From assembly GCA_947500295.1 (NCBI GenBank), contig CANMRM010000006.1, positions 248,001-312,000 on the forward strand: a stretch of DNA of 64,000 bases. The letters run 5' to 3'. A program made the translations under genes and the position numbers. Source of the stretch: an uncultured Kordiimonas sp. (lineage in GTDB: Bacteria; Pseudomonadota; Alphaproteobacteria; Sphingomonadales; Kordiimonadaceae). Numbering within the stretch: position 1 is the stretch's first letter; every line of letters begins with the position of its first letter. Below, one piece after another: positions 1-64,000 of this stretch. The notes under the pieces were generated by a model. It was not told where the DNA came from. It did not search any database and saw nothing but the letters and a program-made list of their open reading frames with translations.

Positions 1-342
1 GCGCTGCATCTGGGTCTCATAGTCCTGCTGCGTCCGCAGTGCGAGCTTGGTCCAGGCCTTATTGTCTTTGCTTTTGAACTTGGCAAAAAGCCATTTCACA
101 GAGCCTTCTTCGTCCTGCACCTCAACACCATTGCGCCAGTCGTTAAACTGGTTCAGCAACTTCTTATGTTTGGTGAAGGCGTCGCCAAAGTCAGTACCGA
201 GCGGCTGGCTGGTCTCAATTGGGCAGGGTCTGCCGTTAACCAATCGCTTTGAATAGCGACCGTGAACTTCGAAATAATAGCCTGTTTTTCCGCCAGCAAG
301 CGGCTTTGCCTTCATATATGTCGGCAGCTGTATTTTGGGCAT
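1..342 (-). CDS. int: Phage tyrosine integrase, N-terminal part (runs off left edge)
   Basis: Only the first 114 codons are in the window. Translation starts at the ATG at 342 on the minus strand (MPKIQLPTYM...). The visible part contains a short beta-rich arm-binding-like segment (GGKTGYYFEV) and the start of a core-binding domain (WLFAKFKSKD...RTQQDYETQMQR). This resembles the N-termini of alphaproteobacterial phage integrases. The catalytic R-H-R-Y domain lies outside the window, so the call rests on the N-terminus, on position at the element end and on the excisionase-like gene 9 bp upstream. It is distinct from the second integrase at 55814. Confidence 0.75.
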   Translation of the reverse strand, partial: MPKIQLPTYMKAKPLAGGKTGYYFEVHGRYSKRLVNGRPCPIETSQPLGTDFGDAFTKHKKLLNQFNDWRNGVEVQDEEGSVKWLFAKFKSKDNKAWTKLALRTQQDYETQMQR

Positions 343-351
343 GTCTTGGTC

Positions 352-606
352 TCAAAAAAAGTCGGAACTTTCGCCGTATTCAAGCTCCAATTGTTTGTCG
401 ACCGAAGACGTTTGCCACAACAGACTTCCGGATCTTCCGTCCGGGCGTGCGTTTATTTTGTTTTCCTTGGTCAACTTGTCGATTTTTTTATTAGGCCAAT
501 TAGTGTAAGCGCGCAGCTGCGCATGCGTCAATGTGGCAGGCCACCCCTGCACCACAACAACAGACCCATCCCGTACGGTTGGGTTTATTTGCGGCTGCAC
601 AGTCAT
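352..606 (-). CDS. Excisionase-like small DNA-binding protein
   Basis: 84 aa. The middle (about residues 25-65, LTHAQLRAYTNWPNKK) reads as a MerR/AlpA-type helix-turn-helix with a following wing rich in Lys, Arg and Asp, as in phage recombination directionality factors. It stops 9 bp upstream of the integrase start and its own start overlaps the preceding gene by 4 bp. It is therefore co-transcribed with the integrase as the last complete leftward gene. An excisionase or transcriptional role is inferred from size, fold and position. Confidence 0.6.
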   Translation of the reverse strand: MTVQPQINPTVRDGSVVVVQGWPATLTHAQLRAYTNWPNKKIDKLTKENKINARPDGRSGSLLWQTSSVDKQLELEYGESSDFF

Positions 607-872
607 CTAATCAACTGGTTGTCCTTGTCGTCAGCTGTTAGCTTCAGCACATCAGAAACTGCGCGCAGCAGGTTCGCAGGCAGTTCCTCAAATCGTTGAA
701 CCATGTCTAGTTTGGCTTCTAAGTCTGGCAACGACACAGGGAGCTCTACGGTAGGGAATGAAGCACCACAGGCAACGCACCTTCGACGGCGCACAGTCAA
801 CCTGTCATCACGTTTCGACTTCCTACTGTCTATTACGCCGGCTTTAGGTGATTTGCAGAATGGGCAATCCAT
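603..872 (-). CDS. NrdR-type zinc-ribbon protein
   Basis: 89 aa. The first 40 residues hold two CxxC pairs (CPFC at 3-6, CVAC at about 32-35) with an arginine-rich stretch between them. This matches the zinc ribbon of NrdR, where it precedes an ATP-cone. Here the ATP-cone is missing and the remaining 45 residues are helical and acidic. A small zinc-ribbon regulator acting on phage or host genes is likely, but its target is unknown. Confidence 0.6.
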   Translation of the reverse strand: MDCPFCKSPKAGVIDSRKSKRDDRLTVRRRRCVACGASFPTVELPVSLPDLEAKLDMVQRFEELPANLLRAVSDVLKLTADDKDNQLIR

Positions 873-878
873 CTTTTA

Positions 879-1160
879 CTACTCAGACTCCAGTGAGTTG
901 TTGGCAATATCGTAAGTGGCTTCGAAAATGTCGGGCTTGCACGGGTAGAGTTCACCCTTTATGCCTTTAATGATCCAATCTCCAGGACGCGCTTCCATGC
1001 GGCCTTCAAGTGTATGAATGAAAATTCCGCCGTCGCCTGTGTTTTCGATGTCTCTGTCGCCGCCTTTAAGAAATTCCTCCATCTCAACGCTGCAAAAAAA
1101 GCCTTCCGGTGGAACTTGAAACGCCTCAACCACTACCGGTTTTTTGCAATACAATGGCAT
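879..1160 (-). CDS. Conserved small phage protein
   Basis: 93 aa from the ATG at 1160 (MPLYCKKPVVVEAFQV). An upstream in-frame start exists but would lie deep inside the preceding gene, so it was rejected. The C-terminal half (RPGDWIIKGIKGELYPCKPD) is a motif I recognise from many phage early proteins of unknown function. No catalytic motif is visible. The start abuts the stop of the HAD-like gene upstream, indicating translational coupling. Confidence 0.6.
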   Translation of the reverse strand: MPLYCKKPVVVEAFQVPPEGFFCSVEMEEFLKGGDRDIENTGDGGIFIHTLEGRMEARPGDWIIKGIKGELYPCKPDIFEATYDIANNSLESE

Positions 1161-1546
1161 CAGCTCATCTCCTTTTGGCTGGCAAGTGCTTCCGAGACCG
1201 CAGGGCCAACTCTGGTCCAATCCACATAGGGTCTGCGGTGATCAGTGTGGACCAGGGGGCAACCGACAGCAGCGTCATCAACATAAACGTGAGCATACGC
1301 TTTTGGGCTGTTTGTCCAGCTGGCTTGATCAGGGTTGTGGTTCACGCCGTGGAGGTCAATACCATTTGCTTCAAGGTAGGCGACTGCTTCTGCCAAACCC
1401 TCGCCAGATCTCATAGTGAACAGAATTATTTTTGCGCCGAGATCAATCCAGTGCGCCATGTAAGGGATGGCAAAAGGCACCGGTCGGCCCACCTTGGGGT
1501 ATTCGTGCTCAACTATGGTGCCATCAAAGTCTACGCAGATATACAT
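1160..1546 (-). CDS. HAD-superfamily phosphatase-like protein
   Basis: 128 aa from the ATG at 1546 (MYICVDFDGTIVEHEYP). DxDGT near the N-terminus is HAD motif I (nucleophile Asp and acid/base Asp). LFTMRS about 40 residues later fits motif II (T/S), and YVDDAAVG fits motif IV acidic residues. Small stand-alone HAD phosphatases of this size are common in phage early regions, possibly for nucleotide or end processing. The substrate cannot be told. It overlaps the upstream gene by 16 bp. Confidence 0.65.
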   Translation of the reverse strand: MYICVDFDGTIVEHEYPKVGRPVPFAIPYMAHWIDLGAKIILFTMRSGEGLAEAVAYLEANGIDLHGVNHNPDQASWTNSPKAYAHVYVDDAAVGCPLVHTDHRRPYVDWTRVGPAVSEALASQKEMS

Positions 1547-2115
1547 AGATCGGCGCCTTTCTGAGTTTTGTCGTAGGTTGAGATTGCCCACCCTATGGCG
1601 TGGCAGCACCATTTGAAACGGTGGGAGTAGACCTTGATCATCCACTGACTGAAATCATCCCAATAGTCCTGTGGCAGCAGCGTGCAGGTGCGCGCTGCCT
1701 CTAAGAATTCGAGCTCTGTCAGATAATAATCATCAAAATGGGATTCGATTGTCAGCCTGTCAGTTTCGGGCAGGTGTTCAATGTGAGAGCGAATACCTGC
1801 CATAGCGTGGTCATGTTCAAAGTCCAGAAAACCATCACACCTGTCAGTTGCTTCCAGTTTTTCTGACCAGTAACGAGGGCTCCAACTCTCTCCCCTGAAG
1901 AACGTAAACATGTCCTTCTGGCGCCGAAAGATGAACGAGCCCATATCGCCTGTGTAGACCAGATAATCTGCGAAGGTGATGATGCGGAAATGCATAATCA
2001 TCGTGCCTGGCCGACCGAAAAACAGTCTGCGGTTACCCGCGTCATCGTCTGCCTCAACAATCATCTGGTGCTTGGCAATTTCATTCTGAAACTGTTCGGT
2101 GATGTCTTTGTTCAT
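1531..2115 (-). CDS. Conserved phage protein of unknown function
   Basis: 194 aa. The N-terminal half has the string FRIITFADYLVYTGDMGSF followed by a phenylalanine- and aspartate-rich segment. I associate this with a family of phage and prophage proteins of unknown function. Several conserved Trp, His and Cys residues lie in the C-terminus (FKWCCHAIGW). No enzyme motif is evident. Part of the leftward early operon. Confidence 0.55.
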   Translation of the reverse strand: MNKDITEQFQNEIAKHQMIVEADDDAGNRRLFFGRPGTMIMHFRIITFADYLVYTGDMGSFIFRRQKDMFTFFRGESWSPRYWSEKLEATDRCDGFLDFEHDHAMAGIRSHIEHLPETDRLTIESHFDDYYLTELEFLEAARTCTLLPQDYWDDFSQWMIKVYSHRFKWCCHAIGWAISTYDKTQKGADLCISA

Positions 2116-2116
2116 T

Positions 2117-2485
2117 TTACAGAGACCTCCACCACGCCTTCAAGCGTTTCCACGCACGCTGCCTCGCTGTCCGCTCATCTAGCGGTGGCCAGTGCAGCCC
2201 CATGATGCGTGCGCGCGCTTCCCAAAGATCGTCTGGCAATTCATAGCGATCAAATGTTCTCGGCCAATCTGATATGTAGGGGTAGGTGTCGTCGGCATAA
2301 CCTTCGTCAATCAACCTGTTGCAGAAGGCAACACATTCTTCGTGTTCCTTCACGGTGTACAGGTCGCCCTCAACCTTGCCGTATCGGTATCTGTACCGCT
2401 GGCCGGGTTCGATCGGTTTAGTGCAGTTTTCGCAGATGTGAGCTTTGCGAGCAGTGTGGAAGCTTTCACTGATAATCTCATCCAT
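2117..2485 (-). CDS. Small protein with a CxxC zinc-binding segment
   Basis: 122 aa from the ATG at 2485 (MDEIISESFHTARK). HICENCTKPIEPGQRYR and a later EHEECVAFC provide two Cys pairs typical of a single zinc knuckle. The rest is Trp/Arg-rich with a very basic C-terminus (ARQRAWKRLKAWWRS). Unknown function. A role in nucleic-acid binding is inferred only from the zinc site and charge. Confidence 0.5.
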   Translation of the reverse strand: MDEIISESFHTARKAHICENCTKPIEPGQRYRYRYGKVEGDLYTVKEHEECVAFCNRLIDEGYADDTYPYISDWPRTFDRYELPDDLWEARARIMGLHWPPLDERTARQRAWKRLKAWWRSL

Positions 2486-2565
2486 GTCCGGTTTCCTCTG
2501 AGCTTGGGTTTGACTGTGTTGCGGGCGCCTACAAATCGTACAATTCTTGAATGGTGAAGGGTGGA

Positions 2566-2593
2566 TGGATGGCACCGTCACCGGTGCCATCCA
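2566..2593. other. Perfect 12-bp hairpin in a 269-bp intergenic stretch
   Basis: TGGATGGCACCG and its exact reverse complement are separated by TCAC. No T-run follows on either strand, so a simple intrinsic terminator is not obvious. It lies between the genes at 2117-2485 and 2755-2964. A short possible minus-strand ORF (2529-2738, 69 codons, basic) also covers it, but its codon use and Shine-Dalgarno sequence are unconvincing. Confidence 0.5.
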
Positions 2594-2754
2594 CACCCGC
2601 TGCCCTTTCCCCGGAACAGCTAGGGACTGCCGACCGCCCGGCAGCTGGCCTACTCACACCACTCTTACCAGCACCTAATTCACGCTCTCTATTGCGCTGG
2701 CTGTCATCACAGTGTTTTCGCTCGGGATTTGGTGTCATTGCCGTGGCCCAGGTT

Positions 2755-2964
2755 TCAGGATTCTGCGAAGGCAATAACGTCGGCTGCGACGGACCGCTTA
2801 GCTTGTTGAGCGACGCGCAACTGTGTGTTGGTAGTGCGCAAAATTTCACGGCTTTGAGTAGCGATAGCGTCCGCTTGTGCTGGCTCCATTGTGCCCTCTT
2901 TAACAGCGTTCAAAGTCTCCCACAGGGCCGATTTCATGTTTTGTGCAGTTAATTTGTTTGACAT
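2755..2964 (-). CDS. Small conserved phage protein
   Basis: 69 aa, helical and charged. It contains the segment AQADAIATQSREILR and a C-terminal QAKRSVAADVIAFAES. I recognise the pattern from small phage proteins found beside recombination genes, function unknown. Its 5' end overlaps the 3' end of the upstream gene by 65 bp. Confidence 0.5.
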   Translation of the reverse strand: MSNKLTAQNMKSALWETLNAVKEGTMEPAQADAIATQSREILRTTNTQLRVAQQAKRSVAADVIAFAES

Positions 2965-3484
2965 ATTGTCGTCTCCTTTTTTGACTTTTTCCTAGTTTGC
3001 CGTTCGCAAGATCCAGTTCGTACCGAGTGGCATGTTTGGCTATCTCTGCATCCAGATCCTGGAGCGCTAAAAACGCTTCCCAGAACTCGCCATATTCTTT
3101 CTTGGCGCGATACTTTCGGTCGTACTCAGCTTTCCATTTTTTGTATTCTGGCTGACGGCAATATTCTGCATGTGCAGCAGCACGTTTTTTGCGATCCACA
3201 GCCGCCTTGGCAGGATCATAAGAGCGCGCGTGATATGCGGCCTTTTTGGCTTTCAAAAGTTCGCGGTTCTTTTTTCGATATTCGGCGTCGTACAGGCGCT
3301 TTTCTTCTTTTAGTTGCTCCTGCGTTTTTCCCGTCCTACGACCGAGACCTGAACACCGCTTGCTGCAATAAAGGTTCAAGCCTTTCTTTCTGGCGCGGTT
3401 CACGGCACCTGTTGGTTGCGAACCTGTCTCACCACAGTGCGCACACTCGAATTCAGTTTGAGTTCCAGCAGGTTTATCGGGCAA
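2900..3484 (-). CDS. Zinc-finger, Lys/Arg-rich phage protein
   Basis: 194 aa if translated from the TTG at 3484. That start has GGAGG 6 bp upstream and reduces the overlap with the preceding gene to 11 bp. An ATG at 3553 would overlap by 80 bp. The N-terminus has CAHCG and CSKRCSG zinc ligands. The middle is a long basic helix with repeated YDAEYRKKNRE / YDRKYRAKKEYG-like units. HNH-like or DNA-binding proteins of this type are widespread in prophages, but no complete HNH catalytic motif is visible. Confidence 0.55.
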   Translation of the reverse strand: MPDKPAGTQTEFECAHCGETGSQPTGAVNRARKKGLNLYCSKRCSGLGRRTGKTQEQLKEEKRLYDAEYRKKNRELLKAKKAAYHARSYDPAKAAVDRKKRAAAHAEYCRQPEYKKWKAEYDRKYRAKKEYGEFWEAFLALQDLDAEIAKHATRYELDLANGKLGKSQKRRRQYVKQINCTKHEIGPVGDFERC

Positions 3485-3839
3485 TTCTGACCTCCAATGC
3501 GCTTTCGCTTTCTCTGAGCTCCACCAGACGATCAACGTCATAGTGTGGGTCAAAGATGGATGCGCCTTTGTAGGTGAAGTTCTCGCGGGTCTCGTGCTCG
3601 ACTGCTGTCAGAACAGCTTTAAAGGCTGTTTGCACGATTTCCGATTTTGTCATGTGCAGAGAAAGTCGCCACTTGCGGCCTTTCCAATGGATTTTTTTGC
3701 CTGTGACATTGCATGTATCGTCGCATTCAACCTGCAATATTAGGTGGTCATTGGCTTCTGAAAGACGGAACCGATAACCGGGAAAACTGACCTCATTCAG
3801 AACGCGCCGCGTGGCTGCCAAAAAGCGAAGGGTATTCAT
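3474..3839 (-). CDS. Conserved phage protein of unknown function
   Basis: 121 aa, alpha/beta. The C-terminal signature HETRENFTYKGASIFDPHYD recurs in alphaproteobacterial prophage early operons. No catalytic motif can be identified. Its ATG overlaps the stop of the methyltransferase upstream by 4 bp (ATGA), so the two are translationally coupled. Confidence 0.55.
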   Translation of the reverse strand: MNTLRFLAATRRVLNEVSFPGYRFRLSEANDHLILQVECDDTCNVTGKKIHWKGRKWRLSLHMTKSEIVQTAFKAVLTAVEHETRENFTYKGASIFDPHYDVDRLVELRESESALEVRIAR

Positions 3840-6115
3840 TCCTTGTCACCCCTCTCATTATCCAACCGAAACGCGGTCTGATCATTGTCTACCGAGAGCG
3901 CAAGCGCAGCTGGCTTTGCCCAGATTTCTTTCGGACTCAGGAAGAAGGATTCGCCCATATCTGCCAGCATGATGGTCTCGCCAATGGTCTCAGCGATGCC
4001 TGTGGCTGCGGCGCCGGGGACCATGTTTCCAATCCATTCGCGCTTGGTTACATCGCTGGATGCATCAAGGTCGAAGTGCTCGCGGCACCGCCACACCTCT
4101 CCATGTTCGGTTTCTTCTTTGAAAAAGACTTCTTCTGGCTCAAACAGGCTTTGCAGCGCCGCCAGGTCGAGGGTCGTGAATGGGCGGTGCCAAGTGCCAT
4201 CTGTTGCGATGATGCGGCATACAAGCCTTTCATTTGGCTTTGGCATGCTCAATTCAGATACGTCCAAGTCTGCGTCTCGCGGGTCGGCAACAGAATTGAA
4301 GCCATTGTCATGACACGCCGAACCGCTGACGGCATATGCAGATTGTTCCCAATCGACCACGCCGTAATGTCCGCCTGTCTGATAATTCTTGCGTTTATCC
4401 GCCACGCAGGCTTGCCCACCGGTCACACTGTGTGCATTGGCCGCTATGGTGCCCACTGCCTCATCAAAGGGTGTGACGCGCAAGATGTTGCTGTGGCGTT
4501 GGTTGCCCCAGTTGGGTCGCGGATCAGCAACCGCAAAGGCGCCGTCGCCAGTTGTGCTGGCACCTATCACTGCTCGGCTGCAATTGTCGTACGGTGTCAC
4601 TTTGTACTTTGTCGTTGTGTAGTCCTTCTTGCTTGACGGACGCGGATCTGCAACTGCTACTCCGCCCGCGGGTCCACCCGGACCGGCAACGGCTGGTGCA
4701 GTGCCGTCAAAGGGAACAATCTTGAATACATTGTTGAACCGTGGTTTGCCCTCAATCCGAATGTCAGCGATTGAATGGGCGCCGCCACCTGGTGCGGATT
4801 GGCCAGAAACTGTGCCAATATGCTCGTGCCATTTGTTCACGCCATATTGCTGATAGGTCTGGTTGGCTTGTTCCTTTGGGCGAGGATCAGCGACAGAGAA
4901 GGCGCCATTGGTTGGGCCATTTTTCGCTTGGATGGTGCCGCTCGGCTGTTCCCACTCTTTAACGCCAAGCGTGCTGTCCCGGTCCCTATCACCATAACGA
5001 ACATCTGCGACGCTATGCGCCCCATTATGAGGGCGACTGGCACCGGCGACCACTCGCGCAGCATCGTCCCATCCACGAACACCCAAAACATCATTATGCC
5101 AGCCATCTTGTGGCCGCGGGTCTGCGACTGAAAACCTGCCTTGTCCTGGTGCGCGGTGCGACGTGATGACTGGTGCTGTGTCGTCCCAATCATTTACACC
5201 AAGCGCATTGTCGCGTAGCGGGATTTCCGGAACGATACCGAAGTCACGCAAATTGCCATCGACAACGGCTAGGTCATTCAGAGCACGCCAGTCTTTGCCA
5301 GCTGGCACCAGTGCCAGCCGCAACCATGTTTTCCATTGCAGAGAGGGAACGCGGTGCATGCTGCCGGCAATCGGGTCGCCGGGCAGGGGCAGCTTGCCAA
5401 TTACTTCGCCAACTCCGCGCAACCTGTGCTCTCGCGGCTGGTAGATGAATGGCGGAATAGACTCGATATGTCTACCTATCAGCAACGCCCGTTTGCGGCT
5501 TTGAGCAAGATTGCCAATGATGCCGCAATCGTGGGTGTCGAGGTTTACGCTGTAGCCGTAGGAGCGCAGTAGCGCCATGATCTGATCAAGCAACCACTTG
5601 CCGCGTGTTAGGATCCTGGGGACGTTCTCAAACAAGATCACCGGAATCGGATTATCTTTGTAGGCTTCCAGTGCAAGCCAAACACCGCGCAAGGTCAGTC
5701 TGTTCAGTGCCTGGTACTTATCCGTTTTCGATTTCTTCGACGACAGCAGGCCTGAGAAGCCTTTGCAGGGGGCTGAAAGGAACATGACATCAACCTGCGG
5801 GCCAAAGGCCTTGCGGATGTCATCCGGTGTAGCTTCCTTCCAGTCTCTGTCGGGCGCTTCGCCATGAAATTCAATGAACTGCTGGCGGTCAAACAGGTCC
5901 ATGACCGTGCCTCTTACGCCTGCAATGCGTTCAAAGTTGCGGATGGCGCCGACATCTGAGTCGATGCCGCCCACACAGACAAACTTTGCCTGCATATTGG
6001 CGACCCGCGGCGAGGCGCGGTTAAAGCCTCGTGCGCCACCACCAAGGCCACAAAACAGGTGGGCATGCCGGATTTTGCGAGTTTTTGTTATTGGCGCGAC
6101 GTGCATAAGCTTCAC
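3836..6115 (-). CDS. DNA (cytosine-5) methyltransferase with eight internal repeats
   Basis: 759 aa. Motif I is LFCGLGGGARGF (20-31), motif IV is APCKGFSG with catalytic Cys117, motif VI is ENVPR (163-167), and motif X is GNMVP (about 696-700). Between the motif VIII-like region and motif X lies an unusual block (about residues 302-615) of eight repeats of about 39 residues. Each has a GVxxW(D/E) core and ends in a VADxR signature. It therefore acts as a 5-methylcytosine methyltransferase on DNA, probably protecting phage DNA. The repeats occupy the place of a target-recognition domain. A GTG at 6115 overlaps the upstream stop, and an ATG at 6106 is the alternative start. Confidence 0.85.
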   Translation of the reverse strand: MKLMHVAPITKTRKIRHAHLFCGLGGGARGFNRASPRVANMQAKFVCVGGIDSDVGAIRNFERIAGVRGTVMDLFDRQQFIEFHGEAPDRDWKEATPDDIRKAFGPQVDVMFLSAPCKGFSGLLSSKKSKTDKYQALNRLTLRGVWLALEAYKDNPIPVILFENVPRILTRGKWLLDQIMALLRSYGYSVNLDTHDCGIIGNLAQSRKRALLIGRHIESIPPFIYQPREHRLRGVGEVIGKLPLPGDPIAGSMHRVPSLQWKTWLRLALVPAGKDWRALNDLAVVDGNLRDFGIVPEIPLRDNALGVNDWDDTAPVITSHRAPGQGRFSVADPRPQDGWHNDVLGVRGWDDAARVVAGASRPHNGAHSVADVRYGDRDRDSTLGVKEWEQPSGTIQAKNGPTNGAFSVADPRPKEQANQTYQQYGVNKWHEHIGTVSGQSAPGGGAHSIADIRIEGKPRFNNVFKIVPFDGTAPAVAGPGGPAGGVAVADPRPSSKKDYTTTKYKVTPYDNCSRAVIGASTTGDGAFAVADPRPNWGNQRHSNILRVTPFDEAVGTIAANAHSVTGGQACVADKRKNYQTGGHYGVVDWEQSAYAVSGSACHDNGFNSVADPRDADLDVSELSMPKPNERLVCRIIATDGTWHRPFTTLDLAALQSLFEPEEVFFKEETEHGEVWRCREHFDLDASSDVTKREWIGNMVPGAAATGIAETIGETIMLADMGESFFLSPKEIWAKPAALALSVDNDQTAFRLDNERGDKE

Positions 6116-6510
6116 ATTCCGTATTCGTCGACGCCGCTGCCGAGCAGGCGAGCGAGACCTATGATCTTCGTGCGAATGCGGGGGTCCGCGATGCGGTAAT
6201 AGGCGTCCACCAGTTCGCGGGTTTCTTCTCGCTCCATTGCGTTTTCGGATACGGCTTCTTGCTGCTGATACCCAGGCAATTTTGTTTCGGCACCCTCAAA
6301 GAAGTAAGCAATTGGCACATCGAGAGTACTACTCACCTTGAACAATCGGCTGCTGCCAATACGGTTGGTGCCGCGTTCATACTTCTGAACTTGCTGAAAG
6401 GTCACCCCGAGCTCATCGCCCAGTTGAGTTTGCGACAACCCAAGCATTTTGCGGCGAGCGCGGACACGCTGCCCAACATGGATGTCGATGGGGTCTGGTC
6501 CTTTGGTCAT
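6112..6510 (-). CDS. XRE-family transcriptional regulator
   Basis: 132 aa. A classic HTH_3 domain occupies residues 11-65 (VRARRKMLGLSQTQLGDELGVTFQQVQKYERG). A C-terminal tail ends in RIADPRIRTKIIGLARLL, typical of alphaproteobacterial XRE proteins of this length. It lies directly upstream of the methyltransferase with a 4-bp overlap and probably controls it or the leftward operon, much as controller proteins accompany methyltransferases. It is separate from the main phage repressor at 14070. Confidence 0.8.
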   Translation of the reverse strand: MTKGPDPIDIHVGQRVRARRKMLGLSQTQLGDELGVTFQQVQKYERGTNRIGSSRLFKVSSTLDVPIAYFFEGAETKLPGYQQQEAVSENAMEREETRELVDAYYRIADPRIRTKIIGLARLLGSGVDEYGM

Positions 6511-6555
6511 GGTTACTGCTCCTAAGTTGGTCGACAGGTGGCTGATGCCTGTGCG

Positions 6556-7176
6556 TCAGGCGGCACTTTCTTCAGAGTTTTCTGCCAGTGCCAGCATGCG
6601 CAGGTGAACTTCTCTGCAGCCGTCCACATCCGCCTGGGCGTCGTGGGCATTTTCGAGCTCTTTGCCAAAGAAATGGCGGTAAGCTTCTTCAAGACGAGGG
6701 CTTTTGAAGCCGCGCATGCCGGCACGTTGTTGCTTTTCAGTGAGTGGTGCTTTGACAATGGGCTTGGCCATAAACATGGTGCATTCCACCAACTTGCCAT
6801 CCAACACAGCCTCAAGTGGCTCACGCAGACCAACACGTTCGGCATAGATTTTCATGATGCGCAGATCGAATTGCACATTGTGGCCAACGATAGTGTCCGC
6901 TTTGTCAGCAAGCTCCATGAAAGATGCGAAGGCATATTGCGGCGAGACGCCATATTTCTTCGCCATTTCGCGGGTGATGCCATGCACCTTGGCGGCGCCA
7001 GATGGCACATCAACGTCATTGTCGATGATCACCGCGATGGAGTTGACTGTTCTGCTGGTCTCTTTGCACACCAGCTGGCAGGCAAGCTGCACGCAAAAGG
7101 GTTGTCGCGGGTGAGCACTTCTCTCCCCATAGACGGGAAGGCCGGTGGTTTCAGTATCAAAATAAAGGGTAAGCAT
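6556..7176 (-). CDS. DnaQ-like 3'-5' exonuclease
   Basis: 206 aa. All three Exo motifs of the DEDD family are visible: DTETTG (7-12, ExoI), GHNVQFD (about 97-103, ExoII) and HDAQADV (about 182-188, ExoIII). A His five residues before the last Asp indicates the DEDDh type. It hydrolyses single-stranded DNA from the 3' end with two metal ions. In a phage without its own polymerase it may process recombination ends or support replication together with RecT/YqaJ. Confidence 0.85.
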   Translation of the reverse strand: MLTLYFDTETTGLPVYGERSAHPRQPFCVQLACQLVCKETSRTVNSIAVIIDNDVDVPSGAAKVHGITREMAKKYGVSPQYAFASFMELADKADTIVGHNVQFDLRIMKIYAERVGLREPLEAVLDGKLVECTMFMAKPIVKAPLTEKQQRAGMRGFKSPRLEEAYRHFFGKELENAHDAQADVDGCREVHLRMLALAENSEESAA

Positions 7177-7222
7177 GTGATGTCCTTGTTTTGGTCGACG
7201 GTTGGATTGTGCGCCGCAGCGC

Positions 7223-7621
7223 TCAGTATTTTTTGCCGTTATCTTTCAAGCGGTTTTCTCGCTTGTGATCAGCGCGTCTGGCGTTGTATTCCAGCTTCTC
7301 ACGAAGAGCACCACCGAGGTCGAGTCCATGAGCTCCTGCCAGATCCGCGATGCGGATTACGGCGTCAGCAAGCTCTACTTCGAAGTTGGAGCGGTGGGGC
7401 AGGTGGCCATCCATCAGGCTTTTTCGGTGTCCCTCCATGGCCTCGCTGATCTCGCTGTGAATAAGCGCCAAGCTCTCACCCACGTTGCGCTGTAGTGGTT
7501 GGCCAGTTTCGAGATCATTCCACCAGCCAGCAGATTTGGCTGCTCCATGACAGGCAAAGACTACGGTGTTCACCGCATTTTCAAGTCCTGCCGTACGCAC
7601 TCTTTTTTCAAGTTCGGTCAT
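7223..7621 (-). CDS. MazG-like nucleotide pyrophosphohydrolase
   Basis: 132 aa from the ATG at 7621, with GGTGG just upstream. A GTG three codons earlier is possible. The all-alpha NTP-PPase signature is present: ALIHSEISEAMEGHRK and later ELADAVIRIADLA give the E-x2-E and E-x2-D metal-binding pairs. Enzymes of this group cleave (d)NTPs or (p)ppGpp-like nucleotides to monophosphates. Phage MazG is thought to adjust nucleotide pools or host stringent signalling. The substrate here is not known. Confidence 0.75.
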   Translation of the reverse strand: MTELEKRVRTAGLENAVNTVVFACHGAAKSAGWWNDLETGQPLQRNVGESLALIHSEISEAMEGHRKSLMDGHLPHRSNFEVELADAVIRIADLAGAHGLDLGGALREKLEYNARRADHKRENRLKDNGKKY

Positions 7622-7630
7622 GCACGCCAC

Positions 7631-7900
7631 CTATTCACTCTCGGATTCTGTCGAGGCGCCGCCTTCGATCGCGTGCATGTAGACATCAAGAAGGGCTTCC
7701 TGTTCGGCGCGATCAGCAGGATCCAACTTGCGCAGCGAAATCACCTTGCGCATGACCTTGGTGTCGAAACCCACTGCTTTCGCTGATGCGTAAACCTCCT
7801 TGATGTCCTCTCCGAGACCCTTCTTTTCTTCTTCAAGGCGCTCGATACGCTCTATGAAGCTTCTGATCTGATCGCCGGCAACGCCGCCTACTTGCACCAT
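7631..7900 (-). CDS. GapR-like (DUF2312) nucleoid-associated protein
   Basis: 89 aa. The core [20 protein letters not shown], the following segment [20 protein letters not shown] and LRKLDP are the DUF2312/GapR signature of alphaproteobacteria. GapR forms a tetrameric clamp on overtwisted AT-rich DNA ahead of forks and RNA polymerase and stimulates topoisomerases. A prophage-borne copy could assist phage replication or act on the host chromosome. The length matches the family and all helices are present. Confidence 0.85.
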
Positions 7901-8436
7901 GTTGTTTCTCCCTAATGGTGATGTTCTCAGTTTGTGCGCGGCCAGGTCGTGTAACTCCCGGCTGTAAGCCCTCGCGATTTAGGCGTCCGCTCTCCGGTTT
8001 TCAGCGGCATACGCGCACAAACTCAGAACACCCGAGTTAGGTGGCGGGATTTTCGCCCGCCTGTCATGGGTTGCTATTCTCCCACCCATGTCTGCAGAGA
8101 AGGGTTCCGCATTCCGTGGCCTACGTTTGCGGACTGGTGGCGCCTAACTCAGTGGGTCAATCTCTGCCTTGTACTCGCCCACACTCGCACCTCTACAAAT
8201 CCTCGCAGGGCTTCCACCTGCACCGGCGCCACGTCTTCACCGGCTCATTCCGGTTCCCTCGCTTTGCCTTGGCCGTCTCGTGGCCTGACGCGGTTTTTCT
8301 GACATTGCCCGCTAAATTGATGCGCCCTGGGTTTCAGCACCACCAGCCGGCAACGTCTCCATATTGGGACCGGTTGGTTTAGCCATGTCAGACATTCACG
8401 ATGCACCGTTAACATCGCCGGAAGCGGGCGCCCCAA
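7901..8436. other. Structured 536-bp non-coding stretch
   Basis: No convincing gene is seen on either strand. There is an 18-bp inverted repeat with one mismatch (7923-7940 and 8012-8029, GTTCT.AGTTTGTGCGCG type), and a GGCGGG/CCCGCC hairpin near 8042-8060. A second dispersed pair is GAGTTAGG (about 8034) and CCTAACTC (about 8141), with CATGGGT/ACCCATG pairing near 8066-8091. The region lies just upstream of the gapR-like gene. It could be a leader RNA, small RNA or replication element. A 24-codon minus-strand reading frame near 8386 is too short to support. Confidence 0.45.
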
Positions 8437-8724
8437 TCAGTTTTTCTTGGCCGAAACCGACCAGATAATTTCGTTATTGCCCCATGCGTTTTGACGCCGG
8501 CCACCAGTGTCAAAAATCAGGCCACGCTCTTTAAGTTCACTAGTGCGGGGCTGCACACCGCGGGGGTTGTGCCTCAAGTATTCAGCGAGCTCGCTGTTGG
8601 TCATGTCACCCTTGGAGCCGAGTGCATCCATCACTCTGGTTTCCAATCCGTCGCGAATGCCCTTGATCTTGTTCTCGGCCCGCACAGATGGGTGTGAATG
8701 CTGTGTTGTGTGTCCGGCTTGCAT
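8437..8724 (-). CDS. Winged-helix DNA-binding protein
   Basis: 95 aa from the ATG at 8724 (MQAGHTTQHSHPS). Residues about 30-90 form a winged helix: LETRVMDALGSKGDMTNSEL, then LRHNPRGVQPRTSELKERGL and a wing IFDTGGRR. Phage proteins of this type are MarR/LexA-like small regulators. It sits between the non-coding region and recT and may regulate the recombination genes. Confidence 0.65.
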   Translation of the reverse strand: MQAGHTTQHSHPSVRAENKIKGIRDGLETRVMDALGSKGDMTNSELAEYLRHNPRGVQPRTSELKERGLIFDTGGRRQNAWGNNEIIWSVSAKKN

Positions 8725-8817
8725 GTACTTCTTCCTTCTATTGGCGTTGGACAGTTGTGGCGGAGCGAATAGGGTCTTTGTCTGGGGCTGGGTTCGCCCC
8801 GCCACTTGTGGAGCCAG

Positions 8818-9819
8818 CTACTGTTCGTAGTCGCTCACGTCCACAGAGGCATCAGCTTCGCCGATCTCCTTTGCGCGCCGGTTGTAGGCGCCACGAAGCA
8901 GCAGCTGATCCTTCTGATCGAAATTTGAGATGGCTGGTGCCTGGGTGGCAAAAACGCGGTGTAATGCACCAATGGACACCACAGACTCGACGAGTTTCAG
9001 CTGGCGGTCCATATCATCAAACACCTCAGAGTCCTGCATGGGCTCTGCACCTATCCAGTCCTGCCAAAAGTGGCTAAAGTCATGATCAGCATCGTTCGAG
9101 GTTTGTGCATCGTCTTCGACGATCTCGGCATCAACTGCCGTGGGCTGATCAATTGCAGGTTCGGGCTCACTGCCAGCATCAGCAAATGCATTAAGCTTAT
9201 CTGCAACGCCTTGAGGTTCCTGCTCAAAAACGCCGTTGGCATTTGGTGTGACATCAATCACATCATGCAGTTCTTCAGCGGTATGCAGGCCCATGCTGAT
9301 TTCAGGGGCAGTGGTCCTAATAAAGAATGCAGCAGCCCGGAAACGAAGCATATGTTCGGGCATGGTCTGCCACTTGCTTCCCTTCTTGTTGAACCACCCT
9401 TCGGCCTTCGCCATGGCTATTGAAACCCAAGGGCCTTCAAGCTTATCTCCAGTTTCTTTCTCTCGTGCTACTGCGCGACAGGACCACGCATCTGTGTTTT
9501 CCTTACCTCTCAATTCGTAACGCAAAGGACCGTAGTCTGGACTTTGATTGAAGGTCGCGATCAGGAACTGACTGGACCAACCCGGCTTGCCGTGAACAAT
9601 GTAAAGGTTCTGCGCAACCATCAATGGGTCGGCACCCAATCGGTCTGCCATATTGATGACAATTATGCAGTCAGCCTTCTTGCCCCGGAAATGTTCGGGC
9701 ACAATGCTGGATTGTGAGAGCGCTGTGGCTCGCCGCTGGACTAGAGCAAAGTCTTGTTCACCCTTAGTTGGCACGGCCAAATTCGCGATGTCCTGTTTTT
9801 TTGCTACCGCCGTGTTCAT
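8818..9819 (-). CDS. recT: RecT-family single-strand annealing protein
   Basis: 333 aa. The RecT core is clear: MADRLGADPLMVAQNLYIVHGKPGWSSQFL and later GPWVSIAMAKAEGWFNKKGSKW and MLRFRAAAFFIRTTAPEISMGL. The C-terminal third is acidic and less conserved. RecT proteins bind ssDNA and anneal complementary strands in phage recombination. The upstream YqaJ-type exonuclease overlaps it by 4 bp. Together they form a RecE/RecT-like two-gene recombination module. Confidence 0.9.
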   Translation of the reverse strand: MNTAVAKKQDIANLAVPTKGEQDFALVQRRATALSQSSIVPEHFRGKKADCIIVINMADRLGADPLMVAQNLYIVHGKPGWSSQFLIATFNQSPDYGPLRYELRGKENTDAWSCRAVAREKETGDKLEGPWVSIAMAKAEGWFNKKGSKWQTMPEHMLRFRAAAFFIRTTAPEISMGLHTAEELHDVIDVTPNANGVFEQEPQGVADKLNAFADAGSEPEPAIDQPTAVDAEIVEDDAQTSNDADHDFSHFWQDWIGAEPMQDSEVFDDMDRQLKLVESVVSIGALHRVFATQAPAISNFDQKDQLLLRGAYNRRAKEIGEADASVDVSDYEQ

Positions 9820-10718
9820 GCTGCTTTCGCTTCCTTGTTTTTCACCGCAGTCACACGGAAATTGCGAAAGGCCTTCTTGGTGTGAGCCTCCACATGCGCT
9901 TCTTTGGTGGTTGTTGCACTTATGGTGAAACCGTCCAGTTTGACCTTTTTGGCGTCACCGATGATGGTGAGGATTTCAGCCTTTTTGGCTGCTTTGAGCG
10001 CTTTGGCAGCTTTTTCCTCGTCCGCAGCCTGCTTGTAGTCATGCACAAGAGAGGTCAGCAGATTGTTGCCGGTCATGTCGATTTCGGCATCGCTCGCATC
10101 GCGGTACAAGACCGCTATAGAACTTGCATCCAGCGTGAAGTCAGGCTCAGGTGCCCGGTTCTCTCGGATGGATGCCCAGAACTGCTCAACCTCGCTCTCA
10201 AAGCGCTTAATCGCACCCGGATTGGCAGCCACTTCCATGTAATAAAGCTTGTTGCCACCCACACATGCGACCAGATAGCCCCGGTCTTTACCCGCGCATG
10301 CCATCTGTGCCTGTAGCTGCAGGATGATGTGCATGGGCGCATCAGTGATGATGTCACCATCTGCTTCCCACTTGTCGCGGAAAATGAGGCCGTCAACGTT
10401 TTTGATTTCGACTGGCAGGTGGCCGGTCACTGTCTCATAATCGAGGCTGGTGCCGAACTGCGAAACCGTCGGGTGTTCCATGTAACGATGGACACGACGC
10501 ACGGCGATACCAGTTTCAGTTTTGAACCAGTCTGCAATTGCAGGCTCAAGGTGGTTACCTGCCCGAACACGCTCATTGTCCAGATCAGGCTCGGGCAGGG
10601 TGCCCTTCTTTCTATGCCAAAGATCAAACTTTGACATGTAAGGCGAGAGACCAAACAGCGCAGCGATTTCACTGCCGCCTATCCAGTTCTTGCGTTCGTC
10701 TTTGGTGATGTTGGTCAA
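9816..10718 (-). CDS. YqaJ-type viral recombinase (alkaline exonuclease)
   Basis: 300 aa from a TTG at 10718 preceded by GAAGGAAAG. The open frame extends upstream to 11108 but there runs antiphase through two other genes, so that part is not coding. Motifs are RKNWIGGSEIAALFG, SKFDLWHRKKG, GNHLEPAIADWF, then GTSLDYETVTGHLPVEIKN (PD-(D/E)XK metal ligands) and HIILQLQAQMACAG. It digests one strand of duplex ends to load the annealing protein RecT, whose gene follows directly. Confidence 0.85.
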   Translation of the reverse strand: MTNITKDERKNWIGGSEIAALFGLSPYMSKFDLWHRKKGTLPEPDLDNERVRAGNHLEPAIADWFKTETGIAVRRVHRYMEHPTVSQFGTSLDYETVTGHLPVEIKNVDGLIFRDKWEADGDIITDAPMHIILQLQAQMACAGKDRGYLVACVGGNKLYYMEVAANPGAIKRFESEVEQFWASIRENRAPEPDFTLDASSIAVLYRDASDAEIDMTGNNLLTSLVHDYKQAADEEKAAKALKAAKKAEILTIIGDAKKVKLDGFTISATTTKEAHVEAHTKKAFRNFRVTAVKNKEAKAA

Positions 10719-10729
10719 CAGTCTTTCCT

Positions 10730-10879
10730 TCAGTTTAGGGGCAATCCGGCAGCCACGAAGATGATGGCCAGCAGCATGTAGCTGGCGTAGAAGAACAGGA
10801 GGCCAAAGACCGCGGTTCCCAACATTTTCACGGCACCAAACGGCCCCATGCGCTTTAGTTCTCTGACAACAGGGTTCAT
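10730..10879 (-). CDS. 49-aa single-span membrane protein
   Basis: A short gene: MNPVVRELKRMGPFGAVKML followed by one hydrophobic helix (about residues 21-44, rich in Leu, Phe, Ala and Ile) and a short tail. The start overlaps the upstream stop by ATGA and the stop lies 11 bp before the exonuclease start, an operon-like fit on both sides. A basic N-terminus before the helix predicts an N-in orientation. Function unknown. A superinfection or membrane-signalling role would be speculation. Confidence 0.6.
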   Translation of the reverse strand: MNPVVRELKRMGPFGAVKMLGTAVFGLLFFYASYMLLAIIFVAAGLPLN

Positions 10880-11199
10880 TCCTCGCCCCTTGCGCGGGCG
10901 GAGTAATATTCCGCTTGAGCCTCAATCCACGACACAGCGCTTTCGAGGTCTTCGTGAAAGTTTTTCGCGGACTCGCGAAAGGCCTCACACATGTTGTCTC
11001 CGAGGGCGTCGAGGGAAGCTTGGCTTCGGTTGAGCAACGATTTGGCCTGTTCGACAAAAGCGTCCATATTTGCGCAGTTCTCCTGCTCAAGACTGCCATC
11101 AAAATCATTGATACTCAGGGCATCAAGTCTTCGCTTGTTGGCGGCTTCTTCGATCATTTCATTTGCGTTTGCGGTCACAAAGCTTCCCCGTTTTCCCAT
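10876..11199 (-). CDS. First gene of the leftward early operon, unknown function
   Basis: 107 aa, acidic and almost entirely helical (long runs compatible with a coiled coil, SLLNRSQASLDALGDNMCEA and ESAVSWIEAQAEYYSARARG). No domain is recognised. It is the gene closest to the leftward promoter at 11318-11345, so it would be made first when repression is lifted. Confidence 0.55.
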   Translation of the reverse strand: MGKRGSFVTANANEMIEEAANKRRLDALSINDFDGSLEQENCANMDAFVEQAKSLLNRSQASLDALGDNMCEAFRESAKNFHEDLESAVSWIEAQAEYYSARARGEE

Positions 11200-11317
11200 T
11201 GTCGCAGACCCGGTAGCCAGTTGTGTCGGCAGGTTGGTCTTTGCGACCCGCTGGCAAATAACTGAGCAATCGAACCGTGTGCTGATATGCAGGCCCCGTT
11301 ACCGCTGCGGTGATTTG

Positions 11318-11358
11318 ACGATAACAAGAAAACTAATAAAGTCAACAAGAATACTTAT
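11318..11358 (-). promoter_or_regulatory. Leftward early promoter with two repressor operator-like sites
   Basis: On the minus strand, -35 TTGACT (11340-11345) and -10 TATCGT (11318-11323) are 16 bp apart. The spacer is filled by ACAAGAAAACTAAT (11324-11337). A second copy, ACAAGAATACTTAT (11345-11358), overlaps the -35. Each matches 12 of 14 positions of the operator ACAAGAAAACTTGT beside the repressor gene at 14667. This is the expected lambda-like arrangement for silencing the leftward operon in the lysogen. Confidence 0.65.
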
Positions 11359-11367
11359 TATTCAAAA

Positions 11368-11414
11368 AACTACGGAGTTCCATAGTTGCCATGAGGTGCG
11401 CGCTGTGGTGCTAT
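11368..11414 (+). promoter_or_regulatory. Lux-box-like dyad and promoter of luxR1
   Basis: AACTACGGAGTTCCATAGTT (11368-11387) is a 20-bp dyad with 8 of 10 symmetric pairs. Its last two bases form the start of a -35 TTGCCA (11386-11391), followed after 17 bp by TGCTAT (11409-11414). A LuxR-type box overlapping the -35 is the classic AHL-activated promoter layout. The ATG of luxR1 is 73 bp beyond the dyad. It matches the dyad at 13945 at 15 of 20 positions with identical geometry. It lies 10 bp from the leftward operators. Confidence 0.65.
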
Positions 11415-11460
11415 TCAGCAACTACCAGTTGAAGCGAAAACCGAAGGTGAGGGCCACGAT

Positions 11461-12201
11461 ATGCTTTTGGAAAGTTTACAACGAGATCTCGATAAAACGA
11501 CGGATGCGCTAGAGTTGCACGGGATTTTTTCATCATTTCTGGCGGTCTTTAATGCGGTTTACTTTACGAGCTTTACCTTTGGCCGCATGGTTGAAGGCAA
11601 GCGACACCTAAAGCCCATGAACCCTTACGGCTGCTTTGATCATCCATGGCCCCTGCATTACACGAGGCGAAATTTTTTGTACAAGGATGCGGCACTCTTA
11701 AAGGCTGTAGCCCATTCGAATTGGGAATTGCCCGTATTATGGAGTGAGGTAGACTGGCCGGATGACAGTAAAGTCATTTTGGCGGAGGCAGCCCATATGG
11801 GTTTAGACGAGGGAGCGGTTTTCCCGATCACCAATGCGGATGGTTCAATTACAATTTTCAGTGTCGCGGGCGCGAGGTTCAAGCCAAGCCAGCAAGACCT
11901 AGCTGTCATGGCCGCGGGAGCGAAGCGCATGCATATCCGGGTTATGGAAGTAGAGGGCAACCTTGCTTTGTTGGGCGCCGGGGATCTGCCCACGGATCAT
12001 GTGCGGGTGCTGCAGTTGATGGCCCAGGGTATGAGCAATGCCAGCATTGCAGAGGTTATCAGCAATGAAGACGGCAACCCGATCACGCCGGACGGGATCA
12101 AAAAACGGGTAGCAAAAATTTACGAGACGACGGGCGCTGTTAATCGTGATGACGCGGTGTTTCTTGGCTTGCGTCACTCACTGATAACGTTGCGCGGCTA
12201 G
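11461..12201 (+). CDS. LuxR-type AHL-responsive regulator 1
   Basis: 246 aa. The N-terminal autoinducer-binding domain keeps the ligand-contact residues with TraR-like spacing: Trp63, Tyr67, Asp76 and Trp94 (DHPWPLHYTRR...YKDAAL...VLWSEVDW). The C-terminal GerE-type HTH (about 176-240) is divergent, with an insertion SNEDGNPITP between helices but a retained NRDDAV end. It would bind an AHL in the cytoplasm and activate or repress lux-box promoters. It is the first gene of a luxR-luxI-luxR run, with a lux-box-like promoter upstream, implying autoregulation. Confidence 0.85.
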   Translation: MLLESLQRDLDKTTDALELHGIFSSFLAVFNAVYFTSFTFGRMVEGKRHLKPMNPYGCFDHPWPLHYTRRNFLYKDAALLKAVAHSNWELPVLWSEVDWPDDSKVILAEAAHMGLDEGAVFPITNADGSITIFSVAGARFKPSQQDLAVMAAGAKRMHIRVMEVEGNLALLGAGDLPTDHVRVLQLMAQGMSNASIAEVISNEDGNPITPDGIKKRVAKIYETTGAVNRDDAVFLGLRHSLITLRG

Positions 12202-12270
12202 CCAGTACCCGGGCGGGTAGTTCACAAGTGCAATTTGGTGTGTATGGTTTCCCGGGAAGGGAGCCATCAC

Positions 12271-13125
12271 ATGATTTACCTCATCGATCATCGCAACCGC
12301 CACTTGTTCGGCAAGTACCTTATGCAAATACATCGCCAGCGCTATGAGTACTTTGTTCAAGCCCGCGGTTGGTTCGAATTGGAGAGCTTTTTCCACATTG
12401 AAGTGGACCAGTATGATGGTCCAACGGCAAGCTATATTGCAGTCATCGATGAGGGCAGGGTGATAGCTTCCATTCGGGTGATGCCTACTAGCTTGGGCAC
12501 GTTCCTTGAGGAAAGTCACAAAGGCAGAATCCTCCCAGAATATCGCCCATATCCTTTTTGCCAAGAGACTTGGGAAATGTTCCGGCTGTTAGTCACAGAC
12601 GACAAATGGCGCTGGGAAGGGCACCCAGCTGTTCGCGTGCTCATGATCGGTATGTACGAATACTTGCTGGGGCAGGGTGCTAAGCGCTTGGTTGCAGTTT
12701 CCGACACCGGGCTTTTGCGCAAAATGCCACCGGAATGGCCCTTCAGGGAGATCGGTGCCCGAGAAAAGTTTTTGCAGAGGGACCTACCGGATGGCGAGAG
12801 TACTCTTGTGGAGATAGAGTTGCACGAACAGGTCAACGAGCTCACCAGACGAAATCGACAGTATCGCGCTGGGCAACTTCAACGAGCCGAAGACGCACTG
12901 GCACCAGCCAAAATCGGGTACTCTCCCGAGGAACTATTTGTGATCAACCGCTGGTTAGTGCATCATCCTGAAAGAATCCATGAGGTGCGCGGCATCGTGA
13001 AGACGGCTGAAAACAAGTTGGATGGTTATGACAAATTTAACGAGTTAGTGACAGAGTGCATTGCATGGGATTGGGGGTCGAACGAAGGCAGAAGTAGCGT
13101 CCAAGGGATACCCGTTTGGCATTAG
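12271..13125 (+). CDS. LuxI-type acyl-homoserine-lactone synthase, C-terminally extended
   Basis: 284 aa from the ATG at 12271, which has GGGAAGGGAG upstream. A TTG at 12235 is rejected. The invariant LuxI residues are all present: Arg24, Phe28, Trp34, Asp46, Asp49, Arg69, Glu102 and Arg105. The enzyme makes AHL signals from S-adenosylmethionine and acyl-ACP. Typical synthases are 190-230 aa. Here about 90 extra residues (from HEQVNELTRRNRQYRAG onward) form an unrecognised C-terminal domain. It sits between two luxR genes on the phage. Confidence 0.8.
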   Translation: MIYLIDHRNRHLFGKYLMQIHRQRYEYFVQARGWFELESFFHIEVDQYDGPTASYIAVIDEGRVIASIRVMPTSLGTFLEESHKGRILPEYRPYPFCQETWEMFRLLVTDDKWRWEGHPAVRVLMIGMYEYLLGQGAKRLVAVSDTGLLRKMPPEWPFREIGAREKFLQRDLPDGESTLVEIELHEQVNELTRRNRQYRAGQLQRAEDALAPAKIGYSPEELFVINRWLVHHPERIHEVRGIVKTAENKLDGYDKFNELVTECIAWDWGSNEGRSSVQGIPVWH

Positions 13126-13922
13126 TTGACTGGCAGCAAGCAGAAGAAAAATTAGATAGAGTATCAGAGCCCGGTTTTGCCGCCCGCATCGCTTTTGATG
13201 CCGCCACACAGCTGGGCTTCACTTCCATGTTTCTTGGGGAAATCCCGGTGGGGACCGAGCGCATGGAAAAGCAAATGCTGTTCACGTTGCCGGGTGACAA
13301 ATGGCCGCTACATTACTCGCGTCGCGGTTTTCGACACGTGGACCCAATAATACTACTGTTAAAATCCTTCGAATTTGAGATCGTCTATTGGGATGATTGC
13401 CGCGCAATGATCCGAGCCAACACGCACGCCCAGCAAATGTACCAGGAAGCGGCGCAAATATTTGGCCTGGAAGACGGTATGATAGTTTGGACACTTACAC
13501 CGAACATTACACTCGGTTATCACTATATGGCCGGGCCAAAAGGTAGTGCGGTGGGCTTATCGCGGACGGACAGGCTGGAAATGGCGCGCTGTGCCCGCGT
13601 TGCGATTATGAAGGAAGCCAAGCACTCAGAGGTTTACGAGGTTTTGCCCCATGCGCCGGCGCTGACTCAAAAACAGCGCGAGATCCTTTCGATGGTCATG
13701 GAATGTCACAAAAACCAAGAAATAGCAGATCACTTCAATGTCACGCGCATTGCAGTTGAAAAGCAGATAACCGCCTTGTTTGAAGCCTTTAAAATTCCAA
13801 ATGACGTTGGAGTGAAAAGAATTGCGCTCGTACAAGCGGCCCAGCGCTGCGGGCTGGTGCCAATTGAGCCGGTGTTAACAAAACATTCGCAAAACCCCAA
13901 AAGCAAAGACGTACCTAATTAA
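13116..13922 (+). CDS. LuxR-type AHL-responsive regulator 2
   Basis: 268 aa from a TTG at 13116 with AAGGGA upstream, overlapping the luxI stop by 10 bp. The ligand-binding domain keeps Trp63, Tyr67, Asp76 and Trp92 (DKWPLHYSRRGFRHVDP...YWDD). The HTH is about 200-245 (LTQKQREILSMVMECHKNQE, EIADHFNVTRIAVEKQ). The last 25 residues are a basic tail. With two receptors and one synthase, the proteins may respond to the same signal with different effects. The next promoter downstream carries a lux-box-like site. Confidence 0.85.
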   Translation: MALVDWQQAEEKLDRVSEPGFAARIAFDAATQLGFTSMFLGEIPVGTERMEKQMLFTLPGDKWPLHYSRRGFRHVDPIILLLKSFEFEIVYWDDCRAMIRANTHAQQMYQEAAQIFGLEDGMIVWTLTPNITLGYHYMAGPKGSAVGLSRTDRLEMARCARVAIMKEAKHSEVYEVLPHAPALTQKQREILSMVMECHKNQEIADHFNVTRIAVEKQITALFEAFKIPNDVGVKRIALVQAAQRCGLVPIEPVLTKHSQNPKSKDVPN

Positions 13923-13944
13923 TAAAATTGTCAAATTGGCAAAA

Positions 13945-13996
13945 AAGTATGGATGTCTATAGTTGAGAAGCCACCACTAAACCCTTACGATATAAT
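13945..13996 (+). promoter_or_regulatory. Second lux-box-like promoter, pointing at the repressor gene
   Basis: AAGTATGGATGTCTATAGTT (13945-13964) matches the dyad at 11368 at 15 of 20 positions, or 20 of 25 with flanking A-run and G. It overlaps -35 TTGAGA (13963-13968), and 17 bp later comes TACGAT (13986-13991). A TATAAT at 13991-13996 is an alternative -10. Box and -35 overlap by two bases exactly as upstream of luxR1. Transcription would run through the 71-aa ORF at 14018 and antisense to the repressor. No intrinsic terminator intervenes. Confidence 0.65.
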
Positions 13997-14017
13997 TTGA
14001 TTGTGGGGTACACGTTT

Positions 14018-14233
14018 ATGGCGAATAATTCAGCAATAGTTAGCCATGTAAAGAAGGTTCGGGTTGATACTAGAGCAAGTTGCTTGGAATTGTCAGAGCC
14101 TGAACGACGCCCACTATGCAAAAACTGTGTTTTTGCTCGCCTGAGCCCACCTCACCGATGTGCCAGTCTTGTTGAGGATAATAGGGAAGGGCAGCCGTTC
14201 GGTTATCTTTATGATCGGTTGGCGTCACAATAA
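14018..14233 (+). CDS. Candidate small antirepressor ORF opposite the repressor gene
   Basis: 71 aa from the ATG at 14018 (GGGG about 10 bp upstream). It contains CKNCVF and a later Cys (PPHRC), a possible metal site, and no recognised domain. Its last 164 bp overlap the 3' end of the repressor on the other strand, so the frame could be fortuitous. Position is the main argument: it is the first ORF behind a lux-box-like promoter and next to the repressor, where known quorum-sensing phages encode small antirepressors. Even if untranslated, the transcript is antisense to the repressor mRNA. Confidence 0.35.
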   Translation: MANNSAIVSHVKKVRVDTRASCLELSEPERRPLCKNCVFARLSPPHRCASLVEDNREGQPFGYLYDRLASQ

Positions 14234-14594
14234 TCTGGTCGCCGATGACACCAAACCGAAACAGGCTTGGAGCTTCTTCATCTTTCTGCCCAACAATCAG
14301 CAAGTCTATCGCCGGTCTGCCAGTTTCCTTGTAACCTTCGGCTGAAATAATTTCGGCCACAATGCCGTTGTTGAGGTCCAGTCTGCCAGGAACCTCTGAC
14401 TTTTTGCCTTGCAGGAGATACTCGGTAGATGTCTTCAAGGCTTCAGCGTATTCCACGATAAACCTAGGTTTTGCAGTCCTATCGGCTTCCAGCAACCATA
14501 CAGCGGACTGACTTACACCGACCAACTTGGCAAGTTGCTCTTGCGTTAGTCCGAGTTCTTCTCGGCGTGCCCTTGCCCGTGCCCCTAACGACAT
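14070..14594 (-). CDS. Phage repressor (CI-like)
   Basis: 174 aa. The XRE-type HTH spans residues 5-60 (ARREELGLTQEQLAKLVGVSQSAVWLLEADR). The C-terminal region (DWHIGEVGSGEQKHSFCIVG) resembles that of the repressor at 59903. I do not see the Ser/Lys peptidase motifs or an Ala-Gly/Cys-Gly cleavage site of an S24 repressor, so SOS self-cleavage is doubtful. It is divergent from the Cro-like gene across three operator-like dyads and convergent with the lux-controlled transcript. It is the probable keeper of lysogeny. Confidence 0.8.
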   Translation of the reverse strand: MSLGARARARREELGLTQEQLAKLVGVSQSAVWLLEADRTAKPRFIVEYAEALKTSTEYLLQGKKSEVPGRLDLNNGIVAEIISAEGYKETGRPAIDLLIVGQKDEEAPSLFRFGVIGDQIIVTPTDHKDNRTAALPYYPQQDWHIGEVGSGEQKHSFCIVGVVQALTIPSNLL

Positions 14595-14618
14595 CCAACA
14601 ATCCCCTTTGACTGCTGT

Positions 14619-14686
14619 CTACAACAAAACTTGTAGCGGAGCACCACAACAATACTAGTTGTGATTACAAGAAAACTTGTTATTAT
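14619..14686 (+). promoter_or_regulatory. Repressor operators and rightward early promoter
   Basis: Three dyads lie in the repressor-cro interval: CTACAA-N6-TTGTAG (14619-14636), CACAAC-N7-GTTGTG (14645-14663) and ACAAG-AAAA-CTTGT (14667-14680). A rightward promoter has -35 TTGTGA (14659-14664) and -10 TATTAT (14681-14686), 16 bp apart, with the third dyad filling the spacer, just as at the leftward promoter. Repressor and Cro would compete here. Assignment to these proteins is inference from position. Confidence 0.7.
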
Positions 14687-14708
14687 TCGCACTGGAAAGG
14701 ATCACTCC

Positions 14709-14987
14709 ATGTTGAACATCGAAGAAATCAAAAAAATAAAGCGAGCGGGGATGGATTTGGCAGTTGGCCGCGCTGGTTCCCAATCTGCCTTGGCGGAGGG
14801 TGTTTCAAATTCAAAATACGCAAAGTCCCTTCAACTCTCCTGTTCTCAGGCGGCGATCAGCCTCATGCAAACCAAAGGCGAATGCAGCGCAAAATATGTG
14901 CTGGCAGTCGAGGAATTTACCGGTGTTTCACGAGGGCAGCTGCGGCCAGATTTGTATCCAGAAGACCCCGTGGCGCGCTGCGCGTAG
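14709..14987 (+). CDS. Cro/YdaS-like small regulator
   Basis: 92 aa from the ATG at 14709, preceded by AAAGGA. A short HTH region (LSCSQAAISLMQTKGECSAK) is followed by YVLAVEEFTGVSRGQLRPDL, the YdaS/Cro-like C-terminal pattern. Divergent from the repressor across shared operators, it is the expected Cro counterpart that favours lytic growth and is the first gene of the rightward early transcript. Confidence 0.7.
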   Translation: MLNIEEIKKIKRAGMDLAVGRAGSQSALAEGVSNSKYAKSLQLSCSQAAISLMQTKGECSAKYVLAVEEFTGVSRGQLRPDLYPEDPVARCA

Positions 14988-15072
14988 CCGATCAATCCAT
15001 GTGAAAATTCTGACACAGGATTGAGTCCAAAGAAATTGTAACTGACAGACTTTTTTACAACGGAATATTGAA

Positions 15073-15543
15073 ATGACCTTGCAGATGCCAAGAGACATAC
15101 TCTGCCCATCATATCCAGCCGCCCGCGTCATAGAGATCCTGACTGCCGACCATGCCTCCAACATTGTTGACCGGAGCACCTCAACTGTCAGGGCTTGGGC
15201 AGACCCTTCACGCCCGAAAGTTACGCCCAATCAAGAGCAAGAGAGGGCACTGGACAAAGCATGTGTCGAAAAATCGGGCGAGGCACCCTTTGCGGATTGG
15301 TATCGGCGTTCGCGAGCGTTCGACGAGAGGCCCACGGAAAAGACTTTCCTGCAGCTGCTTCTCAAAGCCGGCGCAGCGTTCGGAAACTTAATGAACGAAG
15401 CCAAGGACATTGAAGGTGTCGAGCAACTTTCGCCCGCCAGGAGGGAGCAGCTATTCAAGGCATATCAAGAGTTTCGCAAGCCAACGAACGACATTGAGAC
15501 AACCATTCTTCGATTGCAGCGCAATGGGCAGGAGGTGGATTAA
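15073..15543 (+). CDS. CII-like or phage regulatory DNA-binding protein
   Basis: 156 aa. The N-terminus (ARVIEILTADHASNIVDRST, then TVRAWADPSRPKVTPNQEQE) has the length and charge of a small HTH domain. The rest is helical. In alphaproteobacterial phages a protein of this form commonly follows Cro. A transcription-factor role is inferred from position. It ends with a 1-bp overlap with the next gene. Confidence 0.5.
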   Translation: MTLQMPRDILCPSYPAARVIEILTADHASNIVDRSTSTVRAWADPSRPKVTPNQEQERALDKACVEKSGEAPFADWYRRSRAFDERPTEKTFLQLLLKAGAAFGNLMNEAKDIEGVEQLSPARREQLFKAYQEFRKPTNDIETTILRLQRNGQEVD

Positions 15544-15950
15544 TGGAACACATCTCTGCGGCAGACTACCAGGTGAACGAGGCAGCTAAAAAGAAGAAAA
15601 AGCGCCGCAAGTACAACAACCGCAAAGTTGAAGCGGATGGTTTCACCTTTGATAGCGACAAGGAATTCAAACGGTACTGTTACCTTAAAGTTCGCCAGCA
15701 GCTGGGTGAAATTCGGGATCTAGAAGTTCATCCTGTGTTCAAGTTCGATGATGGGCGGCTTGTTATTCGATACGAAGGCAAGCGTATTGCAAAGTACGAA
15801 GCTGACTCGTCTTACATCGAGGTCGCAACCGGCGAGTACGTGGTTGAAGATGTGAAATCGAAGGTCACTCGACTGAACCCATTCTATCGGCTCAAAAAAG
15901 CAATCATGAGCAGCATGCTCGGCATTGAAGTGCAGGAGGTGATCCTGTGA
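15543..15950 (+). CDS. DUF1064 nuclease-like protein
   Basis: 135 aa. The segment KKKKRRKYNNRKVEADGFTF with SDKEFKRY and later EADSSYIEV...GEYVVEDVKS fits the DUF1064 family, which has a restriction-endonuclease-like fold. The Asp and the ExK-type VEDVK would be the metal ligands. Such proteins sit in phage replication regions and may resolve branched DNA. The biochemical role is not established. Confidence 0.75.
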   Translation: MEHISAADYQVNEAAKKKKKRRKYNNRKVEADGFTFDSDKEFKRYCYLKVRQQLGEIRDLEVHPVFKFDDGRLVIRYEGKRIAKYEADSSYIEVATGEYVVEDVKSKVTRLNPFYRLKKAIMSSMLGIEVQEVIL

Positions 15951-17050
15951 GCGATGTCGTGATTTTGGTTGGCGATGTTCGCAAACGTCTAGCTGAAATG
16001 GAAGATGAGAGTGTCGACTGCGTAGTTTGCAGTCCTCCTTATTGGGGGCTGCGCGACTATGGGGTTGAAGGTCAGCTTGGCATGGAAGCAACCCTTGAGG
16101 AACACCTAGAGGTGATGGTGAACGAAGTATTTGCCGAGATCCACAGGGTGCTGAAACCTGGCGGCGTGTGCTTTGTGAATTATGGCGACTGCTATGCCAC
16201 CACGCCCGCTGGTCACAAGACAGGCGAGGGTGGCCGGGTTCGCACTGGAAAAGACGATCGCACATTCACTAACAAGCCATTCTCAACCATTGGCGGCGTG
16301 CGCAAGCCAAAAGACCTCTGCATGATGCCCAATCGCTTCGCCATCAAGATGCAAGAGTGGGGCTGGTATGTGCGCAGTGAGATCATCTGGGCAAAACCAA
16401 ACCCCATGCCGGACACAGTGCGCGACCGACCAGCCACCAGTCACGAAAAGATTTTCATGTTTACCAAAGAGCGCCGCTACTTCTGGGACAAGGAAACTGT
16501 CAAGAGACCGACAAGCGAAAACACTCATGCTCGGGTGAGCAAAACGGTGATGAAGGAAGAAGCCGAGCACCGTGCAAATGGTGGTAGCGCTACCCGGGGG
16601 CCGGCAAAAGATCATGTGGATGCATCCAGCAGAAAAATGGCAGGGGAAGCAGACGGCGCTGTCAAGCGCAAGCCGTCTATCGAGGCAGCACTGAGTTTGC
16701 CAGTAGAGAAACGAAACTTGCGAAATTATGAGCCTGCACGGTTTCAAGTGTGGGAGATTCCATCTCGCTCGTTCAGAGGCGCACATTTTGCAACCTTCCC
16801 CGAAGAATTGGCACGTAGGTGTATTGCTGCCGGATGCCCGCCAGGTGGTATGGTGCTTGACCCATTCGGGGGTGCAGGCACAACCGGGTTGGCTGCCAAA
16901 AACCTTGGGCGGCAAGCCATACTCATCGAATTGAAGCCAGAATACGCAGAGCTCGCCGCATCGCGCCTCAGAGGTCATTTGTGCATCGTTGGTGGTGTCG
17001 ATCAGCCTAATGATGATCTTGGCCCTCTGTTCGCAGGAGGGGGCGCATGA
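15947..17050 (+). CDS. Site-specific DNA methyltransferase (N4-cytosine/N6-adenine class)
   Basis: 367 aa from a GTG at 15947 overlapping the previous stop (GTGA), with a near-perfect AGGAGGTGATC Shine-Dalgarno. Catalytic motif IV is CSPPYWGLRDYG (about 28-39) and the SAM-binding motif I is DPFGGAGTTGLAA (about 305-317), the beta-class order. SPPY is typical of amino-methyltransferases. The insert between holds the target-recognition region. It probably protects phage DNA from restriction. No cognate nuclease is beside it. Confidence 0.85.
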   Translation: MSDVVILVGDVRKRLAEMEDESVDCVVCSPPYWGLRDYGVEGQLGMEATLEEHLEVMVNEVFAEIHRVLKPGGVCFVNYGDCYATTPAGHKTGEGGRVRTGKDDRTFTNKPFSTIGGVRKPKDLCMMPNRFAIKMQEWGWYVRSEIIWAKPNPMPDTVRDRPATSHEKIFMFTKERRYFWDKETVKRPTSENTHARVSKTVMKEEAEHRANGGSATRGPAKDHVDASSRKMAGEADGAVKRKPSIEAALSLPVEKRNLRNYEPARFQVWEIPSRSFRGAHFATFPEELARRCIAAGCPPGGMVLDPFGGAGTTGLAAKNLGRQAILIELKPEYAELAASRLRGHLCIVGGVDQPNDDLGPLFAGGGA

Positions 17051-17268
17051 GGTATCAAGAGGTTGTCACGGCTGCAGAGGCTGTAAATCGCGCTGATGAG
17101 CACTTGTCGCACATTGACGATACTGTGCCGGAGCACATGCGCCCGCTCGCGTATGCTGATTTGTTGGAATTCTTGGAGCCTCATCACCGCTGCCCCCCAA
17201 CACGAATTACTGTGTTTTTCGCCATTCGTCGTTTCTATCTGCCGGAACTGAGGGATGTGCATGGCTAG
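17047..17268 (+). CDS. Small phage protein upstream of the replication gene
   Basis: 73 aa, helical, with no recognised domain (YQEVVTAAEAVNRADEHLSH). Start overlaps the methyltransferase stop by ATGA and its end overlaps the replication gene. Part of the rightward early operon. A loader or accessory function for the downstream initiator is possible but unsupported. Confidence 0.5.
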   Translation: MRYQEVVTAAEAVNRADEHLSHIDDTVPEHMRPLAYADLLEFLEPHHRCPPTRITVFFAIRRFYLPELRDVHG

Positions 17269-18340
17269 GACAAAAAAGTTTGAGTTTGGACTGCTGAGCA
17301 AGTCCCTGTGGCACAGCAAGCGCTTTCGCAGCATGGGAGATCCTGTGTCGAAGCTGGTGTATTGCTATTTGCACACCTGCAAGCACCGCAACTCGATCGG
17401 CTGTTATAACCTGCCTACCATATACGCACCCATTGATCTGGACATTGCCCCGGAGGACTTCGATAGGGCTATGGATAGGGGTATAGATAGCGGTCTCATA
17501 CACTATGACAGAGACCTTGAAATTGTCCTGATTGTGGACTTTTTCCGCTTCAATCCGCTGACCAACATCAAGCACGCCATGGGAGCTCGCAAATGTGTGG
17601 AATCGCTTCCTGATTGTGAACTGCGCGACAAGATGGTTGACATCTTCAATGCCCATTTGCAGGAGAAGGCAGAGGAAAAACAGGAAAAAGCCTATCTAAA
17701 CATCATGTTAGAGGCTGGCGACAAAGAGGTTTCAAAGGCCTCTGATAGCCCTATCGATAGTGGTTCCGATAGGGGTATGGATACGGGTTCGATACAACGG
17801 GAACACGGGAACACGGGAACACTTAAACCTTCATCTTCTACAGAGTCTTATTCTGAAATATCGCGCTACTTGCGCGACGCGCATTTTTTGAATTTATGTG
17901 ATGATCTGGGGCGCCTAATCGGTTTCACCGAGCCTGTCGATTGCAGACCTGTGGCCCATTGGCTTGCTGCCGGCATACAAGAGAAGATTATTCGAGAGGT
18001 CATAGAGGCCAGATCAGCCTCACTTCGTCTTGCTGAAAAGCTGGTGAGCTCATTCAACTATTTTGACAAACCTGTTCGCGAAGCAGGGGGGCTTCTTAAA
18101 GGACCAGGCGTCGAGAAACCAGCTGAATGGGTATTTGACAAAAGCAGCCTCGCTGACTGGCAGCGCCTGTTCAGTGATCCAAGCAGCCAGTTCTGGCAGC
18201 AACATCTGAAAAACAATTGGGATGAAACAAAGCACGGACCAAATCCTTGGCTGCGCTTCAACAAATATATCCCAGCCGAAATCTACGAGAGCCACGCTAC
18301 ATGGCGGCTCATCACAGAACCAAAGAAGAAGGCAGGCTAA
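17261..18340 (+). CDS. Phage replication initiator-like (O-type) protein containing the origin
   Basis: 359 aa from the ATG at 17261 with GAGGG upstream. An ATG at 17255 is possible. The N-terminus (LLSKSLWHSKRFRSMGDPVSKLVYCYLHTC) reads as a winged-helix DNA-binding domain like those of lambda O-type initiators. A linker rich in Asp, Ser and Gly follows, then a C-terminal helical domain. The linker and a second site are encoded by phased 12-bp iterons, the classic position of a phage origin. The family assignment rests on layout and the iterons rather than a specific motif. Confidence 0.6.
   Translation: MARTKKFEFGLLSKSLWHSKRFRSMGDPVSKLVYCYLHTCKHRNSIGCYNLPTIYAPIDLDIAPEDFDRAMDRGIDSGLIHYDRDLEIVLIVDFFRFNPLTNIKHAMGARKCVESLPDCELRDKMVDIFNAHLQEKAEEKQEKAYLNIMLEAGDKEVSKASDSPIDSGSDRGMDTGSIQREHGNTGTLKPSSSTESYSEISRYLRDAHFLNLCDDLGRLIGFTEPVDCRPVAHWLAAGIQEKIIREVIEARSASLRLAEKLVSSFNYFDKPVREAGGLLKGPGVEKPAEWVFDKSSLADWQRLFSDPSSQFWQQHLKNNWDETKHGPNPWLRFNKYIPAEIYESHATWRLITEPKKKAG
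17462..17822 (+). repeat. Two clusters of 12-bp GATAG iterons plus an 8-bp triple repeat: candidate replication origin
   Basis: GATAG/GATAC cores begin at 17462, 17474 and 17486, and again at 17744, 17756, 17768, 17780 and 17791, almost always 12 bp apart and in the same orientation. Three tandem CGGGAACA units follow directly (17798-17821), then an AT-rich tract. Iterons inside an initiator gene followed by AT-rich DNA is the lambda-type ori plan. In protein they appear as (D)RGIDSG/DSPIDSGSDRGMDTG-like repeats. Confidence 0.7.
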
Positions 18341-18612
18341 TGGAAAGCATGGAATTGGGGGAATGGTCTCTGTTGCTGATGATTGCAGGAACCGCGGCAG
18401 TCGGTCTGATGTTGATAGCTGTTCGAGCGGCTTACGAAGTGGGCACTGACGAAGGTTTCACGGAAGGCTATTTCGTCGGAAAAAAAGACGGAAAAAAAGA
18501 AGGCTTCAGTGAAGGGCAACAAGCCAAGCGCCTTGAAAGCCTAAACGCCGCTGTTCGCGGCAATCAAACATATGGAATTGGCGGGACTTTTGCGAAAGGC
18601 AATAACGAATGA
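18340..18612 (+). CDS. Small membrane-anchored protein
   Basis: 90 aa starting at the ATG that overlaps the upstream stop (TAATG). One hydrophobic helix lies at about residues 9-29 (LLLMIAGTAAVGLMLIAV). A Gly- and Lys-rich segment follows with repeated GF/GYxxGKKDGKKEGFSEG units. Function unknown. Confidence 0.5.
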   Translation: MESMELGEWSLLLMIAGTAAVGLMLIAVRAAYEVGTDEGFTEGYFVGKKDGKKEGFSEGQQAKRLESLNAAVRGNQTYGIGGTFAKGNNE

Positions 18613-18845
18613 TTACACCCAATCAAGCTGAGGTGCTGGTGCATGTACACCTGTTCGTTGAGCAGGAAGGTCATTCACCAAGCTACGAGCAAATCCAGCG
18701 GGCTATCGGAGCAAAATCCAAGTCCAAAGTCGCACGACTGATCGACGGACTGATAGACCGAGGAATGATGTCAAAAATCAAAGGCAAAAGCCGGTCACTG
18801 TCCATTACGGAAAAAGGCCAGAAATGGGCGATGAAGGGCGTGTGA
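18609..18845 (+). CDS. LexA-like winged-helix regulator (DNA-binding domain only)
   Basis: 78 aa. The sequence EGHSPSYEQIQRAIGAKSKS, then KVARLIDGLIDRGMMSKIKG and RSLSITEKG, is the LexA N-terminal winged helix without any peptidase domain. Stand-alone copies are common in phages as small transcriptional regulators and might bind phage or SOS operators. Overlaps the preceding gene by 4 bp. Confidence 0.7.
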   Translation: MITPNQAEVLVHVHLFVEQEGHSPSYEQIQRAIGAKSKSKVARLIDGLIDRGMMSKIKGKSRSLSITEKGQKWAMKGV

Positions 18846-19453
18846 TGGGCAATAAAGAAAGTTACATTGGCAAGATTGCAAAAGATGCTCTCAAACTATC
18901 CGCCGAGAAGCTCGCCAGATCCTACGGCTTGAGTTACGAGAAAGCAGTCGAATACAAAATTCTTGCTCAAAACAAGAAGAACGCAGAGGACAGGGCGACC
19001 AATCTGGCCAAGGGCATCCAAGATCCACGCGATCATGGCACCAAACATACTCGGAAATACCGTTTGTCCTGCCCGATTTTCCGCATGCTCAAGCGTGGGC
19101 AGATCGGTGCGGATGAGTATGCAGCAGCTGACGCTATCTGTCGTGGTTATCGTCTGAGAAATGGCGAGGTGAGTATTGGCCAGTTTCGCTATGAAGAACG
19201 CACCACAGTCGGATGGTCTGATGGCGAACGTCTAGCTGATGCAGTAGCCGAGCAACGCTACGTCGCATGGGTTGGCGCTCTCAAAACAACCAAGATCAAA
19301 TACAATGTGATCCGCGACGCCATCGTATTTGGCAAGCCGCTCAGGGACTGTGAAGACTTCAACAACATCAAGCACGGAACTGCCCGAGAGATGGTTCAAA
19401 AGGCGCTCTCGCTCTACTGCAAAATGCGTGTGCCGACCGCCGAGGCCGGTTGA
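18845..19453 (+). CDS. Phage protein of unknown function
   Basis: 202 aa from the ATG at 18845, sharing one base with the previous stop. Basic, helical. It includes AEKLARSYGLSYEKAVEY, which resembles a short HTH, and RKYRLSCPIFRMLKRGQIGA further on. I do not recognise a family. Given its position before the late promoter it could be a late-gene regulator, but nothing in the sequence shows this. Confidence 0.5.
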   Translation: MGNKESYIGKIAKDALKLSAEKLARSYGLSYEKAVEYKILAQNKKNAEDRATNLAKGIQDPRDHGTKHTRKYRLSCPIFRMLKRGQIGADEYAAADAICRGYRLRNGEVSIGQFRYEERTTVGWSDGERLADAVAEQRYVAWVGALKTTKIKYNVIRDAIVFGKPLRDCEDFNNIKHGTAREMVQKALSLYCKMRVPTAEAG

Positions 19454-19488
19454 CACAGGTTTACACTACTAAAAAGGAAATCGACCAG

Positions 19489-19956
19489 ATGGACAACAAT
19501 CACCTTAATGACGTTGAAAAGTACTTCGGACAACCAAAGCCAGAGGTTACAGAACCTGCCCTGCAGCTGCGAGCGGACGTGGTTACCGACCTTGCCAACA
19601 AGATCGTCAAGAAGCTGGATGTGGAGAACAGGCGGCGCAAGAAAAAAACCCTCAACATGACGGAGATTGCTGCTGCATTTATCGCAGCCGCGACGCACAT
19701 TGACACGCACCGCGGCGGGGTGGTGATGCCAGTCATCCGTGAGATGATCACCCAGGGCGAATTGCAAGTTACTGGTTGGCGCGAGGGCGTGCCGCAAACA
19801 GAGTTCACCGAGACTGGACTGTCATGGGTGTGCTTGTTCGAAGGTGGTGGTATTGCCATGGCGCCGCCATCCACATGGGAGCAGTACAAGATTATTGGCC
19901 ACATCGACCCGCAGGAGCTTTACCCGGCTGGCTTCGTCAAGGAACACGCCACATGA
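19489..19956 (+). CDS. Phage protein of unknown function
   Basis: 155 aa from the ATG at 19489 (AAAAGGAA upstream). A TTG at 19450 overlapping the prior stop would add 13 residues. The middle (LNMTEIAAAFIAAATHIDTH) is predicted helical and the C-terminus is alpha/beta with several Gly-Ala turns. No family recognised. Confidence 0.45.
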   Translation: MDNNHLNDVEKYFGQPKPEVTEPALQLRADVVTDLANKIVKKLDVENRRRKKKTLNMTEIAAAFIAAATHIDTHRGGVVMPVIREMITQGELQVTGWREGVPQTEFTETGLSWVCLFEGGGIAMAPPSTWEQYKIIGHIDPQELYPAGFVKEHAT

Positions 19957-20147
19957 ACAAGTATGAGCTCATGCGGGATGCAGTTCGTGAAGCGAGGATT
20001 ACCTTGAACGCAGCTGACAGTGTGGCTGATGGCCTCGCAGATACTCTGGTGGGTCGTCTGCGGCGTTGCAGGCCTTATGTGCTGAAAAAGTTAAAAAAAG
20101 AACTTTGCAGCTTCAACTCCCACACAGGCAGGTGGAATGATGAGTGA
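19953..20147 (+). CDS. Short basic phage protein
   Basis: 64 aa starting at an ATG that overlaps the previous stop (ATGA). Amphipathic, with a Lys/Arg-rich centre (LVGRLRRCRPYVLKKLKKEL). Small early-operon protein of unknown function. Confidence 0.45.
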   Translation: MNKYELMRDAVREARITLNAADSVADGLADTLVGRLRRCRPYVLKKLKKELCSFNSHTGRWNDE

Positions 20148-20562
20148 GCAAGTGACTGACATCGAAAAAGCTCTCTCATACGTTCGCGAACAAATCGAGA
20201 TGGAAGAGATGTGCGCGGGTGATGACGCTGAATGTGAAGGTTTGAAGAAGCAGTATCGCAGGCTCGAAGTGCTCCTGATGAAGCTCGATCGCTTGGACAG
20301 GTTGATAAATACGCCAGAAATAGAGGATTTCGTAAAGGCAGTGAAGCTGGAGATGCCGCACCAGGTCGAACGCTGGGGCGCAAGCCACGACCAGCACAAG
20401 AACGCTTCTGACTGGATACGATTGGCGGTTCATCTGCTTGGCAAGGCGTCTTTGGCTGATTGGGCCGGTAATCGTGAAAAACTCAAACACCATGTCATCA
20501 CCACAGCTGCCGCTATGGGTAACTTTCACAGAGCAATTGTCAATTCGGACAAGCACAGATGA
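20137..20562 (+). CDS. Conserved phage early protein
   Basis: 141 aa. The first half is a coiled-coil-like helix (EQIEMEEMCAGDDAECEGLK...). The second half, DFVKAVKLEMPHQVERWGAS followed by HDQHKNASDWIRLAVHLLGK, is a sequence I recognise in many enterobacterial and alphaproteobacterial phages, with conserved His and Asp residues but no assigned function. Confidence 0.6.
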   Translation: MMSEQVTDIEKALSYVREQIEMEEMCAGDDAECEGLKKQYRRLEVLLMKLDRLDRLINTPEIEDFVKAVKLEMPHQVERWGASHDQHKNASDWIRLAVHLLGKASLADWAGNREKLKHHVITTAAAMGNFHRAIVNSDKHR

Positions 20563-20936
20563 CGCTGCATGTTCCCAGAAGAATTCAGCGCAAGCGGACC
20601 AAAGGCTGGCGTATGCCAGAAAACACAGTCTATGTCGGACGCCCTGGCAAGTGGGGTAATCCATTTGTTGTTGGCCATCCCTATACGCAAACTCAAGCTG
20701 TTGTTGCGTTCCACAAGATGCTTCATGGCCACGTTGGGGCTGATTTGCAATTGTCCGCGGTCGTTAGTTACGCACGAAAGCTGGGTCTGGACGAACAATA
20801 CGCAGCCCAAAGCGGCCCTGCCGACATCGTAGAGAAGATCAAGGCCGAACTGAGAGGCAAGAATCTGGCTTGCTTCTGCCGGCTCGACTTGCCGTGTCAT
20901 GCAGATGTTTTGTTGGAGATCGCCAATGCGGACTAG
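20559..20936 (+). CDS. DUF4326-family protein
   Basis: 125 aa. The N-terminal RRIQRKRTKGWRMPENTVYV followed by GRPGKWGNPF, and the C-terminal LRGKNLACFCRLDLPCHADV, are the DUF4326 hallmarks with conserved Cys and His (possible metal site). The family is common in phages and of unknown function. Coupled to its neighbours by short overlaps. Confidence 0.75.
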   Translation: MTLHVPRRIQRKRTKGWRMPENTVYVGRPGKWGNPFVVGHPYTQTQAVVAFHKMLHGHVGADLQLSAVVSYARKLGLDEQYAAQSGPADIVEKIKAELRGKNLACFCRLDLPCHADVLLEIANAD

Positions 20937-21084
20937 GCGTTTCGATGGTTGGCGCATTCTAGGAAAACTCTGCGCTCTCAATGCCGGCATTGCGTCTGTC
21001 GGGTGGGCTCTTGATGAGGGTTACACCGGGCTTGCCTTGTTCTTAACCGCAGTCTTGTCGATTTGGGTGTGGGAGCAGCTATGA
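20926..21084 (+). CDS. 52-aa membrane protein
   Basis: Basic N-terminus (MRTRRFDGWRILGK) followed by two short hydrophobic stretches (LCALNAGIASVGWAL and GLALFLTAVLSIWVW). Overlaps both neighbours. Small phage membrane protein of unknown role. Confidence 0.45.
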   Translation: MRTRRFDGWRILGKLCALNAGIASVGWALDEGYTGLALFLTAVLSIWVWEQL

Positions 21085-21302
21085 GCATGTGGCGGGACTG
21101 CAGCAGGGCCGAGTTTGACGCTTTTCTGGAAGGTCTGCAGTTCACCACCACCAGTATCGTCAGGCAGCGGAGCTACATTGTCGATCAATTTTTTGTCGAT
21201 GTTTGCTTGGTGGCCAGGCAGCACTGTGACCACGGGGACATCACCTACGAAATCAGTCACGAAAATCTGAAACTGGCGCAGCAAATGTGCGGCGCCGCGT
21301 AG
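21081..21302 (+). CDS. Small phage protein of unknown function
   Basis: 73 aa from the ATG at 21081 (ATGA overlap with the previous gene). Contains FDAFLEGLQFTTTSIV and ARQHCDHGDITYEIS. No family recognised. Operon position is the main support. Confidence 0.45.
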   Translation: MSMWRDCSRAEFDAFLEGLQFTTTSIVRQRSYIVDQFFVDVCLVARQHCDHGDITYEISHENLKLAQQMCGAA

Positions 21303-21319
21303 TCCAGAAAGGAGACACC

Positions 21320-21586
21320 ATGGACGAACGATTTAATTTCGGAGAGGTTATAGAAGGCCTCAAGCAAGGCAAGCGCTTTGAGCGCCACGGCTGGAATGGC
21401 AAGGGCATGTACCTGAGATTGGTCAATCCCCACAACGATCACATGTTCTCTGTAAACGACAATCATGCTGAAGCCGATGGAACACCGCAGCCATTCATAG
21501 CGATGAAAACAGCGGACGGGGCTTTGGTTCCATGGTTGGCTTCACAAACAGATATGCTTGCTGAAGACTGGCGTTTGGTGCGGTGA
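21320..21586 (+). CDS. DUF2829 protein, candidate Thoeris anti-defence (Tad2-like)
   Basis: 88 aa from the ATG at 21320. FNFGEVIEGLKQGKRFERHG, then WNGKGMYLRL, PFIAMKTADGALVPWLASQT and MLAEDWRLV are the complete DUF2829 signature. Members of this family (Tad2) sequester the cyclic ADP-ribose-type messenger of the Thoeris defence system. The match is to the family. Whether this protein binds that ligand has not been shown. It is the last gene before the late promoter. Confidence 0.75.
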   Translation: MDERFNFGEVIEGLKQGKRFERHGWNGKGMYLRLVNPHNDHMFSVNDNHAEADGTPQPFIAMKTADGALVPWLASQTDMLAEDWRLVR

Positions 21587-21637
21587 GGCGGAACCTAATC
21601 GGAATATAGTAGGAACAAAACGCATACGCACAAGATG

Positions 21638-21666
21638 TTGACGATCGGGGACAGTTACCCGACAAT
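21638..21666 (+). promoter_or_regulatory. Candidate late promoter
   Basis: TTGACG (21638-21643), 17 bp, then GACAAT (21661-21666), in the 190-bp gap before the structural genes. An intrinsic terminator follows about 65 bp downstream. A promoter, a short leader and a terminator before the late operon is the layout used by phages with Q-type antitermination. No Q homologue is recognised, so that mechanism is inference. Confidence 0.5.
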
Positions 21667-21732
21667 ATATGCAACGATCTGATACTTGCGACATATCGGG
21701 TCGTCCTCTGTCTTGGTCGACAGTTCCATGAG

Positions 21733-21767
21733 CCCCCCGGCTGCCATACCGGGGGGTTCTTCTTTTT
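21733..21767 (+). terminator. Intrinsic terminator in the late leader
   Basis: CCCCCCGG, an 8-nt loop, CCGGGGGG, then TTCTTCTTTTT. Strong rightward terminator between the early genes and the tail-fibre gene. Its position 10 bp before the first late start codon means late transcription needs read-through. Confidence 0.85.
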
Positions 21768-21776
21768 GGAGCCTCA

Positions 21777-24700
21777 ATGAAATCTGTTCTTTCCTCTGGT
21801 GCGCCGGTCAATGTTAAGGCGCACAGCCATGATGCTGCTGAGATCACAGGCCTTGATGCCTATCTCCCGCGTTCTGGCGGGGCGATGACAGGCAGCCTCG
21901 CGCTTGCAGCAGACCCAACAGCAGCGCTTGAGGCAGCGACTAAGCAATATGTGGACAGTGTTGCCAGTGGCCTTGATGTCAAACAGTCAGTGCGGGTTGC
22001 CACAACAGCAAACATCTCTCTGACAGGCCTGCAAACAATTGATGGCGTGGTGCTGGCCGCAAACGATCGCGTTCTGGTGAAAAACCAGACCAATCCAGCT
22101 GACAATGGTTTGTATGCAGCTGCTGCAAGTGCTTGGACACGAACACAGGATGCAGATGAGAACGCAGAAGTCAGTGGCGGCATGTTCACTTTCGTCGAAG
22201 AAGGCGACATGCTGGCTGACACGGGTTGGGTGCTGACAAGCAGCCCAGAGACGATAGGCACCGACGCCCTGGATTTTGACCAGTACAGCCGAAAGGCAGA
22301 TACAATCATTGCGCAAGGCCCTGGGGTTCAGGTCGTTCAGGACGGTTATACCTTCACTGTTAGCGCAGATGTGACGCAAGCTGAGATCGACACCAAACTT
22401 GATGCGTCGGCTGCAGCGGTTTCTGCTGATCGACTGACCTCAGCACGTCAGATTTCCCTAACAGGGGATGTGACCGGCTCTGTGATGTTTGACGGTTCGG
22501 GCAATGTGTCATTGGTTGCGCAAGTTCAAGACTACAGCCATGGCCACAACATCATTGATATTTCGGGACTGCAGGCAGCGCTCGATAGCAAAGCCTCGTC
22601 ATCGCATGGTCACGCACTCAATGATCTGACTGATGTAAGCACAGCCGGCGCAACAACAGGGCAAGTGCTGAAAAAACAGTCGAACGGCTCGTATGCCTTT
22701 GAGGACGAAGAAGCAAACGCTGTGCAAAGCGTTGATGGCATGACTGGTGTGGTTAATTTGGCGGGGCGCTATGAGCCGCTCGGCACTGTGCATGACGATC
22801 GCTACTATCAAATCGCCTCGATCGACTTCTTTCTGGCTGGCAAGTCGGACACTGGTCATGGTCACGCGATTGGTGATGTTTCGGGTCTCCAAACATCGCT
22901 TGATAGCAAGCTTGGGGCGACAGAGAACGCTGTCAGCGCTACCAAGCTCGCGACAGCACGTTCGATCTCGGTTATTGGCGACGCGACTGGTGGAGTGTTG
23001 TTTGATGGCACCGGCAATGTCTCTATCAATCTGGGAATAAATGACGATAGCCACAACCACATCATCAGCAACGTGGATGGGTTGCAAGCTGCGCTTGACG
23101 GAAAATCAGACACCAGTCATGGCCATGTGACTGGTGACATTCAGTTTCATTTCGGTTCTGTGGATGCTGATTCCTATGATCAGGGACAGTTTTTTTCTAC
23201 GAGGCACAACACCGCAGATACCACCGACCCTCCTGGCAGCTACTACCACATTGCTAACCTAGGTGGAGATGGCACTGCTCGCGGCACTCAGATTGCTTCA
23301 CATTTCGGGGCCGGTGACGCCTTCAAAATTCGTCGACGTTCTGACAACACTGGAGCACCGAACGGCGCGGGAAACTGGCAGCCATGGCGCAGGATCTGGA
23401 CAGAGTTTGACTTCGATCCAGCCAACTTTCTGGACACTGGCGGCAATGCTGCGAGCGCGAGCCAGCTGCAAACAGGTCGTACCATTGCCCTTGGAGGTGA
23501 TCTCTCAGGGAGCGTTATTTTTGATGGCACGCAAAACGTGACCATCACCGCTGCTGTTGCAAACGACAGCCATTCACACAATTGGTCAAACATCAGTGGC
23601 AAACCGACCTCTATTGCAGGTTATGGCATTACGGATGCCTACTCACAGACAGAGGTTGATAACCTGATCAATGCAGTTGTGACCGGTATCGACCGCAAGG
23701 AAGCTGTAGCAACATATACTGACCTGGCCACAATCTATCCTACACCGGAGCACGGTTGGTCAGTTGCAGTTCTGGACGAAAATAACGTCTATTTCTATGA
23801 TGGCACGCAGTGGATCATTATTTCAGGCGGGGAAGTACCACTTGCTTCGTCCGTGGTCGCTGGTCAGATGTCAGCTGCTCATTTCAACAAGGTTGAAGGC
23901 ATAGAAGCCGGAGCAACAGCCGACCAAACACCGGCAGAAATCCTAGCAGCGGTCAAAACAGTTGATGGTTCCGGGTCTGGCCTTGATGCTGACTTTGTGA
24001 GGGGTGTTGGTATCAACACAGCCAATACTCCCAACAGCATTGTTCAACGTGATGGCTTTGGCAATATCAATGCGAATGGGCTTGGACTCAGCGGTGATGT
24101 CAACGCAGCTGGTGCCGTAAACCGGTCAGGTGGCGGCACAGGGTTCTCTCAGACAAACGATTTAAGCAACCTGACGTTCAATGTTGGTACGACGTCAGAC
24201 GCGGGTTTGATGCGTTTGTTCGAAGCTGATGGAACAGAGTTTTTCAGGGTCGACGCACTTGCTGGCACTGCAACAGTCAATGGCAGTGCCGCTGTAAATG
24301 GGGGTGGCCAAGCTCTAACGTTGGGGGCAGGGTCCGTCGACCATACTTATATTGGGTTCAAGGCAAGAACCGCCAGCGGTGCACGGTCAGGTTTTATCGG
24401 TTACGCGACCAGCGGCACCAACACCATGACCTTCACCAATGAATTGGCAGGTGCCCAGAGTTTCACGACCAACGGTTCAACATGGCTCACCGGTCTTGCT
24501 GACGGCAATGCATACATCGCAAATTCCTTGGGTATAGGTGCTCCACCTACTCACGACCTGCATCTAGTGCGGGATGCAACAACAGCCAACATTGTTGCCG
24601 AGAGAACAGGTATCGGCGCGAGCCGGGGCATACTGCAAGCTGGTAACGGCTCAGTTTTTGTGGGGGCCTTGTCAAGTACGCCATTGAATATTGGCACTGG

Positions 24701-26522
24701 TGGGTTGCCTGCCATTACCATCGATACCTTGCAAAATGTCACCTTCTCTGGCGATGTCACGACCGGAGACCAGTTAGTTAACGACCACATCAATGTAGTG
24801 GGAAGTGGCAATGCAAGGATCACTGTAGGAAATACATCAGGTGTCGCATCGGGTTCATTTATCAACCTCAACGCATGGGATGGATCGGCAGTAGTTTCGG
24901 GTGCGCGCATCGTTGGCCTTCTTACCGGAGGTGGGGCACTTCGCTTTGACACAGGAAGCTCTCTTACGGCTTCGTTAACACTTAATGCAGATCAGTCTGC
25001 GGTCTTTGCTGGCGATGTTACAGTTCCTAACGGTAGTGCATTTAACGTCGGTGGCGCGACGGATACGCTAATAGGCTCACTTAGGAACAATCTCGGCGTT
25101 CTTGAGTTGCTGGCCGATGGAACCAGAGATATTCAGATCGGTGGCAGTACCGGTGGAACTGCTATTGCGATTGATACCAGTGACAGAAGTGTGGACTTCT
25201 CCGGCGATATTGTAACCGATGGCCTTATTCGAGGCGGTGCTGACACCGATACCCTAATCGTGGCGGCGGGCACCTCTACAGGTTTTGGGGGTAATGTACT
25301 TTTCTATGGCGCGGCTGACCCTACTGCCGGTGGGGATACCAGTTTCAGAAGTAACTCCACACCTTGGCTGTACCACGATGTGAGCTTTTCAAAGGCGACG
25401 CTTAGCGCGGACCTAGATGTTGCAGGTGATGTGCTCATTTCGCAGGACGATGGCACAGGCGCACTATTAGACCTTTTCCGTCATGATGTATCAATCACAT
25501 CCGGCGACATCGTTGGGTTGATCAGCGCGACCGGATATGACCTGAGCACAAAAACAGAAGGCGCTAGAATTGAGTTTGAAGCTGCTGCCGATTGGGACGG
25601 TGCGACGCCCGGATACTCCGCCACCATCATAAATTTCTATACCCAAAGCAATACTGGTACGGATCAGATCGCGGCTGGCCCTGTTCTATCACTTGAGGCA
25701 GATGGGAGGGCAAATTTCCACGGCAATACACTAAAGGGTGTGCCATCAGTTATTCGCGGAACATCGGGCAATGAACTGGTGGTGTCCGGTGGGAGCGACT
25801 GGAATGCAGGCAGTGGTATAACCTTGTATGGTGAAAGCCATTTAACCCAAGCCAACGACATAGTACTTCGTACGGGCATAACAACACGTGCGCAGTGGAA
25901 TAACAACGCTAACTATTGGGACTTTCACAGCAATCTGTTGAACAATGTTTCTCAAGTTGTGATGTCCAGTGCTGGCGGCATTGTAAGGTCTGTTGACAAT
26001 TCTTCGCTGTCGATGTCTGGCGGAAATTCAGGCTCCCAGGGGGCGGTCTTGACCCTGACTGGTTCGGCGCACCTTACTCAACCATCAGAGTTTATTTTTA
26101 AAGATGGAATCACTCGAAAATTAGCCTATTCGTCCAATGTATGGGACTTCAACAGTACAAGCCTAGTTGGTATCAACACGCTCGCAGCAACAAGTATTTC
26201 CGAAGATGGTGTTACACTCGCAGAGAAATACTCTGCCAGTACACTGCTGATCAAAAATGCAGCCTACACAGCGAAGGCAGGCGAAGAAATTGGCGTCGAT
26301 TGTAGCGGTGGTGCAATCACCATCACGTTGCCAACAAGTGGTCTTGCAGATGGCACCTATGTGCGTGTGGGTGACATCACAGGCAACGCAGCCACCAACA
26401 ACATCACTGTCGATTGCGGTTCAGCAGGCTTTAACGGCGTCGCTGACGAAGACTTTGTGATTGACATGAACAACCTATCGACCGGGTTCATTTACCACGG
26501 CTCAACATGGAGACTTTTCTAA
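21777..26522 (+). CDS. Large tail fibre protein
   Basis: 1581 aa, with GGAG upstream. The N-terminal 650 residues have recurring phage-fibre units: SHGHxIxDISGLQxALDSK (about residues 255-280, 350-380 and 425-445), LTGDVTGSVMFDGSGNVSL-like motifs and PTAALEAATKQYVDSVASGL near the start. The remainder is a long Gly/Asp/Thr-rich beta-helix-like shaft. The last 85 residues (KAGEEIGVDCSGGAITITLP...) share a fold signature with the end of the fibre at 38910. It is expected to mediate host recognition at the tail. Unusually it precedes the terminase genes. Confidence 0.8.
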   Translation: MKSVLSSGAPVNVKAHSHDAAEITGLDAYLPRSGGAMTGSLALAADPTAALEAATKQYVDSVASGLDVKQSVRVATTANISLTGLQTIDGVVLAANDRVLVKNQTNPADNGLYAAAASAWTRTQDADENAEVSGGMFTFVEEGDMLADTGWVLTSSPETIGTDALDFDQYSRKADTIIAQGPGVQVVQDGYTFTVSADVTQAEIDTKLDASAAAVSADRLTSARQISLTGDVTGSVMFDGSGNVSLVAQVQDYSHGHNIIDISGLQAALDSKASSSHGHALNDLTDVSTAGATTGQVLKKQSNGSYAFEDEEANAVQSVDGMTGVVNLAGRYEPLGTVHDDRYYQIASIDFFLAGKSDTGHGHAIGDVSGLQTSLDSKLGATENAVSATKLATARSISVIGDATGGVLFDGTGNVSINLGINDDSHNHIISNVDGLQAALDGKSDTSHGHVTGDIQFHFGSVDADSYDQGQFFSTRHNTADTTDPPGSYYHIANLGGDGTARGTQIASHFGAGDAFKIRRRSDNTGAPNGAGNWQPWRRIWTEFDFDPANFLDTGGNAASASQLQTGRTIALGGDLSGSVIFDGTQNVTITAAVANDSHSHNWSNISGKPTSIAGYGITDAYSQTEVDNLINAVVTGIDRKEAVATYTDLATIYPTPEHGWSVAVLDENNVYFYDGTQWIIISGGEVPLASSVVAGQMSAAHFNKVEGIEAGATADQTPAEILAAVKTVDGSGSGLDADFVRGVGINTANTPNSIVQRDGFGNINANGLGLSGDVNAAGAVNRSGGGTGFSQTNDLSNLTFNVGTTSDAGLMRLFEADGTEFFRVDALAGTATVNGSAAVNGGGQALTLGAGSVDHTYIGFKARTASGARSGFIGYATSGTNTMTFTNELAGAQSFTTNGSTWLTGLADGNAYIANSLGIGAPPTHDLHLVRDATTANIVAERTGIGASRGILQAGNGSVFVGALSSTPLNIGTGGLPAITIDTLQNVTFSGDVTTGDQLVNDHINVVGSGNARITVGNTSGVASGSFINLNAWDGSAVVSGARIVGLLTGGGALRFDTGSSLTASLTLNADQSAVFAGDVTVPNGSAFNVGGATDTLIGSLRNNLGVLELLADGTRDIQIGGSTGGTAIAIDTSDRSVDFSGDIVTDGLIRGGADTDTLIVAAGTSTGFGGNVLFYGAADPTAGGDTSFRSNSTPWLYHDVSFSKATLSADLDVAGDVLISQDDGTGALLDLFRHDVSITSGDIVGLISATGYDLSTKTEGARIEFEAAADWDGATPGYSATIINFYTQSNTGTDQIAAGPVLSLEADGRANFHGNTLKGVPSVIRGTSGNELVVSGGSDWNAGSGITLYGESHLTQANDIVLRTGITTRAQWNNNANYWDFHSNLLNNVSQVVMSSAGGIVRSVDNSSLSMSGGNSGSQGAVLTLTGSAHLTQPSEFIFKDGITRKLAYSSNVWDFNSTSLVGINTLAATSISEDGVTLAEKYSASTLLIKNAAYTAKAGEEIGVDCSGGAITITLPTSGLADGTYVRVGDITGNAATNNITVDCGSAGFNGVADEDFVIDMNNLSTGFIYHGSTWRLF

Positions 26523-27418
26523 TGGTTAATGCAAGTGAACTTTTGTCTTTTGGCAGTTCCGGCGAGCAGCAATTTTACACCGAAGAGTTTTATACAACCG
26601 GAACTCAAAACTGGACTGTTCCCGCCGATGTCAGCCGAATTCTGGTCTCCGTTTTAGGAGGTGGCGGAAGCGGTGGTGGCGGAGGTGGCGCCTACTATCG
26701 AGGCGGTGGCGGCGGTGGTGGTGGATACTGCGATGCAATTGTCAATGTGGTGCCAGCCCAAATTTACACCGTCGTCGTGGGGGCCGGTGGAGCAGCGCAG
26801 GCCTCGAGTTCAGGCACCTTTCAGGGCATTACGGGAGGCTCTTCCTCTTTTTCAGGTAACGGCATAAATCTTGTTGGCGGTGGCGGACAAGGTGGCGGCG
26901 GACAAGGCATTGGCCCAAACCCGGCGACTGGTGGGACAGCAAGTGGTGGCGACACCAACTACACAGGTGGTGACGGTGGCATGCACATTGATACCAGCAA
27001 CCCTGCGTCTGGCGGAGGCTCGGCGGCTCATCGGTTCGGGATTGGTGTACCAGGAGCGGACGCGACGGGCTCTCTGGCCTTGGGTGGTGTTTTGGATCAA
27101 TTCAGACTGCGGTACGGCACACCGCCATTCGAATACCCTGGGCTGTTTGGGACGCTACCATATTACAAGGTAGAAGGCGGGTTGCCCGTCATTGGCGACT
27201 TTCTTGGGTATAGCAACGGGAGTACGTCCGCAGTTGGCGTTGCCGGTGGTGCTGGCAGATTTGGAGCTAACGATACACAAGGAAGAAACGGCGATATTGG
27301 GGGGGGCGGTGGTGGCGCTGTTGCCTACGAAGTTGGCAGAACGGCTACCTCCGGCAAAGGAGGCGATGGAATGGTCGCGATAACTTACGTAGACCCCAAC
27401 GGCAAGTTTTCGCTGTAG
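26522..27418 (+). CDS. Glycine-rich tail adhesin-like protein
   Basis: 298 aa from the ATG at 26522 (TAATG overlap with the fibre stop). After an N-terminal beta module (YTTGTQNWTVPADVSRILVS) come long glycine runs, also GGGGQGGGGQG and GGGGGAVAYE. These are typical of phage tip adhesins that pack as polyglycine-II helices. Located directly after the main fibre, it probably forms or decorates the fibre tip and contributes to receptor choice. Confidence 0.65.
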   Translation: MVNASELLSFGSSGEQQFYTEEFYTTGTQNWTVPADVSRILVSVLGGGGSGGGGGGAYYRGGGGGGGGYCDAIVNVVPAQIYTVVVGAGGAAQASSSGTFQGITGGSSSFSGNGINLVGGGGQGGGGQGIGPNPATGGTASGGDTNYTGGDGGMHIDTSNPASGGGSAAHRFGIGVPGADATGSLALGGVLDQFRLRYGTPPFEYPGLFGTLPYYKVEGGLPVIGDFLGYSNGSTSAVGVAGGAGRFGANDTQGRNGDIGGGGGGAVAYEVGRTATSGKGGDGMVAITYVDPNGKFSL

Positions 27419-27435
27419 TTTGAAGGAGAACAAAG

Positions 27436-27894
27436 ATGCCAACATATGCTCGTATTGAAAATGGACACGCTCTTGACCCGGTAACAGCTGACTCAGCCGA
27501 AGCTGCAGCTTCGTTGTTTCCCAGTGAAAATTGGACTTTTGAGGTTGTTCCCGGTGGAACAAAACACGGCGCGAAAAAAAATGTTGATGGCACTTTCACT
27601 AATCCCGCTGCCATCGCACTACCAAACACATTAACGAAAGTATCGTTCATGGATCATGCCTATGATTGCTTGGGGGGCGATCTATCGGGCATTTCTCGAT
27701 ATGGCGACATAATTGGGCAAGCTAAGGCGAGCGCAAATCCCTTGGCAATTGCTTCACTGGAGAGATACAGGCACGCATCCGTTCTCGAACGAGATGACGT
27801 TGCCAACTTCTTGGATATTTTAATCTCGGACCCAACTGTCGATTTGACCACTGATGAGAGAAACGTGATCATCGATGATTGGCCAGCTGAATAG
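27436..27894 (+). CDS. Tail-fibre-associated protein of unknown function
   Basis: 152 aa with a GAAGGAGAA ribosome-binding site. The N-terminus (MPTYARIENGHALDPVTADS) resembles the starts of small tail accessory proteins that follow fibre genes. The rest is alpha-helical and acidic. Role as a fibre assembly or chaperone protein is inferred from position only. Confidence 0.45.
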   Translation: MPTYARIENGHALDPVTADSAEAAASLFPSENWTFEVVPGGTKHGAKKNVDGTFTNPAAIALPNTLTKVSFMDHAYDCLGGDLSGISRYGDIIGQAKASANPLAIASLERYRHASVLERDDVANFLDILISDPTVDLTTDERNVIIDDWPAE

Positions 27895-27902
27895 AGGTGC
27901 CG

Positions 27903-28211
27903 ATGACTTCTTTCTTTAAGTGGCTGAAAAGCTACACGTTCAAGGTGTTTATTGGGATTGACCAATTTGCCAATGCTTTTTTTGCCCCTGTACTGAACGG
28001 AATTATGCGCGCTGAAATGAAGCTGCGGGGCAAAAGTATCATTGGACTGGCCAAGTTTGGCTACCCTGACGAAACACTATCCAGTGTGTTCGGCAAAAAC
28101 CGAGATCACAATAAGTTCTGTGCCGGCATCGCCGCTGTACTCGACTTTCTCGACACAGACCATTCGCTTGATGCGATCGAGGCCGATGAAGGCCGGAAAT
28201 ATCGAGGCTGA
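27903..28211 (+). CDS. Conserved small phage protein
   Basis: 102 aa from the ATG at 27903. Amphipathic N-terminus (FFKWLKSYTFKVFIGIDQFA) with a hydrophobic stretch, then a helical region ending in DTDHSLDAIEADEGRKYRG. It lies between fibre genes and terminase. Function unknown. Confidence 0.45.
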   Translation: MTSFFKWLKSYTFKVFIGIDQFANAFFAPVLNGIMRAEMKLRGKSIIGLAKFGYPDETLSSVFGKNRDHNKFCAGIAAVLDFLDTDHSLDAIEADEGRKYRG

Positions 28212-28213
28212 GC

Positions 28214-28537
28214 ATGGCAGTCACAGTCCACATTGAATGGTCGAAGTTTTTCACCAAGACAGGCGCTGAGGTACTGGACGCCAAGCCATTGGATGAGGAA
28301 GACAGTTCCTTTGAGCGCCTTACAGTGACAGTTGATGACGATGTGCAGTCAACACCAGCGCCTGATGGGGCTACTGTTGCGATCGTTACCGCGAGAAATG
28401 GCGACATCGTGACACGCATCGACAAGGCCATTGGCAGCAACCTACTTGGTCGCCTGTGCATGGATGGCGGACCTCGCATCATTCCCGTCAAGGCAAACCA
28501 GCGTCTGACAATGAGGGCGGTTGCCGATTATGGCTAG
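28214..28537 (+). CDS. Small phage protein upstream of terminase
   Basis: 107 aa. Beta-rich (VTVHIEWSKFFTKTGAEVLD, RLTVTVDDDVQSTPAPDGAT). No motif. Its stop overlaps the start of the small terminase gene. Could be a minor virion component. Not recognised. Confidence 0.4.
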   Translation: MAVTVHIEWSKFFTKTGAEVLDAKPLDEEDSSFERLTVTVDDDVQSTPAPDGATVAIVTARNGDIVTRIDKAIGSNLLGRLCMDGGPRIIPVKANQRLTMRAVADYG

Positions 28538-29090
28538 TGGCCAGGCCAATAAGAAGACCGCGCCTAAAAAGACGGCAGGCAAGAATTCGACTGCGAAGAA
28601 GCCAGCGGCAAGGAAGGCCACTAAGCGCGCCCCCGGGAAGACAGCCAAGGAAACGAGGGATGCCAAGCGCATCGCCAACCAAAAAAGGCTATTCTTGGAG
28701 TGCGTTGCCGAGGGGCACACTGTGAAAACCGCGGCGAAAGCGATCAATGTTTCAAGAACCTGTGTCTACAATTGGAGGGACGAAGACAAGAAGTTCTCGC
28801 AAGGTTGGGACGACGCAATTCTTGATGGCGATGATGAGTTTGAGGAAGAAGCGCGCCGCAGGGCGATCAAGGGTGTAAAAGAACCAATAGTCAGCGGCGG
28901 TATGATCATCGGCGAGAAGCTCAAGTTCAGCGACACCTTACTGATGTTCCTGATGAAAGCCCGTAGACCCGATCTTTACAACCCAACGCAAAAGGTGGAC
29001 CTCTCTGGCAACCTGGCGCTGGCTGACATGACTGATGAACAACTGAATGCGATCATCAAAGACTTTATGGAAACATTGAAGCCTGAGTGA
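28530..29090 (+). CDS. Terminase small subunit
   Basis: 186 aa. The first 55 residues are a Lys/Ala-rich basic tail (KKTAPKKTAGKNSTAKKPAA...). An HTH follows (ECVAEGHTVKTAAKAINVSR, then TCVYNWR), and the family signature FEEEARRRAIKGVKEPIV with LKFSDTLLMFLMKARRPDLY. It recognises the packaging site and delivers DNA to the large subunit encoded next. The extended basic N-terminal tail is longer than usual. Confidence 0.85.
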   Translation: MASGQANKKTAPKKTAGKNSTAKKPAARKATKRAPGKTAKETRDAKRIANQKRLFLECVAEGHTVKTAAKAINVSRTCVYNWRDEDKKFSQGWDDAILDGDDEFEEEARRRAIKGVKEPIVSGGMIIGEKLKFSDTLLMFLMKARRPDLYNPTQKVDLSGNLALADMTDEQLNAIIKDFMETLKPE

Positions 29091-29872
29091 TGGAAAGTGC
29101 TGTTGTTGAGCAGCTGCCGAGGGCGCAGCGTGAGAAGCTGTTCAAGGCTTTGCAGGAAAGGCTTAACCGGCGCCGATGCCGCAAGCTGTTTCACATCTAC
29201 CCGGATGAAACACACAGCGTTGATTATGGCGCTGGCGACGTGCGGCAGTATCACGCACGCAGCTTGTATCCGAAGCACATGGAATTCTTCGAAGCGGGTG
29301 CCAAGTACCGAGAGCGCTGCGCGTTGGCTGCTAACCGGATTGGTAAGACGTTTGGAATGGGCGGCTATGAAATCGCCTGTCATCTTATCGGCTGGTATCC
29401 AGATTGGTGGATTGGTCGTCGATTCAGCAGGCCGGTGCGTGCGTGGGTTGCAGGAAAAAATGGTGAAACCACCCGTGACATCTTGCAGAAGGAGCTCCTT
29501 GGAGAAGTGCAGGATGGCACCAGAAAAACTGTGTCTGGTGACGGCATAATTCCGGGCGAAAAAGTGGATCAAAAGAGTATGACGTGGAAAAGCGGCGTGC
29601 CCAATCTGATCGACACAGTGAAAATCAAACACAGTTCGGGCGGCAAGTCTGTTCTGGGTTTTAAATCCTACCATCAGGGCAGGGGAAGTTTCGAGGGAAC
29701 AGCTCAGGACGTGATCTGGCTGGACGAAGAATGCCCCGCAGACGTTTACGGAGAATGCATCATCAGGACCGCGACCACCAACGGCATTGTCATGCTGACA
29801 TTCACACCGCTGGAAGGGCTGACCGACGTTGTATTGATGTTCTTGCCGCAAATGAGTTTGGACGCAGACTAA
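29090..29872 (+). CDS. Terminase large subunit, ATPase half
   Basis: 260 aa. Walker A-like ALAANRIGKT (about 79-87), Walker B VIWLDEE (208-214) and the coupling motif TFTP (237-240) identify the packaging ATPase. The frame is closed by a single in-frame TAA at 29870-29872. The next codon is ATG and the nuclease half continues in the same frame. Together the two halves give about 509 residues, normal for a whole large terminase. Either the gene has split, or the stop is read through, or ribosomes re-initiate. Confidence 0.9.
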   Translation: MESAVVEQLPRAQREKLFKALQERLNRRRCRKLFHIYPDETHSVDYGAGDVRQYHARSLYPKHMEFFEAGAKYRERCALAANRIGKTFGMGGYEIACHLIGWYPDWWIGRRFSRPVRAWVAGKNGETTRDILQKELLGEVQDGTRKTVSGDGIIPGEKVDQKSMTWKSGVPNLIDTVKIKHSSGGKSVLGFKSYHQGRGSFEGTAQDVIWLDEECPADVYGECIIRTATTNGIVMLTFTPLEGLTDVVLMFLPQMSLDAD

Positions 29873-30619
29873 ATGCCTGCTGTTACGGAAAGCCGTTATC
29901 TCGTTCAGGCTGGATGGGATGATGTGCCACATCTGGACGAAAAGACTAAGCGCGAATTGCTTGACGCGACACTGCCTTATTTGCGTGATGCCCGCTCCAA
30001 AGGCACGCCAAGTTTGGGCTCAGGCGCGATCTATCCGATACCAGAGAGCGAATTTGTCGTGGATCCATTTGCCATTCCGCCATTCTGGCCAAAGGCATTC
30101 GGGTTCGATGTTGGATGGAAGCGCACAGCCTGTATTTGGGGTGCCCTCGATCGCAACGTGGATGTTCTTTACCTGTTTGCAGAGCATTACCGCGGCGAAG
30201 CACCACCAAGCACGCACGCCACGGCGGTTAAAGCTCGCGGAGAATGGATTCCAGGCGTAATTGACCCCGCGGCTCGCGGCAGGTCACAGCGTGATGGTGA
30301 ACAGCTGATGTACGACTACAAGTCGCTCGGCTTGGATCTTGTTCCAGCAGACAACAGCGTAGAGAGTGGCCTGTACAATGTTTACGAGCGACTGAATTCT
30401 GGTCGGCTCAAGGTTTTCAGCACTTGCCGCAACTGGCTGGCTGAATTCCGTCTCTACCGGCGCGACGAAAAAGGCCGGATTGTCAAAGAAAACGATCACT
30501 TGATGGACGCAACTCGCTACCTCGTTAAGAGCGGTGTGAAGCGCGCCATAGTGGAACCAGTAGCCTCCATGGATTTCCATCCGGGGGCAAACGTTGGGGA
30601 TGCAGATGCCGGGTACTAA
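29873..30619 (+). CDS. Terminase large subunit, nuclease half
   Basis: 248 aa in the same frame as, and immediately after, the ATPase half (TAA-ATG). RNase H-like acidic residues are visible in FGFDVGWKR (Asp79), VIDPAARGRSQRDG (Asp131) and DHLMDATRYLV near the C-terminus. It makes the cuts that start and end headful packaging. The beginning (YLVQAGWDDVPHLDEKTKRE) corresponds to the inter-domain linker of intact homologues, so no domain is lost. Confidence 0.88.
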   Translation: MPAVTESRYLVQAGWDDVPHLDEKTKRELLDATLPYLRDARSKGTPSLGSGAIYPIPESEFVVDPFAIPPFWPKAFGFDVGWKRTACIWGALDRNVDVLYLFAEHYRGEAPPSTHATAVKARGEWIPGVIDPAARGRSQRDGEQLMYDYKSLGLDLVPADNSVESGLYNVYERLNSGRLKVFSTCRNWLAEFRLYRRDEKGRIVKENDHLMDATRYLVKSGVKRAIVEPVASMDFHPGANVGDADAGY

Positions 30620-32795
30620 GCAAAATCAAATTGCAAGCATTGATGAAATTGAAGCCGAGGATGCGGCCTTCAATGAGAAGCAGCGCATTGCAGAAGTCGT
30701 AAAGGGCATTGCAAGTCGCCTCGAGGCTCAGGCCACGGAAATCGTGGGCAAAAAGCGTGATGTTGAGGACATCTGGTATGAGAACACGCGCCAGTATTTT
30801 GGTCGATACGATGAGACGACAGAGGCCAACCTAAAAACAAGTAAAACGTCGCGCCTCTTTGTGCATATGACGCGGCCAAAGACTGACCTATGGGTTGCCC
30901 GTCTGTTCGATCTGCTGTTTCCGACAGACGAGAAGAATTGGGGCATCATGCCGACGCCAGTACCTGAAATTCAGGCAGCAATTGACACTGAACCGAAGGT
31001 CAACGCAGGAGACGATGTTTCCGAAGACCAAGCCATGGACATGAATAAGGCAGCTGCTGGCCGTGACCATGTTGATACTGCGGCAAAAGCAGCGACTGCT
31101 ATGCAGCGTGAGATGGAAGATCAGCTTGTCCAGAGCAAGTACGCCGCTGAGTGCCGAGATGTGATTGAAAACATGTGCCGCCTGGGAACAGGCATTCTCA
31201 AAGGGCCAATTGATGGCGGAGCGGCCAACAAACGCTGGGCGCTGGTTGGTAGTATTTACCAACTGAAATCATATCAGGACTCATCGCCTCATTACGTTTC
31301 TGTTGACCCATGGAATTTCTTTCCAGACCCAAATGCCACGCGGATGGACGATGCAGAATTTACGTATGAGCGCCACTTGTGGACGAAGAAGAAGTTGAAA
31401 GGACAAGCCGCCAGGCTTGGTTTTGACATGGCGGCTGTAAACGAACTGTTGAAGGAGGGACCAAACACCCCAATACCTGATTTCATTTCCAATATCCGAG
31501 CCATCACACATCAGAACAAGAGCAGCATCGAAAACCGGTTTGTCATCTGGGAATATCGTGGCCCGATAGAAACCAATGAACTGCGTGATTTGCTGCTCCA
31601 TTCAGGCGATGAAGCAGGCCTTGAGGCCATGAAAGATGATCTGGATGAATTGTTTGAGATCGAAGTGGTCGTTTATGTGTGCCAAGGAAAAGTTCTGAAA
31701 TTCGGAATTCATCCGCTAGATCGCGGCGATACGCTTTATAGCGCGGTAAGCTTTGCCAAGGATAACACATCGATCTGGGGTTATGGCGTGCCAGCACTGA
31801 TGTCTGACAGCCAAAAAGCCCTCAACGCAGCTTGGCGCATGATGATGGACAATGGCGGCTTGTCTGCTGGTCCGCAGGTGCTGATCAATAAGAAGGTGGT
31901 CGAGCCGGTCGACGGCGACTGGACACTGAGAGCTCGCAAGGTCTGGCGCATCAAAGATGATTCACCAAATGGTGCTGAGCCATTCGCTATTTTCAATGTG
32001 GATAGCAATCAAGCTGAGCTCGGCAACATCATTAACTTGAGCCGTGAGTTCATTGATGATGAGGTTAGTTTGCCGGCGCCTACGCAGGGTGAAACCGCGG
32101 GTGCTCAGGTAGGCAATACTGTTGGTGGTCTGGCAATGATCATGAACAGCAGCAACATCATATTCAGGCGGGTCGTGCGCAACTTCGACGATGACCTGAC
32201 GGTCCCATCACTGCACCGCCTTTATGACTGGAATATGCAGTTTAGTGACAAGGATGAGATCAAAGGCGACATGCAAGTGGAGGCGCGTGGCTCGTCTGTG
32301 TTGCTTACTCGCGAACTGCAGGCACAGAACATTATGGCGCTGCTGCAAACATCCGCCGCCGACCCTGAATTTGCTGCCTGGGTCAAAAAGGATGAGGCGC
32401 TTAAGAGCTTCATTGAATCTCTCATGCTTTCCAGCAAGAAGCTGCTTCGCACAGAGGAAGAAATGAAACAATTCCTTGCTGAAAACCAGCCGACTGAGGC
32501 CGAGGGACAACAGGTTAGCCCAGAAGAAATCAAGTTTGCGATCGTACAGTTTGAAGCAGAATCCAGAGAGCGTGTTGAGGCCATGCGGCAGGAGACCGAG
32601 CTTATCAAGCTGGCTGAAGCGCATGAAATGAAGTTGGAGGAACTCCAAGCCAAGCTGCAAATTCAGCGCGATAAACAAGACAGCGACGAACGCAAGATGT
32701 CAGCCGAAGCTGGTTTCAAGATGAGAATGGCTCAACGCGAGGCTGCGGGAACCGCAGTTGAGGTGGGCGGCACAAGTTTTGGTGCTGCGATTTAG
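30606..32795 (+). CDS. Portal protein (podovirus type)
   Basis: 729 aa from the ATG at 30606 (GGGG 8 bp upstream). The N-terminus is acidic, then LFVHMTRPKTDLWVARLFDL, DPWNFFPDPNATRMDDAEF and GVPALMSDSQKALNAAWRMM follow, a layout seen in large P22/N4-like portals. The C-terminal 200 residues are a charged coiled coil (EAHEMKLEELQAKLQIQRDK). It forms the dodecameric ring at the capsid vertex through which terminase packages DNA. It overlaps the terminase stop. Confidence 0.85.
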   Translation: MPGTKQNQIASIDEIEAEDAAFNEKQRIAEVVKGIASRLEAQATEIVGKKRDVEDIWYENTRQYFGRYDETTEANLKTSKTSRLFVHMTRPKTDLWVARLFDLLFPTDEKNWGIMPTPVPEIQAAIDTEPKVNAGDDVSEDQAMDMNKAAAGRDHVDTAAKAATAMQREMEDQLVQSKYAAECRDVIENMCRLGTGILKGPIDGGAANKRWALVGSIYQLKSYQDSSPHYVSVDPWNFFPDPNATRMDDAEFTYERHLWTKKKLKGQAARLGFDMAAVNELLKEGPNTPIPDFISNIRAITHQNKSSIENRFVIWEYRGPIETNELRDLLLHSGDEAGLEAMKDDLDELFEIEVVVYVCQGKVLKFGIHPLDRGDTLYSAVSFAKDNTSIWGYGVPALMSDSQKALNAAWRMMMDNGGLSAGPQVLINKKVVEPVDGDWTLRARKVWRIKDDSPNGAEPFAIFNVDSNQAELGNIINLSREFIDDEVSLPAPTQGETAGAQVGNTVGGLAMIMNSSNIIFRRVVRNFDDDLTVPSLHRLYDWNMQFSDKDEIKGDMQVEARGSSVLLTRELQAQNIMALLQTSAADPEFAAWVKKDEALKSFIESLMLSSKKLLRTEEEMKQFLAENQPTEAEGQQVSPEEIKFAIVQFEAESRERVEAMRQETELIKLAEAHEMKLEELQAKLQIQRDKQDSDERKMSAEAGFKMRMAQREAAGTAVEVGGTSFGAAI

Positions 32796-32799
32796 CGCC

Positions 32800-33027
32800 A
32801 TGAAAATCCATAAGGACGGTGCGACTTGGCAGGTCATTGCCAAGCATATTGCAAATCGCCGGAAAAAGCTTCTGGCGGAGTTGCAGAGCGTCAACCTCAA
32901 ACATGAAGAAACTCAAGTTCTGCGGGGTCGTCTCGCCGAACTTAGCGAGCTCGAAGGACTGGCGTCCGAAGACCTCGACCAAACGCCTGCTTCCCATTCG
33001 GGGGAGACTTACGGGCTTTCTGACTGA
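32800..33027 (+). CDS. Small head-region protein
   Basis: 75 aa from the ATG at 32800. A coiled-coil-like helix (ANRRKKLLAELQSVNLKHEE) with a DGATWQ N-terminus. Located between portal and scaffold, like small head-completion or scaffold-accessory proteins. No family recognised. Confidence 0.45.
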   Translation: MKIHKDGATWQVIAKHIANRRKKLLAELQSVNLKHEETQVLRGRLAELSELEGLASEDLDQTPASHSGETYGLSD

Positions 33028-33059
33028 ACCGCCTTCGGGCCGTTAAAGGACTTAGATTG

Positions 33060-34166
33060 ATGAGCGACAACAACAACGACACTGACGACGACCAAGAATT
33101 CGAGAGCGCATTTGCAGAATTCGCCAGCGATGGCAGTCCGGAAGGAGAAGCTGAAACACCAGAATCAGCGTCAGAACCGGAACCAGAGCCGGCATCTGAG
33201 CCTGAGCAAGAAGAAGCTGACAATGGAGCCGATAAAAAGACGAATGACGACGAGGCCCAGGCAGGAGAGGGAGAGGAAGACGCTGGCGAAAAAAGTGCCA
33301 GCGATGGAGATGAGCCAGGTGACGCCGATACCGAGGGGCAGGGTGACGAAAACACCGGTGAAGAAGATTCGACGGACATCTGGGCGAAAGCCTCAGATGA
33401 ACTGAAATCAGCCCACAATGAGGTTGAGAAAGAACGTGACGACTGGAAGCAGCGCTACAAGTCCCTTGAGGGCCGAGTACCGACGCTCAATCGTAACTAT
33501 AACCGGGCCTTGAATGAAAATGAGGTCCTGAAACGAAAACTGGCCGCATACGAAGGTGATGCCGCCACCAAACCCGAAGGGAATGGCAAATCAGGAGTTG
33601 CCGAGGATCCAGACTTTAAGGCCCTCGCCAATGAATACCCCGAAATTGCTGCACCCATTCAGAAACTCCTTGAAAAAGCTGAAGCTAACCAAGCCGCTTT
33701 CAGCGAGCGCCTTGGTCAGATGGATGCGTCCCAACACGAAGACCACGTTGTTGCACAGCAGGACGTTCTTGCAGGAAAGCACACAGATTGGCAGCAGATC
33801 GGTGCAGATGAGAATTTCCACAATTGGGTAGCAACGCAGCCCCGCATGATTCAAGAAGCCCTCCGGCGCAATTTCGATGAAATTGTGGACGGCGAAGAAG
33901 CAGCGGCGGTCATCGAGCTTTACAAGCAAGCGAGCGGACTCACCACAAGCGAACCAGCTGCTGACCCTCAGGGTCAACAACCCAATGAACAGGGCGATCA
34001 GGAAACACCAGCTGAGAGCCCGGAATCACAGAAACACAAAGCGAAACGTGAGATGCAGAAGCGTTCAGCAGCGTCGCCAACTTCCCGGTCTTCTTCGTCC
34101 GGTGGAGATGGACCGCCAGACAGTTTCGAGTCCGCTTTCCATTATTACGCTTCGCAGGATGAATAG
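33060..34166 (+). CDS. Capsid scaffold-like protein
   Basis: 368 aa. The first 115 residues are extremely acidic (Glu/Asp/Ser/Pro repeats). A coiled coil follows (NEVEKERDDWKQRYKSLEGR) and the C-terminus is Lys/Arg/Ser-rich (KHKAKREMQKRSAASPTSRS). Composition, size and position between portal and major capsid protein match phage scaffolding proteins, which guide shell assembly and then leave. Sequence-level homology is not evident. Confidence 0.75.
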   Translation: MSDNNNDTDDDQEFESAFAEFASDGSPEGEAETPESASEPEPEPASEPEQEEADNGADKKTNDDEAQAGEGEEDAGEKSASDGDEPGDADTEGQGDENTGEEDSTDIWAKASDELKSAHNEVEKERDDWKQRYKSLEGRVPTLNRNYNRALNENEVLKRKLAAYEGDAATKPEGNGKSGVAEDPDFKALANEYPEIAAPIQKLLEKAEANQAAFSERLGQMDASQHEDHVVAQQDVLAGKHTDWQQIGADENFHNWVATQPRMIQEALRRNFDEIVDGEEAAAVIELYKQASGLTTSEPAADPQGQQPNEQGDQETPAESPESQKHKAKREMQKRSAASPTSRSSSSGGDGPPDSFESAFHYYASQDE

Positions 34167-34175
34167 AGGATAATC

Positions 34176-35171
34176 ATGCCTGCTACTACTTATGGTGATA
34201 TTAACCAGCGGACCGCTGCATGGGCCGCAACCGAGATGCTTAAGCACGCGAAACCTGTGCTTATTCTCGCAAAATTCGGCCAAACCAAGCCGATGCCGAA
34301 GAACAAGGCCGAGAAGGTCAAGTTTCGTCGTCCGGTGCCTTTCGGTGCTGCGATTACGCCGCTTGTTGAGGGGGTAACTCCATCTTCTCAACAAATGGCC
34401 TATGAGGACGTGGAAGCGACCCTCGCACAATATGGTGTTCCCATCGAAATCACAGATGTGGTCGCTGATCTGGCGGAAGATCCAGTTCTGAAAGACGCAT
34501 CTATGCTCGCTGGCGAACAAGCCGCTCTGACTGTAGAGATGGTGACATACGGTGTTATCAAAGCTGGCACCAACGTGTTCTACGCCAATGGCGCATCACG
34601 TAGTGCGGTCAACACTGCTATCAGCCTGGATAAACAGCGACTGGTCACTCGGTCCCTGAAAGCCCAGAAAGCCAAGCAAATCACCCGCATTTTGAGTGGT
34701 TCCACGAACTACGCAACTACGCCGGTGGAAGCAGCCTGGATTGCTGTTGCACACACCAACCTAGAGTCTGACATTCGAAACCTGCCGGGCTTCATTCCTG
34801 TGGCAAAATACGGCACTCGACAGCCGTTGTGCCCTGAGGAAATCGGCTCTGTGGAGAATGTGCGTTACGTTCTGTCACCAGAGCTTGAAGCCTTCCCTGA
34901 CGCAGGTGCTGCGGCTGGCGGTAACGTTTTGTCTGCTGGCGGCACGAATGCGGACGTGTATCCGGTGATTTTCATCGGTCGCGATGCATATGGCCTGATT
35001 CCACTCAAGGGTATGAATGCCATCACTCCAATGGTTCTCAACCCAGGCAAACCTACAAAGTCTGACCCGCTCGGTCAGCGTGGGTTTGTATCGTGGAAGA
35101 CTTACTTCACCGCGGTCATCCTTAACCAGAACTGGATGGCTCGCCTTGAGGTAGCCGCGAGCGCGCTTTAA
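34176..35171 (+). CDS. Major capsid protein (N4-gp56 family)
   Basis: 331 aa. The family pattern is visible: KPVLILAKFGQTKPMPKNKA with VKFRRPVPF, then LAQYGVPIEITDVVADLAED and PGFIPVAKYG with the C-terminal GQRGFVSWKTYFTAVILNQN. This HK97-fold capsid family builds the shell of N4-like and many temperate podoviruses. Strong start context (AGAGGATAATC). A terminator follows about 30 bp downstream, as expected for the most abundant product. Confidence 0.9.
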   Translation: MPATTYGDINQRTAAWAATEMLKHAKPVLILAKFGQTKPMPKNKAEKVKFRRPVPFGAAITPLVEGVTPSSQQMAYEDVEATLAQYGVPIEITDVVADLAEDPVLKDASMLAGEQAALTVEMVTYGVIKAGTNVFYANGASRSAVNTAISLDKQRLVTRSLKAQKAKQITRILSGSTNYATTPVEAAWIAVAHTNLESDIRNLPGFIPVAKYGTRQPLCPEEIGSVENVRYVLSPELEAFPDAGAAAGGNVLSAGGTNADVYPVIFIGRDAYGLIPLKGMNAITPMVLNPGKPTKSDPLGQRGFVSWKTYFTAVILNQNWMARLEVAASAL

Positions 35172-35200
35172 GCACACTCGACAGATTGAAGTAACCCGCG

Positions 35201-35232
35201 AAGGGGGTGGCATTTGCTGCCCCCTTTTTTTT
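35201..35232 (+). terminator. Intrinsic terminator after the capsid gene
   Basis: AAGGGGG and CCCCCTT flank a 12-nt loop that can form an inner GGC/GCC pairing. It is followed by a run of eight T. It would attenuate transcription after the major capsid gene and limit the following head-tail genes. Confidence 0.85.
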
Positions 35233-35257
35233 GCAACGCTCTCAAAGGATAAGATTG

Positions 35258-35557
35258 ATGACAGAGAGTGAGACAGAAGCTGAAATCACTGCAAAGGGCC
35301 TGAATGCACCGCGCATTACGCCCGACATGATTGACGCTTGTATCGTGTCCGAGGACTTTTACCGGTTTCCTGGCACAACCCTGACAGTCTGCGCGCTAAC
35401 GCTCGCAAATGGCTATCAAGTCGTAGGCGAAAGTGCCTGCGCTTCACCCGAAAACTTTGACGCTGAAATCGGTCGCAAGATCGCCCGCGAAAACGCCCGC
35501 AATAAAATCTGGGCGCTTGAGGGCTATCGCCTGCGCTCCGAGTTGCAGCAAGCATAG
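35258..35557 (+). CDS. Gp49/gp66-family phage protein
   Basis: 99 aa from the ATG at 35258. RITPDMIDACIVSEDFYRFP, LTVCALTLANGYQVVGESAC and the final ENARNKIWALEGYRLRSEL are the signature of the family named after N4 gp49 and Sf6 gene 66. Its role is not known. Position after the capsid gene suggests a head-related or modulating function. Confidence 0.75.
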   Translation: MTESETEAEITAKGLNAPRITPDMIDACIVSEDFYRFPGTTLTVCALTLANGYQVVGESACASPENFDAEIGRKIARENARNKIWALEGYRLRSELQQA

Positions 35558-35570
35558 AGTGAGACGAAAC

Positions 35571-36128
35571 ATGCAGAAAATTGCACTCGAAGACGCAACG
35601 CTTGAACAAGCGAAACATTTTGCGACAACCAACCTTGGCATCACTGTCAAACACAATACCGGTCTGGTGAAGATCGTTTCCAAAATCAAGGAAGCTCAAG
35701 AAGGCATCACACACATCGAGGTGCCAGATGAGCTCGCAGAGCAGGCAGCAGCAGGCTCAATCAATGGCAACGATGACGACACACCGCCTGCAGCACTTGG
35801 TGCCGCGGCGCCAGCTTCGAATGAAACAACTTCGAACGAGGTTGCAGCTGCTCAAAAACCACAGGAACAGCCGAAGCCGAAGCCGGCAGAAAGCAACATG
35901 GAAGAAAAGGTGAAAATCCTTATTCCAGCCACCGAAACCGACAGTGAAGCTGTGTTTGTCTCCGTGAATGGTGTGGGTATGCACATTCCTCGCGGCAAAG
36001 AATGCGAGGTCAAACGGAAGTATGTGGAGTGCCTGAAGAACGCGGTGCAAACCAAATATAAACAGGACCCCAAAACTGGTGAGATGCGCGAGTATGAGGC
36101 GCCACTTTACCCATTCTCACTGGTGTAA
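35571..36128 (+). CDS. Virion-region protein of unknown function
   Basis: 185 aa from the ATG at 35571. An N-terminal domain (LEQAKHFATTNLGITVKHNT) and a C-terminal beta domain (VKILIPATETDSEAVFVSVN, then GVGMHIPRGKECEV) are joined by a Pro/Ala/Gln-rich linker. The C-terminal domain recurs in podovirus genomes next to the capsid gene. Possibly a head decoration or head-tail joining protein. Confidence 0.5.
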   Translation: MQKIALEDATLEQAKHFATTNLGITVKHNTGLVKIVSKIKEAQEGITHIEVPDELAEQAAAGSINGNDDDTPPAALGAAAPASNETTSNEVAAAQKPQEQPKPKPAESNMEEKVKILIPATETDSEAVFVSVNGVGMHIPRGKECEVKRKYVECLKNAVQTKYKQDPKTGEMREYEAPLYPFSLV

Positions 36129-36163
36129 CTTCCTAACTTAAAACTCTCCCAAGAGGCAGCTTT

Positions 36164-36853
36164 ATGGCTAATTTTCTTCAGCTTTGCCAAGCCGTTGCTC
36201 GTGAAAGCGGCACCGTAACAGGCATTCAGCCCGCCACTGTAACAAACCAGAGTGGAAGGTTGCTGAAAATTGTTCGTTTTACCGAGCAAGCGTGGCAGGA
36301 CATCCAAAACATCCGAGAGGATTGGAACTGGATGCTGCGCCAATGGTCTGGCAACACTTTGCTGGATACTGAGGCCTATACTGCTGCCTCTTGGAACATC
36401 AGCGACCTTTCCCGATGGGCTCACAAAACAAAGCACGTTCTATTTTGTAAGCCACAAGGTGCAGACATTGTGCAGCAGCGCAGGCTCACCTACGTCAACT
36501 GGTCGGAATTTAGGGCCAACCTGCAATTCAGTGTGGTGGATTCCAATCCGCCAACCCATTGGAGTGTTAGGCCGGGTGACAATGCCTTGATGTTGTCGCC
36601 GAAGCCGGACGCTGTTTATGAGCTCAACGGCGAATACTTCAAATCAATTCAGACACTGGTCACAGACACAGATATTCCTGAATTACCAGCTGATCATCAC
36701 AATCTGATCATGTGGCGTGCCTTGGTTTTGCTCCATGAGCATGATGAAGCCGATGACCAAGCAGTGCGCGCTGACCGCAACTACAATCGTCTTCTGACGC
36801 CTTTGCTTGAGGTGCAACTGGACGACCCAGAATTTGGACTCCCTCTAGCATGA
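36164..36853 (+). CDS. Head-tail adaptor-like protein
   Basis: 229 aa, largely helical. FTEQAWQDIQNIREDWNWML and LPADHHNLIMWRALVLLHEH are characteristic of the phage adaptor proteins (P22 gp4-like) that extend the portal. It overlaps the following tail gene by ATGA. Adaptor function is inferred from sequence pattern and order: portal, scaffold, capsid, adaptor, tail. Confidence 0.65.
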   Translation: MANFLQLCQAVARESGTVTGIQPATVTNQSGRLLKIVRFTEQAWQDIQNIREDWNWMLRQWSGNTLLDTEAYTAASWNISDLSRWAHKTKHVLFCKPQGADIVQQRRLTYVNWSEFRANLQFSVVDSNPPTHWSVRPGDNALMLSPKPDAVYELNGEYFKSIQTLVTDTDIPELPADHHNLIMWRALVLLHEHDEADDQAVRADRNYNRLLTPLLEVQLDDPEFGLPLA

Positions 36854-38913
36854 CGCAGCGCACAGTTACATACGGCATGGCCGGTGGGCTTGACCTTATC
36901 ACACCGCCCATTGAGCGAAGTGGTGGGCGCGCTATTGGCGGTTTCAACTATGAGCCCAGGCCAGAAGGCTATAGGCGCATTAGCGGCTATGAGCGTGATG
37001 ATGGTACGGGACTGCCGAGCGAGGAAAAATACTATGTGATTAACTTCACATCAGGATCTCAAGTGGTGTCCGCAGGAGAGGGCGTTTCCGGCAGCAACTC
37101 TGGCGCGAGCGCTGAGGTGCTTATTGATGCTGTTGTCACTTCTGGCAGTTATGCTGGCAGTGATGCGGCTGGCTACCTAGTTGTGTGCAATGTCTCGGGC
37201 ACCTTTGATGACGGCGAGTTTCTGCAAGTTGGCGGTTTTAATCATGCAACAGCTGACGGCAGCCAGGTCTATGAAGGCGCCACCAATGACAACGACCATC
37301 AAACTTTTGACGCTGCTGCAATAGAAGCGAAGCGTGCAAAAGTACTGGCTGTACCCGGCAGTGGGCCGGTACGCGGAGTTTGGCATTTTGGAGGCAAGCT
37401 CTACTCTTTTAGAGACAATACGCTGCAAACCGAGTGTCGAATGTATGAAAGCGACGGTGCCGGCTGGCAGCAGGTGTCTCTGGGACATCAGATCGAATAC
37501 ACTGCCGGCACCACCGAGTTTGCACAAGGGAATACCATCACTGGCGCTATCAGCGCTGCCACAGCAACTGTTGAAAGAGTTTTACCCGGCGAAACGAGTG
37601 GCGAAGGCAGGCTCATTCTATCAAGCGTCTCTGGCGTGTTTCAGGCAGCAGAAAGCTTGAATGTAGGTGGTTCATCCAACGCAACAGCGAAAGCCGCAAG
37701 TGCGGCTATCACTTTGCAGCCCGGTGGACGCTACGAGTTTGAAAACCATAACTATTATGGTGGTTCCTCCACCCGTCGCATGTACGGCTGTGATGGTGTG
37801 AACAACGCATTTGAGTTTGACGGCTCTGTGTTTGTGCCCATTGTGACTGGCCACAGCGAAGATGCGCCGATTTTTATTGCGGCGCACAATAGCCAACTGG
37901 TCTTAGCATACCGCGGCGGCACGTTTCAGGTGTCCTCTCTTGGAGAACCTGTGCGGTTCATTTTCTTCGAAGGTGCTGGCGAATTCGGCATGGGAGATGA
38001 CATCACAGGCTTGGTAGCAGGCTATTCTGGTCCGCTGATCATTTTCACACGGAACAGAATAGGTGCGCTTTATGGCCGTGTTCTGTCCGGTCCCGACAGT
38101 GACGCTGACCTGCAAATTATCGGCAAAGAGGTGGGAGCGATCGAGCGAACCGTGCAGAACGTATCGCAACCTGTTTTCTACGACAATGCCGGCATTCGCG
38201 ACCTGGCCAGCACACAAAACTATGGTAACTTCCGGCAGGCCATCAAAAGCGATGATATTACTCCCTATATTAAGGCAAAACAGCAATCTGGCGCGAGTGT
38301 CACTGCTTCATACATAGTTAGAGGCGAAAGCCAATATTGGCTGTTCTTCGATGACTATACCGGCATTGTGGTCAGTTTTGCTGACAGGCGCCCAGCTCTA
38401 ATGCCTGTGCGGCTTGATCATATCGTTCGCTGTGCATACTCAGTCGAAACCGACGATGGCGTAGAGGTAATCTATTTTGGGTCGGACGATGGATATGTTT
38501 ACCGCGCCCACAGCGGAAACAGTTTCGACGGCGGGCAGCTGAAATTTTTGCTTCGGCTTGCGTTCAACAACCTGCGTTCACCACGTACCAACAAGCGATT
38601 TATCAAGGCTGTTCTCGAACTTGCTACAAACACCCGAGCGAAAATCGGTGTGGCCGCAGATTTTTCTTATGGCAGCCCTGAGCTTCCCTCTGTGACTCGA
38701 ACTGACTTCTCGGTCTTTGGCGGTGGAGGTTTCTGGGATGAAGTCTATTGGGACAATTTCTTTTGGTCCCAGGTTGAAGGACAGGCCGAGGCCGATATTG
38801 ACGGACTTGGAACCAATGTATCGCTCGCAATTGGCGGGGAATCACTGACTGATAGACCACACACCATTCACGGCATCACCTATCACTACAGCTTGCGGGG
38901 ATTGAAACGATGA
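36850..38913 (+). CDS. Tail nozzle/hub-like protein
   Basis: 687 aa, beta-rich. The N-terminal YGMAGGLDLITPPIERSGGR, then GGFNYEPRPEGYRRISGYER, and a C-terminal propeller-like region (IVSFADRRPALMPVRLDHIV, WDEVYWDNFFWSQVEGQAEA) resemble tail tube/nozzle proteins of short-tailed phages (P22 gp10 position). Two internal insert repeats (about 65-125 and 205-280) share a TVxAAES/FDDGEFLQVGG pattern. It follows the adaptor directly. Confidence 0.6.
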   Translation: MTQRTVTYGMAGGLDLITPPIERSGGRAIGGFNYEPRPEGYRRISGYERDDGTGLPSEEKYYVINFTSGSQVVSAGEGVSGSNSGASAEVLIDAVVTSGSYAGSDAAGYLVVCNVSGTFDDGEFLQVGGFNHATADGSQVYEGATNDNDHQTFDAAAIEAKRAKVLAVPGSGPVRGVWHFGGKLYSFRDNTLQTECRMYESDGAGWQQVSLGHQIEYTAGTTEFAQGNTITGAISAATATVERVLPGETSGEGRLILSSVSGVFQAAESLNVGGSSNATAKAASAAITLQPGGRYEFENHNYYGGSSTRRMYGCDGVNNAFEFDGSVFVPIVTGHSEDAPIFIAAHNSQLVLAYRGGTFQVSSLGEPVRFIFFEGAGEFGMGDDITGLVAGYSGPLIIFTRNRIGALYGRVLSGPDSDADLQIIGKEVGAIERTVQNVSQPVFYDNAGIRDLASTQNYGNFRQAIKSDDITPYIKAKQQSGASVTASYIVRGESQYWLFFDDYTGIVVSFADRRPALMPVRLDHIVRCAYSVETDDGVEVIYFGSDDGYVYRAHSGNSFDGGQLKFLLRLAFNNLRSPRTNKRFIKAVLELATNTRAKIGVAADFSYGSPELPSVTRTDFSVFGGGGFWDEVYWDNFFWSQVEGQAEADIDGLGTNVSLAIGGESLTDRPHTIHGITYHYSLRGLKR

Positions 38914-40304
38914 ACGATTACTATGAGCATACCACACGGCAGGAAGAAAACACGCTTGCGCGGTCTGCGGCGATTAACCAGAACTTTGATGCGGTGCAAG
39001 CTGCTTTCGGAAAGCTACCAGCTGCTGAACTTCTCAACACTGACACGGTGAGTTTTGGCACAGCCTCTGGTGTGTCAAATGCATACCAGGTGGAACTTCC
39101 GATCACTCCTAGTGCTTATGCTTTGAGCATGGAGGTGATGTTTCAGGTGCCTGCGGGGCAGGGAAACACAGGGCCTGCCACCCTTGATGTCATGGGTCCG
39201 AACAGCGTCAATTTGGGGGCAAAAGCTATCAAGCGTGCAGATGGAACCGACCTCGTTGAAGGAGATATGCCAGCAGGCAGCATCGCCCAACTGCGATACA
39301 CCGGACTACACTGGCAGCTGTTTAGTGCTCATGGCGACCTTGCAGCCACACGAGAGGCAAGGACTGCCGCTGAAACCGCCGCTACAGGCGCTGAAACCAG
39401 CGAAACCAACGCCGGGTACAGTGCCGCCGCGTCCGCAACCAGCGAAGCAAATGCAGCTAACAGCGCAGGCAACGCAGCAACAAGCGCCACGAATGCAGAA
39501 ACCAATGCAACCAATTCTGCGACGAGCGCGACCAACGCTGCCGCTAGCGAAGCCGCAGCTGCAATCAGTGAAGCAAACGCCGCCACGTCTGCAACGACCG
39601 CAACCAACGCTGCCGCAGCAGCTGTCAACGCCCAAGTTGCAGAGACCAATGCAGGAGCTTCTGCCACCGCCGCGGCAGCGAGTGAAACAAATGCCGCCAG
39701 CAGTGCAACCGCCGCTGCCTTGAGTGAAACAAATGCCGCTGCCAGCGCGACCAGTGCTGCAACCAGCGAGACCAATGCCGCAGCTAGCACGGCTACCGCT
39801 GCAACCAGCGAGACCAACGCTGGCACGAGTGAAACCAATTCGGCAGCGTCAGCAACAACAGCTTCAAATGCTGCTGTCGCCGCTTCGACAAGCGAGACCA
39901 ATGCCGCTGCCAGCGAAAGCAATGCCGCTGCCAGCGCGACCAATGCTGCAACCAGCGAGACCAATGCCGCCGCGAGTGCTACCGCCGCCGCAGCAAGTGC
40001 CTCGTCATTGGCAAACAGCCTAATTAATAGGGTGTCTGTCAGCGCGGGTCACACCGCACAACCGGCAGATCGGATTGCTGTTGACAGTACAGCAGGCCCT
40101 GTGACCATCACAGCGCCAGCATCACCTGTCGATGGTGAATTCTTCTCTGTCATGGACGAAATGGGAACCGCCAAGCAAAACAACATTACAGTCGATCTCG
40201 GTGCTGCAGGATATTACGGCCAGCCGGAATCCTTCGTAATTGACGTGAACCTGTTTTCTATCGGTTTCAAATTTAGTGGGGGCACCTGGCGCCGCCATGA
40301 ATAA
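38910..40304 (+). CDS. Ala/Asn-rich trimeric tail fibre protein
   Basis: 464 aa. The N-terminal 150 residues form a virion-attachment module (ARSAAINQNFDAVQAAFGKL). Residues about 155-370 are built from tandem heptad-like units such as SETNAAASATAAAT, the triple coiled-coil repeats of fibre shafts. The last 85 residues (HTAQPADRIAVDSTAGPVTI...NNITVDLGAAGYYGQ) are a paralogue of the end of the fibre at 21777. Probably the tail spike connector or a second fibre. Confidence 0.8.
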   Translation: MNDYYEHTTRQEENTLARSAAINQNFDAVQAAFGKLPAAELLNTDTVSFGTASGVSNAYQVELPITPSAYALSMEVMFQVPAGQGNTGPATLDVMGPNSVNLGAKAIKRADGTDLVEGDMPAGSIAQLRYTGLHWQLFSAHGDLAATREARTAAETAATGAETSETNAGYSAAASATSEANAANSAGNAATSATNAETNATNSATSATNAAASEAAAAISEANAATSATTATNAAAAAVNAQVAETNAGASATAAAASETNAASSATAAALSETNAAASATSAATSETNAAASTATAATSETNAGTSETNSAASATTASNAAVAASTSETNAAASESNAAASATNAATSETNAAASATAAAASASSLANSLINRVSVSAGHTAQPADRIAVDSTAGPVTITAPASPVDGEFFSVMDEMGTAKQNNITVDLGAAGYYGQPESFVIDVNLFSIGFKFSGGTWRRHE

Positions 40305-40315
40305 GTTGAGGAACC

Positions 40316-40615
40316 ATGATAACTGACGAAAAGGGCGCATTGATCGCCCAACTTCGCCAATCCGGTTTCACTGTAATTCACGTTGATGACCTTTCTAAAA
40401 TTGCCGATGACGCGGCAAAGAAGGCCGTCGAGGCTTTGGGAATATCGCCCGAGGACGTTCAAACTGTGAAAGAGTTCAGTGAAAATTACCGGAACATCAA
40501 GCGCGGAGCATTTCAAAGGCTCGGCCAATATCTCATGATGATCCTGATGGGACTTACAATCTTGGCCGCTGGTAATAGCGGTTGGTTCAAGAATGTGAAG
40601 CTCTGGTTTTCATGA
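40316..40615 (+). CDS. Small protein with C-terminal membrane segment
   Basis: 99 aa. An N-terminal alpha/beta part (LIAQLRQSGFTVIHVDDLSK) and a C-terminal hydrophobic helix (LMMILMGLTILAAG). Just upstream of the lysis genes; similar proteins occur as holin-associated or fibre-linked membrane proteins. No family recognised. Confidence 0.5.
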   Translation: MITDEKGALIAQLRQSGFTVIHVDDLSKIADDAAKKAVEALGISPEDVQTVKEFSENYRNIKRGAFQRLGQYLMMILMGLTILAAGNSGWFKNVKLWFS

Positions 40616-40624
40616 CTTAAACAC

Positions 40625-40651
40625 GGTGACCGGCACACGGTGCCGGTCGCC
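40625..40651 (+). terminator. Perfect hairpin before the lysis genes
   Basis: GACCGGCAC, loop ACG, GTGCCGGTC, extended by two more G-C pairs around one wobble. The following ATCTTTCCTTCT is only moderately T-rich. It could be a weak terminator or an RNA-processing or translation-control element ahead of the lysis cassette. Confidence 0.5.
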
Positions 40652-40682
40652 ATCTTTCCTTCTCACAACATCGAGGTGAACA

Positions 40683-40994
40683 ATGCGGTACTTACGTGCT
40701 GCTTTGTGGCTTATAGGCGCTCTAGCGCTTGTGGCTGCAATTCTCAGCGGCCTGAATTCAGACGGGCCGTATTTCATCGTCGCGCAATCGTACGCCTATA
40801 AGCTCTTTGCTGGTGTAACCGCTGCCATCGTGTTGCGGTTCACACTGAAAGGCTTCGACGCTGCCATTGGGCTCGACATCAAAACCATCATGATACGACA
40901 AGGAGAAAGCGATAATGCTTTACCGATCTTTATGTATGCTGGGGCTCGTTTTATTGGCCTCAGTATCCTCTTCGGCTACATCTTTTCCAGCTGA
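40683..40994 (+). CDS. Membrane protein of the lysis cassette, holin candidate
   Basis: 103 aa with three hydrophobic segments (about 5-22, 38-54 and 80-100: LWLIGALALVAAILSG, AGVTAAIVLRFTL, ARFIGLSILFGYIF). It overlaps the transglycosylase gene by 80 bp. Three-span small proteins immediately before an endolysin are usually class I-like holins. No sequence motif proves this. Confidence 0.55.
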   Translation: MRYLRAALWLIGALALVAAILSGLNSDGPYFIVAQSYAYKLFAGVTAAIVLRFTLKGFDAAIGLDIKTIMIRQGESDNALPIFMYAGARFIGLSILFGYIFSS

Positions 40995-41478
40995 ATATGA
41001 CCGCGCCATCAAAGGCTCGGTGGGGCGATACATGCCTGGGGTAGACTGGAAGCTCTATAAAGCCCAACTCTTTCAGGAAAGCCGCCTTGATCCCACGGCT
41101 GTATCACCAGCAGGTGCTGAGGGCATTGCGCAGTTTATGCCTGGCACATGGGGTGAAGTGTCTGAGAAGCTTGACTTTGAGGGCGCGTCCGCCTTTTCGG
41201 CGCGTTTCGCGATCGAGGCTGGTGCCTACTATATGGCAAGGCTCCGAAGGAACTGGTTTGCACCTCGACCGGAATGGGACAGGCATAGCTTGGCGATGGC
41301 GTCATACAATGCCGGTCTTGGCAGTATCCTGAAAGCACAGCGACGATGTGGCGGGCGAAATCTCTATCCAGAGATCATCCGCTGTCTGCCCGAAGTAACC
41401 GGGCACCATGCCGCTGAAACACAAACCTATGTTCCTCGCATCTGGAAGTATCACAGCCAGTTGCTGCTAGGGATTTAA
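40915..41478 (+). CDS. Secreted lytic transglycosylase (endolysin)
   Basis: 187 aa. An N-terminal signal peptide (LYRSLCMLGLVLLASVSSSA) precedes an SLT domain. LFQESRLDPTAVSPAGAEGI then AQFMPGTW carries the catalytic Glu55 and the GxxQxMPxT motif. ASYNAGLG is the conserved third motif. It cleaves the glycan backbone of peptidoglycan to lyse the cell, and its signal peptide would allow Sec export independent of a large holin hole. Confidence 0.85.
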   Translation: MLYRSLCMLGLVLLASVSSSATSFPAEYDRAIKGSVGRYMPGVDWKLYKAQLFQESRLDPTAVSPAGAEGIAQFMPGTWGEVSEKLDFEGASAFSARFAIEAGAYYMARLRRNWFAPRPEWDRHSLAMASYNAGLGSILKAQRRCGGRNLYPEIIRCLPEVTGHHAAETQTYVPRIWKYHSQLLLGI

Positions 41479-41479
41479 C

Positions 41480-42001
41480 ATGGGTTTGTTTCGAAAACTC
41501 CTTGGCGGGGCAGTTGGCCTCGCCAAAACCGCTGTCGTTATTGGTACCAATTTCTTCGGCGGTGGGCTTAAGGGCAAGATCATGCTGGCTGTTAGCGTTG
41601 CCACGGCCGTCACCATCGGCTTGCTACTTTGGGATCGTTCGTCTTTGAACAAGCGCATCGACGACGCAAATCAAACCATTGGTGCCCATAAGCAAACAAT
41701 AGTGAACAGAGATGCAGCTATTGAAAGCCAGAACGGCACCATTAGGCAAATGCGAAGAAACGAAGTCGTTCAGGCACGCCGACATCAGGCGGATATTGAC
41801 GCCTTGCTGGACGAGAATGCTGAACAACAGCGCATCGCTGAAGAAGCGAGACAGGCTACGGCCAACATAAGGAAACTGATCAATGAGAACCCCGAGGTTA
41901 AGTCTTGGGCTGACACTCCTGTTCCTGCCGGCATTCTTGAGTGCCTGCGCAGGCAAAGCGGACCCGATAACTGCACCAGTAGTGGAACCCCCCCCAGCTG
42001 A
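41480..42001 (+). CDS. Rz-like inner-membrane spanin
   Basis: 173 aa. One N-terminal membrane helix (IMLAVSVATAVTIGLLLW, about 35-52) is followed by a periplasmic coiled coil (KRIDDANQTIGAHKQTIVNR...). A short lipoprotein gene is nested in another frame at its 3' end, the hallmark of Rz/Rz1 pairs. With the o-spanin it bridges the periplasm and disrupts the outer membrane after cell-wall degradation. Confidence 0.85.
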   Translation: MGLFRKLLGGAVGLAKTAVVIGTNFFGGGLKGKIMLAVSVATAVTIGLLLWDRSSLNKRIDDANQTIGAHKQTIVNRDAAIESQNGTIRQMRRNEVVQARRHQADIDALLDENAEQQRIAEEARQATANIRKLINENPEVKSWADTPVPAGILECLRRQSGPDNCTSSGTPPS

Positions 42002-42200
42002 GCGCATCTATGTCAAGCCACCTGACCGGTTTGTCAAAGCATGTCCCAAGCCGGAAATCAACGGCTCGACGAATGAAGCACTCGCCTTTTTCGCCATAGA
42101 GACACAGGAGGCCCTTAAAAGCTGCGACGCTCAGGTTGCGGCACTGAGGGACTGGTTGGCACGCCAGAAGGCGATTACAGACGATGAACAACCGGAATAA
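41883..42200 (+). CDS. Rz1-like outer-membrane lipoprotein spanin
   Basis: 105 aa. The signal peptide ends in a lipobox (FLPAFLSAC, Cys21), and a Pro-rich segment follows (ITAPVVEPPPAERIYVKPP), as in o-spanins. The first 119 bp overlap the i-spanin in a different frame. It is slightly longer than classical Rz1 and continues into a helical region. Confidence 0.85.
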   Translation: MRTPRLSLGLTLLFLPAFLSACAGKADPITAPVVEPPPAERIYVKPPDRFVKACPKPEINGSTNEALAFFAIETQEALKSCDAQVAALRDWLARQKAITDDEQPE

Positions 42201-42213
42201 AACCGGAACGTTT

Positions 42214-42240
42214 GAGGGCTTTCATTAAGGCCCTCATTCT
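42214..42240 (+). terminator. Intrinsic terminator after the lysis genes
   Basis: GAGGGCTTT, loop CATT, AAGGCCCTC (one wobble pair), then ATTCTTGT. Separates the lysis genes from the ejection-protein genes. Confidence 0.65.
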
Positions 42241-42318
42241 TGTAAAATGTTACATGAAATAGGCAGCTAGCCGCCTTCAAGGGCCGCTATTGATCGTCAG
42301 TGTCAATGAGCGAGACCC

Positions 42319-43572
42319 ATGAAGAAAAAAATTACCGACCCTCCTACTAGATCCACTTCAAGCAATTTGCCGACACGCGTTCGCAGCACAGGCAAGCCGC
42401 GCATTGCTGCGCCTAGTCCTCGCCGGCGAAGTGGCGGAAAACCCAAGATACAAGCACAGCCAGAACAGACAGCTGTTACAACCACCGCAGTTAGTGGCGG
42501 ATTGGGCGGGACAAATCCGCAGAACAATCGAGAAATTCCAAATTCACCTGAACTCGGCAGTACAGTTGTTAGCCATGATGCAGTCGGATACCGCAACGCC
42601 AATGTTGATCACCATGTCGATCGCATCACCGGTGAGGATTCCCCGCTATTGAAGCGCGCACGGGCTAGCGGGATTGCTCGTGCAGAATCTAGAGGCCTTG
42701 GCAACTCAAACTTGGCTGGGCAAGCAGGTGAAAGTGCTGTTTATGACATCGCGCTAGAGATGGCGAGCCAGAATGCGGCACAACATCATGATGTAAACCT
42801 ATCAAAACAGAACTTTGAGCAATCATCGCTTCTGTCTGACCAGGAATTCGTGCAAGAAAGCGATTTGGCGGATAGAAATTATCGGCACAACTCTGCCTTG
42901 AGTGAACAGGGTTACACGCAACAGCGAGGTCTGAATGACCAATCTTTTGGGCACCAAACTGACCTGAATGACCAGACGTTTGGGCACAATCGTATTCTAC
43001 AGAGCGACAACAACGCGGCACAAGATCGTCGCCAAGCAGCTGACCTTGCCAGCCGCCGCGACCTCGCAGAACTCGATAGTCAAACGCGTCGAGACATCAG
43101 CAATGCTGACATAGCCAGTCGACAAGAGCTTGCCGAGTTGGATGCGGAAACGCGCACGGAGATTGCTCGAGTTGACGCCAACACCCGGATCGCCATTAAC
43201 GAAGCGACTTTGACTGTACAAGAACGTGCTGAAACAGGGAGGCTGTTGGCGGAAACAGACCGCACCTATCAACAGACAGTTTCGACGATCACAAGCAACC
43301 CAGACATTCCTGCGGATGTTCGTTCACAGCAACTGGATAACGCACGGGACGTGTGGGAGACCAGCCGCCGTATGACAGCGCAGATTTACAATACTGAATT
43401 GCGTTGGCCGGGCGATAATACTGCCACACCCAACACTGCCGGCTCTGCTGGTGGCACCACTTCGGGGGCAACAAGTAGCGGAACCACCCCGCCAATTCCG
43501 AACATTGATTTGTCACAACTGCCAAGAAACATTGCTGGTGGCTTGAGCAGGGGCGGAGGGATTATTAGATGA
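42319..43572 (+). CDS. Internal virion/ejection-type protein
   Basis: 417 aa. A basic disordered N-terminus is followed by ARAESRGLGNSNLAGQAGES and VYDIALEMASQNAAQHHDVN, a segment I associate with phage internal proteins. Then come repeated units such as LNDQSFGHQTDLNDQTFGHN and long helices with SQTRRD/AETRTE repeats. In short-tailed phages such Gln/Asp-rich helical proteins are packaged and ejected ahead of the DNA. Role inferred from composition and position beside the giant protein. Confidence 0.55.
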   Translation: MKKKITDPPTRSTSSNLPTRVRSTGKPRIAAPSPRRRSGGKPKIQAQPEQTAVTTTAVSGGLGGTNPQNNREIPNSPELGSTVVSHDAVGYRNANVDHHVDRITGEDSPLLKRARASGIARAESRGLGNSNLAGQAGESAVYDIALEMASQNAAQHHDVNLSKQNFEQSSLLSDQEFVQESDLADRNYRHNSALSEQGYTQQRGLNDQSFGHQTDLNDQTFGHNRILQSDNNAAQDRRQAADLASRRDLAELDSQTRRDISNADIASRQELAELDAETRTEIARVDANTRIAINEATLTVQERAETGRLLAETDRTYQQTVSTITSNPDIPADVRSQQLDNARDVWETSRRMTAQIYNTELRWPGDNTATPNTAGSAGGTTSGATSSGTTPPIPNIDLSQLPRNIAGGLSRGGGIIR

Positions 43573-44045
43573 CCATAGTCCGTCCCGGTGAGTTCAAAGA
43601 CCTTCTCAAGCTGAAAAAGCTTGCGACTGAAATGTATGAACGCAGCGTTTATGCTGATCGTTGTACCGTCGATCTCCACGAGTTTCGCAGCATTTGTTTC
43701 CACGCTCTGTCCAACCACGGAAGGACAACTTGTCTATTTGTGGCAGAGGAAAAAGGCGAAGTGGTGGGCTTCATTGTCGGCACGCTCGATCGCGTTTTTC
43801 ACATCGCAAAAGAGTTCCTTGCAACAGACATATTCTTTTTTGTCGGCGAAGAAGCAAGTGCCCGCTCAGCCTCTAAATTGCTGGATGCCTTCACAAAGTG
43901 GGGCGAAAGCAGTGAGGGCGTGATTGAAGTCTATGTTGGGGTTTCCGGAGCTATTGGGAACCCGGAGCGCATTTCGAAAATGTACGAACGAAAAGGCTAC
44001 CGCCGAGATGGGCTGATGCTGGTGAAGGAGGTGGGCCGTGAGTAA
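43569..44045 (+). CDS. GNAT-family acetyltransferase-like protein
   Basis: 158 aa. CLFVAEEKGEVVGFIVGTLD is the beta4-beta5 region of GNAT folds. The acetyl-CoA loop is weakly conserved (RSASKLLDAFTKW) and ISKMYERKGYRRDGLMLVKE is the terminal GNAT motif. GNAT proteins among ejection genes are known in several podoviruses, substrates unknown. It overlaps both neighbours by a few bases. Confidence 0.7.
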   Translation: MTIVRPGEFKDLLKLKKLATEMYERSVYADRCTVDLHEFRSICFHALSNHGRTTCLFVAEEKGEVVGFIVGTLDRVFHIAKEFLATDIFFFVGEEASARSASKLLDAFTKWGESSEGVIEVYVGVSGAIGNPERISKMYERKGYRRDGLMLVKEVGRE

Positions 44046-44916
44046 GGTCGTTAAGGGCATTGGCAAAGTCTTCAAGAAGGTTGTCAAAGTCGTGAAAAAA
44101 GTTGCTCCTGTCGTTCTGGCTGTGGGGGCAGTGGTGTTTACAGCGGGCGCCGCACTTGGTGTTGGCGCTTTTGCAGGCGGGTGGTCAGCGGCAGCTGGCA
44201 GCCTAACGTCTGCGTTAGGGTTGTCGGGAACCCTGGGCTCCATTGTGACAGGCGCCGTGACCTACGGAGGTTTCGGCGCAGCAGCAGGTGGGGCGATCGC
44301 AGCTGTTACTGGCGGTAACGTCTTGAAAGGTGTTCAGGGCGGCGCGCTAACAGGGGCGGTTACTGGCGGTATTGTGGGTGGACTCAGCGGAGGTGCTTCT
44401 GGTGCCACAGCCGGCACAGCAGCTTCGACAAACAGCACAGCAGCTGCTGCTACTGGTTCTGGCGGAGCAGCGGGAATCACCGGCTCAAGCGCTGGACTAG
44501 GCGCTGGTTTGCCTGTTGCAGCACCCGCAGTTACGGCGCCAGCTGTGACCTCAGCCACGACAGCAGCTACAACTGCCGCCTCTGTCGCGCCAGAGGTCTT
44601 GGCAGCGAGAGAAACCGGAAAATACTTATTGGCCGGGAACGCTATTCAAGGCCTCGGAGCGGGGCTCTCTGCATCAGGGGAAGCCGCAGAAAGGCGTCGC
44701 CTTTTTGATGAACGGAGGAACAACTATCTGACTGGCAATGCCGGCATGGTTGTTGGTGGTGGAGTACCGCATCTTGATGTGCAGGCCTCTGCCCAAGGTG
44801 AAAGGTCTCCAAAAACACAGATTGGCCGCTGGGTCAGGGACGAAAACACTGGTCGCATGCGTTTCGTGCCTCCGGGCAGTCCTGAACTTCAAGCCGATAC
44901 GCGACAGGAGGCATAA
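44038..44916 (+). CDS. Glycine/alanine-rich membrane-active virion protein
   Basis: 292 aa from a GTG at 44038. A Lys-rich start (KVVKGIGKVFKKVVKVVKKV) is followed by an unusually long Gly/Ala hydrophobic region (about 25-180) with glycine-zipper spacing, then a soluble C-terminus (IGRWVRDENTGRMRFVPPGS). Such a layout suits an ejection protein that inserts in the host membrane to form a DNA channel. No family recognised. Confidence 0.55.
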   Translation: MSKVVKGIGKVFKKVVKVVKKVAPVVLAVGAVVFTAGAALGVGAFAGGWSAAAGSLTSALGLSGTLGSIVTGAVTYGGFGAAAGGAIAAVTGGNVLKGVQGGALTGAVTGGIVGGLSGGASGATAGTAASTNSTAAAATGSGGAAGITGSSAGLGAGLPVAAPAVTAPAVTSATTAATTAASVAPEVLAARETGKYLLAGNAIQGLGAGLSASGEAAERRRLFDERRNNYLTGNAGMVVGGGVPHLDVQASAQGERSPKTQIGRWVRDENTGRMRFVPPGSPELQADTRQEA

Positions 44917-44917
44917 G

Positions 44918-45484
44918 ATGAACCCTGTAGCTAACACTCAGCAGGCTCAGCCGAACGTATCGCCTGAAGAACAGCAACAATATGAGGCATTCGTTGATGC
45001 TGCATTGCAGATCATCTATGGCGATAGCTTTGATGACATTTTTAATCGTCTTCGCTCAGGAGACGACCCAGCAGAAAATCTAGCACACACAGCGGTTGAG
45101 GTTATCCGCCGAGTGGACTTGTCTGCACGGGATCGTAACCAGCAAATTCCCGGCGATGTCATGCTGCATGCTGGTATTGAAGTGATCGAAGAACTAGCTG
45201 ATCGTATGAAAGATTTGGGCATTCACGACTTCGGCGACGAAGAACTGGAAATAGTTACTTATCGGGCGCTTGATCTCTATCGAGACAAAGAGATTGAGGC
45301 TGGTGAGTTGAACCAAGAAGGCGCACAGGAAGACTGGCGCGCATTGCAGCAGGCCAACGAAACTGGCGAACTTGATCAAATGATGCAGCAGGTTCAAGGT
45401 CAGTCTGGTGGCTCCATACCTGGCGCCTTGTCACAAGCTCAAACTGCGGCCACTGGTCACAAAGCAGGAGGGCTGGGCCAATGA
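44918..45484 (+). CDS. Helical virion-region protein
   Basis: 188 aa from the ATG at 44918 (GACAGGAGG upstream). Acidic, helical, Gln-rich (EEQQQYEAFVDAALQIIYGD and a Gln/Ala C-terminus). Stops with a 4-bp overlap with the next gene. Unknown role, probably a minor internal virion or assembly protein. Confidence 0.5.
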   Translation: MNPVANTQQAQPNVSPEEQQQYEAFVDAALQIIYGDSFDDIFNRLRSGDDPAENLAHTAVEVIRRVDLSARDRNQQIPGDVMLHAGIEVIEELADRMKDLGIHDFGDEELEIVTYRALDLYRDKEIEAGELNQEGAQEDWRALQQANETGELDQMMQQVQGQSGGSIPGALSQAQTAATGHKAGGLGQ

Positions 45485-46326
45485 GCGCACGTCTTATCCT
45501 TGGTGGGCTTGCACAAGGCGCAGGCGCAGGTATCGCACAATATGGTGTTCAACTGCGCGAGGCCAAGTTGGCAGCCATTTCACGTGAAACAACTGAACGC
45601 CGCATTTTGGAGGATCGCAGTTTTCGGGGGCGTCAAGCCGACATTGATAGAACATTCAGATCAGGCGAAGCAGCTAAAGACCGAGATTTCAGAGCCGGTG
45701 AAGCTGTCAAAGATCGTAACTTTCGAGATGAAGACCGTGAAGATCGGCAGACTTTCGCGGGCTCAGAGGGCCAAGCAAACCGGGATGCAAACTCTGGACT
45801 CGTCGATGCACGCACTCGTCTGACCAATGCACAGGCAGGCAATGCTGAGCGCGGGCTTGGCGGCGGCGCGAATAGTGCCGCGGTGCAGAATAGGGAGCAT
45901 TTGCGCGGGCTTTACATGCGTTCGAGTGAAGGCCAAAGGCTCTCGGGCGAGACTGATGCGGACTATCAAAAGCGTGTTAATGACTGGATCCTGAAAATCG
46001 AAACTCAGCGTGACAGCAAGTCCGAAGATGATTTGTGGCTTGAAGCGGTGAAGCTCGCACAGGGTGATACACTTGTCGCCACAGAGGGGCCAGACGCAGT
46101 GCGCAAGCGGGCACAGGAACTGTTTGATCTGATGACCGGCAATTCTGCAAGGCAGCAGGCGCAGCCCACTGCTGCACCAGCTTCTGGGCCACAGTCGGGC
46201 TTATCGGGTGCTGGAACAGAGGAAAACCCCTACCAAGCATCCAGCCAGGCAGACATTGACTGGTTCAAAAACAACGCCCCAGCTGGCTCCGTCATCATCG
46301 TGAATGGAAAGCTTTATCGCAAATAG
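45481..46326 (+). CDS. Internal virion protein with Arg/Asp/Phe repeats
   Basis: 281 aa. Residues about 40-95 contain the recurring unit (D)RxFRxGEAxKDR. An alpha-helical middle follows and the C-terminus ends in a small beta element (SVIIVNGKLYRK). A packaged, partially unfolded ejection protein is the best guess from context. No family recognised. Confidence 0.5.
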   Translation: MSARLILGGLAQGAGAGIAQYGVQLREAKLAAISRETTERRILEDRSFRGRQADIDRTFRSGEAAKDRDFRAGEAVKDRNFRDEDREDRQTFAGSEGQANRDANSGLVDARTRLTNAQAGNAERGLGGGANSAAVQNREHLRGLYMRSSEGQRLSGETDADYQKRVNDWILKIETQRDSKSEDDLWLEAVKLAQGDTLVATEGPDAVRKRAQELFDLMTGNSARQQAQPTAAPASGPQSGLSGAGTEENPYQASSQADIDWFKNNAPAGSVIIVNGKLYRK

Positions 46327-46337
46327 GAGGCCCGCTT

Positions 46338-49300
46338 ATGGACCGGCAGGACCCATTTGATCTGACTGGCCTCACACCGCTCACACAAGCACCGGAAAGC
46401 CAGACACAAAACGATTTCGATTTGGCGGGACTGGAACCGGTCTTTAAGAGCTCATTCGAGGTGGGTAATACTGCCCGTTTGACCGGCGAACGCGCTGGCG
46501 ATGTGGCTGGTTACTTTGTTGATTTCAGCAACACCATTGCTCGGGCGATAGAGGGCGAGGTTGATCTAGGCGCCCTTATTTTGGGGCGTAGCCGTGAGAC
46601 GTTGGATAAGGCAGGTGTGGAGCCAGCCTTCTTCGTCGGGGACAGGGGTTTTGGTTTTGCAAACGCCGATGAAAAGCGGCGTATTCGAGAAGTTTCTGAC
46701 CAGTTTTTGAGAAAAGTGGCCGACAATTTGACGGGCTTGGATCTTGGCGGAGATGATAGCAAGCTCACAACGTGGGAAGAAGTGAAAGACAGGCCATTTA
46801 GTGCGGTCGCACCGTTTATCGCAGAGCAGGGCATCATTAGCGTGCCAGACATGCTGGCGGCGGTGTTTGCAACACCGGGGTATGCAGCTGCTCGGTCACA
46901 GGAGATCGGAGAGAGCCGAGCACAGAACGATGGCAGGGAAGAACCCACTTTTCAGGACGTGGTGAACGCGGCGCCTGCAGCAGTCGCCAGCACGTTACTC
47001 GAGCGTTTTGGTGGTCGCGGTGTTCTTGGACTTGACGAGGCCGCTGTGACTGCCGGGAAACAGATACTGCCAGAGGCGGGGAAAGCAGCCGCAAAAGAAG
47101 GCCTAACAGAGTTCGGTCAGGGCATCATTGAAAACGCCGGCAGCACAGTCGGCACTGAACGCGGATTTGATGTCTCCGAAGCTCTGGACGAGGGCGCTGC
47201 GGGTCTCGTCGCTGGTACTGGTTTTGGTGGAACGGTGCGAGCTACTACTGCGGGCGTGGAGCTCGCTGGAAACAGGCGTCCTGCACCAATCGGTGAAACC
47301 AATATTGACGGTGAGCAGCTGGATGTGTTGCCCGACAATGTTACGCAGGCTGATGTAGATAGCCCAATTCCTACAGACGTGATCAGCGAGGGCAGAAAAG
47401 CTCTTGAAGGTGCTTTGAATGAAGCCGCTGCCCCGACGCCGCCTGCACCGCAACCTCTGCCGGTTCAACAGCCGAGCGCTACTCAAGTAGAGCCGGCACC
47501 AACACCTGTGACAGAAACTCTGTTTGACAGCGAAACTGGCGACGCTATTGGTCAATTCAATCCTCAAACTGGTGAAACCATTGTTGATGCAGATGTGAGC
47601 GGTTTAGCCCCGGTTGTTGACGCCGCGACGGCTGCAATCGCACCGGAGCCTGCCGCAGCAGCAGAGCCCACACCAGCACCAGACCCCACGCCAGTATCAG
47701 TTGGGAGTGACATAGACTTTGAAGGGCGCCAAGTAAATGTAACTGCTGTTGAAGGCCGGTTCATAATCGCTCGTGACGCGGAGGGCGTGCCAACAGTATT
47801 TCGTGGAAAGAAGGATTTTGAAGCGCGAACTGGTCTGCAGTTCGAGGGCTTTGCAGCACAGCGGAGTGCTATTCCGGCACGTCCGAAAACTGTTACCGAC
47901 TTGCTGAGGCAGCGTGGTGTTCGCCTTGATGATGCACGGCAGCAGGGTGTTGACCTTGATGGAAAATTGCCAAAGCACTTGCGCCAGGTATTCACCAACA
48001 ATCCGAAATCGCTCACGCTTGATCAGGTCGGTGAGCGCCTTGCTGAACTCGGTGTTTTGCCACAAGGCACCTATACTGTGGCAGACGTGGTTGAGGTGCT
48101 CAATCGTGATCTGCTCGCACACCGGAACAAAGATTTCTCTCAGAACGTGGTGCCTGCCTCCGAAGTCGCTGCACAGGTAGAACGCCTCGATTATGAGGCC
48201 CGACAGGCAGAACTTGGCGAACTGGCCGATCTTTCGTATAATGAGCGCGCTGAAAGTTTGCGACAGAGCTTAGAAGCTACACCGGTTGAAGGTGATCAGC
48301 TGACACAAGCGGAGATCGAAGCTGCTTTTGACCTTGACGGCTTGGATACGCAAGTTATTGATGCAAACGAAGCAGCAGAGCGCGAGGCATTGGAGGCCTA
48401 CTATCGTGGAGAAGAACTATACAGTCGAGGGCGGACTGACCGAGGTGAACGAGCGGATCCGGCACTACGAGCAGTTCCTGGAAACGAACAGCCATCATCC
48501 GGACGCGGAGACCTTCGCCAAGAGGCTCGGCGAGTTGAGGGCGACCCGCGACCATCTGAAAAGCCGCAAGAGCTAGATCCATTCGATCTGACGCAAGCGC
48601 CTGAGCCTGCTGCGGCGACAAGCCCAGAACCCACCACACTCTCACAAGACGACAAAGAATATTACGCCGATCTTGCTAACGCGATTGTAAAGAATAAGTG
48701 GGCTGACCGTGGCAGCCCGGTCTATGAGATTGCGCAGAAAGCAAAAGCACAGAAGCTGCTGAGTGTAACTGAGCGAAACACCATCGAAACAGTGTTTGGC
48801 AACAGAGCTGCTCGCAGAATTGCACAAGCTGGTCGAGAAAAACGCGAGGCTGAAGCAGCAGCCACTGAAAATGGTGGTCAAACCCGAGTACCAGGAAGCG
48901 AGCGCACCGACGAAGTGCAGGAACAGCAGCGTCGTGCGAAGGCAGAGGTTGATGCTCGTCAGCAGCAAAGCAAAATTCGTCGCGGTGGCCAAGAATCACT
49001 GGCCGACCAAGAAGGTGGGCTGTTTAGTGCAGAGCGTGACCGAGGCGAGCTATTGGCAGCACCGGCGCCCGCACCAGAGCCGGCACCTGCACCGGAACCT
49101 TCGCCAGAAAAGGGCAAAAAAACCGCAGGCCGCATTGAGGATAGCGGCGAGAAAATCGGTGGAGCTAGGAAGGATTTGGCCCGCGCGCTCAAGGATGTTT
49201 TGCAAAGCTCAATCGATGTTAAATCTGCACCGCTCAGCAAGTTCTTTCCACAGCCAGACTATGCCAAACTGTCTGCCGAGGGCATTGAGCCTCGCAGGCT

Positions 49301-52300
49301 TGCTCTTGTTGCAGTGCTTCGCTCTGAAATTCCGCCGAAGCCCCGCAAAAGCTTTCGGGTGAAAAGATGGGCCGAGGGTGCTGAGACTCTGCGTGGGCTG
49401 GCGGCCACGATCATGGAGATTGAGTGGGATAGCCTACAGTCGGTGATAGATCAGCAATCCCCTAAGTTGAGGAATATGTTGAGCTCTGCCCGGTTGATCG
49501 AAGGTGTTGATCCAAAAATGTTGCCCAAGATGGCAAAATATCGGGTGCGTTCTGGGCATTTCAGTATCTTCAATGGCAAAGAATACCCTGGCGGCAAAAC
49601 CCTGTACTTTCTCAGGGACAGCAATGGCAAAGATGCCTACGACATCGTTTCTGAAAGTCGAGAAGGGTTGATCAAAAAAGCGCGCCCACTCATTGAAGCC
49701 GTTGCTAAAGAGCTTGGGTCCACCAATACCACTAGATCGGTGAAACTTGATATTTACTCAAATCGCCGCAACGGCAAGGTCTACATTGGTAAAAAAGTCG
49801 GGCCTCGCAAATATATTGATTTGAAGGAGTTTGAAACGGGAGCTGATGCGCGAGCATACTTGAGAGATCATCACGACGAATTGCAAGCCTTGTTGGTTGA
49901 GCGGAAGAAAATTCCGTCTATGCGGAGGGAAGTGAACAACACACGTACCGGCCCAGATCACCGTAAGGGGCGCGATGTAACGGCTGATGAGTTTCGCGAA
50001 GCCTTTGGTTTCCGTGGTGTTGAATTTGGTAATTACGTAGATCAGGCTAAGCGACAACAGGACTTGAACGACGCATTTGATGGTTTTAGCGACTTGGCAG
50101 ACATGCTTGGTGTGCCGCTCCGTGCTCTCTCGATGAATGGTAGTCTGGGCATGGCCTTTGGGGCTCGTGGACGTGGTGCCGCAGGTGGATTCGCCGCACA
50201 CTTTGAACGTGACTATGTTGTTATCAATCTGACCAAGCGTTCAGGCGCCGGATCGCTTGCCCACGAATGGTGGCATGGTCTCGATAACTACTTTGGCCGA
50301 AGAAGCGAAGGTGGAGATTACATTACACCAAACGCCGCCAAGTTGAAGCGTGACGACACCGTTGAGGTGCGAGACGAAATAGTTGATGCCTACGTTGGTG
50401 TTGTGCAGGCAATCAACAACAGCGGTCTTGTGAAGCGTTCAAGGGTGCTCGATCGTCGCAGAAGCAAAGACTATTATTCTACGGTGGTAGAGCTCACAGC
50501 GCGGGCATTCGAGCGCTTCGTGATTGACAAGGCTTTCGCAGCGGGATCTGAGAACGATTATCTCGCCAACATTGAAGACGAAAGCACTTTCAACGCCTTT
50601 GAACAACTCACTGGAAATGAGGAAGCAAGCTATCCGTACCCGACCGACCAAGAGGCCGGGGAAATCAACAAGGCGTACCAGGCGTTGTTTGATGTGATGC
50701 AAACCCGCGAAGGTGAAGATGGCAATGTTGAACTGTTTCAATCGTCGTCCGCTGAGAACCAACCCTCCACGTTAAAAGGGCTGACTGAAGAAGCCCAGAA
50801 TGTTCTCAAAGATCGTTTCCGCGCTCTTGGGCTTACAAATAGGGCAGCTTTGTTCTTCCCTCGAGAAATCTCTGGCGCAATCGAGGGCGCCAAGTTTTCT
50901 GCCAATGGCCGGTTTGCAGTACTCCAAAAAGATGGTGCGGTGTATCGCATCGTCGAGGTGGCGCAAAACGCGCCGGACGCCTTGCACACACTAAACCACG
51001 AGGCAATTCACGTTCTACGCAACGTAAATGCTTTTAAGCAATCAGAATGGACTGCGCTTGTGAAGGCTGCGCAGGCTGACAAGGCACTGATGAAGCGCAT
51101 TGATGACCTTTATGCGGGCTTGGATCTTACCACAGACCAGAAGCAAGAAGAAGCAGTGGCAGAGATGTTTGCGGATTGGTCCAGGGGTCGACAACAGCAA
51201 CGTGGCTTGATCAGAAAAGCGTTTGAACGTCTGTCCTCAATCTTTGCTGCAATTCGCGAAGCAATCACCGGTGTAATCGGCGCTCAGACAGTTCTTAGAC
51301 GCGTTGAAAGCGGTGATGTAGGTCGCCGCCTGGGGGATACAAACACAATTGTCGAAGATGTGCGGCTTCAACCGCGTCGCAAGTCAGACAGTGCCCCAGA
51401 CAGTCTGTTGAATGTGGACTTCGGTCAGCCCCACCAATCGTCGATCGAGCAGCTTTCAAAAAGCCACCTGCCTGTGTGGCAGCGCCTGCGTGCAGCTACA
51501 AGCAAACTTGCTTTGCGTGAACAGTTCGACCGCCTGCGTCACGTAATGCAGGACGCTATGCTTCCTGTTTTTCGCATCCAAGGGGAAATTGAACGCGCTA
51601 CCGGAAAGCCAATTGCCGAGTCTCTGGACGTTTATCAGAAAGAAACCCTGTATTCCGGTCGCGTAGGCGCCCGTTTCGAGAAGCTTGTAGATGAACACAT
51701 CGAGCCGCTGATGGAAGCCATGAAGGCGGAAAAAGTGAGCATGGATGAGCTTGAAGCCTATCTTTATGCCCGACATGCAAAAGAGCGCAATGCCTACATC
51801 AATGAGATCAACCCCGAATTTGAAGAAGGCTCGGGATCCGGCATGACCGACGCCGATGCCGACGCAATTATGCTGTCGGTGAAAGACTCGGGACGGAAGA
51901 AAATCTTTGATAAATTGGCAGGCCGAATTGATACGGTTTTGCAGGACAGTCTGCAATCTCGCGTTGACGATGGTCTTATTTCTGAAGAAGAAGCCATTGC
52001 GCTGCGTAAGCGTTGGAAAAACTATGTCCCGCTGCGCGGGTCATCTGAAATGGACCCAGATCAAGCCTATCAGGTTGAGCGCCCCCGATCATCAAGCGGC
52101 AAGAGCGTTAAAGGACGAGAGTTCCAGCAGGCTTTTGGCCGGAAAACACGGGCCGCTGAGATCGTGCCTTATGTCTTCATGCAGGCGCAGGAATCGATTA
52201 TTCGTGGTGAAAAGAACCGTGTCGCCGTCGCACTTCACAATCTGGCAGTCAACAACCCCAATGATGAATTCTGGGCTGTTCACAAAATTACCAGCAAGCC

Positions 52301-54134
52301 CTTTCTTGACCGAAAGACAGGTCAGGTCACGTATCGCGTTCAGTCAATTGCCAAGGAGGATGCAGACTTCACTGTGAGTGCGAAGCAGGGCGGGCAGGTT
52401 GTTAGGGTGATCATGAACCGGCAAAACCCCGCTGCTGTGCGTTTGGCCGCGGCTATGAGAAATCTGGACGGCGAGAACATGAGCCACTTGGTACAGTGGA
52501 TGGGTAACGCAACACGCTTTCTCTCAGCCATCAATACCAGCTACAACCCGGAATTCGTCATCTCCAATGCGCTACGAGACCTTGAGACAGGTCTAACCCT
52601 CGCACAACAGTTTGATGTCGAGAAGCTGACCAAGAAGATGCTGAAAAGCTGGTTGCCTGCGATTGTTGGTGCGGAGCAGGGGGCGTTTCGTAAAGGAAAC
52701 AGTGAGTGGCGCCAGTGGTATGATGAATACACTCTGGCCGGTGGCAGGGTTTTCTTTAACACTATGGACGATGTGCGCGGCACGCGTAAAAAGCTGGATA
52801 GACTTCTGAAGCAGCAGGGTCGGTATGATGTTGGGCGTGCGCTGCGCACAGTCGGTGACACCATCCAAAAAGTGAACCTTGGCGTCGAAAGCGCCGTTCG
52901 ACTGTCCGTGTACAGGCATCTCAGAGAAGCTGGTGTTAGCAAGGGCAAGGCTGCTGTTGCTGCCAAAGAGCTCACAGTTAACTTCAATCGCAAGGGAACG
53001 ATGGGACCTGTCATCAATTCCTTCTACATGTTTTTCAACGCAGGCATTCAGGGCACATTCACGCTGCTGACAGCAGCGAAGCGCAGCAGAAACGTGAGAA
53101 GGGCACTTGGTGGCCTGGTAGCAGCTGGCGCCCTGTTAGAAATTTGGAATCAGGTATTCAGTCCGGAAGACGAGGACGGCGAAAAAAAGTACGACAAACT
53201 GTCAGAGTTTGAGAAGTCCCGCAACTTCATCCTGTATATCCCTGGCACCGATCGACCGATCGAGTTTCCTGCTGGTTATGGGCTCAACTTCTTTTTGCAT
53301 GCCGGCAGAACCAGTGTTGAAATTGCCAGCGGCAAGCCTGTCATGGAAAGCGTCTCCAACCTTGGTGTCACTGCACTTGAGGCATTTAACCCTATTGGTG
53401 GTGCCGGCAGCATGGTCAAGCAGCTGTCTCCGACCCTCATTGATCCCCTGGTCGAAATAGAGTTGAACGAAGATTTTGCAGGCAGGCAGATCAGGCCGGA
53501 AAATCCATTTGAAGACTTTAGGCCTGATAGCCAGAAGAAGTTTGCCAGCGTAAGCCCAATTGCTGAGAGCGTGGCAGAGAACCTGAACGAACTCACTGGC
53601 GGCAGCAATGTCGAGCCAGGCTTGGTGGATGTGAGCCCTGAAAATATTGAACACCTATTCCAGTTTGTAACGGGTTCAGCGGGCCGTTTCTATCAGCGGA
53701 TTGCTGATTTGCCTGACAAACTGGTTGACCCCACCAAGGAGGTGACAGAGAACGACATTCCATTTCTTCGCAAAGTTATTGGGCCAGAGGATTTTACGTG
53801 GAAAAACCGCGAGCGCTTCTATGAGCGTGCAGAGTCTGTCGAGCGCGCATGGACTTATTACCAAGACTATGTGAAGGCTGGTGATGTTGAAAATGCCAAG
53901 CGTTACCTGGAAGAAAATCGAGACCTTTTGGCACTTCGAGACCTCACCCGGCGCGTTAGGCGGGACCTGTCGGGCCTTCGTCGTGGTCGCCTTCAACTGA
54001 TGGAATTGCAAGATCGCGACGAAATTACAATTGACGAATTTGCCTCAAAAATGGAACCATTGCGCGAATCAGAGAAACGATTGATCAATATGTTCAACCG
54101 CACGTACGTTGAAAAGCTTCTGAAAGAGGATTGA
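46338..54134 (+). CDS. Giant polyvalent ejection protein with two metallopeptidase-like motifs
   Basis: 2598 aa. The N-terminus has two DPFDLTGL/NDFDLAGL repeats, then helical and Pro/Glu-rich linkers. The middle carries an LPD1-like domain (FGFRGVEFGNYV, LSMNGSLGMAFGARGRG) with AHEWWHGLDNYF, HExxH-like at 1309-1313. A second zincin-like motif HEAIH (1554-1558) is followed by EEAVAEMFADW. The C-terminal 550 residues resemble LPD38 with hydrophobic helices (GPVINSFYMFFNAGIQGTFT). Such polyvalent proteins are injected with phage DNA, where peptidase domains may act on host targets. Activity is unproven. Confidence 0.75.
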   Translation: MDRQDPFDLTGLTPLTQAPESQTQNDFDLAGLEPVFKSSFEVGNTARLTGERAGDVAGYFVDFSNTIARAIEGEVDLGALILGRSRETLDKAGVEPAFFVGDRGFGFANADEKRRIREVSDQFLRKVADNLTGLDLGGDDSKLTTWEEVKDRPFSAVAPFIAEQGIISVPDMLAAVFATPGYAAARSQEIGESRAQNDGREEPTFQDVVNAAPAAVASTLLERFGGRGVLGLDEAAVTAGKQILPEAGKAAAKEGLTEFGQGIIENAGSTVGTERGFDVSEALDEGAAGLVAGTGFGGTVRATTAGVELAGNRRPAPIGETNIDGEQLDVLPDNVTQADVDSPIPTDVISEGRKALEGALNEAAAPTPPAPQPLPVQQPSATQVEPAPTPVTETLFDSETGDAIGQFNPQTGETIVDADVSGLAPVVDAATAAIAPEPAAAAEPTPAPDPTPVSVGSDIDFEGRQVNVTAVEGRFIIARDAEGVPTVFRGKKDFEARTGLQFEGFAAQRSAIPARPKTVTDLLRQRGVRLDDARQQGVDLDGKLPKHLRQVFTNNPKSLTLDQVGERLAELGVLPQGTYTVADVVEVLNRDLLAHRNKDFSQNVVPASEVAAQVERLDYEARQAELGELADLSYNERAESLRQSLEATPVEGDQLTQAEIEAAFDLDGLDTQVIDANEAAEREALEAYYRGEELYSRGRTDRGERADPALRAVPGNEQPSSGRGDLRQEARRVEGDPRPSEKPQELDPFDLTQAPEPAAATSPEPTTLSQDDKEYYADLANAIVKNKWADRGSPVYEIAQKAKAQKLLSVTERNTIETVFGNRAARRIAQAGREKREAEAAATENGGQTRVPGSERTDEVQEQQRRAKAEVDARQQQSKIRRGGQESLADQEGGLFSAERDRGELLAAPAPAPEPAPAPEPSPEKGKKTAGRIEDSGEKIGGARKDLARALKDVLQSSIDVKSAPLSKFFPQPDYAKLSAEGIEPRRLALVAVLRSEIPPKPRKSFRVKRWAEGAETLRGLAATIMEIEWDSLQSVIDQQSPKLRNMLSSARLIEGVDPKMLPKMAKYRVRSGHFSIFNGKEYPGGKTLYFLRDSNGKDAYDIVSESREGLIKKARPLIEAVAKELGSTNTTRSVKLDIYSNRRNGKVYIGKKVGPRKYIDLKEFETGADARAYLRDHHDELQALLVERKKIPSMRREVNNTRTGPDHRKGRDVTADEFREAFGFRGVEFGNYVDQAKRQQDLNDAFDGFSDLADMLGVPLRALSMNGSLGMAFGARGRGAAGGFAAHFERDYVVINLTKRSGAGSLAHEWWHGLDNYFGRRSEGGDYITPNAAKLKRDDTVEVRDEIVDAYVGVVQAINNSGLVKRSRVLDRRRSKDYYSTVVELTARAFERFVIDKAFAAGSENDYLANIEDESTFNAFEQLTGNEEASYPYPTDQEAGEINKAYQALFDVMQTREGEDGNVELFQSSSAENQPSTLKGLTEEAQNVLKDRFRALGLTNRAALFFPREISGAIEGAKFSANGRFAVLQKDGAVYRIVEVAQNAPDALHTLNHEAIHVLRNVNAFKQSEWTALVKAAQADKALMKRIDDLYAGLDLTTDQKQEEAVAEMFADWSRGRQQQRGLIRKAFERLSSIFAAIREAITGVIGAQTVLRRVESGDVGRRLGDTNTIVEDVRLQPRRKSDSAPDSLLNVDFGQPHQSSIEQLSKSHLPVWQRLRAATSKLALREQFDRLRHVMQDAMLPVFRIQGEIERATGKPIAESLDVYQKETLYSGRVGARFEKLVDEHIEPLMEAMKAEKVSMDELEAYLYARHAKERNAYINEINPEFEEGSGSGMTDADADAIMLSVKDSGRKKIFDKLAGRIDTVLQDSLQSRVDDGLISEEEAIALRKRWKNYVPLRGSSEMDPDQAYQVERPRSSSGKSVKGREFQQAFGRKTRAAEIVPYVFMQAQESIIRGEKNRVAVALHNLAVNNPNDEFWAVHKITSKPFLDRKTGQVTYRVQSIAKEDADFTVSAKQGGQVVRVIMNRQNPAAVRLAAAMRNLDGENMSHLVQWMGNATRFLSAINTSYNPEFVISNALRDLETGLTLAQQFDVEKLTKKMLKSWLPAIVGAEQGAFRKGNSEWRQWYDEYTLAGGRVFFNTMDDVRGTRKKLDRLLKQQGRYDVGRALRTVGDTIQKVNLGVESAVRLSVYRHLREAGVSKGKAAVAAKELTVNFNRKGTMGPVINSFYMFFNAGIQGTFTLLTAAKRSRNVRRALGGLVAAGALLEIWNQVFSPEDEDGEKKYDKLSEFEKSRNFILYIPGTDRPIEFPAGYGLNFFLHAGRTSVEIASGKPVMESVSNLGVTALEAFNPIGGAGSMVKQLSPTLIDPLVEIELNEDFAGRQIRPENPFEDFRPDSQKKFASVSPIAESVAENLNELTGGSNVEPGLVDVSPENIEHLFQFVTGSAGRFYQRIADLPDKLVDPTKEVTENDIPFLRKVIGPEDFTWKNRERFYERAESVERAWTYYQDYVKAGDVENAKRYLEENRDLLALRDLTRRVRRDLSGLRRGRLQLMELQDRDEITIDEFASKMEPLRESEKRLINMFNRTYVEKLLKED
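48406..48576 (+). CDS. Embedded high-GC3 ORF inside the giant gene
   Basis: 56 aa in the +1 frame relative to the giant gene. A GTG start at 48406 has GGAGG nine bases upstream. The product reads as a coherent coiled coil (LTEVNERIRHYEQFLETN, TFAKRLGELRATRDHLKSRK). Most third codon positions are G or C, unlike the neighbouring DNA. In the giant frame the same bases give an Arg/Pro/Gly-rich low-complexity stretch. It looks like a small gene, or a fragment of one from a GC-rich genome, inserted without breaking the host frame. No family recognised. Confidence 0.5.
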   Translation: MEKNYTVEGGLTEVNERIRHYEQFLETNSHHPDAETFAKRLGELRATRDHLKSRKS

Positions 54135-54136
54135 CT

Positions 54137-54370
54137 TTGGACCTTGAGACTTATCGTTTGATGGGAGCAATCGCATTCTTCTACCTCCCGGCGATATTAA
54201 TCTTCATCGGGATTGTTGTTCTCGTATTCAAGCGTGAAAGCGATCCGAACCGCTACTTTGACGCGGCGATCGCGGGTGCGTTCTGGTACTTGACCCTATT
54301 GGGTATGTTGGCGAATGTCGTCAAAGATCGCAGAAATGCTCGTCGTGTTACCAGCGACGATGACGGTTAG
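54137..54370 (+). CDS. Small membrane protein
   Basis: 77 aa from a TTG at 54137 (GAGG upstream). Two hydrophobic segments (about 10-30, AIAFFYLPAILIFIGIVVLV, and 45-62) and a charged C-terminus. It immediately follows the giant gene. Unknown function. Confidence 0.45.
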   Translation: MDLETYRLMGAIAFFYLPAILIFIGIVVLVFKRESDPNRYFDAAIAGAFWYLTLLGMLANVVKDRRNARRVTSDDDG

Positions 54371-54372
54371 CC

Positions 54373-54570
54373 GTGTGTGATGACGATATAGGCCCCGAAT
54401 TGGCGGAGGCGCTGCGACTCTGCGGCGAGTTGGCTCCTGCTCTAAAGGAACTGCCTTACAACACCGCGACCGCTTTGGTTTACACACTTCTGCAAGATTT
54501 GGAACCATCCTTTGACAACGAATTGAAGCGGCAGAATCGGCACGAAACCGGAACAGGTTTCGACCATTAA
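54373..54570 (+). CDS. Short acidic ORF at the end of the late operon
   Basis: 65 aa from a GTG. Helical, acidic (ELAEALRLCGELAPALKELP). Little support beyond position 2 bp after the previous stop. Could be a real small late gene. Confidence 0.35.
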   Translation: MCDDDIGPELAEALRLCGELAPALKELPYNTATALVYTLLQDLEPSFDNELKRQNRHETGTGFDH

Positions 54571-54614
54571 CGTCTTCATCTGCAAAGCTTTTTTGTGGTA
54601 CAATAGCAGCTTCT

Positions 54615-54647
54615 ACAAGGGCCGTTCGTGACCGCCCCGGCCCTTGT
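54615..54647. terminator. Strong 10-bp hairpin after the late operon
   Basis: ACAAGGGCCG and CGGCCCTTGT flank a 13-nt loop. A C-rich rather than T-rich tail follows. Together with the next hairpin it closes the rightward operon. Confidence 0.55.
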
Positions 54648-54715
54648 CCCCCGTTTAGGCCCGAGTGTCGCGTTTTTTCGTTTGCAGAAAGGCTAGTTGA
54701 TCCGATAACAGACCC

Positions 54716-54742
54716 GAGGCCGCGATTTTTGCGGCCTCTTTT
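54716..54742. terminator. Bidirectional intrinsic terminator
   Basis: GAGGCCGC, loop GATTTTT, GCGGCCTC, then TTTTGTT. It lies between convergent genes (rightward late operon and two leftward genes), ending both transcripts. Confidence 0.8.
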
Positions 54743-54751
54743 GTTGATTTG

Positions 54752-54985
54752 TCACTTGTTCTTTCTGCTGGCCAGCACTTCCGGCTGGATGATCGGCAGC
54801 CATTTTTTTGACCCGCAGGGGCAGTTAAACTCCATATCATGCAATTGCGTCGACCTGCCATGCTTGGCCCGGGCGATCAAATCTTTTACGTCCACTTCCC
54901 ATTTTCTATTGCAACCAACCCCACTGCAGTAGACATCGATCACACTGTTCTCGTGTCGATCCAGATCCCCAAGCAACACACTCAT
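54752..54985 (-). CDS. Cys-rich small protein
   Basis: 77 aa with Cys pairs spaced like a zinc-binding site (VYCSGVGCNRKWEVDV and FNCPCGSKKW). A short acidic N-terminus contains HENSVIDVY. A lysogeny-expressed accessory gene is possible because it lies outside the late operon and points leftward. No family recognised. Confidence 0.5.
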   Translation of the reverse strand: MSVLLGDLDRHENSVIDVYCSGVGCNRKWEVDVKDLIARAKHGRSTQLHDMEFNCPCGSKKWLPIIQPEVLASRKNK

Positions 54986-55350
54986 TTGTCATTGTCGGCG
55001 AACAAGGGGAACATGCGCTCGCTCCATCCTCCTCCCACGGCGATTGCCAATGCATCAAGGTCGCGTACGTGCTGCTCGATGGCTGCCCGGAACTCTGGAT
55101 CCAGAGACCTGTTGGTGAGCCATTTCGTCTTATACGCCAGGCTTGCTGCTTTGATGGCTTTCACATCATTGGAAGCATCGATGTCAGCGGCAATCATATT
55201 TCCGATCTGGTTATAGCTGTCTGCGGCCTTGTTATGGGCACGCTTGATGTATTTCTCGCTGTGGTTCCGGCATTTGTTCAAATAGAACGGCACGGCCAGG
55301 CGGGCGTGGATGCGTAGTGTACGCATTGGGTCTTTCAATCCTGTGGTCAT
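54982..55350 (-). CDS. Prophage right-end accessory protein
   Basis: 122 aa, helical (CRNHSEKYIKRAHNKAADSY, IEQHVRDLDALAIAVGGGWS). Overlaps the Cys-rich gene by 4 bp. The last gene before the attachment region, transcribed leftward away from it, as is typical of moron-type or lysogenic genes. Function unknown. Confidence 0.5.
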   Translation of the reverse strand: MTTGLKDPMRTLRIHARLAVPFYLNKCRNHSEKYIKRAHNKAADSYNQIGNMIAADIDASNDVKAIKAASLAYKTKWLTNRSLDPEFRAAIEQHVRDLDALAIAVGGGWSERMFPLFADNDK

Positions 55351-55464
55351 GACTCGGACTCATACCACCGGAACAAAAGAGGAACAAGCGGGCGTTGTGA
55401 ATAAGAAAAACTTTTTCTCTATTCGCCATTTTCGGACAAATCCACAGCCCTGAGTTTAGCAGTG

Positions 55465-55495
55465 TGTGGGAATGGCTGTGGGAAAAGTGTGGGAA
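55465..55495 (+). repeat. Three TGTGGGAA repeats, candidate integrase arm sites
   Basis: TGTGGGAA begins at 55465, 55477 and 55488, 12 and 11 bp apart, in the otherwise gene-free interval 55351-55553 just before tRNA-Cys. Evenly phased short repeats near a tRNA end are typical integrase arm-binding sites flanking an attachment core. A GGCGA/TCGCC imperfect hairpin follows (about 55497-55525). Confidence 0.6.
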
Positions 55496-55553
55496 CGGCG
55501 ACCTCTCGTTTCGAAAGATCGCCGCTAAATCACTGTAATTAGTGAAGAATTCT

Positions 55554-55627
55554 TGGAGGCGCGAACGAGAATCGAACTCGTGTACACGGATTTGCAATCC
55601 GCTGCGTAGCCACTCCGCCATCGCGCC
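55554..55627 (-). tRNA. tRNA-Cys (GCA), with encoded CCA; attachment-site candidate
   Basis: The minus strand gives a 7-bp acceptor stem GGCGCGA/TCGCGCC, discriminator T, and encoded CCA at 55556-55554. The anticodon stem-loop is CGGATTGCAAATCCG with anticodon GCA. The T-arm CGAGTTCGATTCTCG is intact. The left prophage lies on the 3' side, the usual geometry for insertion at a tRNA 3' end with regeneration of the gene. A second integrase gene starts on the 5' side. Confidence 0.95.
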
Positions 55628-55691
55628 TCATGTGGCAAAATGCTTTAATTTTCAATCATTTATGTAGACCGAAATCAAAGCTGATAAAGTG

Positions 55692-55725
55692 TTAGACACT
55701 TTTTCAGGAGGCCTTTAGACACTTT
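55692..55725 (+). repeat. Direct repeat TTAGACACTTT beside the second integrase
   Basis: Two perfect 11-bp copies start at 55692 and 55715 (period 23), between tRNA-Cys and the second integrase gene. They may be arm-type sites for that integrase, marking the left end of the second element. The rest of 55628-55813 is AT-rich with no gene. Confidence 0.5.
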
Positions 55726-55813
55726 CGCGTCTGAAAGCCGATGCTTTATAGGGTTTATGGGTAAAAGGGTAAAGGGGTTTCTTATGCAAATTCTTTATGT
55801 TTTGCGTAAGCCG

Positions 55814-56842
55814 CTACCGCCTGCTGCCGGGTAGCTTCGCAATCGCGGCCTGCGCCCGCCTTTTCCGTTTCGTACGCTCAATATAGTAGCTGATCATGGC
55901 GTCACTCTGCCCGGTGATGGACTTGATTTCTTCTCGCGTGCATCCCGCGTCCGCGAGCGCACCACACGCCGTCTTGCGTAGTCCGTGATACGACAGACCC
56001 GATAGGCCAGCTTGACGCACCACGCGCGTTATTTCTTCCTTCAGCCACCGTTGCCCCCACGGGCGACCCTGCCGCGTAGTGAAGATCACAACGCTGGTAC
56101 GCGGTATTGTGTCGAGTATTTTGCGAAACAGCGGGTGAATGGGAATGAAAAGCTCAATGCCCGTGCTGTGTTTGGTCTTGTTGGGCTTTACCCGAATGAC
56201 ATTGCCGCGAATGTCCGCCCATGTCAGGCGCACTACGTCGCCTTGCCGCAGGCCGGTAAACAACGCGGCCGCAATCACGCTGTTGAGCTCATCGTAGGCC
56301 ACGCGCCGCACCTTCTGAATATCAAGAAGCTCCCACGGCTTGTAACCGTCGCCCATGCGCAGCTTTTTGATCCGCAGGGCAGGGTGATCAGTGCGCCAGC
56401 CAAGATCGACACAAAAGGACATAAGGATGGAAATCACCTGCACCACATAGTTGGCCCGGCGCGGTGTCGCAGAAAGCTTGTCTCTGAGCCCGATAACAAA
56501 AGCACGCGGCATTGTGGCGACGGGCCGGTCCGCAAAATTGTCCTCAAGGAACTTCAGGTGAATTTCATAGTCCTTTTGTGTGCGCTCGGACTTTTCCTTG
56601 AAGTCTGGGCTGGCGCGATACAGGGAAATCAGGTGTTTGAGCGATTTTACGAGCGGCGGCTGCAGGGCCGTCTTTTCTTGTTCGACAGCCTTCAGGCATT
56701 GCGCGTAGGCGTCCACAAAGTCGGCACTGGTATGATCGGAGGGCAGGCGAATGGCGTGGGGCAGCATTGCATGCCGAAAATAGTGATACCATTTACCGTT
56801 GCGCTTGTAGCTTTTTACATGGCTAGGTGTAGGCGTTTTCAT
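55814..56842 (-). CDS. int: Tyrosine integrase of the second element
   Basis: 342 aa. Core-binding domain about 65-150 (SERTQKDYEIHLKFLEDNFA). The catalytic domain has Arg in FTGLRQGDVVRLTWADI, HGLRKTACGALADAGC (His-x-x-Arg) and the nucleophile Tyr in ISYYIERT. The position of the second conserved His is taken by Gln-Ser (GQSDAM), a tolerated variation. It excises and integrates its element by site-specific recombination. It points toward tRNA-Cys and follows the AlpA-like gene with a 20-bp overlap. Confidence 0.85.
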   Translation of the reverse strand: MKTPTPSHVKSYKRNGKWYHYFRHAMLPHAIRLPSDHTSADFVDAYAQCLKAVEQEKTALQPPLVKSLKHLISLYRASPDFKEKSERTQKDYEIHLKFLEDNFADRPVATMPRAFVIGLRDKLSATPRRANYVVQVISILMSFCVDLGWRTDHPALRIKKLRMGDGYKPWELLDIQKVRRVAYDELNSVIAAALFTGLRQGDVVRLTWADIRGNVIRVKPNKTKHSTGIELFIPIHPLFRKILDTIPRTSVVIFTTRQGRPWGQRWLKEEITRVVRQAGLSGLSYHGLRKTACGALADAGCTREEIKSITGQSDAMISYYIERTKRKRRAQAAIAKLPGSRR

Positions 56843-57119
56843 TCAGGTTCCCCAAATCACTCATCCAGTCTTGAGAATTGCCGGAGGCAAGCCCGTCTGA
56901 ATTCGCAAGCTGGGCGGCGCCTACAAGATCAAGGTCTTGCTTTTTCCACATGGGCGTGGAGCCAAAGCGCACCGGCTGGGGAAGGTCGTTGTTTTCAACA
57001 AGTCTGTCAAACTGCTCAAGGCTCACTGGGCCGACATAGAGCGCAGCAACCTCGCGCCGCATAAAGGCGGGCCAATTGGGCATTAATGACAGTTTTTTCA
57101 GATAATTTGCGTCTGACAT
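56823..57119 (-). CDS. AlpA/excisionase-like DNA-binding protein
   Basis: 98 aa. FMRREVAALYVGPVSLEQFD and LPQPVRFGSTPMWKKQDLDL show the MerR-like winged HTH of AlpA/Xis proteins: an initial helix pair, then a wing ending in a W-x-x-x-D-L motif. Directly upstream of int2, it probably directs excision or activates the integrase. A GTCCTA operator lies 88 bp upstream of its start. Confidence 0.7.
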   Translation of the reverse strand: MSDANYLKKLSLMPNWPAFMRREVAALYVGPVSLEQFDRLVENNDLPQPVRFGSTPMWKKQDLDLVGAAQLANSDGLASGNSQDWMSDLGNLNENAYT

Positions 57120-57206
57120 TGCAGGTCGCGTCCTCAGCCTGTTTGCCTCTCACTGGCAATTACGCAATCAGAAAGCATTCAAAATCTGTAAAATGTCAAG
57201 AAAAAA

Positions 57207-57225
57207 CGTCCTAAAAAATAGGACG
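57207..57225. promoter_or_regulatory. Operator of the second element at the excisionase/integrase promoter
   Basis: CGTCCTAAAAAATAGGACG is a perfect 7-bp inverted repeat around five A. The core GTCCTA-N5-TAGGAC recurs at 60582-60598 beside the CI-like repressor. A minus-strand TTGACA (about 57195) follows it, placing the operator at the -35 of the leftward excisionase/integrase promoter. Confidence 0.65.
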
Positions 57226-57226
57226 A

Positions 57227-57574
57227 TCATTTGGACTGGTTCTGCATGTCCCACAATAATTCAGCAACGGATGCGAGGTGTGAAACCTGATTTTCCGGTA
57301 AAGTATCAAGAATAATACTCACAACTGCCGCAAAATGGTCACGGTGCTTTTTGTCACCGATATCTTTAATAAAAATGCTGGGGCACACCCTGAGTTTTTC
57401 GCCAATCTGGATAAGGCGGGTAGGGGTAATCGGCGCTTGGCCGCGTTCAATCTTGCCGGTTTGCTGGGCCGTAATGCCCATGTGCTTGCCAAGCTCCGCG
57501 CGGCTGATGCCTGCGGACCGGCGAACGGTCATAATGCGCTGGCCGATTTCTCGGTCTACATCAATAATAGTCAT
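57227..57574 (-). CDS. XRE-family regulator of the second element
   Basis: 115 aa from the ATG at 57574 (GGGAAGG upstream; a TTG at 57589 is possible). HTH residues about 8-60 (IMTVRRSAGISRAELGKHMG, then ITAQQTGKIERGQAPITPTR), then a helical tail. It is divergent from the LuxR gene. Small dyads in the 151-bp interval (ACAC-N9-GTGT near 57596, TTGA-N8-TCAA near 57613) could be its operators. Confidence 0.75.
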   Translation of the reverse strand: MTIIDVDREIGQRIMTVRRSAGISRAELGKHMGITAQQTGKIERGQAPITPTRLIQIGEKLRVCPSIFIKDIGDKKHRDHFAAVVSIILDTLPENQVSHLASVAELLWDMQNQSK

Positions 57575-57725
57575 AAGCGGCCTTCCCAAACCAACACAAT
57601 TAGTAAGTGTATCTTGATAAAATTGTCAATTATTAAGAGTGAAAACATTGCCTTGAGTTGTATTGTCTGCTTATTATTCGCGCTGGTTGTGCAGAGTGCC
57701 GTTAGCTCGGGTAGGGGGAACTGAT

Positions 57726-58448
57726 TTGAATATCAGCCGTGACACAATCGAAATTTCCTTGAACTTCATTGAAGAATTGTACCGGGACAAAACCCGTGAA
57801 AACCTCAAGCGGTTGCTGTGGGATATTTGCCGCATGGCTGGGCTGGAGGGCTTTACATGGTGGTACGGCACGCACGATGTGCATGAACAGATAGACACCC
57901 GGCCTTCAGAATGGATGAAACACTATGAGGACAAGGGCCTGTTACTGCTGGACCCGATCGTCAGGGAAGCCGTGCTTGGCCTGAAAGACTTTCAATGGAG
58001 CAGTGCGCTTGCCAAACGCAACACCAGCCGGCAGTCCATGCATGTCATGGGCGAGGCGAGTGAATTCGGCATGAAAGACGGGGTGCATTTTCCCGTTGGC
58101 ACACTCGACGGAAAATGGGGGTGCCTATCCTTCTATTGCGAGAAGGAAGAGGCGGCAACAGATGCTTGGCTACGCTACAGATTGCTGCTGAAACAGATAG
58201 CGTTTTATTGCATGCAATTCAGTGAAGACATCGGCATGGCCGACCAGAAATATCAGCCTTTGAGCCCGACTGAAAAGGATGCGCTGATCCTATTGATGCA
58301 CAACCTCACGCGGGATCAGGCCGCTGCCCATATGGGCGTTTCGCGGGCGACCCTTGACGACAAGGTGAGCGCGATACTGCGCAAGTTTCAGTCTCGAAAC
58401 TTGGTCAACGCCGCCATAAAAGCGCGCAATCAACTCAATTTTGAATGA
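57726..58448 (+). CDS. LuxR-type AHL-responsive regulator 3
   Basis: 240 aa from a TTG at 57726 preceded by AGGGGG. A TTG at 57663 is rejected as too far upstream. AHL-pocket residues Trp63, Tyr67, Asp76 and Trp91 keep exactly TraR spacing (SEWMKHY...LLLDP...FQWSSAL). The GerE HTH is about 175-230 (LSPTEKDALILLMHNLTRDQ, AAAHMGVSRATLDDKVSAIL). It is cognate to the LuxI 393 bp downstream, with one small gene between. It is a different lineage from the two phage LuxR proteins in linker and HTH. Confidence 0.85.
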   Translation: MNISRDTIEISLNFIEELYRDKTRENLKRLLWDICRMAGLEGFTWWYGTHDVHEQIDTRPSEWMKHYEDKGLLLLDPIVREAVLGLKDFQWSSALAKRNTSRQSMHVMGEASEFGMKDGVHFPVGTLDGKWGCLSFYCEKEEAATDAWLRYRLLLKQIAFYCMQFSEDIGMADQKYQPLSPTEKDALILLMHNLTRDQAAAHMGVSRATLDDKVSAILRKFQSRNLVNAAIKARNQLNFE

Positions 58449-58468
58449 CTGTGTAGGGATCAAGACAA

Positions 58469-58756
58469 ATGAATTGGGAAAAGTTACTGGACTATGGAGC
58501 TAATGCTGTTGTGACTGTCGTGGCTGGCGCTGCGGTTTACTTCTATGTTGAGATCGAGAATTTGAAAACAGATATATTGGAGTTGGATGCCAGAACTGAA
58601 TTGGCGCTAAAAAAACAAGCTGAATGCGAAGGGCTTGGGCAGCGAATTGTGGATCTACAAATTGATCCCGGCTTTTCGCGGATTGTGGAGCAGGCTGAGG
58701 AGGTTTTTACAAAAAGGGGTTGTGTTGTGGGCATTCAGGAAGGCAATAACAACTAA
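58469..58756 (+). CDS. Membrane-anchored coiled-coil protein between luxR and luxI
   Basis: 95 aa. One N-terminal helix (VVTVVAGAAVYFYVEI) followed by a coiled coil (LKTDILELDARTELALKKQA) and a Cys-containing tail. It is 20 bp after luxR, so co-transcribed. Insertion of such a gene between luxR and luxI is often regulatory, but no RsaL/RsaM similarity is seen. Confidence 0.55.
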   Translation: MNWEKLLDYGANAVVTVVAGAAVYFYVEIENLKTDILELDARTELALKKQAECEGLGQRIVDLQIDPGFSRIVEQAEEVFTKRGCVVGIQEGNNN

Positions 58757-58840
58757 CTCTCACACACCCTATTTTAACGGGGTTTCTGCCTAAATTCATT
58801 AATGAGATGATCTTTTCCGGAACATTGGAAAGGGTCTTTC

Positions 58841-59473
58841 ATGGCAATACTTGCAACCGGCGCCGACTTGGCAATACACCCCGAAATCAGGGACAGCCTT
58901 CACAGGTTCCGAAAGCGCATTTTCAGTGACAAACTGCGCTGGGACGTGAAGGTCAATAACGGCAAAGAGGCGGATCAGTATGACCGCCCGGATGCCGTCT
59001 ATATCCTTTATCTTGAGGACAATGAGGTATTGGGCTGCTGGCGTCTGTTGAAGACCACCAGCCCCTACATGCTGGCTGACATCTGGCCAGAATTTGCTGA
59101 CGGCTATCTGCCGAGCCGGGCGGGGTGCGCAGAGCTTTCGCGCTGGGCTGTTGATATGAAGCGGCTGGGCTGGGAAGGTTTTGAGCGCGCAGCTGTAGAT
59201 ATGTTTTGCACGCTCGCGGAGTATTGCCTTGCTTCCAACATCTCGGAACTGATCATGATCCAAGACCCGACTGTCACACCCCTGACGACGCAGGTGTTCG
59301 GGTTGCCGCATGTTAGGACGAAACCCCGTAGCGCGGGCGTGGCTGACGCCCACGTTGTGTCCTTCAGGCCCGCGTTTGCGGAGCAGATAAGGCAGGCTGT
59401 TGAATTGTTCGATTTGGATGCGCCTTTGTCCGTTGGGCTAGGCACCATGTCTCAAGTTGTTGCGGCGGAGTAG
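58841..59473 (+). CDS. LuxI-type acyl-homoserine-lactone synthase
   Basis: 210 aa. All LuxI landmarks are at canonical positions: Arg24, Phe28, Trp34, Asp45, Asp48, Arg68, Glu98 and Arg101. The surrounding motifs are FRKRIF, ADQYD, GCWRLLKTTSPYML and AELSRWAVD. It synthesises an AHL from SAM and acyl-ACP. The acyl preference cannot be read reliably. Normal family length, in contrast to the phage synthase at 12271. Paired with LuxR 3. Confidence 0.9.
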   Translation: MAILATGADLAIHPEIRDSLHRFRKRIFSDKLRWDVKVNNGKEADQYDRPDAVYILYLEDNEVLGCWRLLKTTSPYMLADIWPEFADGYLPSRAGCAELSRWAVDMKRLGWEGFERAAVDMFCTLAEYCLASNISELIMIQDPTVTPLTTQVFGLPHVRTKPRSAGVADAHVVSFRPAFAEQIRQAVELFDLDAPLSVGLGTMSQVVAAE

Positions 59474-59478
59474 GGCGC

Positions 59479-59721
59479 ATGGCTGAAGAGAAACAGATAG
59501 CGCCTTGGGCTTTGAAGTCGCGCGAATACCGGAAGCCCGAAGACCTCAATAAATCTGAGCGGGAATGGTACGCAGACCTTGATAAAATTCAGGAAGAGGT
59601 GAAGAGCAAAGGCTATGAAGAACTCGCCATGCAAATTGAGCTTGCAAAGCGGTCTTTGCAGTCCCACGGCACGCGCCGAATCACCCCCACGCACAAAGGA
59701 TCTTCAGGCCCGGCTCATTAG
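59479..59721 (+). CDS. Small charged protein after luxI
   Basis: 80 aa, Lys/Glu-rich (KSREYRKPEDLNKSEREWYA), helical. It starts 5 bp after the luxI stop and is thus the last gene of the AHL operon. No family recognised. Confidence 0.55.
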   Translation: MAEEKQIAPWALKSREYRKPEDLNKSEREWYADLDKIQEEVKSKGYEELAMQIELAKRSLQSHGTRRITPTHKGSSGPAH

Positions 59722-59902
59722 CTCTAATTGAAGCCATTATATCCTTTGAAGATATGCCTGCTTGGGGGGTGTTATCGTCTAAAGACACACTCGTGCGATT
59801 GCACTGGACATGGCCTTCACAGCCTTTGCAGACTGCTCGCTTGTTGAACGAATGGCAGTTGGCAATAGGTGCGGGGTGTGAAAGGGAAAACCCGAAATAG
59901 GC

Positions 59903-60511
59903 TTAAAGGTACTCAATATTGTGGGGCGTTGAAATCTCGCGAACGACAAGTGTTATGCGGCAATTGCCTGCATCATCCCCACTGCCCACTGATCCGGTAT
60001 ACCAGTTGTCCGAGCCCGCCTGATACACAAGAGGTTTCTGGTCCGAAGACTGATGTGGGATGAGCGTAAACTTGCGACCATCCTTGCCGATTTCATAGAT
60101 ACCCACTGTTGGGCCGTCCTTGCCCTCTATTTCCGCTGTCACAACTAAACCGGGACCGACATAGCGTGCGAGCGCGGTATCGGAGGCGCTGGTATAGATT
60201 TCAGCAGGAATGCCGGTCACGGTAGTTCCATTTGGCAATTGTCTCGTTATGGCATCTTTTCCGGTCTGTCCTAAAAGATCGGCCCGGGTAACGCCGCCAA
60301 CATCTTCCCAAACTCTATAAGCATCTACTCCGTGTTGCTCGAATACTGGAAGTAATTTTTCGACGACATCAACGGGTAGGAATGCCTTCTTAGAAGAGTA
60401 TTCCCAATTCGAGTAGCTGTGTTTTTCCACACCAGCTAGATCGGCAAATTTTCGGACTGAAAGGCCCGTTTCGAGACGAAGGGCTTTAAGTTTTTCACCA
60501 ACTTTTTCCAT
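59903..60511 (-). CDS. CI-like repressor of the second element
   Basis: 202 aa from the ATG at 60511. HTH about 2-60 (KLKALRLETGLSVRKFADLA, GVEKHSYSNWEY). The C-terminal part (YVGPGLVVTAEIEGKDG, SDNWYTGSVGSGDDAGNCRI) resembles the end of the phage repressor at 14070, and I see no convincing S24 catalytic dyad. Its start faces the operator GTCCTA-N5-TAGGAC at 60582, whose twin controls the excisionase/integrase genes, so it probably keeps the element integrated. Confidence 0.75.
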   Translation of the reverse strand: MEKVGEKLKALRLETGLSVRKFADLAGVEKHSYSNWEYSSKKAFLPVDVVEKLLPVFEQHGVDAYRVWEDVGGVTRADLLGQTGKDAITRQLPNGTTVTGIPAEIYTSASDTALARYVGPGLVVTAEIEGKDGPTVGIYEIGKDGRKFTLIPHQSSDQKPLVYQAGSDNWYTGSVGSGDDAGNCRITLVVREISTPHNIEYL

Positions 60512-60573
60512 AGAGAAGATGTTTACAAACATTCTGTTACTCGGTCTGTATTTCAATAAAAAGAAAAAAACTG

Positions 60574-60599
60574 TTGACAGTGTCCTAGAAATTAGGACA
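60574..60599 (+). promoter_or_regulatory. Repressor operator overlapping a rightward -35
   Basis: TTGACA (60574-60579) is followed directly by TGTCCTAGAAATTAGGACA, a perfect 7-bp inverted repeat with 5-bp spacer (60581-60599). The -10 is not obvious. It shares its core with the site at 57208-57224. Confidence 0.6.
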
Positions 60600-60889
60600 G
60601 CTTATCACCATTCCTCGCCGAAAGAGAGGACCGGACGTGAAGCTGTGAGAGGTGGGGCGTCTGGTCCACGGGGAACCGGAACAGGCATCAAGATAGGACC
60701 ACGCCGTGAATACTCAGTTAGAGAAATGTTCATCTCAGATTCATGACTTTGCACCTGCGCCTATCTCTTGGCCTGTCGCAGTGCAAATGGCCGGGCGCTC
60801 TCACATCACGCCCGGTCATCTCAACTTATTTTCTGTTCAAGACGTTCCCGCAACGGTAGTTTTCAACACAACTATCGAAAGTGGTGAAG
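60600..60889 (+). other. Leader region without a recognised gene
   Basis: No convincing coding frame lies between the operator and the gene at 60890. It holds a hairpin GGCCGGGCG...CGCCCGGTC (60789-60817) followed by ATCTCAACTTATTTTC, which may act as an attenuator or terminator. Confidence 0.45.
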
Positions 60890-61327
60890 ATGATGGAACA
60901 GAAAAAGCTACCCAAGCCCAACTTGGACAATGTTACGGAGGCGCTGAAGATTATGCAGGCGACTTACAAGTTTTGGCTGTTGATTGGCGCCGGGGGTGTC
61001 GTTGCTGTTTTAGCACTGATGGGGCAGATATTCCCGGCCAATCCGATATTGGCGCTGTTGCTCGTCTTGCCAGCGGTGCTGTATGCGGTCCTGATCATAT
61101 ACGCCATCCACAAAATGGGGGAATTGGGCAATTCCTATTTCGGGCGGTTTGTAGACCAGCACAATCGTTACTATGGCTTTACCAAAGACAAAAAGCCCAA
61201 AATCAAGCCACTCTCGATGCCCTTGTTTCAGCCGCTTCACAAGTCTATCCCGTTTTGGATTTTCATGGCGGGATCACTGACAATGCTGGCAATATTCGGG
61301 TACCACATCAGCAAACTAGGCACTTAA
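60890..61327 (+). CDS. Two- to three-span membrane protein
   Basis: 145 aa from one of two adjacent ATGs (60890/60893). Hydrophobic segments are about 30-50 (WLLIGAGGVVAVLALMG), 53-75 (PILALLLVLPAVLYAVLIIY) and 120-140 (IPFWIFMAGSLTMLAIFGYH), with a basic loop between. Under the repressor-controlled promoter. Function unknown. Confidence 0.6.
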   Translation: MMEQKKLPKPNLDNVTEALKIMQATYKFWLLIGAGGVVAVLALMGQIFPANPILALLLVLPAVLYAVLIIYAIHKMGELGNSYFGRFVDQHNRYYGFTKDKKPKIKPLSMPLFQPLHKSIPFWIFMAGSLTMLAIFGYHISKLGT

Positions 61328-61487
61328 CAGACCAATCTAATGGCGGTGCATCATGAGCACCGCTTCCCTTCAAAGTGGCAGTAATTCAGAATGCGTTGCA
61401 GTGCCGTACGCCATAGGCGGCGCTCCGCAGGGCCATAAGCACGGGTGCGCTGTCCCCGGCCATTTTGACGAAAGACCGTTAAACAAG

Positions 61488-62378
61488 CTAGAAGCGCCGC
61501 GAACGCAGGAACTCTCGCAAAGAGCTGTTCAATTTCTGCGTGCAGTTGACGCTTTTTTCTATGCGCATTTCACTAAACAGCTCCGGCGACATGTTTTCGC
61601 AGCTATTTTCTGGCCTAAATTGGGTTGTAACGACAGTCGGTTTTCTTATGGTCAGGAAGGGCAGTCTTCTATTGTTGTCACTCTGATTAACCAAGCAGTT
61701 GCTTTCAACAATTCCAGGCATATGTCGGTCGGCAATCTCTTGAGTGTCAAAGAAGATGTTGAGGCCGTCCATTGCATTGCCTTCAATTGTGATGCCGTCG
61801 GGCTGCCCTTTAATATCCAAAAGTGCATCAGTCAAATTCGATCCCAATATTCTAATGTTGCCCCAAAAGCCTCCTTGATAAACGAAATCGTCGTTGTCCT
61901 CATAATTGAGCATAATGATCATACGCTCGGCATTCGAATAGTTAATCTCAAACCAATAAGGATTGTGGGCACTATAGGATGCATAGGAAGCGTTGCTTTC
62001 TTGAATCATGAGGTCAGGGTTACCGCGCAACAGCCTAATGTTCGTCATTTCAAGGTTCCAGCACACCATTCTGCCATCAAAGTCGGCATGAAAGTCATAT
62101 ATCTCAGAGCCGCTGACGTCGCTACCGTCAACGTCGATACCCGACCCAATCAATCGGTTCAGTGCAGTAATCTTGTTGTTCGTCAACCCCAACAAAGCGC
62201 GATCGTCTTCAATCTGTGCGGCATCACGGTCTTGTTGGCTCTGATTAAATGCAATTACAGTGATGATAATACCCAAAGAACCGGCCACTTTGAGCGGTTC
62301 CGCAACCGCGCGTCCAATTTTTGGAAGGTCTTCAAGAACCAGTTCTTTGCAAGCAATCGAAAAAGCGGACTTAGCCAT
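61488..62378 (-). CDS. Membrane-anchored protein of unknown function
   Basis: 296 aa. One helix near the N-terminus (about 29-46, PLKVAGSLGIIITVIAFNQS), then an extended beta-rich region with pentapeptide-like spacing (NLEMTNIRLLRGNPDLMIQE, GNIRILGSNLTDALLDIKGQ). The C-terminus has two Cys residues. It is monocistronic, opposite to its neighbours. This is typical of accessory cargo such as defence or exclusion proteins, but nothing identifies its activity. Confidence 0.55.
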   Translation of the reverse strand: MAKSAFSIACKELVLEDLPKIGRAVAEPLKVAGSLGIIITVIAFNQSQQDRDAAQIEDDRALLGLTNNKITALNRLIGSGIDVDGSDVSGSEIYDFHADFDGRMVCWNLEMTNIRLLRGNPDLMIQESNASYASYSAHNPYWFEINYSNAERMIIMLNYEDNDDFVYQGGFWGNIRILGSNLTDALLDIKGQPDGITIEGNAMDGLNIFFDTQEIADRHMPGIVESNCLVNQSDNNRRLPFLTIRKPTVVTTQFRPENSCENMSPELFSEMRIEKSVNCTQKLNSSLREFLRSRRF

Positions 62379-62866
62379 TTACTCCTCCTGCAGTTGAGTA
62401 AATCAAGGTATTGCATTCGCCTGTTGCCTTCAACAGCCCCGCGGGCGTTGGCATGACCAGCACTATCATTTGCCTCGGCTGCAAACATAGCAGTCACACA
62501 CTGGTTGGAGGCGAACCCACAGACGTTCGGTGCCGCAACCTGACATTTAACAACAATCGTTTTTCAAGCCGTTCGGCGCTGTTTTGCCGCCAGTCTGAGG
62601 ACCATTGCGGCGATATTGCACGCGGATTTTCACCGCGCTCAGTCCACCGAGAAGAGGGCCGGGATGCCCGGCCTTCTTCCCGTGGGACTGGACACCCGAC
62701 GGGCCGTGAACAGGAAGAGGCGAGGGCGCAAGCCCTCCCTCTGACTTAAGCGTTCGCCTTGGCCTTGCGCGAAGCGACAAGGCCACACTGAGGCGGAAAA
62801 TTTTCTGTTTTCGGCTTGCCGTCCCCCTCGCCGGGCAGGCGTGTATCAATCCAGAAAGGAACAGCA
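62379..62866 (+). other. Gene-free region with a cluster of four strong hairpins
   Basis: Four hairpins are: CGCGG/CCGCG (62621-62637); a 13-bp stem, 62651-62679, with a 3-nt loop and one G-T pair, nested in CAGTCC/GGACTG; AGAGG-c-GAGGGC-GCAA-GCCCTC-CCTCT (62716-62742); and GGCCTTG-CGC-GAA-GCG-a-CAAGGCC (62761-62784). A GAAAGGA ribosome-binding site follows before 62867. Such density suggests a structured RNA or a rolling-circle/single-strand origin. The first 240 bp contain nothing recognised. Confidence 0.55.
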
Positions 62867-63301
62867 ATGCAGATCGGAATATTGGAAGCGAAACAGGGTC
62901 AACAGGGCACGTTTTTCATGGGCACTCTTGAAATCCTGAATGATCAGATTGAAGTGGCGATGGGACCAAATCCCCTTAAGGGGCAGTATGAAGATGCGGC
63001 GGATTTTGAGTTCCGGTTTCCTACCCGGAATTGGACCAAATGCGGCAATGCATCCGAGAAGACATCGAAACGCACAGGCATGCAATACATCAAGGGTGCG
63101 ATTGTCCAGCAGGGCACAGGCACCGTGTATGTGAACCTCTATGAGGTGATGGATGAAAAGGGAAAGAATGTAACTGCCTATAACGTGCATTACACGGGCG
63201 ACAGCATTGCCAATGCGCGGCGGCGTGCTGGTACTGGTGGGCCTGCGCGGGCTGTACCGCCAAGCAGCGGTGAACCGCTTAAAGACAGTATTCCCTACTG
63301 A
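62867..63301 (+). CDS. Conserved protein of the second element, possible ssDNA-binding role
   Basis: 144 aa from the ATG at 62867 (GAAAGGA upstream). Beta-rich, with FFMGTLEILNDQIEVAMGPN, FRFPTRNWTKCGNASEKTSK and a Pro/Arg tail. Size and beta pattern would suit a small nucleic-acid-binding protein, but I do not recognise a family. Its stop overlaps the next ATG. Confidence 0.5.
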   Translation: MQIGILEAKQGQQGTFFMGTLEILNDQIEVAMGPNPLKGQYEDAADFEFRFPTRNWTKCGNASEKTSKRTGMQYIKGAIVQQGTGTVYVNLYEVMDEKGKNVTAYNVHYTGDSIANARRRAGTGGPARAVPPSSGEPLKDSIPY

Positions 63302-63873
63302 TGAACGTTGTACCGCTCAGGAAACCGCCGTCGCATGGCGGCGGCGAACCTGAGAAATTCGAGGAATTTGGCAACTGGAAAGTGCCCATAAACGCTACGT
63401 GGGTTTTGGATTTTGCCGTATGCGACGACAGATATGTTTACACCGGCAGCAAGCGCCAGATACGCGAACTGTTTTGGGAAATCTTCAAACATGATCTTGT
63501 GTATCTCATTGACCGTCCCCGGCCTGTATCCGGTTGGGGCGAGGGCTGGAAGATCAGCCCGATTTCAGATTTTTTGCTTCTAGGATTTGGGCCGCTTCTT
63601 TGGGAAGAGCGCGCGGAGGCCATCACTGCCGCCCGCCGCACAAAAGAGCATGGACCCGAGCAAGTGCCGGACATTGGTTTGGTGATCCGCGACCGTATTG
63701 CACATTGGTATCAGGACTTGGGGTTGCAGGCTCCGACACAGGCATTTTTTGGATATCAGCGCCGTGAAAGCGATGTGTGGGACGAAGAGTTCGTGCCCCC
63801 GTGGGTGAAGTGTCAAACTTTCTGTGGAGCGGCGAAAAACGCCACGTTCCACAAGCCCAAACTGGTCAACTGA
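63301..63873 (+). CDS. Conserved protein of the second element, unknown function
   Basis: 190 aa, Trp- and Arg-rich alpha/beta (FGNWKVPINATWVLDFAVCD, KRQIRELFWEIFKHDLVYLI, PPWVKCQTFCGAA). Translationally coupled to the 144-aa protein. No family recognised. Confidence 0.5.
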   Translation: MNVVPLRKPPSHGGGEPEKFEEFGNWKVPINATWVLDFAVCDDRYVYTGSKRQIRELFWEIFKHDLVYLIDRPRPVSGWGEGWKISPISDFLLLGFGPLLWEERAEAITAARRTKEHGPEQVPDIGLVIRDRIAHWYQDLGLQAPTQAFFGYQRRESDVWDEEFVPPWVKCQTFCGAAKNATFHKPKLVN

Positions 63874-63936
63874 AATTAAGGGGGGGTCATTGTAACACCC
63901 CCCCTCGGAAATACATTGAGAGGTCATCAAGCCGCT

Positions 63937-64000
63937 ATGAAGATACTGCGATATGGTTTTGACACCATAGATGTGAGTTTTCAGGCCGCGTTGACGGAAG
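63937..64000 (+). CDS. 5' end of a further gene, cut by the right edge
   Basis: Starts at the ATG at 63937 with GAGAGG upstream: MKILRYGFDTIDVSFQAAL and on. Only 21 codons are visible. Its position after the pair of small genes and the hairpin cluster would suit a replication initiator, but the visible part is too short to judge. Confidence 0.4.
   Translation, partial: MKILRYGFDTIDVSFQAALTE

Follow-up and report, generated by a model that had tools for sequence, protein, structure and literature searches.

A luxR-luxI-luxR operon next to the repressor gene of a Kordiimonas prophage, and a second luxR-luxI set in the adjoining element

In the window, i.e., the whole 64,000-nucleotide stretch that was analysed from an uncultured Kordiimonas sp. 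(contig CANMRM010000006.1, positions 248,001 to 312,000), three plus-strand genes form the operon luxR1-luxI-luxR2 (11461-13922; Table 1), in which the start of luxR2 overlaps the end of luxI-A, and which ends 148 bp from a convergent repressor gene. The operon lies between the leftward recombination genes of a phage, hereafter phage A, and a pair of genes for an XRE repressor and a YdaS-like protein, in agreement with an earlier note made from the sequence. That note placed the whole cassette in a prophage, and full-length frames, largely intact residues, att repeats and empty sites bear this out. A 53-bp direct repeat bounds the prophage (copies at -1076 and 55548), empty integration sites are present in relatives, and the recognised genes include those for phage head, packaging, RecE/RecT, and an integrase whose domain match falls in the part of the gene outside the window. 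Prophage A is a temperate podovirus of 56.6 kb, inserted in tRNA-Cys.

Table 1. Features of prophage A and element B, in window coordinates (negative numbers lie before the window)
Feature	Position	Strand	Remark
Phage A integrase gene, 5' part	1..342	-	runs on to -869, outside the window
XRE protein (HTH_3), phage A leftward operon	6112..6510	-	
RecT-like and RecE-like genes, phage A leftward early operon	8818..10736	-	
Box 1, lux-box-like dyad	11368..11387		AACTACGGAGTTCCATAGTT; centre 83.5 bp upstream of luxR1 start
luxR1, 246 aa	11461..12201	+	ligand domain intact, HTH divergent
luxI-A, 284 aa, LuxI-type synthase	12271..13125	+	
luxR2, 268 aa	13116..13922	+	ligand domain and GerE HTH; TTG start
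Promoter-like TTGGCA-16-TATAGT	13936..13963	+	10/12, best among 12 sites found; consensus match only
Box 2	13945..13964		AAGTATGGATGTCTATAGTT; gap between luxR2 and convergent repressor A gene
TATAAT	13991..13996	+	39 bp past box 2 centre
Repressor A, 174 aa, HTH_31/HTH_3	14070..14594	-	homologous to repressor B
YdaS-like gene, Cro position	14673..14987	+	start codon uncertain
Phage A terminase small subunit, terminase large subunit (two-piece), portal/head-tail adaptor, major head protein	28521..35171	+	
attR of prophage A	55548..55600		53-bp repeat, 3' half of tRNA-Cys; other copy at -1076
attL of element B	55589..55635		5' half of tRNA-Cys; other copy (45/47 bp) beyond the window, at 76580-76626
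Element B integrase	55814..56842	-	phrog_1, 4.9e-35
Element B XRE protein	57227..57589	-	divergent from luxR-B
luxR-B, 240 aa	57726..58448	+	TTG start
luxI-B, 210 aa	58841..59473	+	closest solved synthase LasI
Repressor B, 202 aa, HTH	59903..60511	-	no S24 match

All Pfam matches were judged against the curated cut-offs. LuxI-A matches Autoind_synth with 38.9 bits (cut-off 24) and, as had been proposed, keeps eight positions (R24, F28, W34, D46, D49, R69, E102, and R105) that correspond to the catalytic/binding residues of the LuxI family; in the alignment, read by eye, it has His83 where most relatives carry an aromatic residue. The closest solved synthases are RpaI and BjaI, and LuxI-A is predicted to make an HSL, for which the substrate may be an acyl-CoA. 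Both receptors match Autoind_bind (luxR1, 40.1 bits; luxR2, 37.8 bits; cut-off 23), and the Trp-Tyr-Asp-Trp pocket reported for them does align with that of RhlR, except that in luxR2 the final Trp is shifted by one column. The GerE domain is matched by luxR2 (26 bits, cut-off 23.5), and the Pfam search gave no GerE match for luxR1, the HTH of which holds a six-residue insert that is absent from all 24 other aligned LuxRs; its DNA binding may be abnormal. The inserts in the C-terminal parts of both LuxRs, His83, and the long branches (LuxI-A, 1.81; luxR1, 1.98; luxR2, 2.72) could be read as decay of a cassette whose synthase or receptors no longer work. We consider this highly improbable, given the three full-length frames, the overlapping operon, and the retention of the eight synthase positions and both ligand pockets.

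Two lux-box-like sequences were said to flank the cassette as near-identical copies; they do flank it and are related, but the identity is only 15/20. For the 25-mer around box 1, the best match on both strands of the window is box 2 (20/25; the next best is 16), a score that 13 of 1500 random 25-mers attained but none of 500 composition-matched ones. Taken simply as a dyad, box 1 is ordinary, with 48 comparable dyads in the window, and a genome-wide search on both strands, at three or fewer mismatches, with a pattern derived from boxes 1 and 2 themselves showed no excess (5 rows versus 12 for the reversed control). The boxes might instead be transcription terminators, rather than LuxR operators: the A6 left of both would be the T run after a minus-strand hairpin, and on that strand box 1, listed as terminator-like, forms a weak hairpin with a T run (-8.6 kcal/mol, z -3.2). 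Box 2, however, is the one located after the repressor gene, and no fold forms on its minus strand (0 kcal/mol); this explanation is improbable.

The gap between luxR2 and the repressor gene (13922-14070) contains no terminator-like site. The second hexamer of the promoter-like site in this gap falls within box 2, and a transcript from it would enter the repressor A gene antisense; the TATAAT farther on could be the -10 instead, in an antisense promoter activated by LuxR. The location of box 2 in this short gap, the box-pair match, and the lack of a terminator-like site there were counted for a density input to the repressor, together with the gene content and intact residues, the prophage ends and empty sites, the clade of LuxI-A, the homologous repressors without an S24 match, and the Phaeobacter precedent. 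Counted against it were the convergence of the cassette with the repressor gene, outside the operon of the latter, unlike in Phaeobacter, the box-pattern count in the genome, the ordinary dyad and terminator-like fold of box 1, the possibly abnormal DNA binding of luxR1, the codon scores of the cassette genes, and a repressor of this type in L099 without lux genes.

Repressor A is homologous to the repressor of the neighbouring element (E 2e-8, 24% identity). The domain search gave no match to S24, the SOS-cleavable domain, in either protein, and it is therefore plausible that they respond to something other than SOS cleavage. L099 carries a repressor of the same type but no lux genes, and so the repressor does not need them.

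The neighbour, element B (~21 kb), adjoins prophage A in the same tRNA-Cys, is unrelated to it, and has its own luxR-luxI (57663-59473 of the window), which is absent from the earlier note. LuxI-B matches Autoind_synth with 88.2 bits (cut-off 24), and the LuxI subtype that it matches is not that of LuxI-A. Element B may be akin to the corticovirus PM2: its putative capsid protein matches P2_C (29.1 bits, cut-off 25) but P2_N only below the cut-off (19.8 bits, cut-off 25), a candidate FtsK-like packaging ATPase matches FtsK_SpoIIIE (27.1 bits, cut-off 24), and a possible replication initiator has a weak match to Rep_trans (19.4 bits, below the cut-off of 29.6). It differs from PM2 in being integrated and in carrying luxR-luxI. 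The capsid had no match to PDB sequences at E 0.1 and no PHROG match. No tail genes were recognised among the scanned subset of its proteins, and element B is probably tailless.

The LuxI-A protein belongs to a clade of five, together with the LuxIs of G006, G013, G020, and G027 (support 99/97). Its identity to the chromosomal LuxIs of the host genus is 17-26% (in A1), and its C-terminal extension is also present in these proteins. In the host genus, chromosomal luxR-luxI(-luxR-xre) loci such as those of G008 (L045), G013 (L037), and G017 (L036) share the long LuxI with this extension; L045 has the same order as phage A, luxR-luxI-luxR and then XRE, but its surroundings differ, as inspection by eye showed adenylation-type and asparagine-synthase-like genes and no phage genes. 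Furthermore, the XRE protein of the phage A leftward operon is related to XRE genes adjoining chromosomal luxI in two relatives. The idea that the gene order might be conserved in related prophages found no support: the LuxR ligand domain was found in none of 50 viral records with a related capsid gene, most of which are fragments. Because LuxI-A groups with chromosomal LuxIs of the host genus/family, and no lux cassette turned up in the phage relatives searched, the cassette looks acquired.

Such a cassette could be lysogenic conversion cargo, i.e., a passenger (moron) that changes the behaviour or the quorum sensing of the host but plays no part in the phage switch. This would fit its absence from the 50 searched records, its source in chromosomal-type lux loci, its convergence with the repressor A gene, and the phage-codon scores of its three genes (0.04-0.07 bits/codon), which are below those of repressor A and the YdaS-like gene, as for recent cargo. 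The host also carries a luxR-luxI pair of its own, at C4, where another, different perfect palindrome precedes luxI. Nevertheless, we regard cargo as unlikely: the cassette lies directly against the repressor A gene, with box 2 in the gap facing that gene, the C4 box is absent from the window at three or fewer mismatches, luxR-luxI likewise lies beside the repressor in the unrelated element B, which occupies the same tRNA, and phage lux circuits acting on lysogeny provide a precedent.

We lean toward the view that phage A acquired a complete AHL circuit of the host-genus type, through which density would feed into its own repressor switch, and we infer a link between the cassette and the lysis-lysogeny decision. 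LuxI-A would make an HSL; LuxR-HSL would bind box 1 and switch the operon on (autoinduction); and LuxR-HSL at box 2 would alter the transcription entering the 3' end of the repressor A gene, changing the repressor level. The preferred sign is that HSL would raise the repressor and favour lysogeny, because only lysogens make the signal, because the best promoter-like site has its -10 within box 2, where bound LuxR would occlude it, and because both proven phage LuxI circuits run that way. The opposite sign, in which an antisense transcript is activated and much signal leads to lysis, is almost as likely. As a rival reading, LuxR-HSL would activate a rightward box 2 promoter, antisense into the repressor gene, and a high level of signal would induce the phage, as in VP882/ARM81ld, except that the signal is self-made. 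This lysis switch appears possible but somewhat unlikely. The gap without a terminator-like site and the perfect TATAAT are consistent with it, whereas the distance from box 2 to that -10 exceeds that of classical LuxR promoters, a signal made by lysogens only would be a poor lysis cue, and no coding signal shows in the small ORF downstream, 14021-14233, whose score of -0.119 bits/codon equals the median of 148 antisense frames. In its favour, LuxR of ARM81ld, together with an XRE partner, is described as activating a small gene in counter-orientation, which sets off lysis (PMC9894119).

Under the preferred density-input reading, the lux genes of element B would serve a second, unrelated prophage in the same way, there with another type of signal and a repressor homologous to that of A. 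It is possible, although less probable than not, that two prophages differing in their virion genes, a podovirus and a tailless corticovirus-like element in one tRNA-Cys, each run an HSL circuit on homologous non-SOS repressors; with their different synthase subtypes, they could count their lysogens separately and act on each other and on the third circuit, that of the host. If true, unrelated kinds of virus would be in chemical dialogue within one cell. If the circuits work, this pair of neighbouring prophages, whose LuxI types differ and whose repressors are related, would offer a natural test of insulation versus manipulation of each other's lysis-lysogeny decision by co-resident viruses, for which close relatives without the cassette are natural controls (L069 and L099 for B, many records for A).

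In arbitrium, a prophage-made signal reports lysogen density by means of a peptide, a receptor, and an RNA (described in PMC13345283); phage A may work alike, but with HSL chemistry and LuxI/LuxR proteins. The view that known quorum-sensing phages only listen is contradicted by a phage LuxI adjoining LuxR, pointed out in 2019 together with the arbitrium analogy (PMC6456758), and by a July 2026 bioRxiv preprint, in which the own AHLs of two Phaeobacter inhibens prophages promote lysogeny (PMC13345283). According to PMC6456758 and PMC9894119, ARM81ld shares with phage A a phage LuxR, a phage XRE protein, and a proposed lysis-lysogeny link, but is without LuxI and listens to the host, whereas the phage A operon has luxI; its effector is the counter-oriented small ORF (PMC9894119), unlike the non-coding-like 14021-14233. 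In Roseobacter phage RDJL Phi 2, gp55 is annotated as an AHL synthetase (INPHARED), a LuxI-type gene in a phage genome as in phage A, but it adjoins a terminase gene, with no LuxR annotated among the nine features shown, whereas phage A has two luxR genes. Prophage xre-luxR-luxI modules have been reported only from the Roseobacter clade, including Phaeobacter inhibens T5 (PMC13345283). In common with our locus, they have luxR and luxI beside an XRE/HTH switch in an alphaproteobacterial host and, in Phaeobacter inhibens, a genome with two unrelated prophages and, apart from these, a luxR-luxI pair of the host. There, however, xre-luxR-luxI is a co-directional operon facing hth, with no other recognisable cI/Cro-type pair, whereas phage A has luxR-luxI-luxR with a convergent repressor gene and an HTH repressor facing a YdaS-like gene, and in element B the XRE gene is divergent from luxR-luxI. 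Here, moreover, one element is corticovirus-like, both share one tRNA gene, and the host belongs to Kordiimonadaceae. Own-signal prophages are thus already known, and phage A extends an existing idea and does not start a new one; what is new is the second lux set in an adjoining unrelated element, with a homologous repressor and a different LuxI subtype, and the layout with two luxR genes and a convergent XRE gene. If these circuits work, prophage self-made HSL signalling extends beyond the xre-luxR-luxI operon, the Roseobacter clade, and tailed phages.

Two different lux-bearing elements are integrated in tandem at one tRNA-Cys gene of a draft genome (4.27 Mb, 13 contigs), the window covering 248001-312000 of contig C6. 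The first, prophage A, is bounded by a 53-bp direct repeat that includes the 3' half of the tRNA gene, with copies at -1076 and 55548 (negative positions and those beyond 64,000 lie outside the window on the same contig), and spans 56.6 kb. The second, element B, begins in prophage A's tRNA-Cys and is bounded by a 45/47-bp repeat (55589 and 76580) that delimits 21.0 kb. In two compared genomes (G018 and G003), the same flanks, an Lrp-type regulator, tRNA-Cys and a phosphoglycerate-mutase-like gene, stand together without the prophage. Prophage A has genes for an integrase, which scores 44.1 bits against Phage_integrase, and for terminase, portal and major head proteins; the nearest portals are podovirus-type (Pseudoalteromonas vB_Pun_Y3, HMO-2011 and Roseobacter CRP phages), all below 60% identity. 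The terminase large subunit occupies two adjoining ORFs (29087-29872 and 29873-30619), the TAA of one abutting the ATG of the next. Seven other genomes (G019, G022, G398, G400, G401, G402 and G410) likewise have it in two ORFs, separated by anything from zero to about 3 kb, and the division is thus a trait of the phage group and not a recent break. A 2598-aa phage protein (46338-54134) matches, over its first 1221 residues, large phage proteins including phrog_616 (function unknown).

An earlier note, made from the sequence alone, had described a phage-borne luxR-luxI-luxR cassette between the leftward early promoter and a CI/Cro switch, with eight LuxI positions and both receptor pockets intact. 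Genes and order were confirmed: to the left lies a leftward operon that includes RecE- and RecT-like genes, luxR1 and luxI are 69 bp apart, luxR2 starts at a TTG within the 3' end of luxI, and a YdaS-like gene faces the repressor A gene. The LuxI domain and the ligand domains of luxR1 and luxR2 exceed the curated Pfam cut-offs. A rival explanation, which we consider unlikely, is that the cassette is decaying: LuxI-A, the prophage A synthase, retains R24, F28, W34, D46, D49, R69, E102 and R105, and alignment with RhlR agrees that the pocket Trp, Tyr, Asp and Trp are kept in both receptors; His83 of LuxI-A occupies a usually aromatic position, and the GerE HTH found by Pfam in luxR2 had no Pfam match in luxR1, the HTH of which carries a 6-residue insert unique among 25 aligned LuxRs. 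Judged by sequence lengths, a C-terminal extension as in LuxI-A is present in at least 13 chromosomal LuxIs of the genus. The structure of LuxI-A predicted from the single sequence was not usable (mean pLDDT 42.3), and no Rfam match reached the gathering threshold in 10500-15200.

Features of the lux region of prophage A
Feature	Position	Strand	Remarks
Box 1 (lux-box-like dyad)	11368-11387		upstream of luxR1
luxR1-luxI-luxR2 operon	11461-13922	+	gene calls, Pfam
LuxI-A C-terminal extension	12700-13125		common to long LuxIs of the genus
Promoter-like match	13936-13963		strongest of the region; overlapped by box 2
Box 2 (lux-box-like dyad)	13945-13964		gap between luxR2 and repressor A gene
TATAAT	13991-13996		after box 2
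HTH repressor A gene	14070-14594		convergent with lux operon; ends 148 bp past luxR2

The two boxes are identical at 15/20 positions, and at 20/25 when extended to 25 bp; the next best place for the 25-mer, on both strands of the window, reaches 16/25. An equally good second place was found for 0/500 composition-matched 25-mers and for 13/1500 random ones. Taken as a dyad, box 1 belongs to a set of 48 within the window, which counts against it, and the genome-wide search with the box pattern at up to 3 mismatches is a weak check of uniqueness, giving fewer matches than the reversed control. The boxes could instead be terminators, in that box 1 may form a weak terminator hairpin on the minus strand; however, box 2 does not fold so. 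In the scheme that we consider most likely, the phage-encoded LuxI would produce an HSL in lysogens, and LuxR2, alone or with luxR1, would bind box 1, resulting in autoinduction, and box 2, affecting the repressor gene. Transcripts from the promoter-like match or the TATAAT would be antisense to the repressor gene. We lean toward the view that high signal favors lysogeny, a sign that we infer. The opposite explanation, that LuxR-HSL activates lysis, is weakened by the small ORF downstream of box 2 (14021-14233), rejected as an antirepressor gene since it has no coding signal. The sequence itself shows the genes, their order, the prophage ends, the box pair and the homologies; what the earlier note observed stands, and its interpretation is supported in part.

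Another rival explanation is that the lux cassette is cargo, and it should be considered together with the relatives of prophage A. The portal is matched in 3/147 genomes, own included. The prophage region of G019 has no lux match, the LuxI of that genome being elsewhere on the contig at a distance of about 230 kb; the G022 contig stops within the repressor gene and does not reach the lux side. The switch regions of G401 and G402, inspected by eye, were uninformative. Of 61 capsid relatives in IMG/VR, 11 short ones were dropped, and the remaining 50, searched with the LuxR ligand domain as the sole query, gave no match. Conservation of the cassette in related phages is thus unsupported by these 50 records and by the G019 prophage.

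Within the window, element B comprises an integrase, an XRE gene, luxR-B, a small ORF, luxI-B and repressor B; its luxR-luxI pair was missing from the earlier note, and its function is one that we infer. Past the window (L014), it encodes a replication-initiator-like protein below cut-off and an FtsK-like packaging ATPase, labeled by PHROGs as a terminase-like packaging protein. The coat candidate matches P2 of corticovirus PM2 in Pfam (P2_C above and P2_N below cut-off), with no PHROGs family and no PDB sequence match at E 0.1 in a profile search. With reserve, these matches suggest that element B is corticovirus-like. Its capsid is matched in 5/147 genomes including own, in 2/385 of the class (own and a marginal one, E 9e-4), in two named contigs, one of them that of G015, and nowhere in IMG/VR. 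Two B-like loci, L069 (G015) and L099 (a Kordiimonadaceae MAG), carry integrase, HTH and repressor genes and gave no lux match in the interval, so the luxR-luxI pair looks inserted in element B; no lux match was seen in L070-L072, where the repressor side is partly covered.

Repressor A is homologous to repressor B over the full length (24% identity, E 2e-8). Repressor B aligns with the L099 repressor at 30% identity (E 1e-17), and repressor A does so over a short C-terminal stretch (E 3e-5); since the L099 locus has no lux match, the same repressor type also exists without lux genes. None of these three has an S24 match, which leaves A and B with no sign of SOS autocleavage; the L069 repressor has one (38.6 bits). 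Repressor A is matched in 12/147 genomes, outside the own genome in the HTH part only, and repressor B in 2/396, own included.

LuxI matches were found in 46/147 genomes searched, own included. LuxI-A falls, on a long branch, in a clade with the LuxIs of G006, G013, G020 and G027 (support 99/97), and shares 26% identity with LuxI-B over 130 positions. The closest solved synthases are RpaI and BjaI for LuxI-A and LasI for LuxI-B; RpaI/BjaI-type enzymes are the acyl-CoA group, which suggests that the two signals likely differ. The available text of PMC10470506 includes an acyl-CoA group among LuxI-type synthases.

On contig C4, the own genome carries a third luxR-luxI, and it has further LuxR genes. 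A perfect palindrome, CCTGATTGTTCAACAATCAGG, between chromosomal luxR and luxI on C4 (L073, 13390-13410) is likely a host lux box, and at 309-311 kb of C4 (L074, 8949-11506) three LuxR-type genes stand in a row, no adjoining luxI being found. In G017 (L036, 9001-10820), a luxR-luxI pair stands immediately next to tRNA-Cys, at the site orthologous to that of the tandem prophages. None of the 15 other relatives compared has a match to this pair at that site (in 3 of them one flank was trimmed to 10-706 bases), and in the tree the G017 LuxI is not grouped with LuxI-A; therefore, we regard its position as coincidence and dropped lux insertion at tRNA-Cys as the cassette source.

Close relatives of LuxI-A were found neither in INPHARED at E 0.01 nor, by peptide patterns that detect close relatives only, in IMG/VR or 84,980 genomes. 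Using alignment A2 as the query, we found two IMG/VR loci with luxR-luxI pairs (L096 and L097), in phage or host flanks. INPHARED records with LuxI matches include those of two phages, MD-2021a of Acinetobacter and Y5 of Pseudomonas (L091 and L094); the MD-2021a stretch resembles bacterial DNA by annotation, and Y5 is unannotated.

In gene order, the nearest chromosomal counterpart of the prophage A operon is a luxR-luxI-luxR-XRE locus on one strand in G008 (L045, 7705-11053), with surroundings that by eye look biosynthetic (adenylation-type and asparagine-synthase-like genes); luxR-B is sister to its second luxR (support 100/97). The premise that phages are known only to listen is contradicted by the available text of two papers: one had already pointed out a phage LuxI adjoining LuxR and the analogy to arbitrium (PMC6456758), and the other reports prophage-made HSLs (PMC13345283). 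The literature on corticoviruses and quorum sensing, as far as available, yielded no luxI in a corticovirus-like element, and the accessible part of PMC9966536 has no luxR or luxI; the accessible part of PMC13345283 has no mention of cortico-, PM2, tailless or 'two luxR'. The interest of our finding is raised by the fact that two different elements with lux genes lie in tandem, and lowered by published precedent: according to the same part of PMC13345283, two unrelated prophages of Phaeobacter inhibens carry xre-luxR-luxI modules that produce HSLs and by which each favors its own lysogeny; such modules occur in 53/93 Roseobacter prophages, limited to that clade in the screen of that paper.
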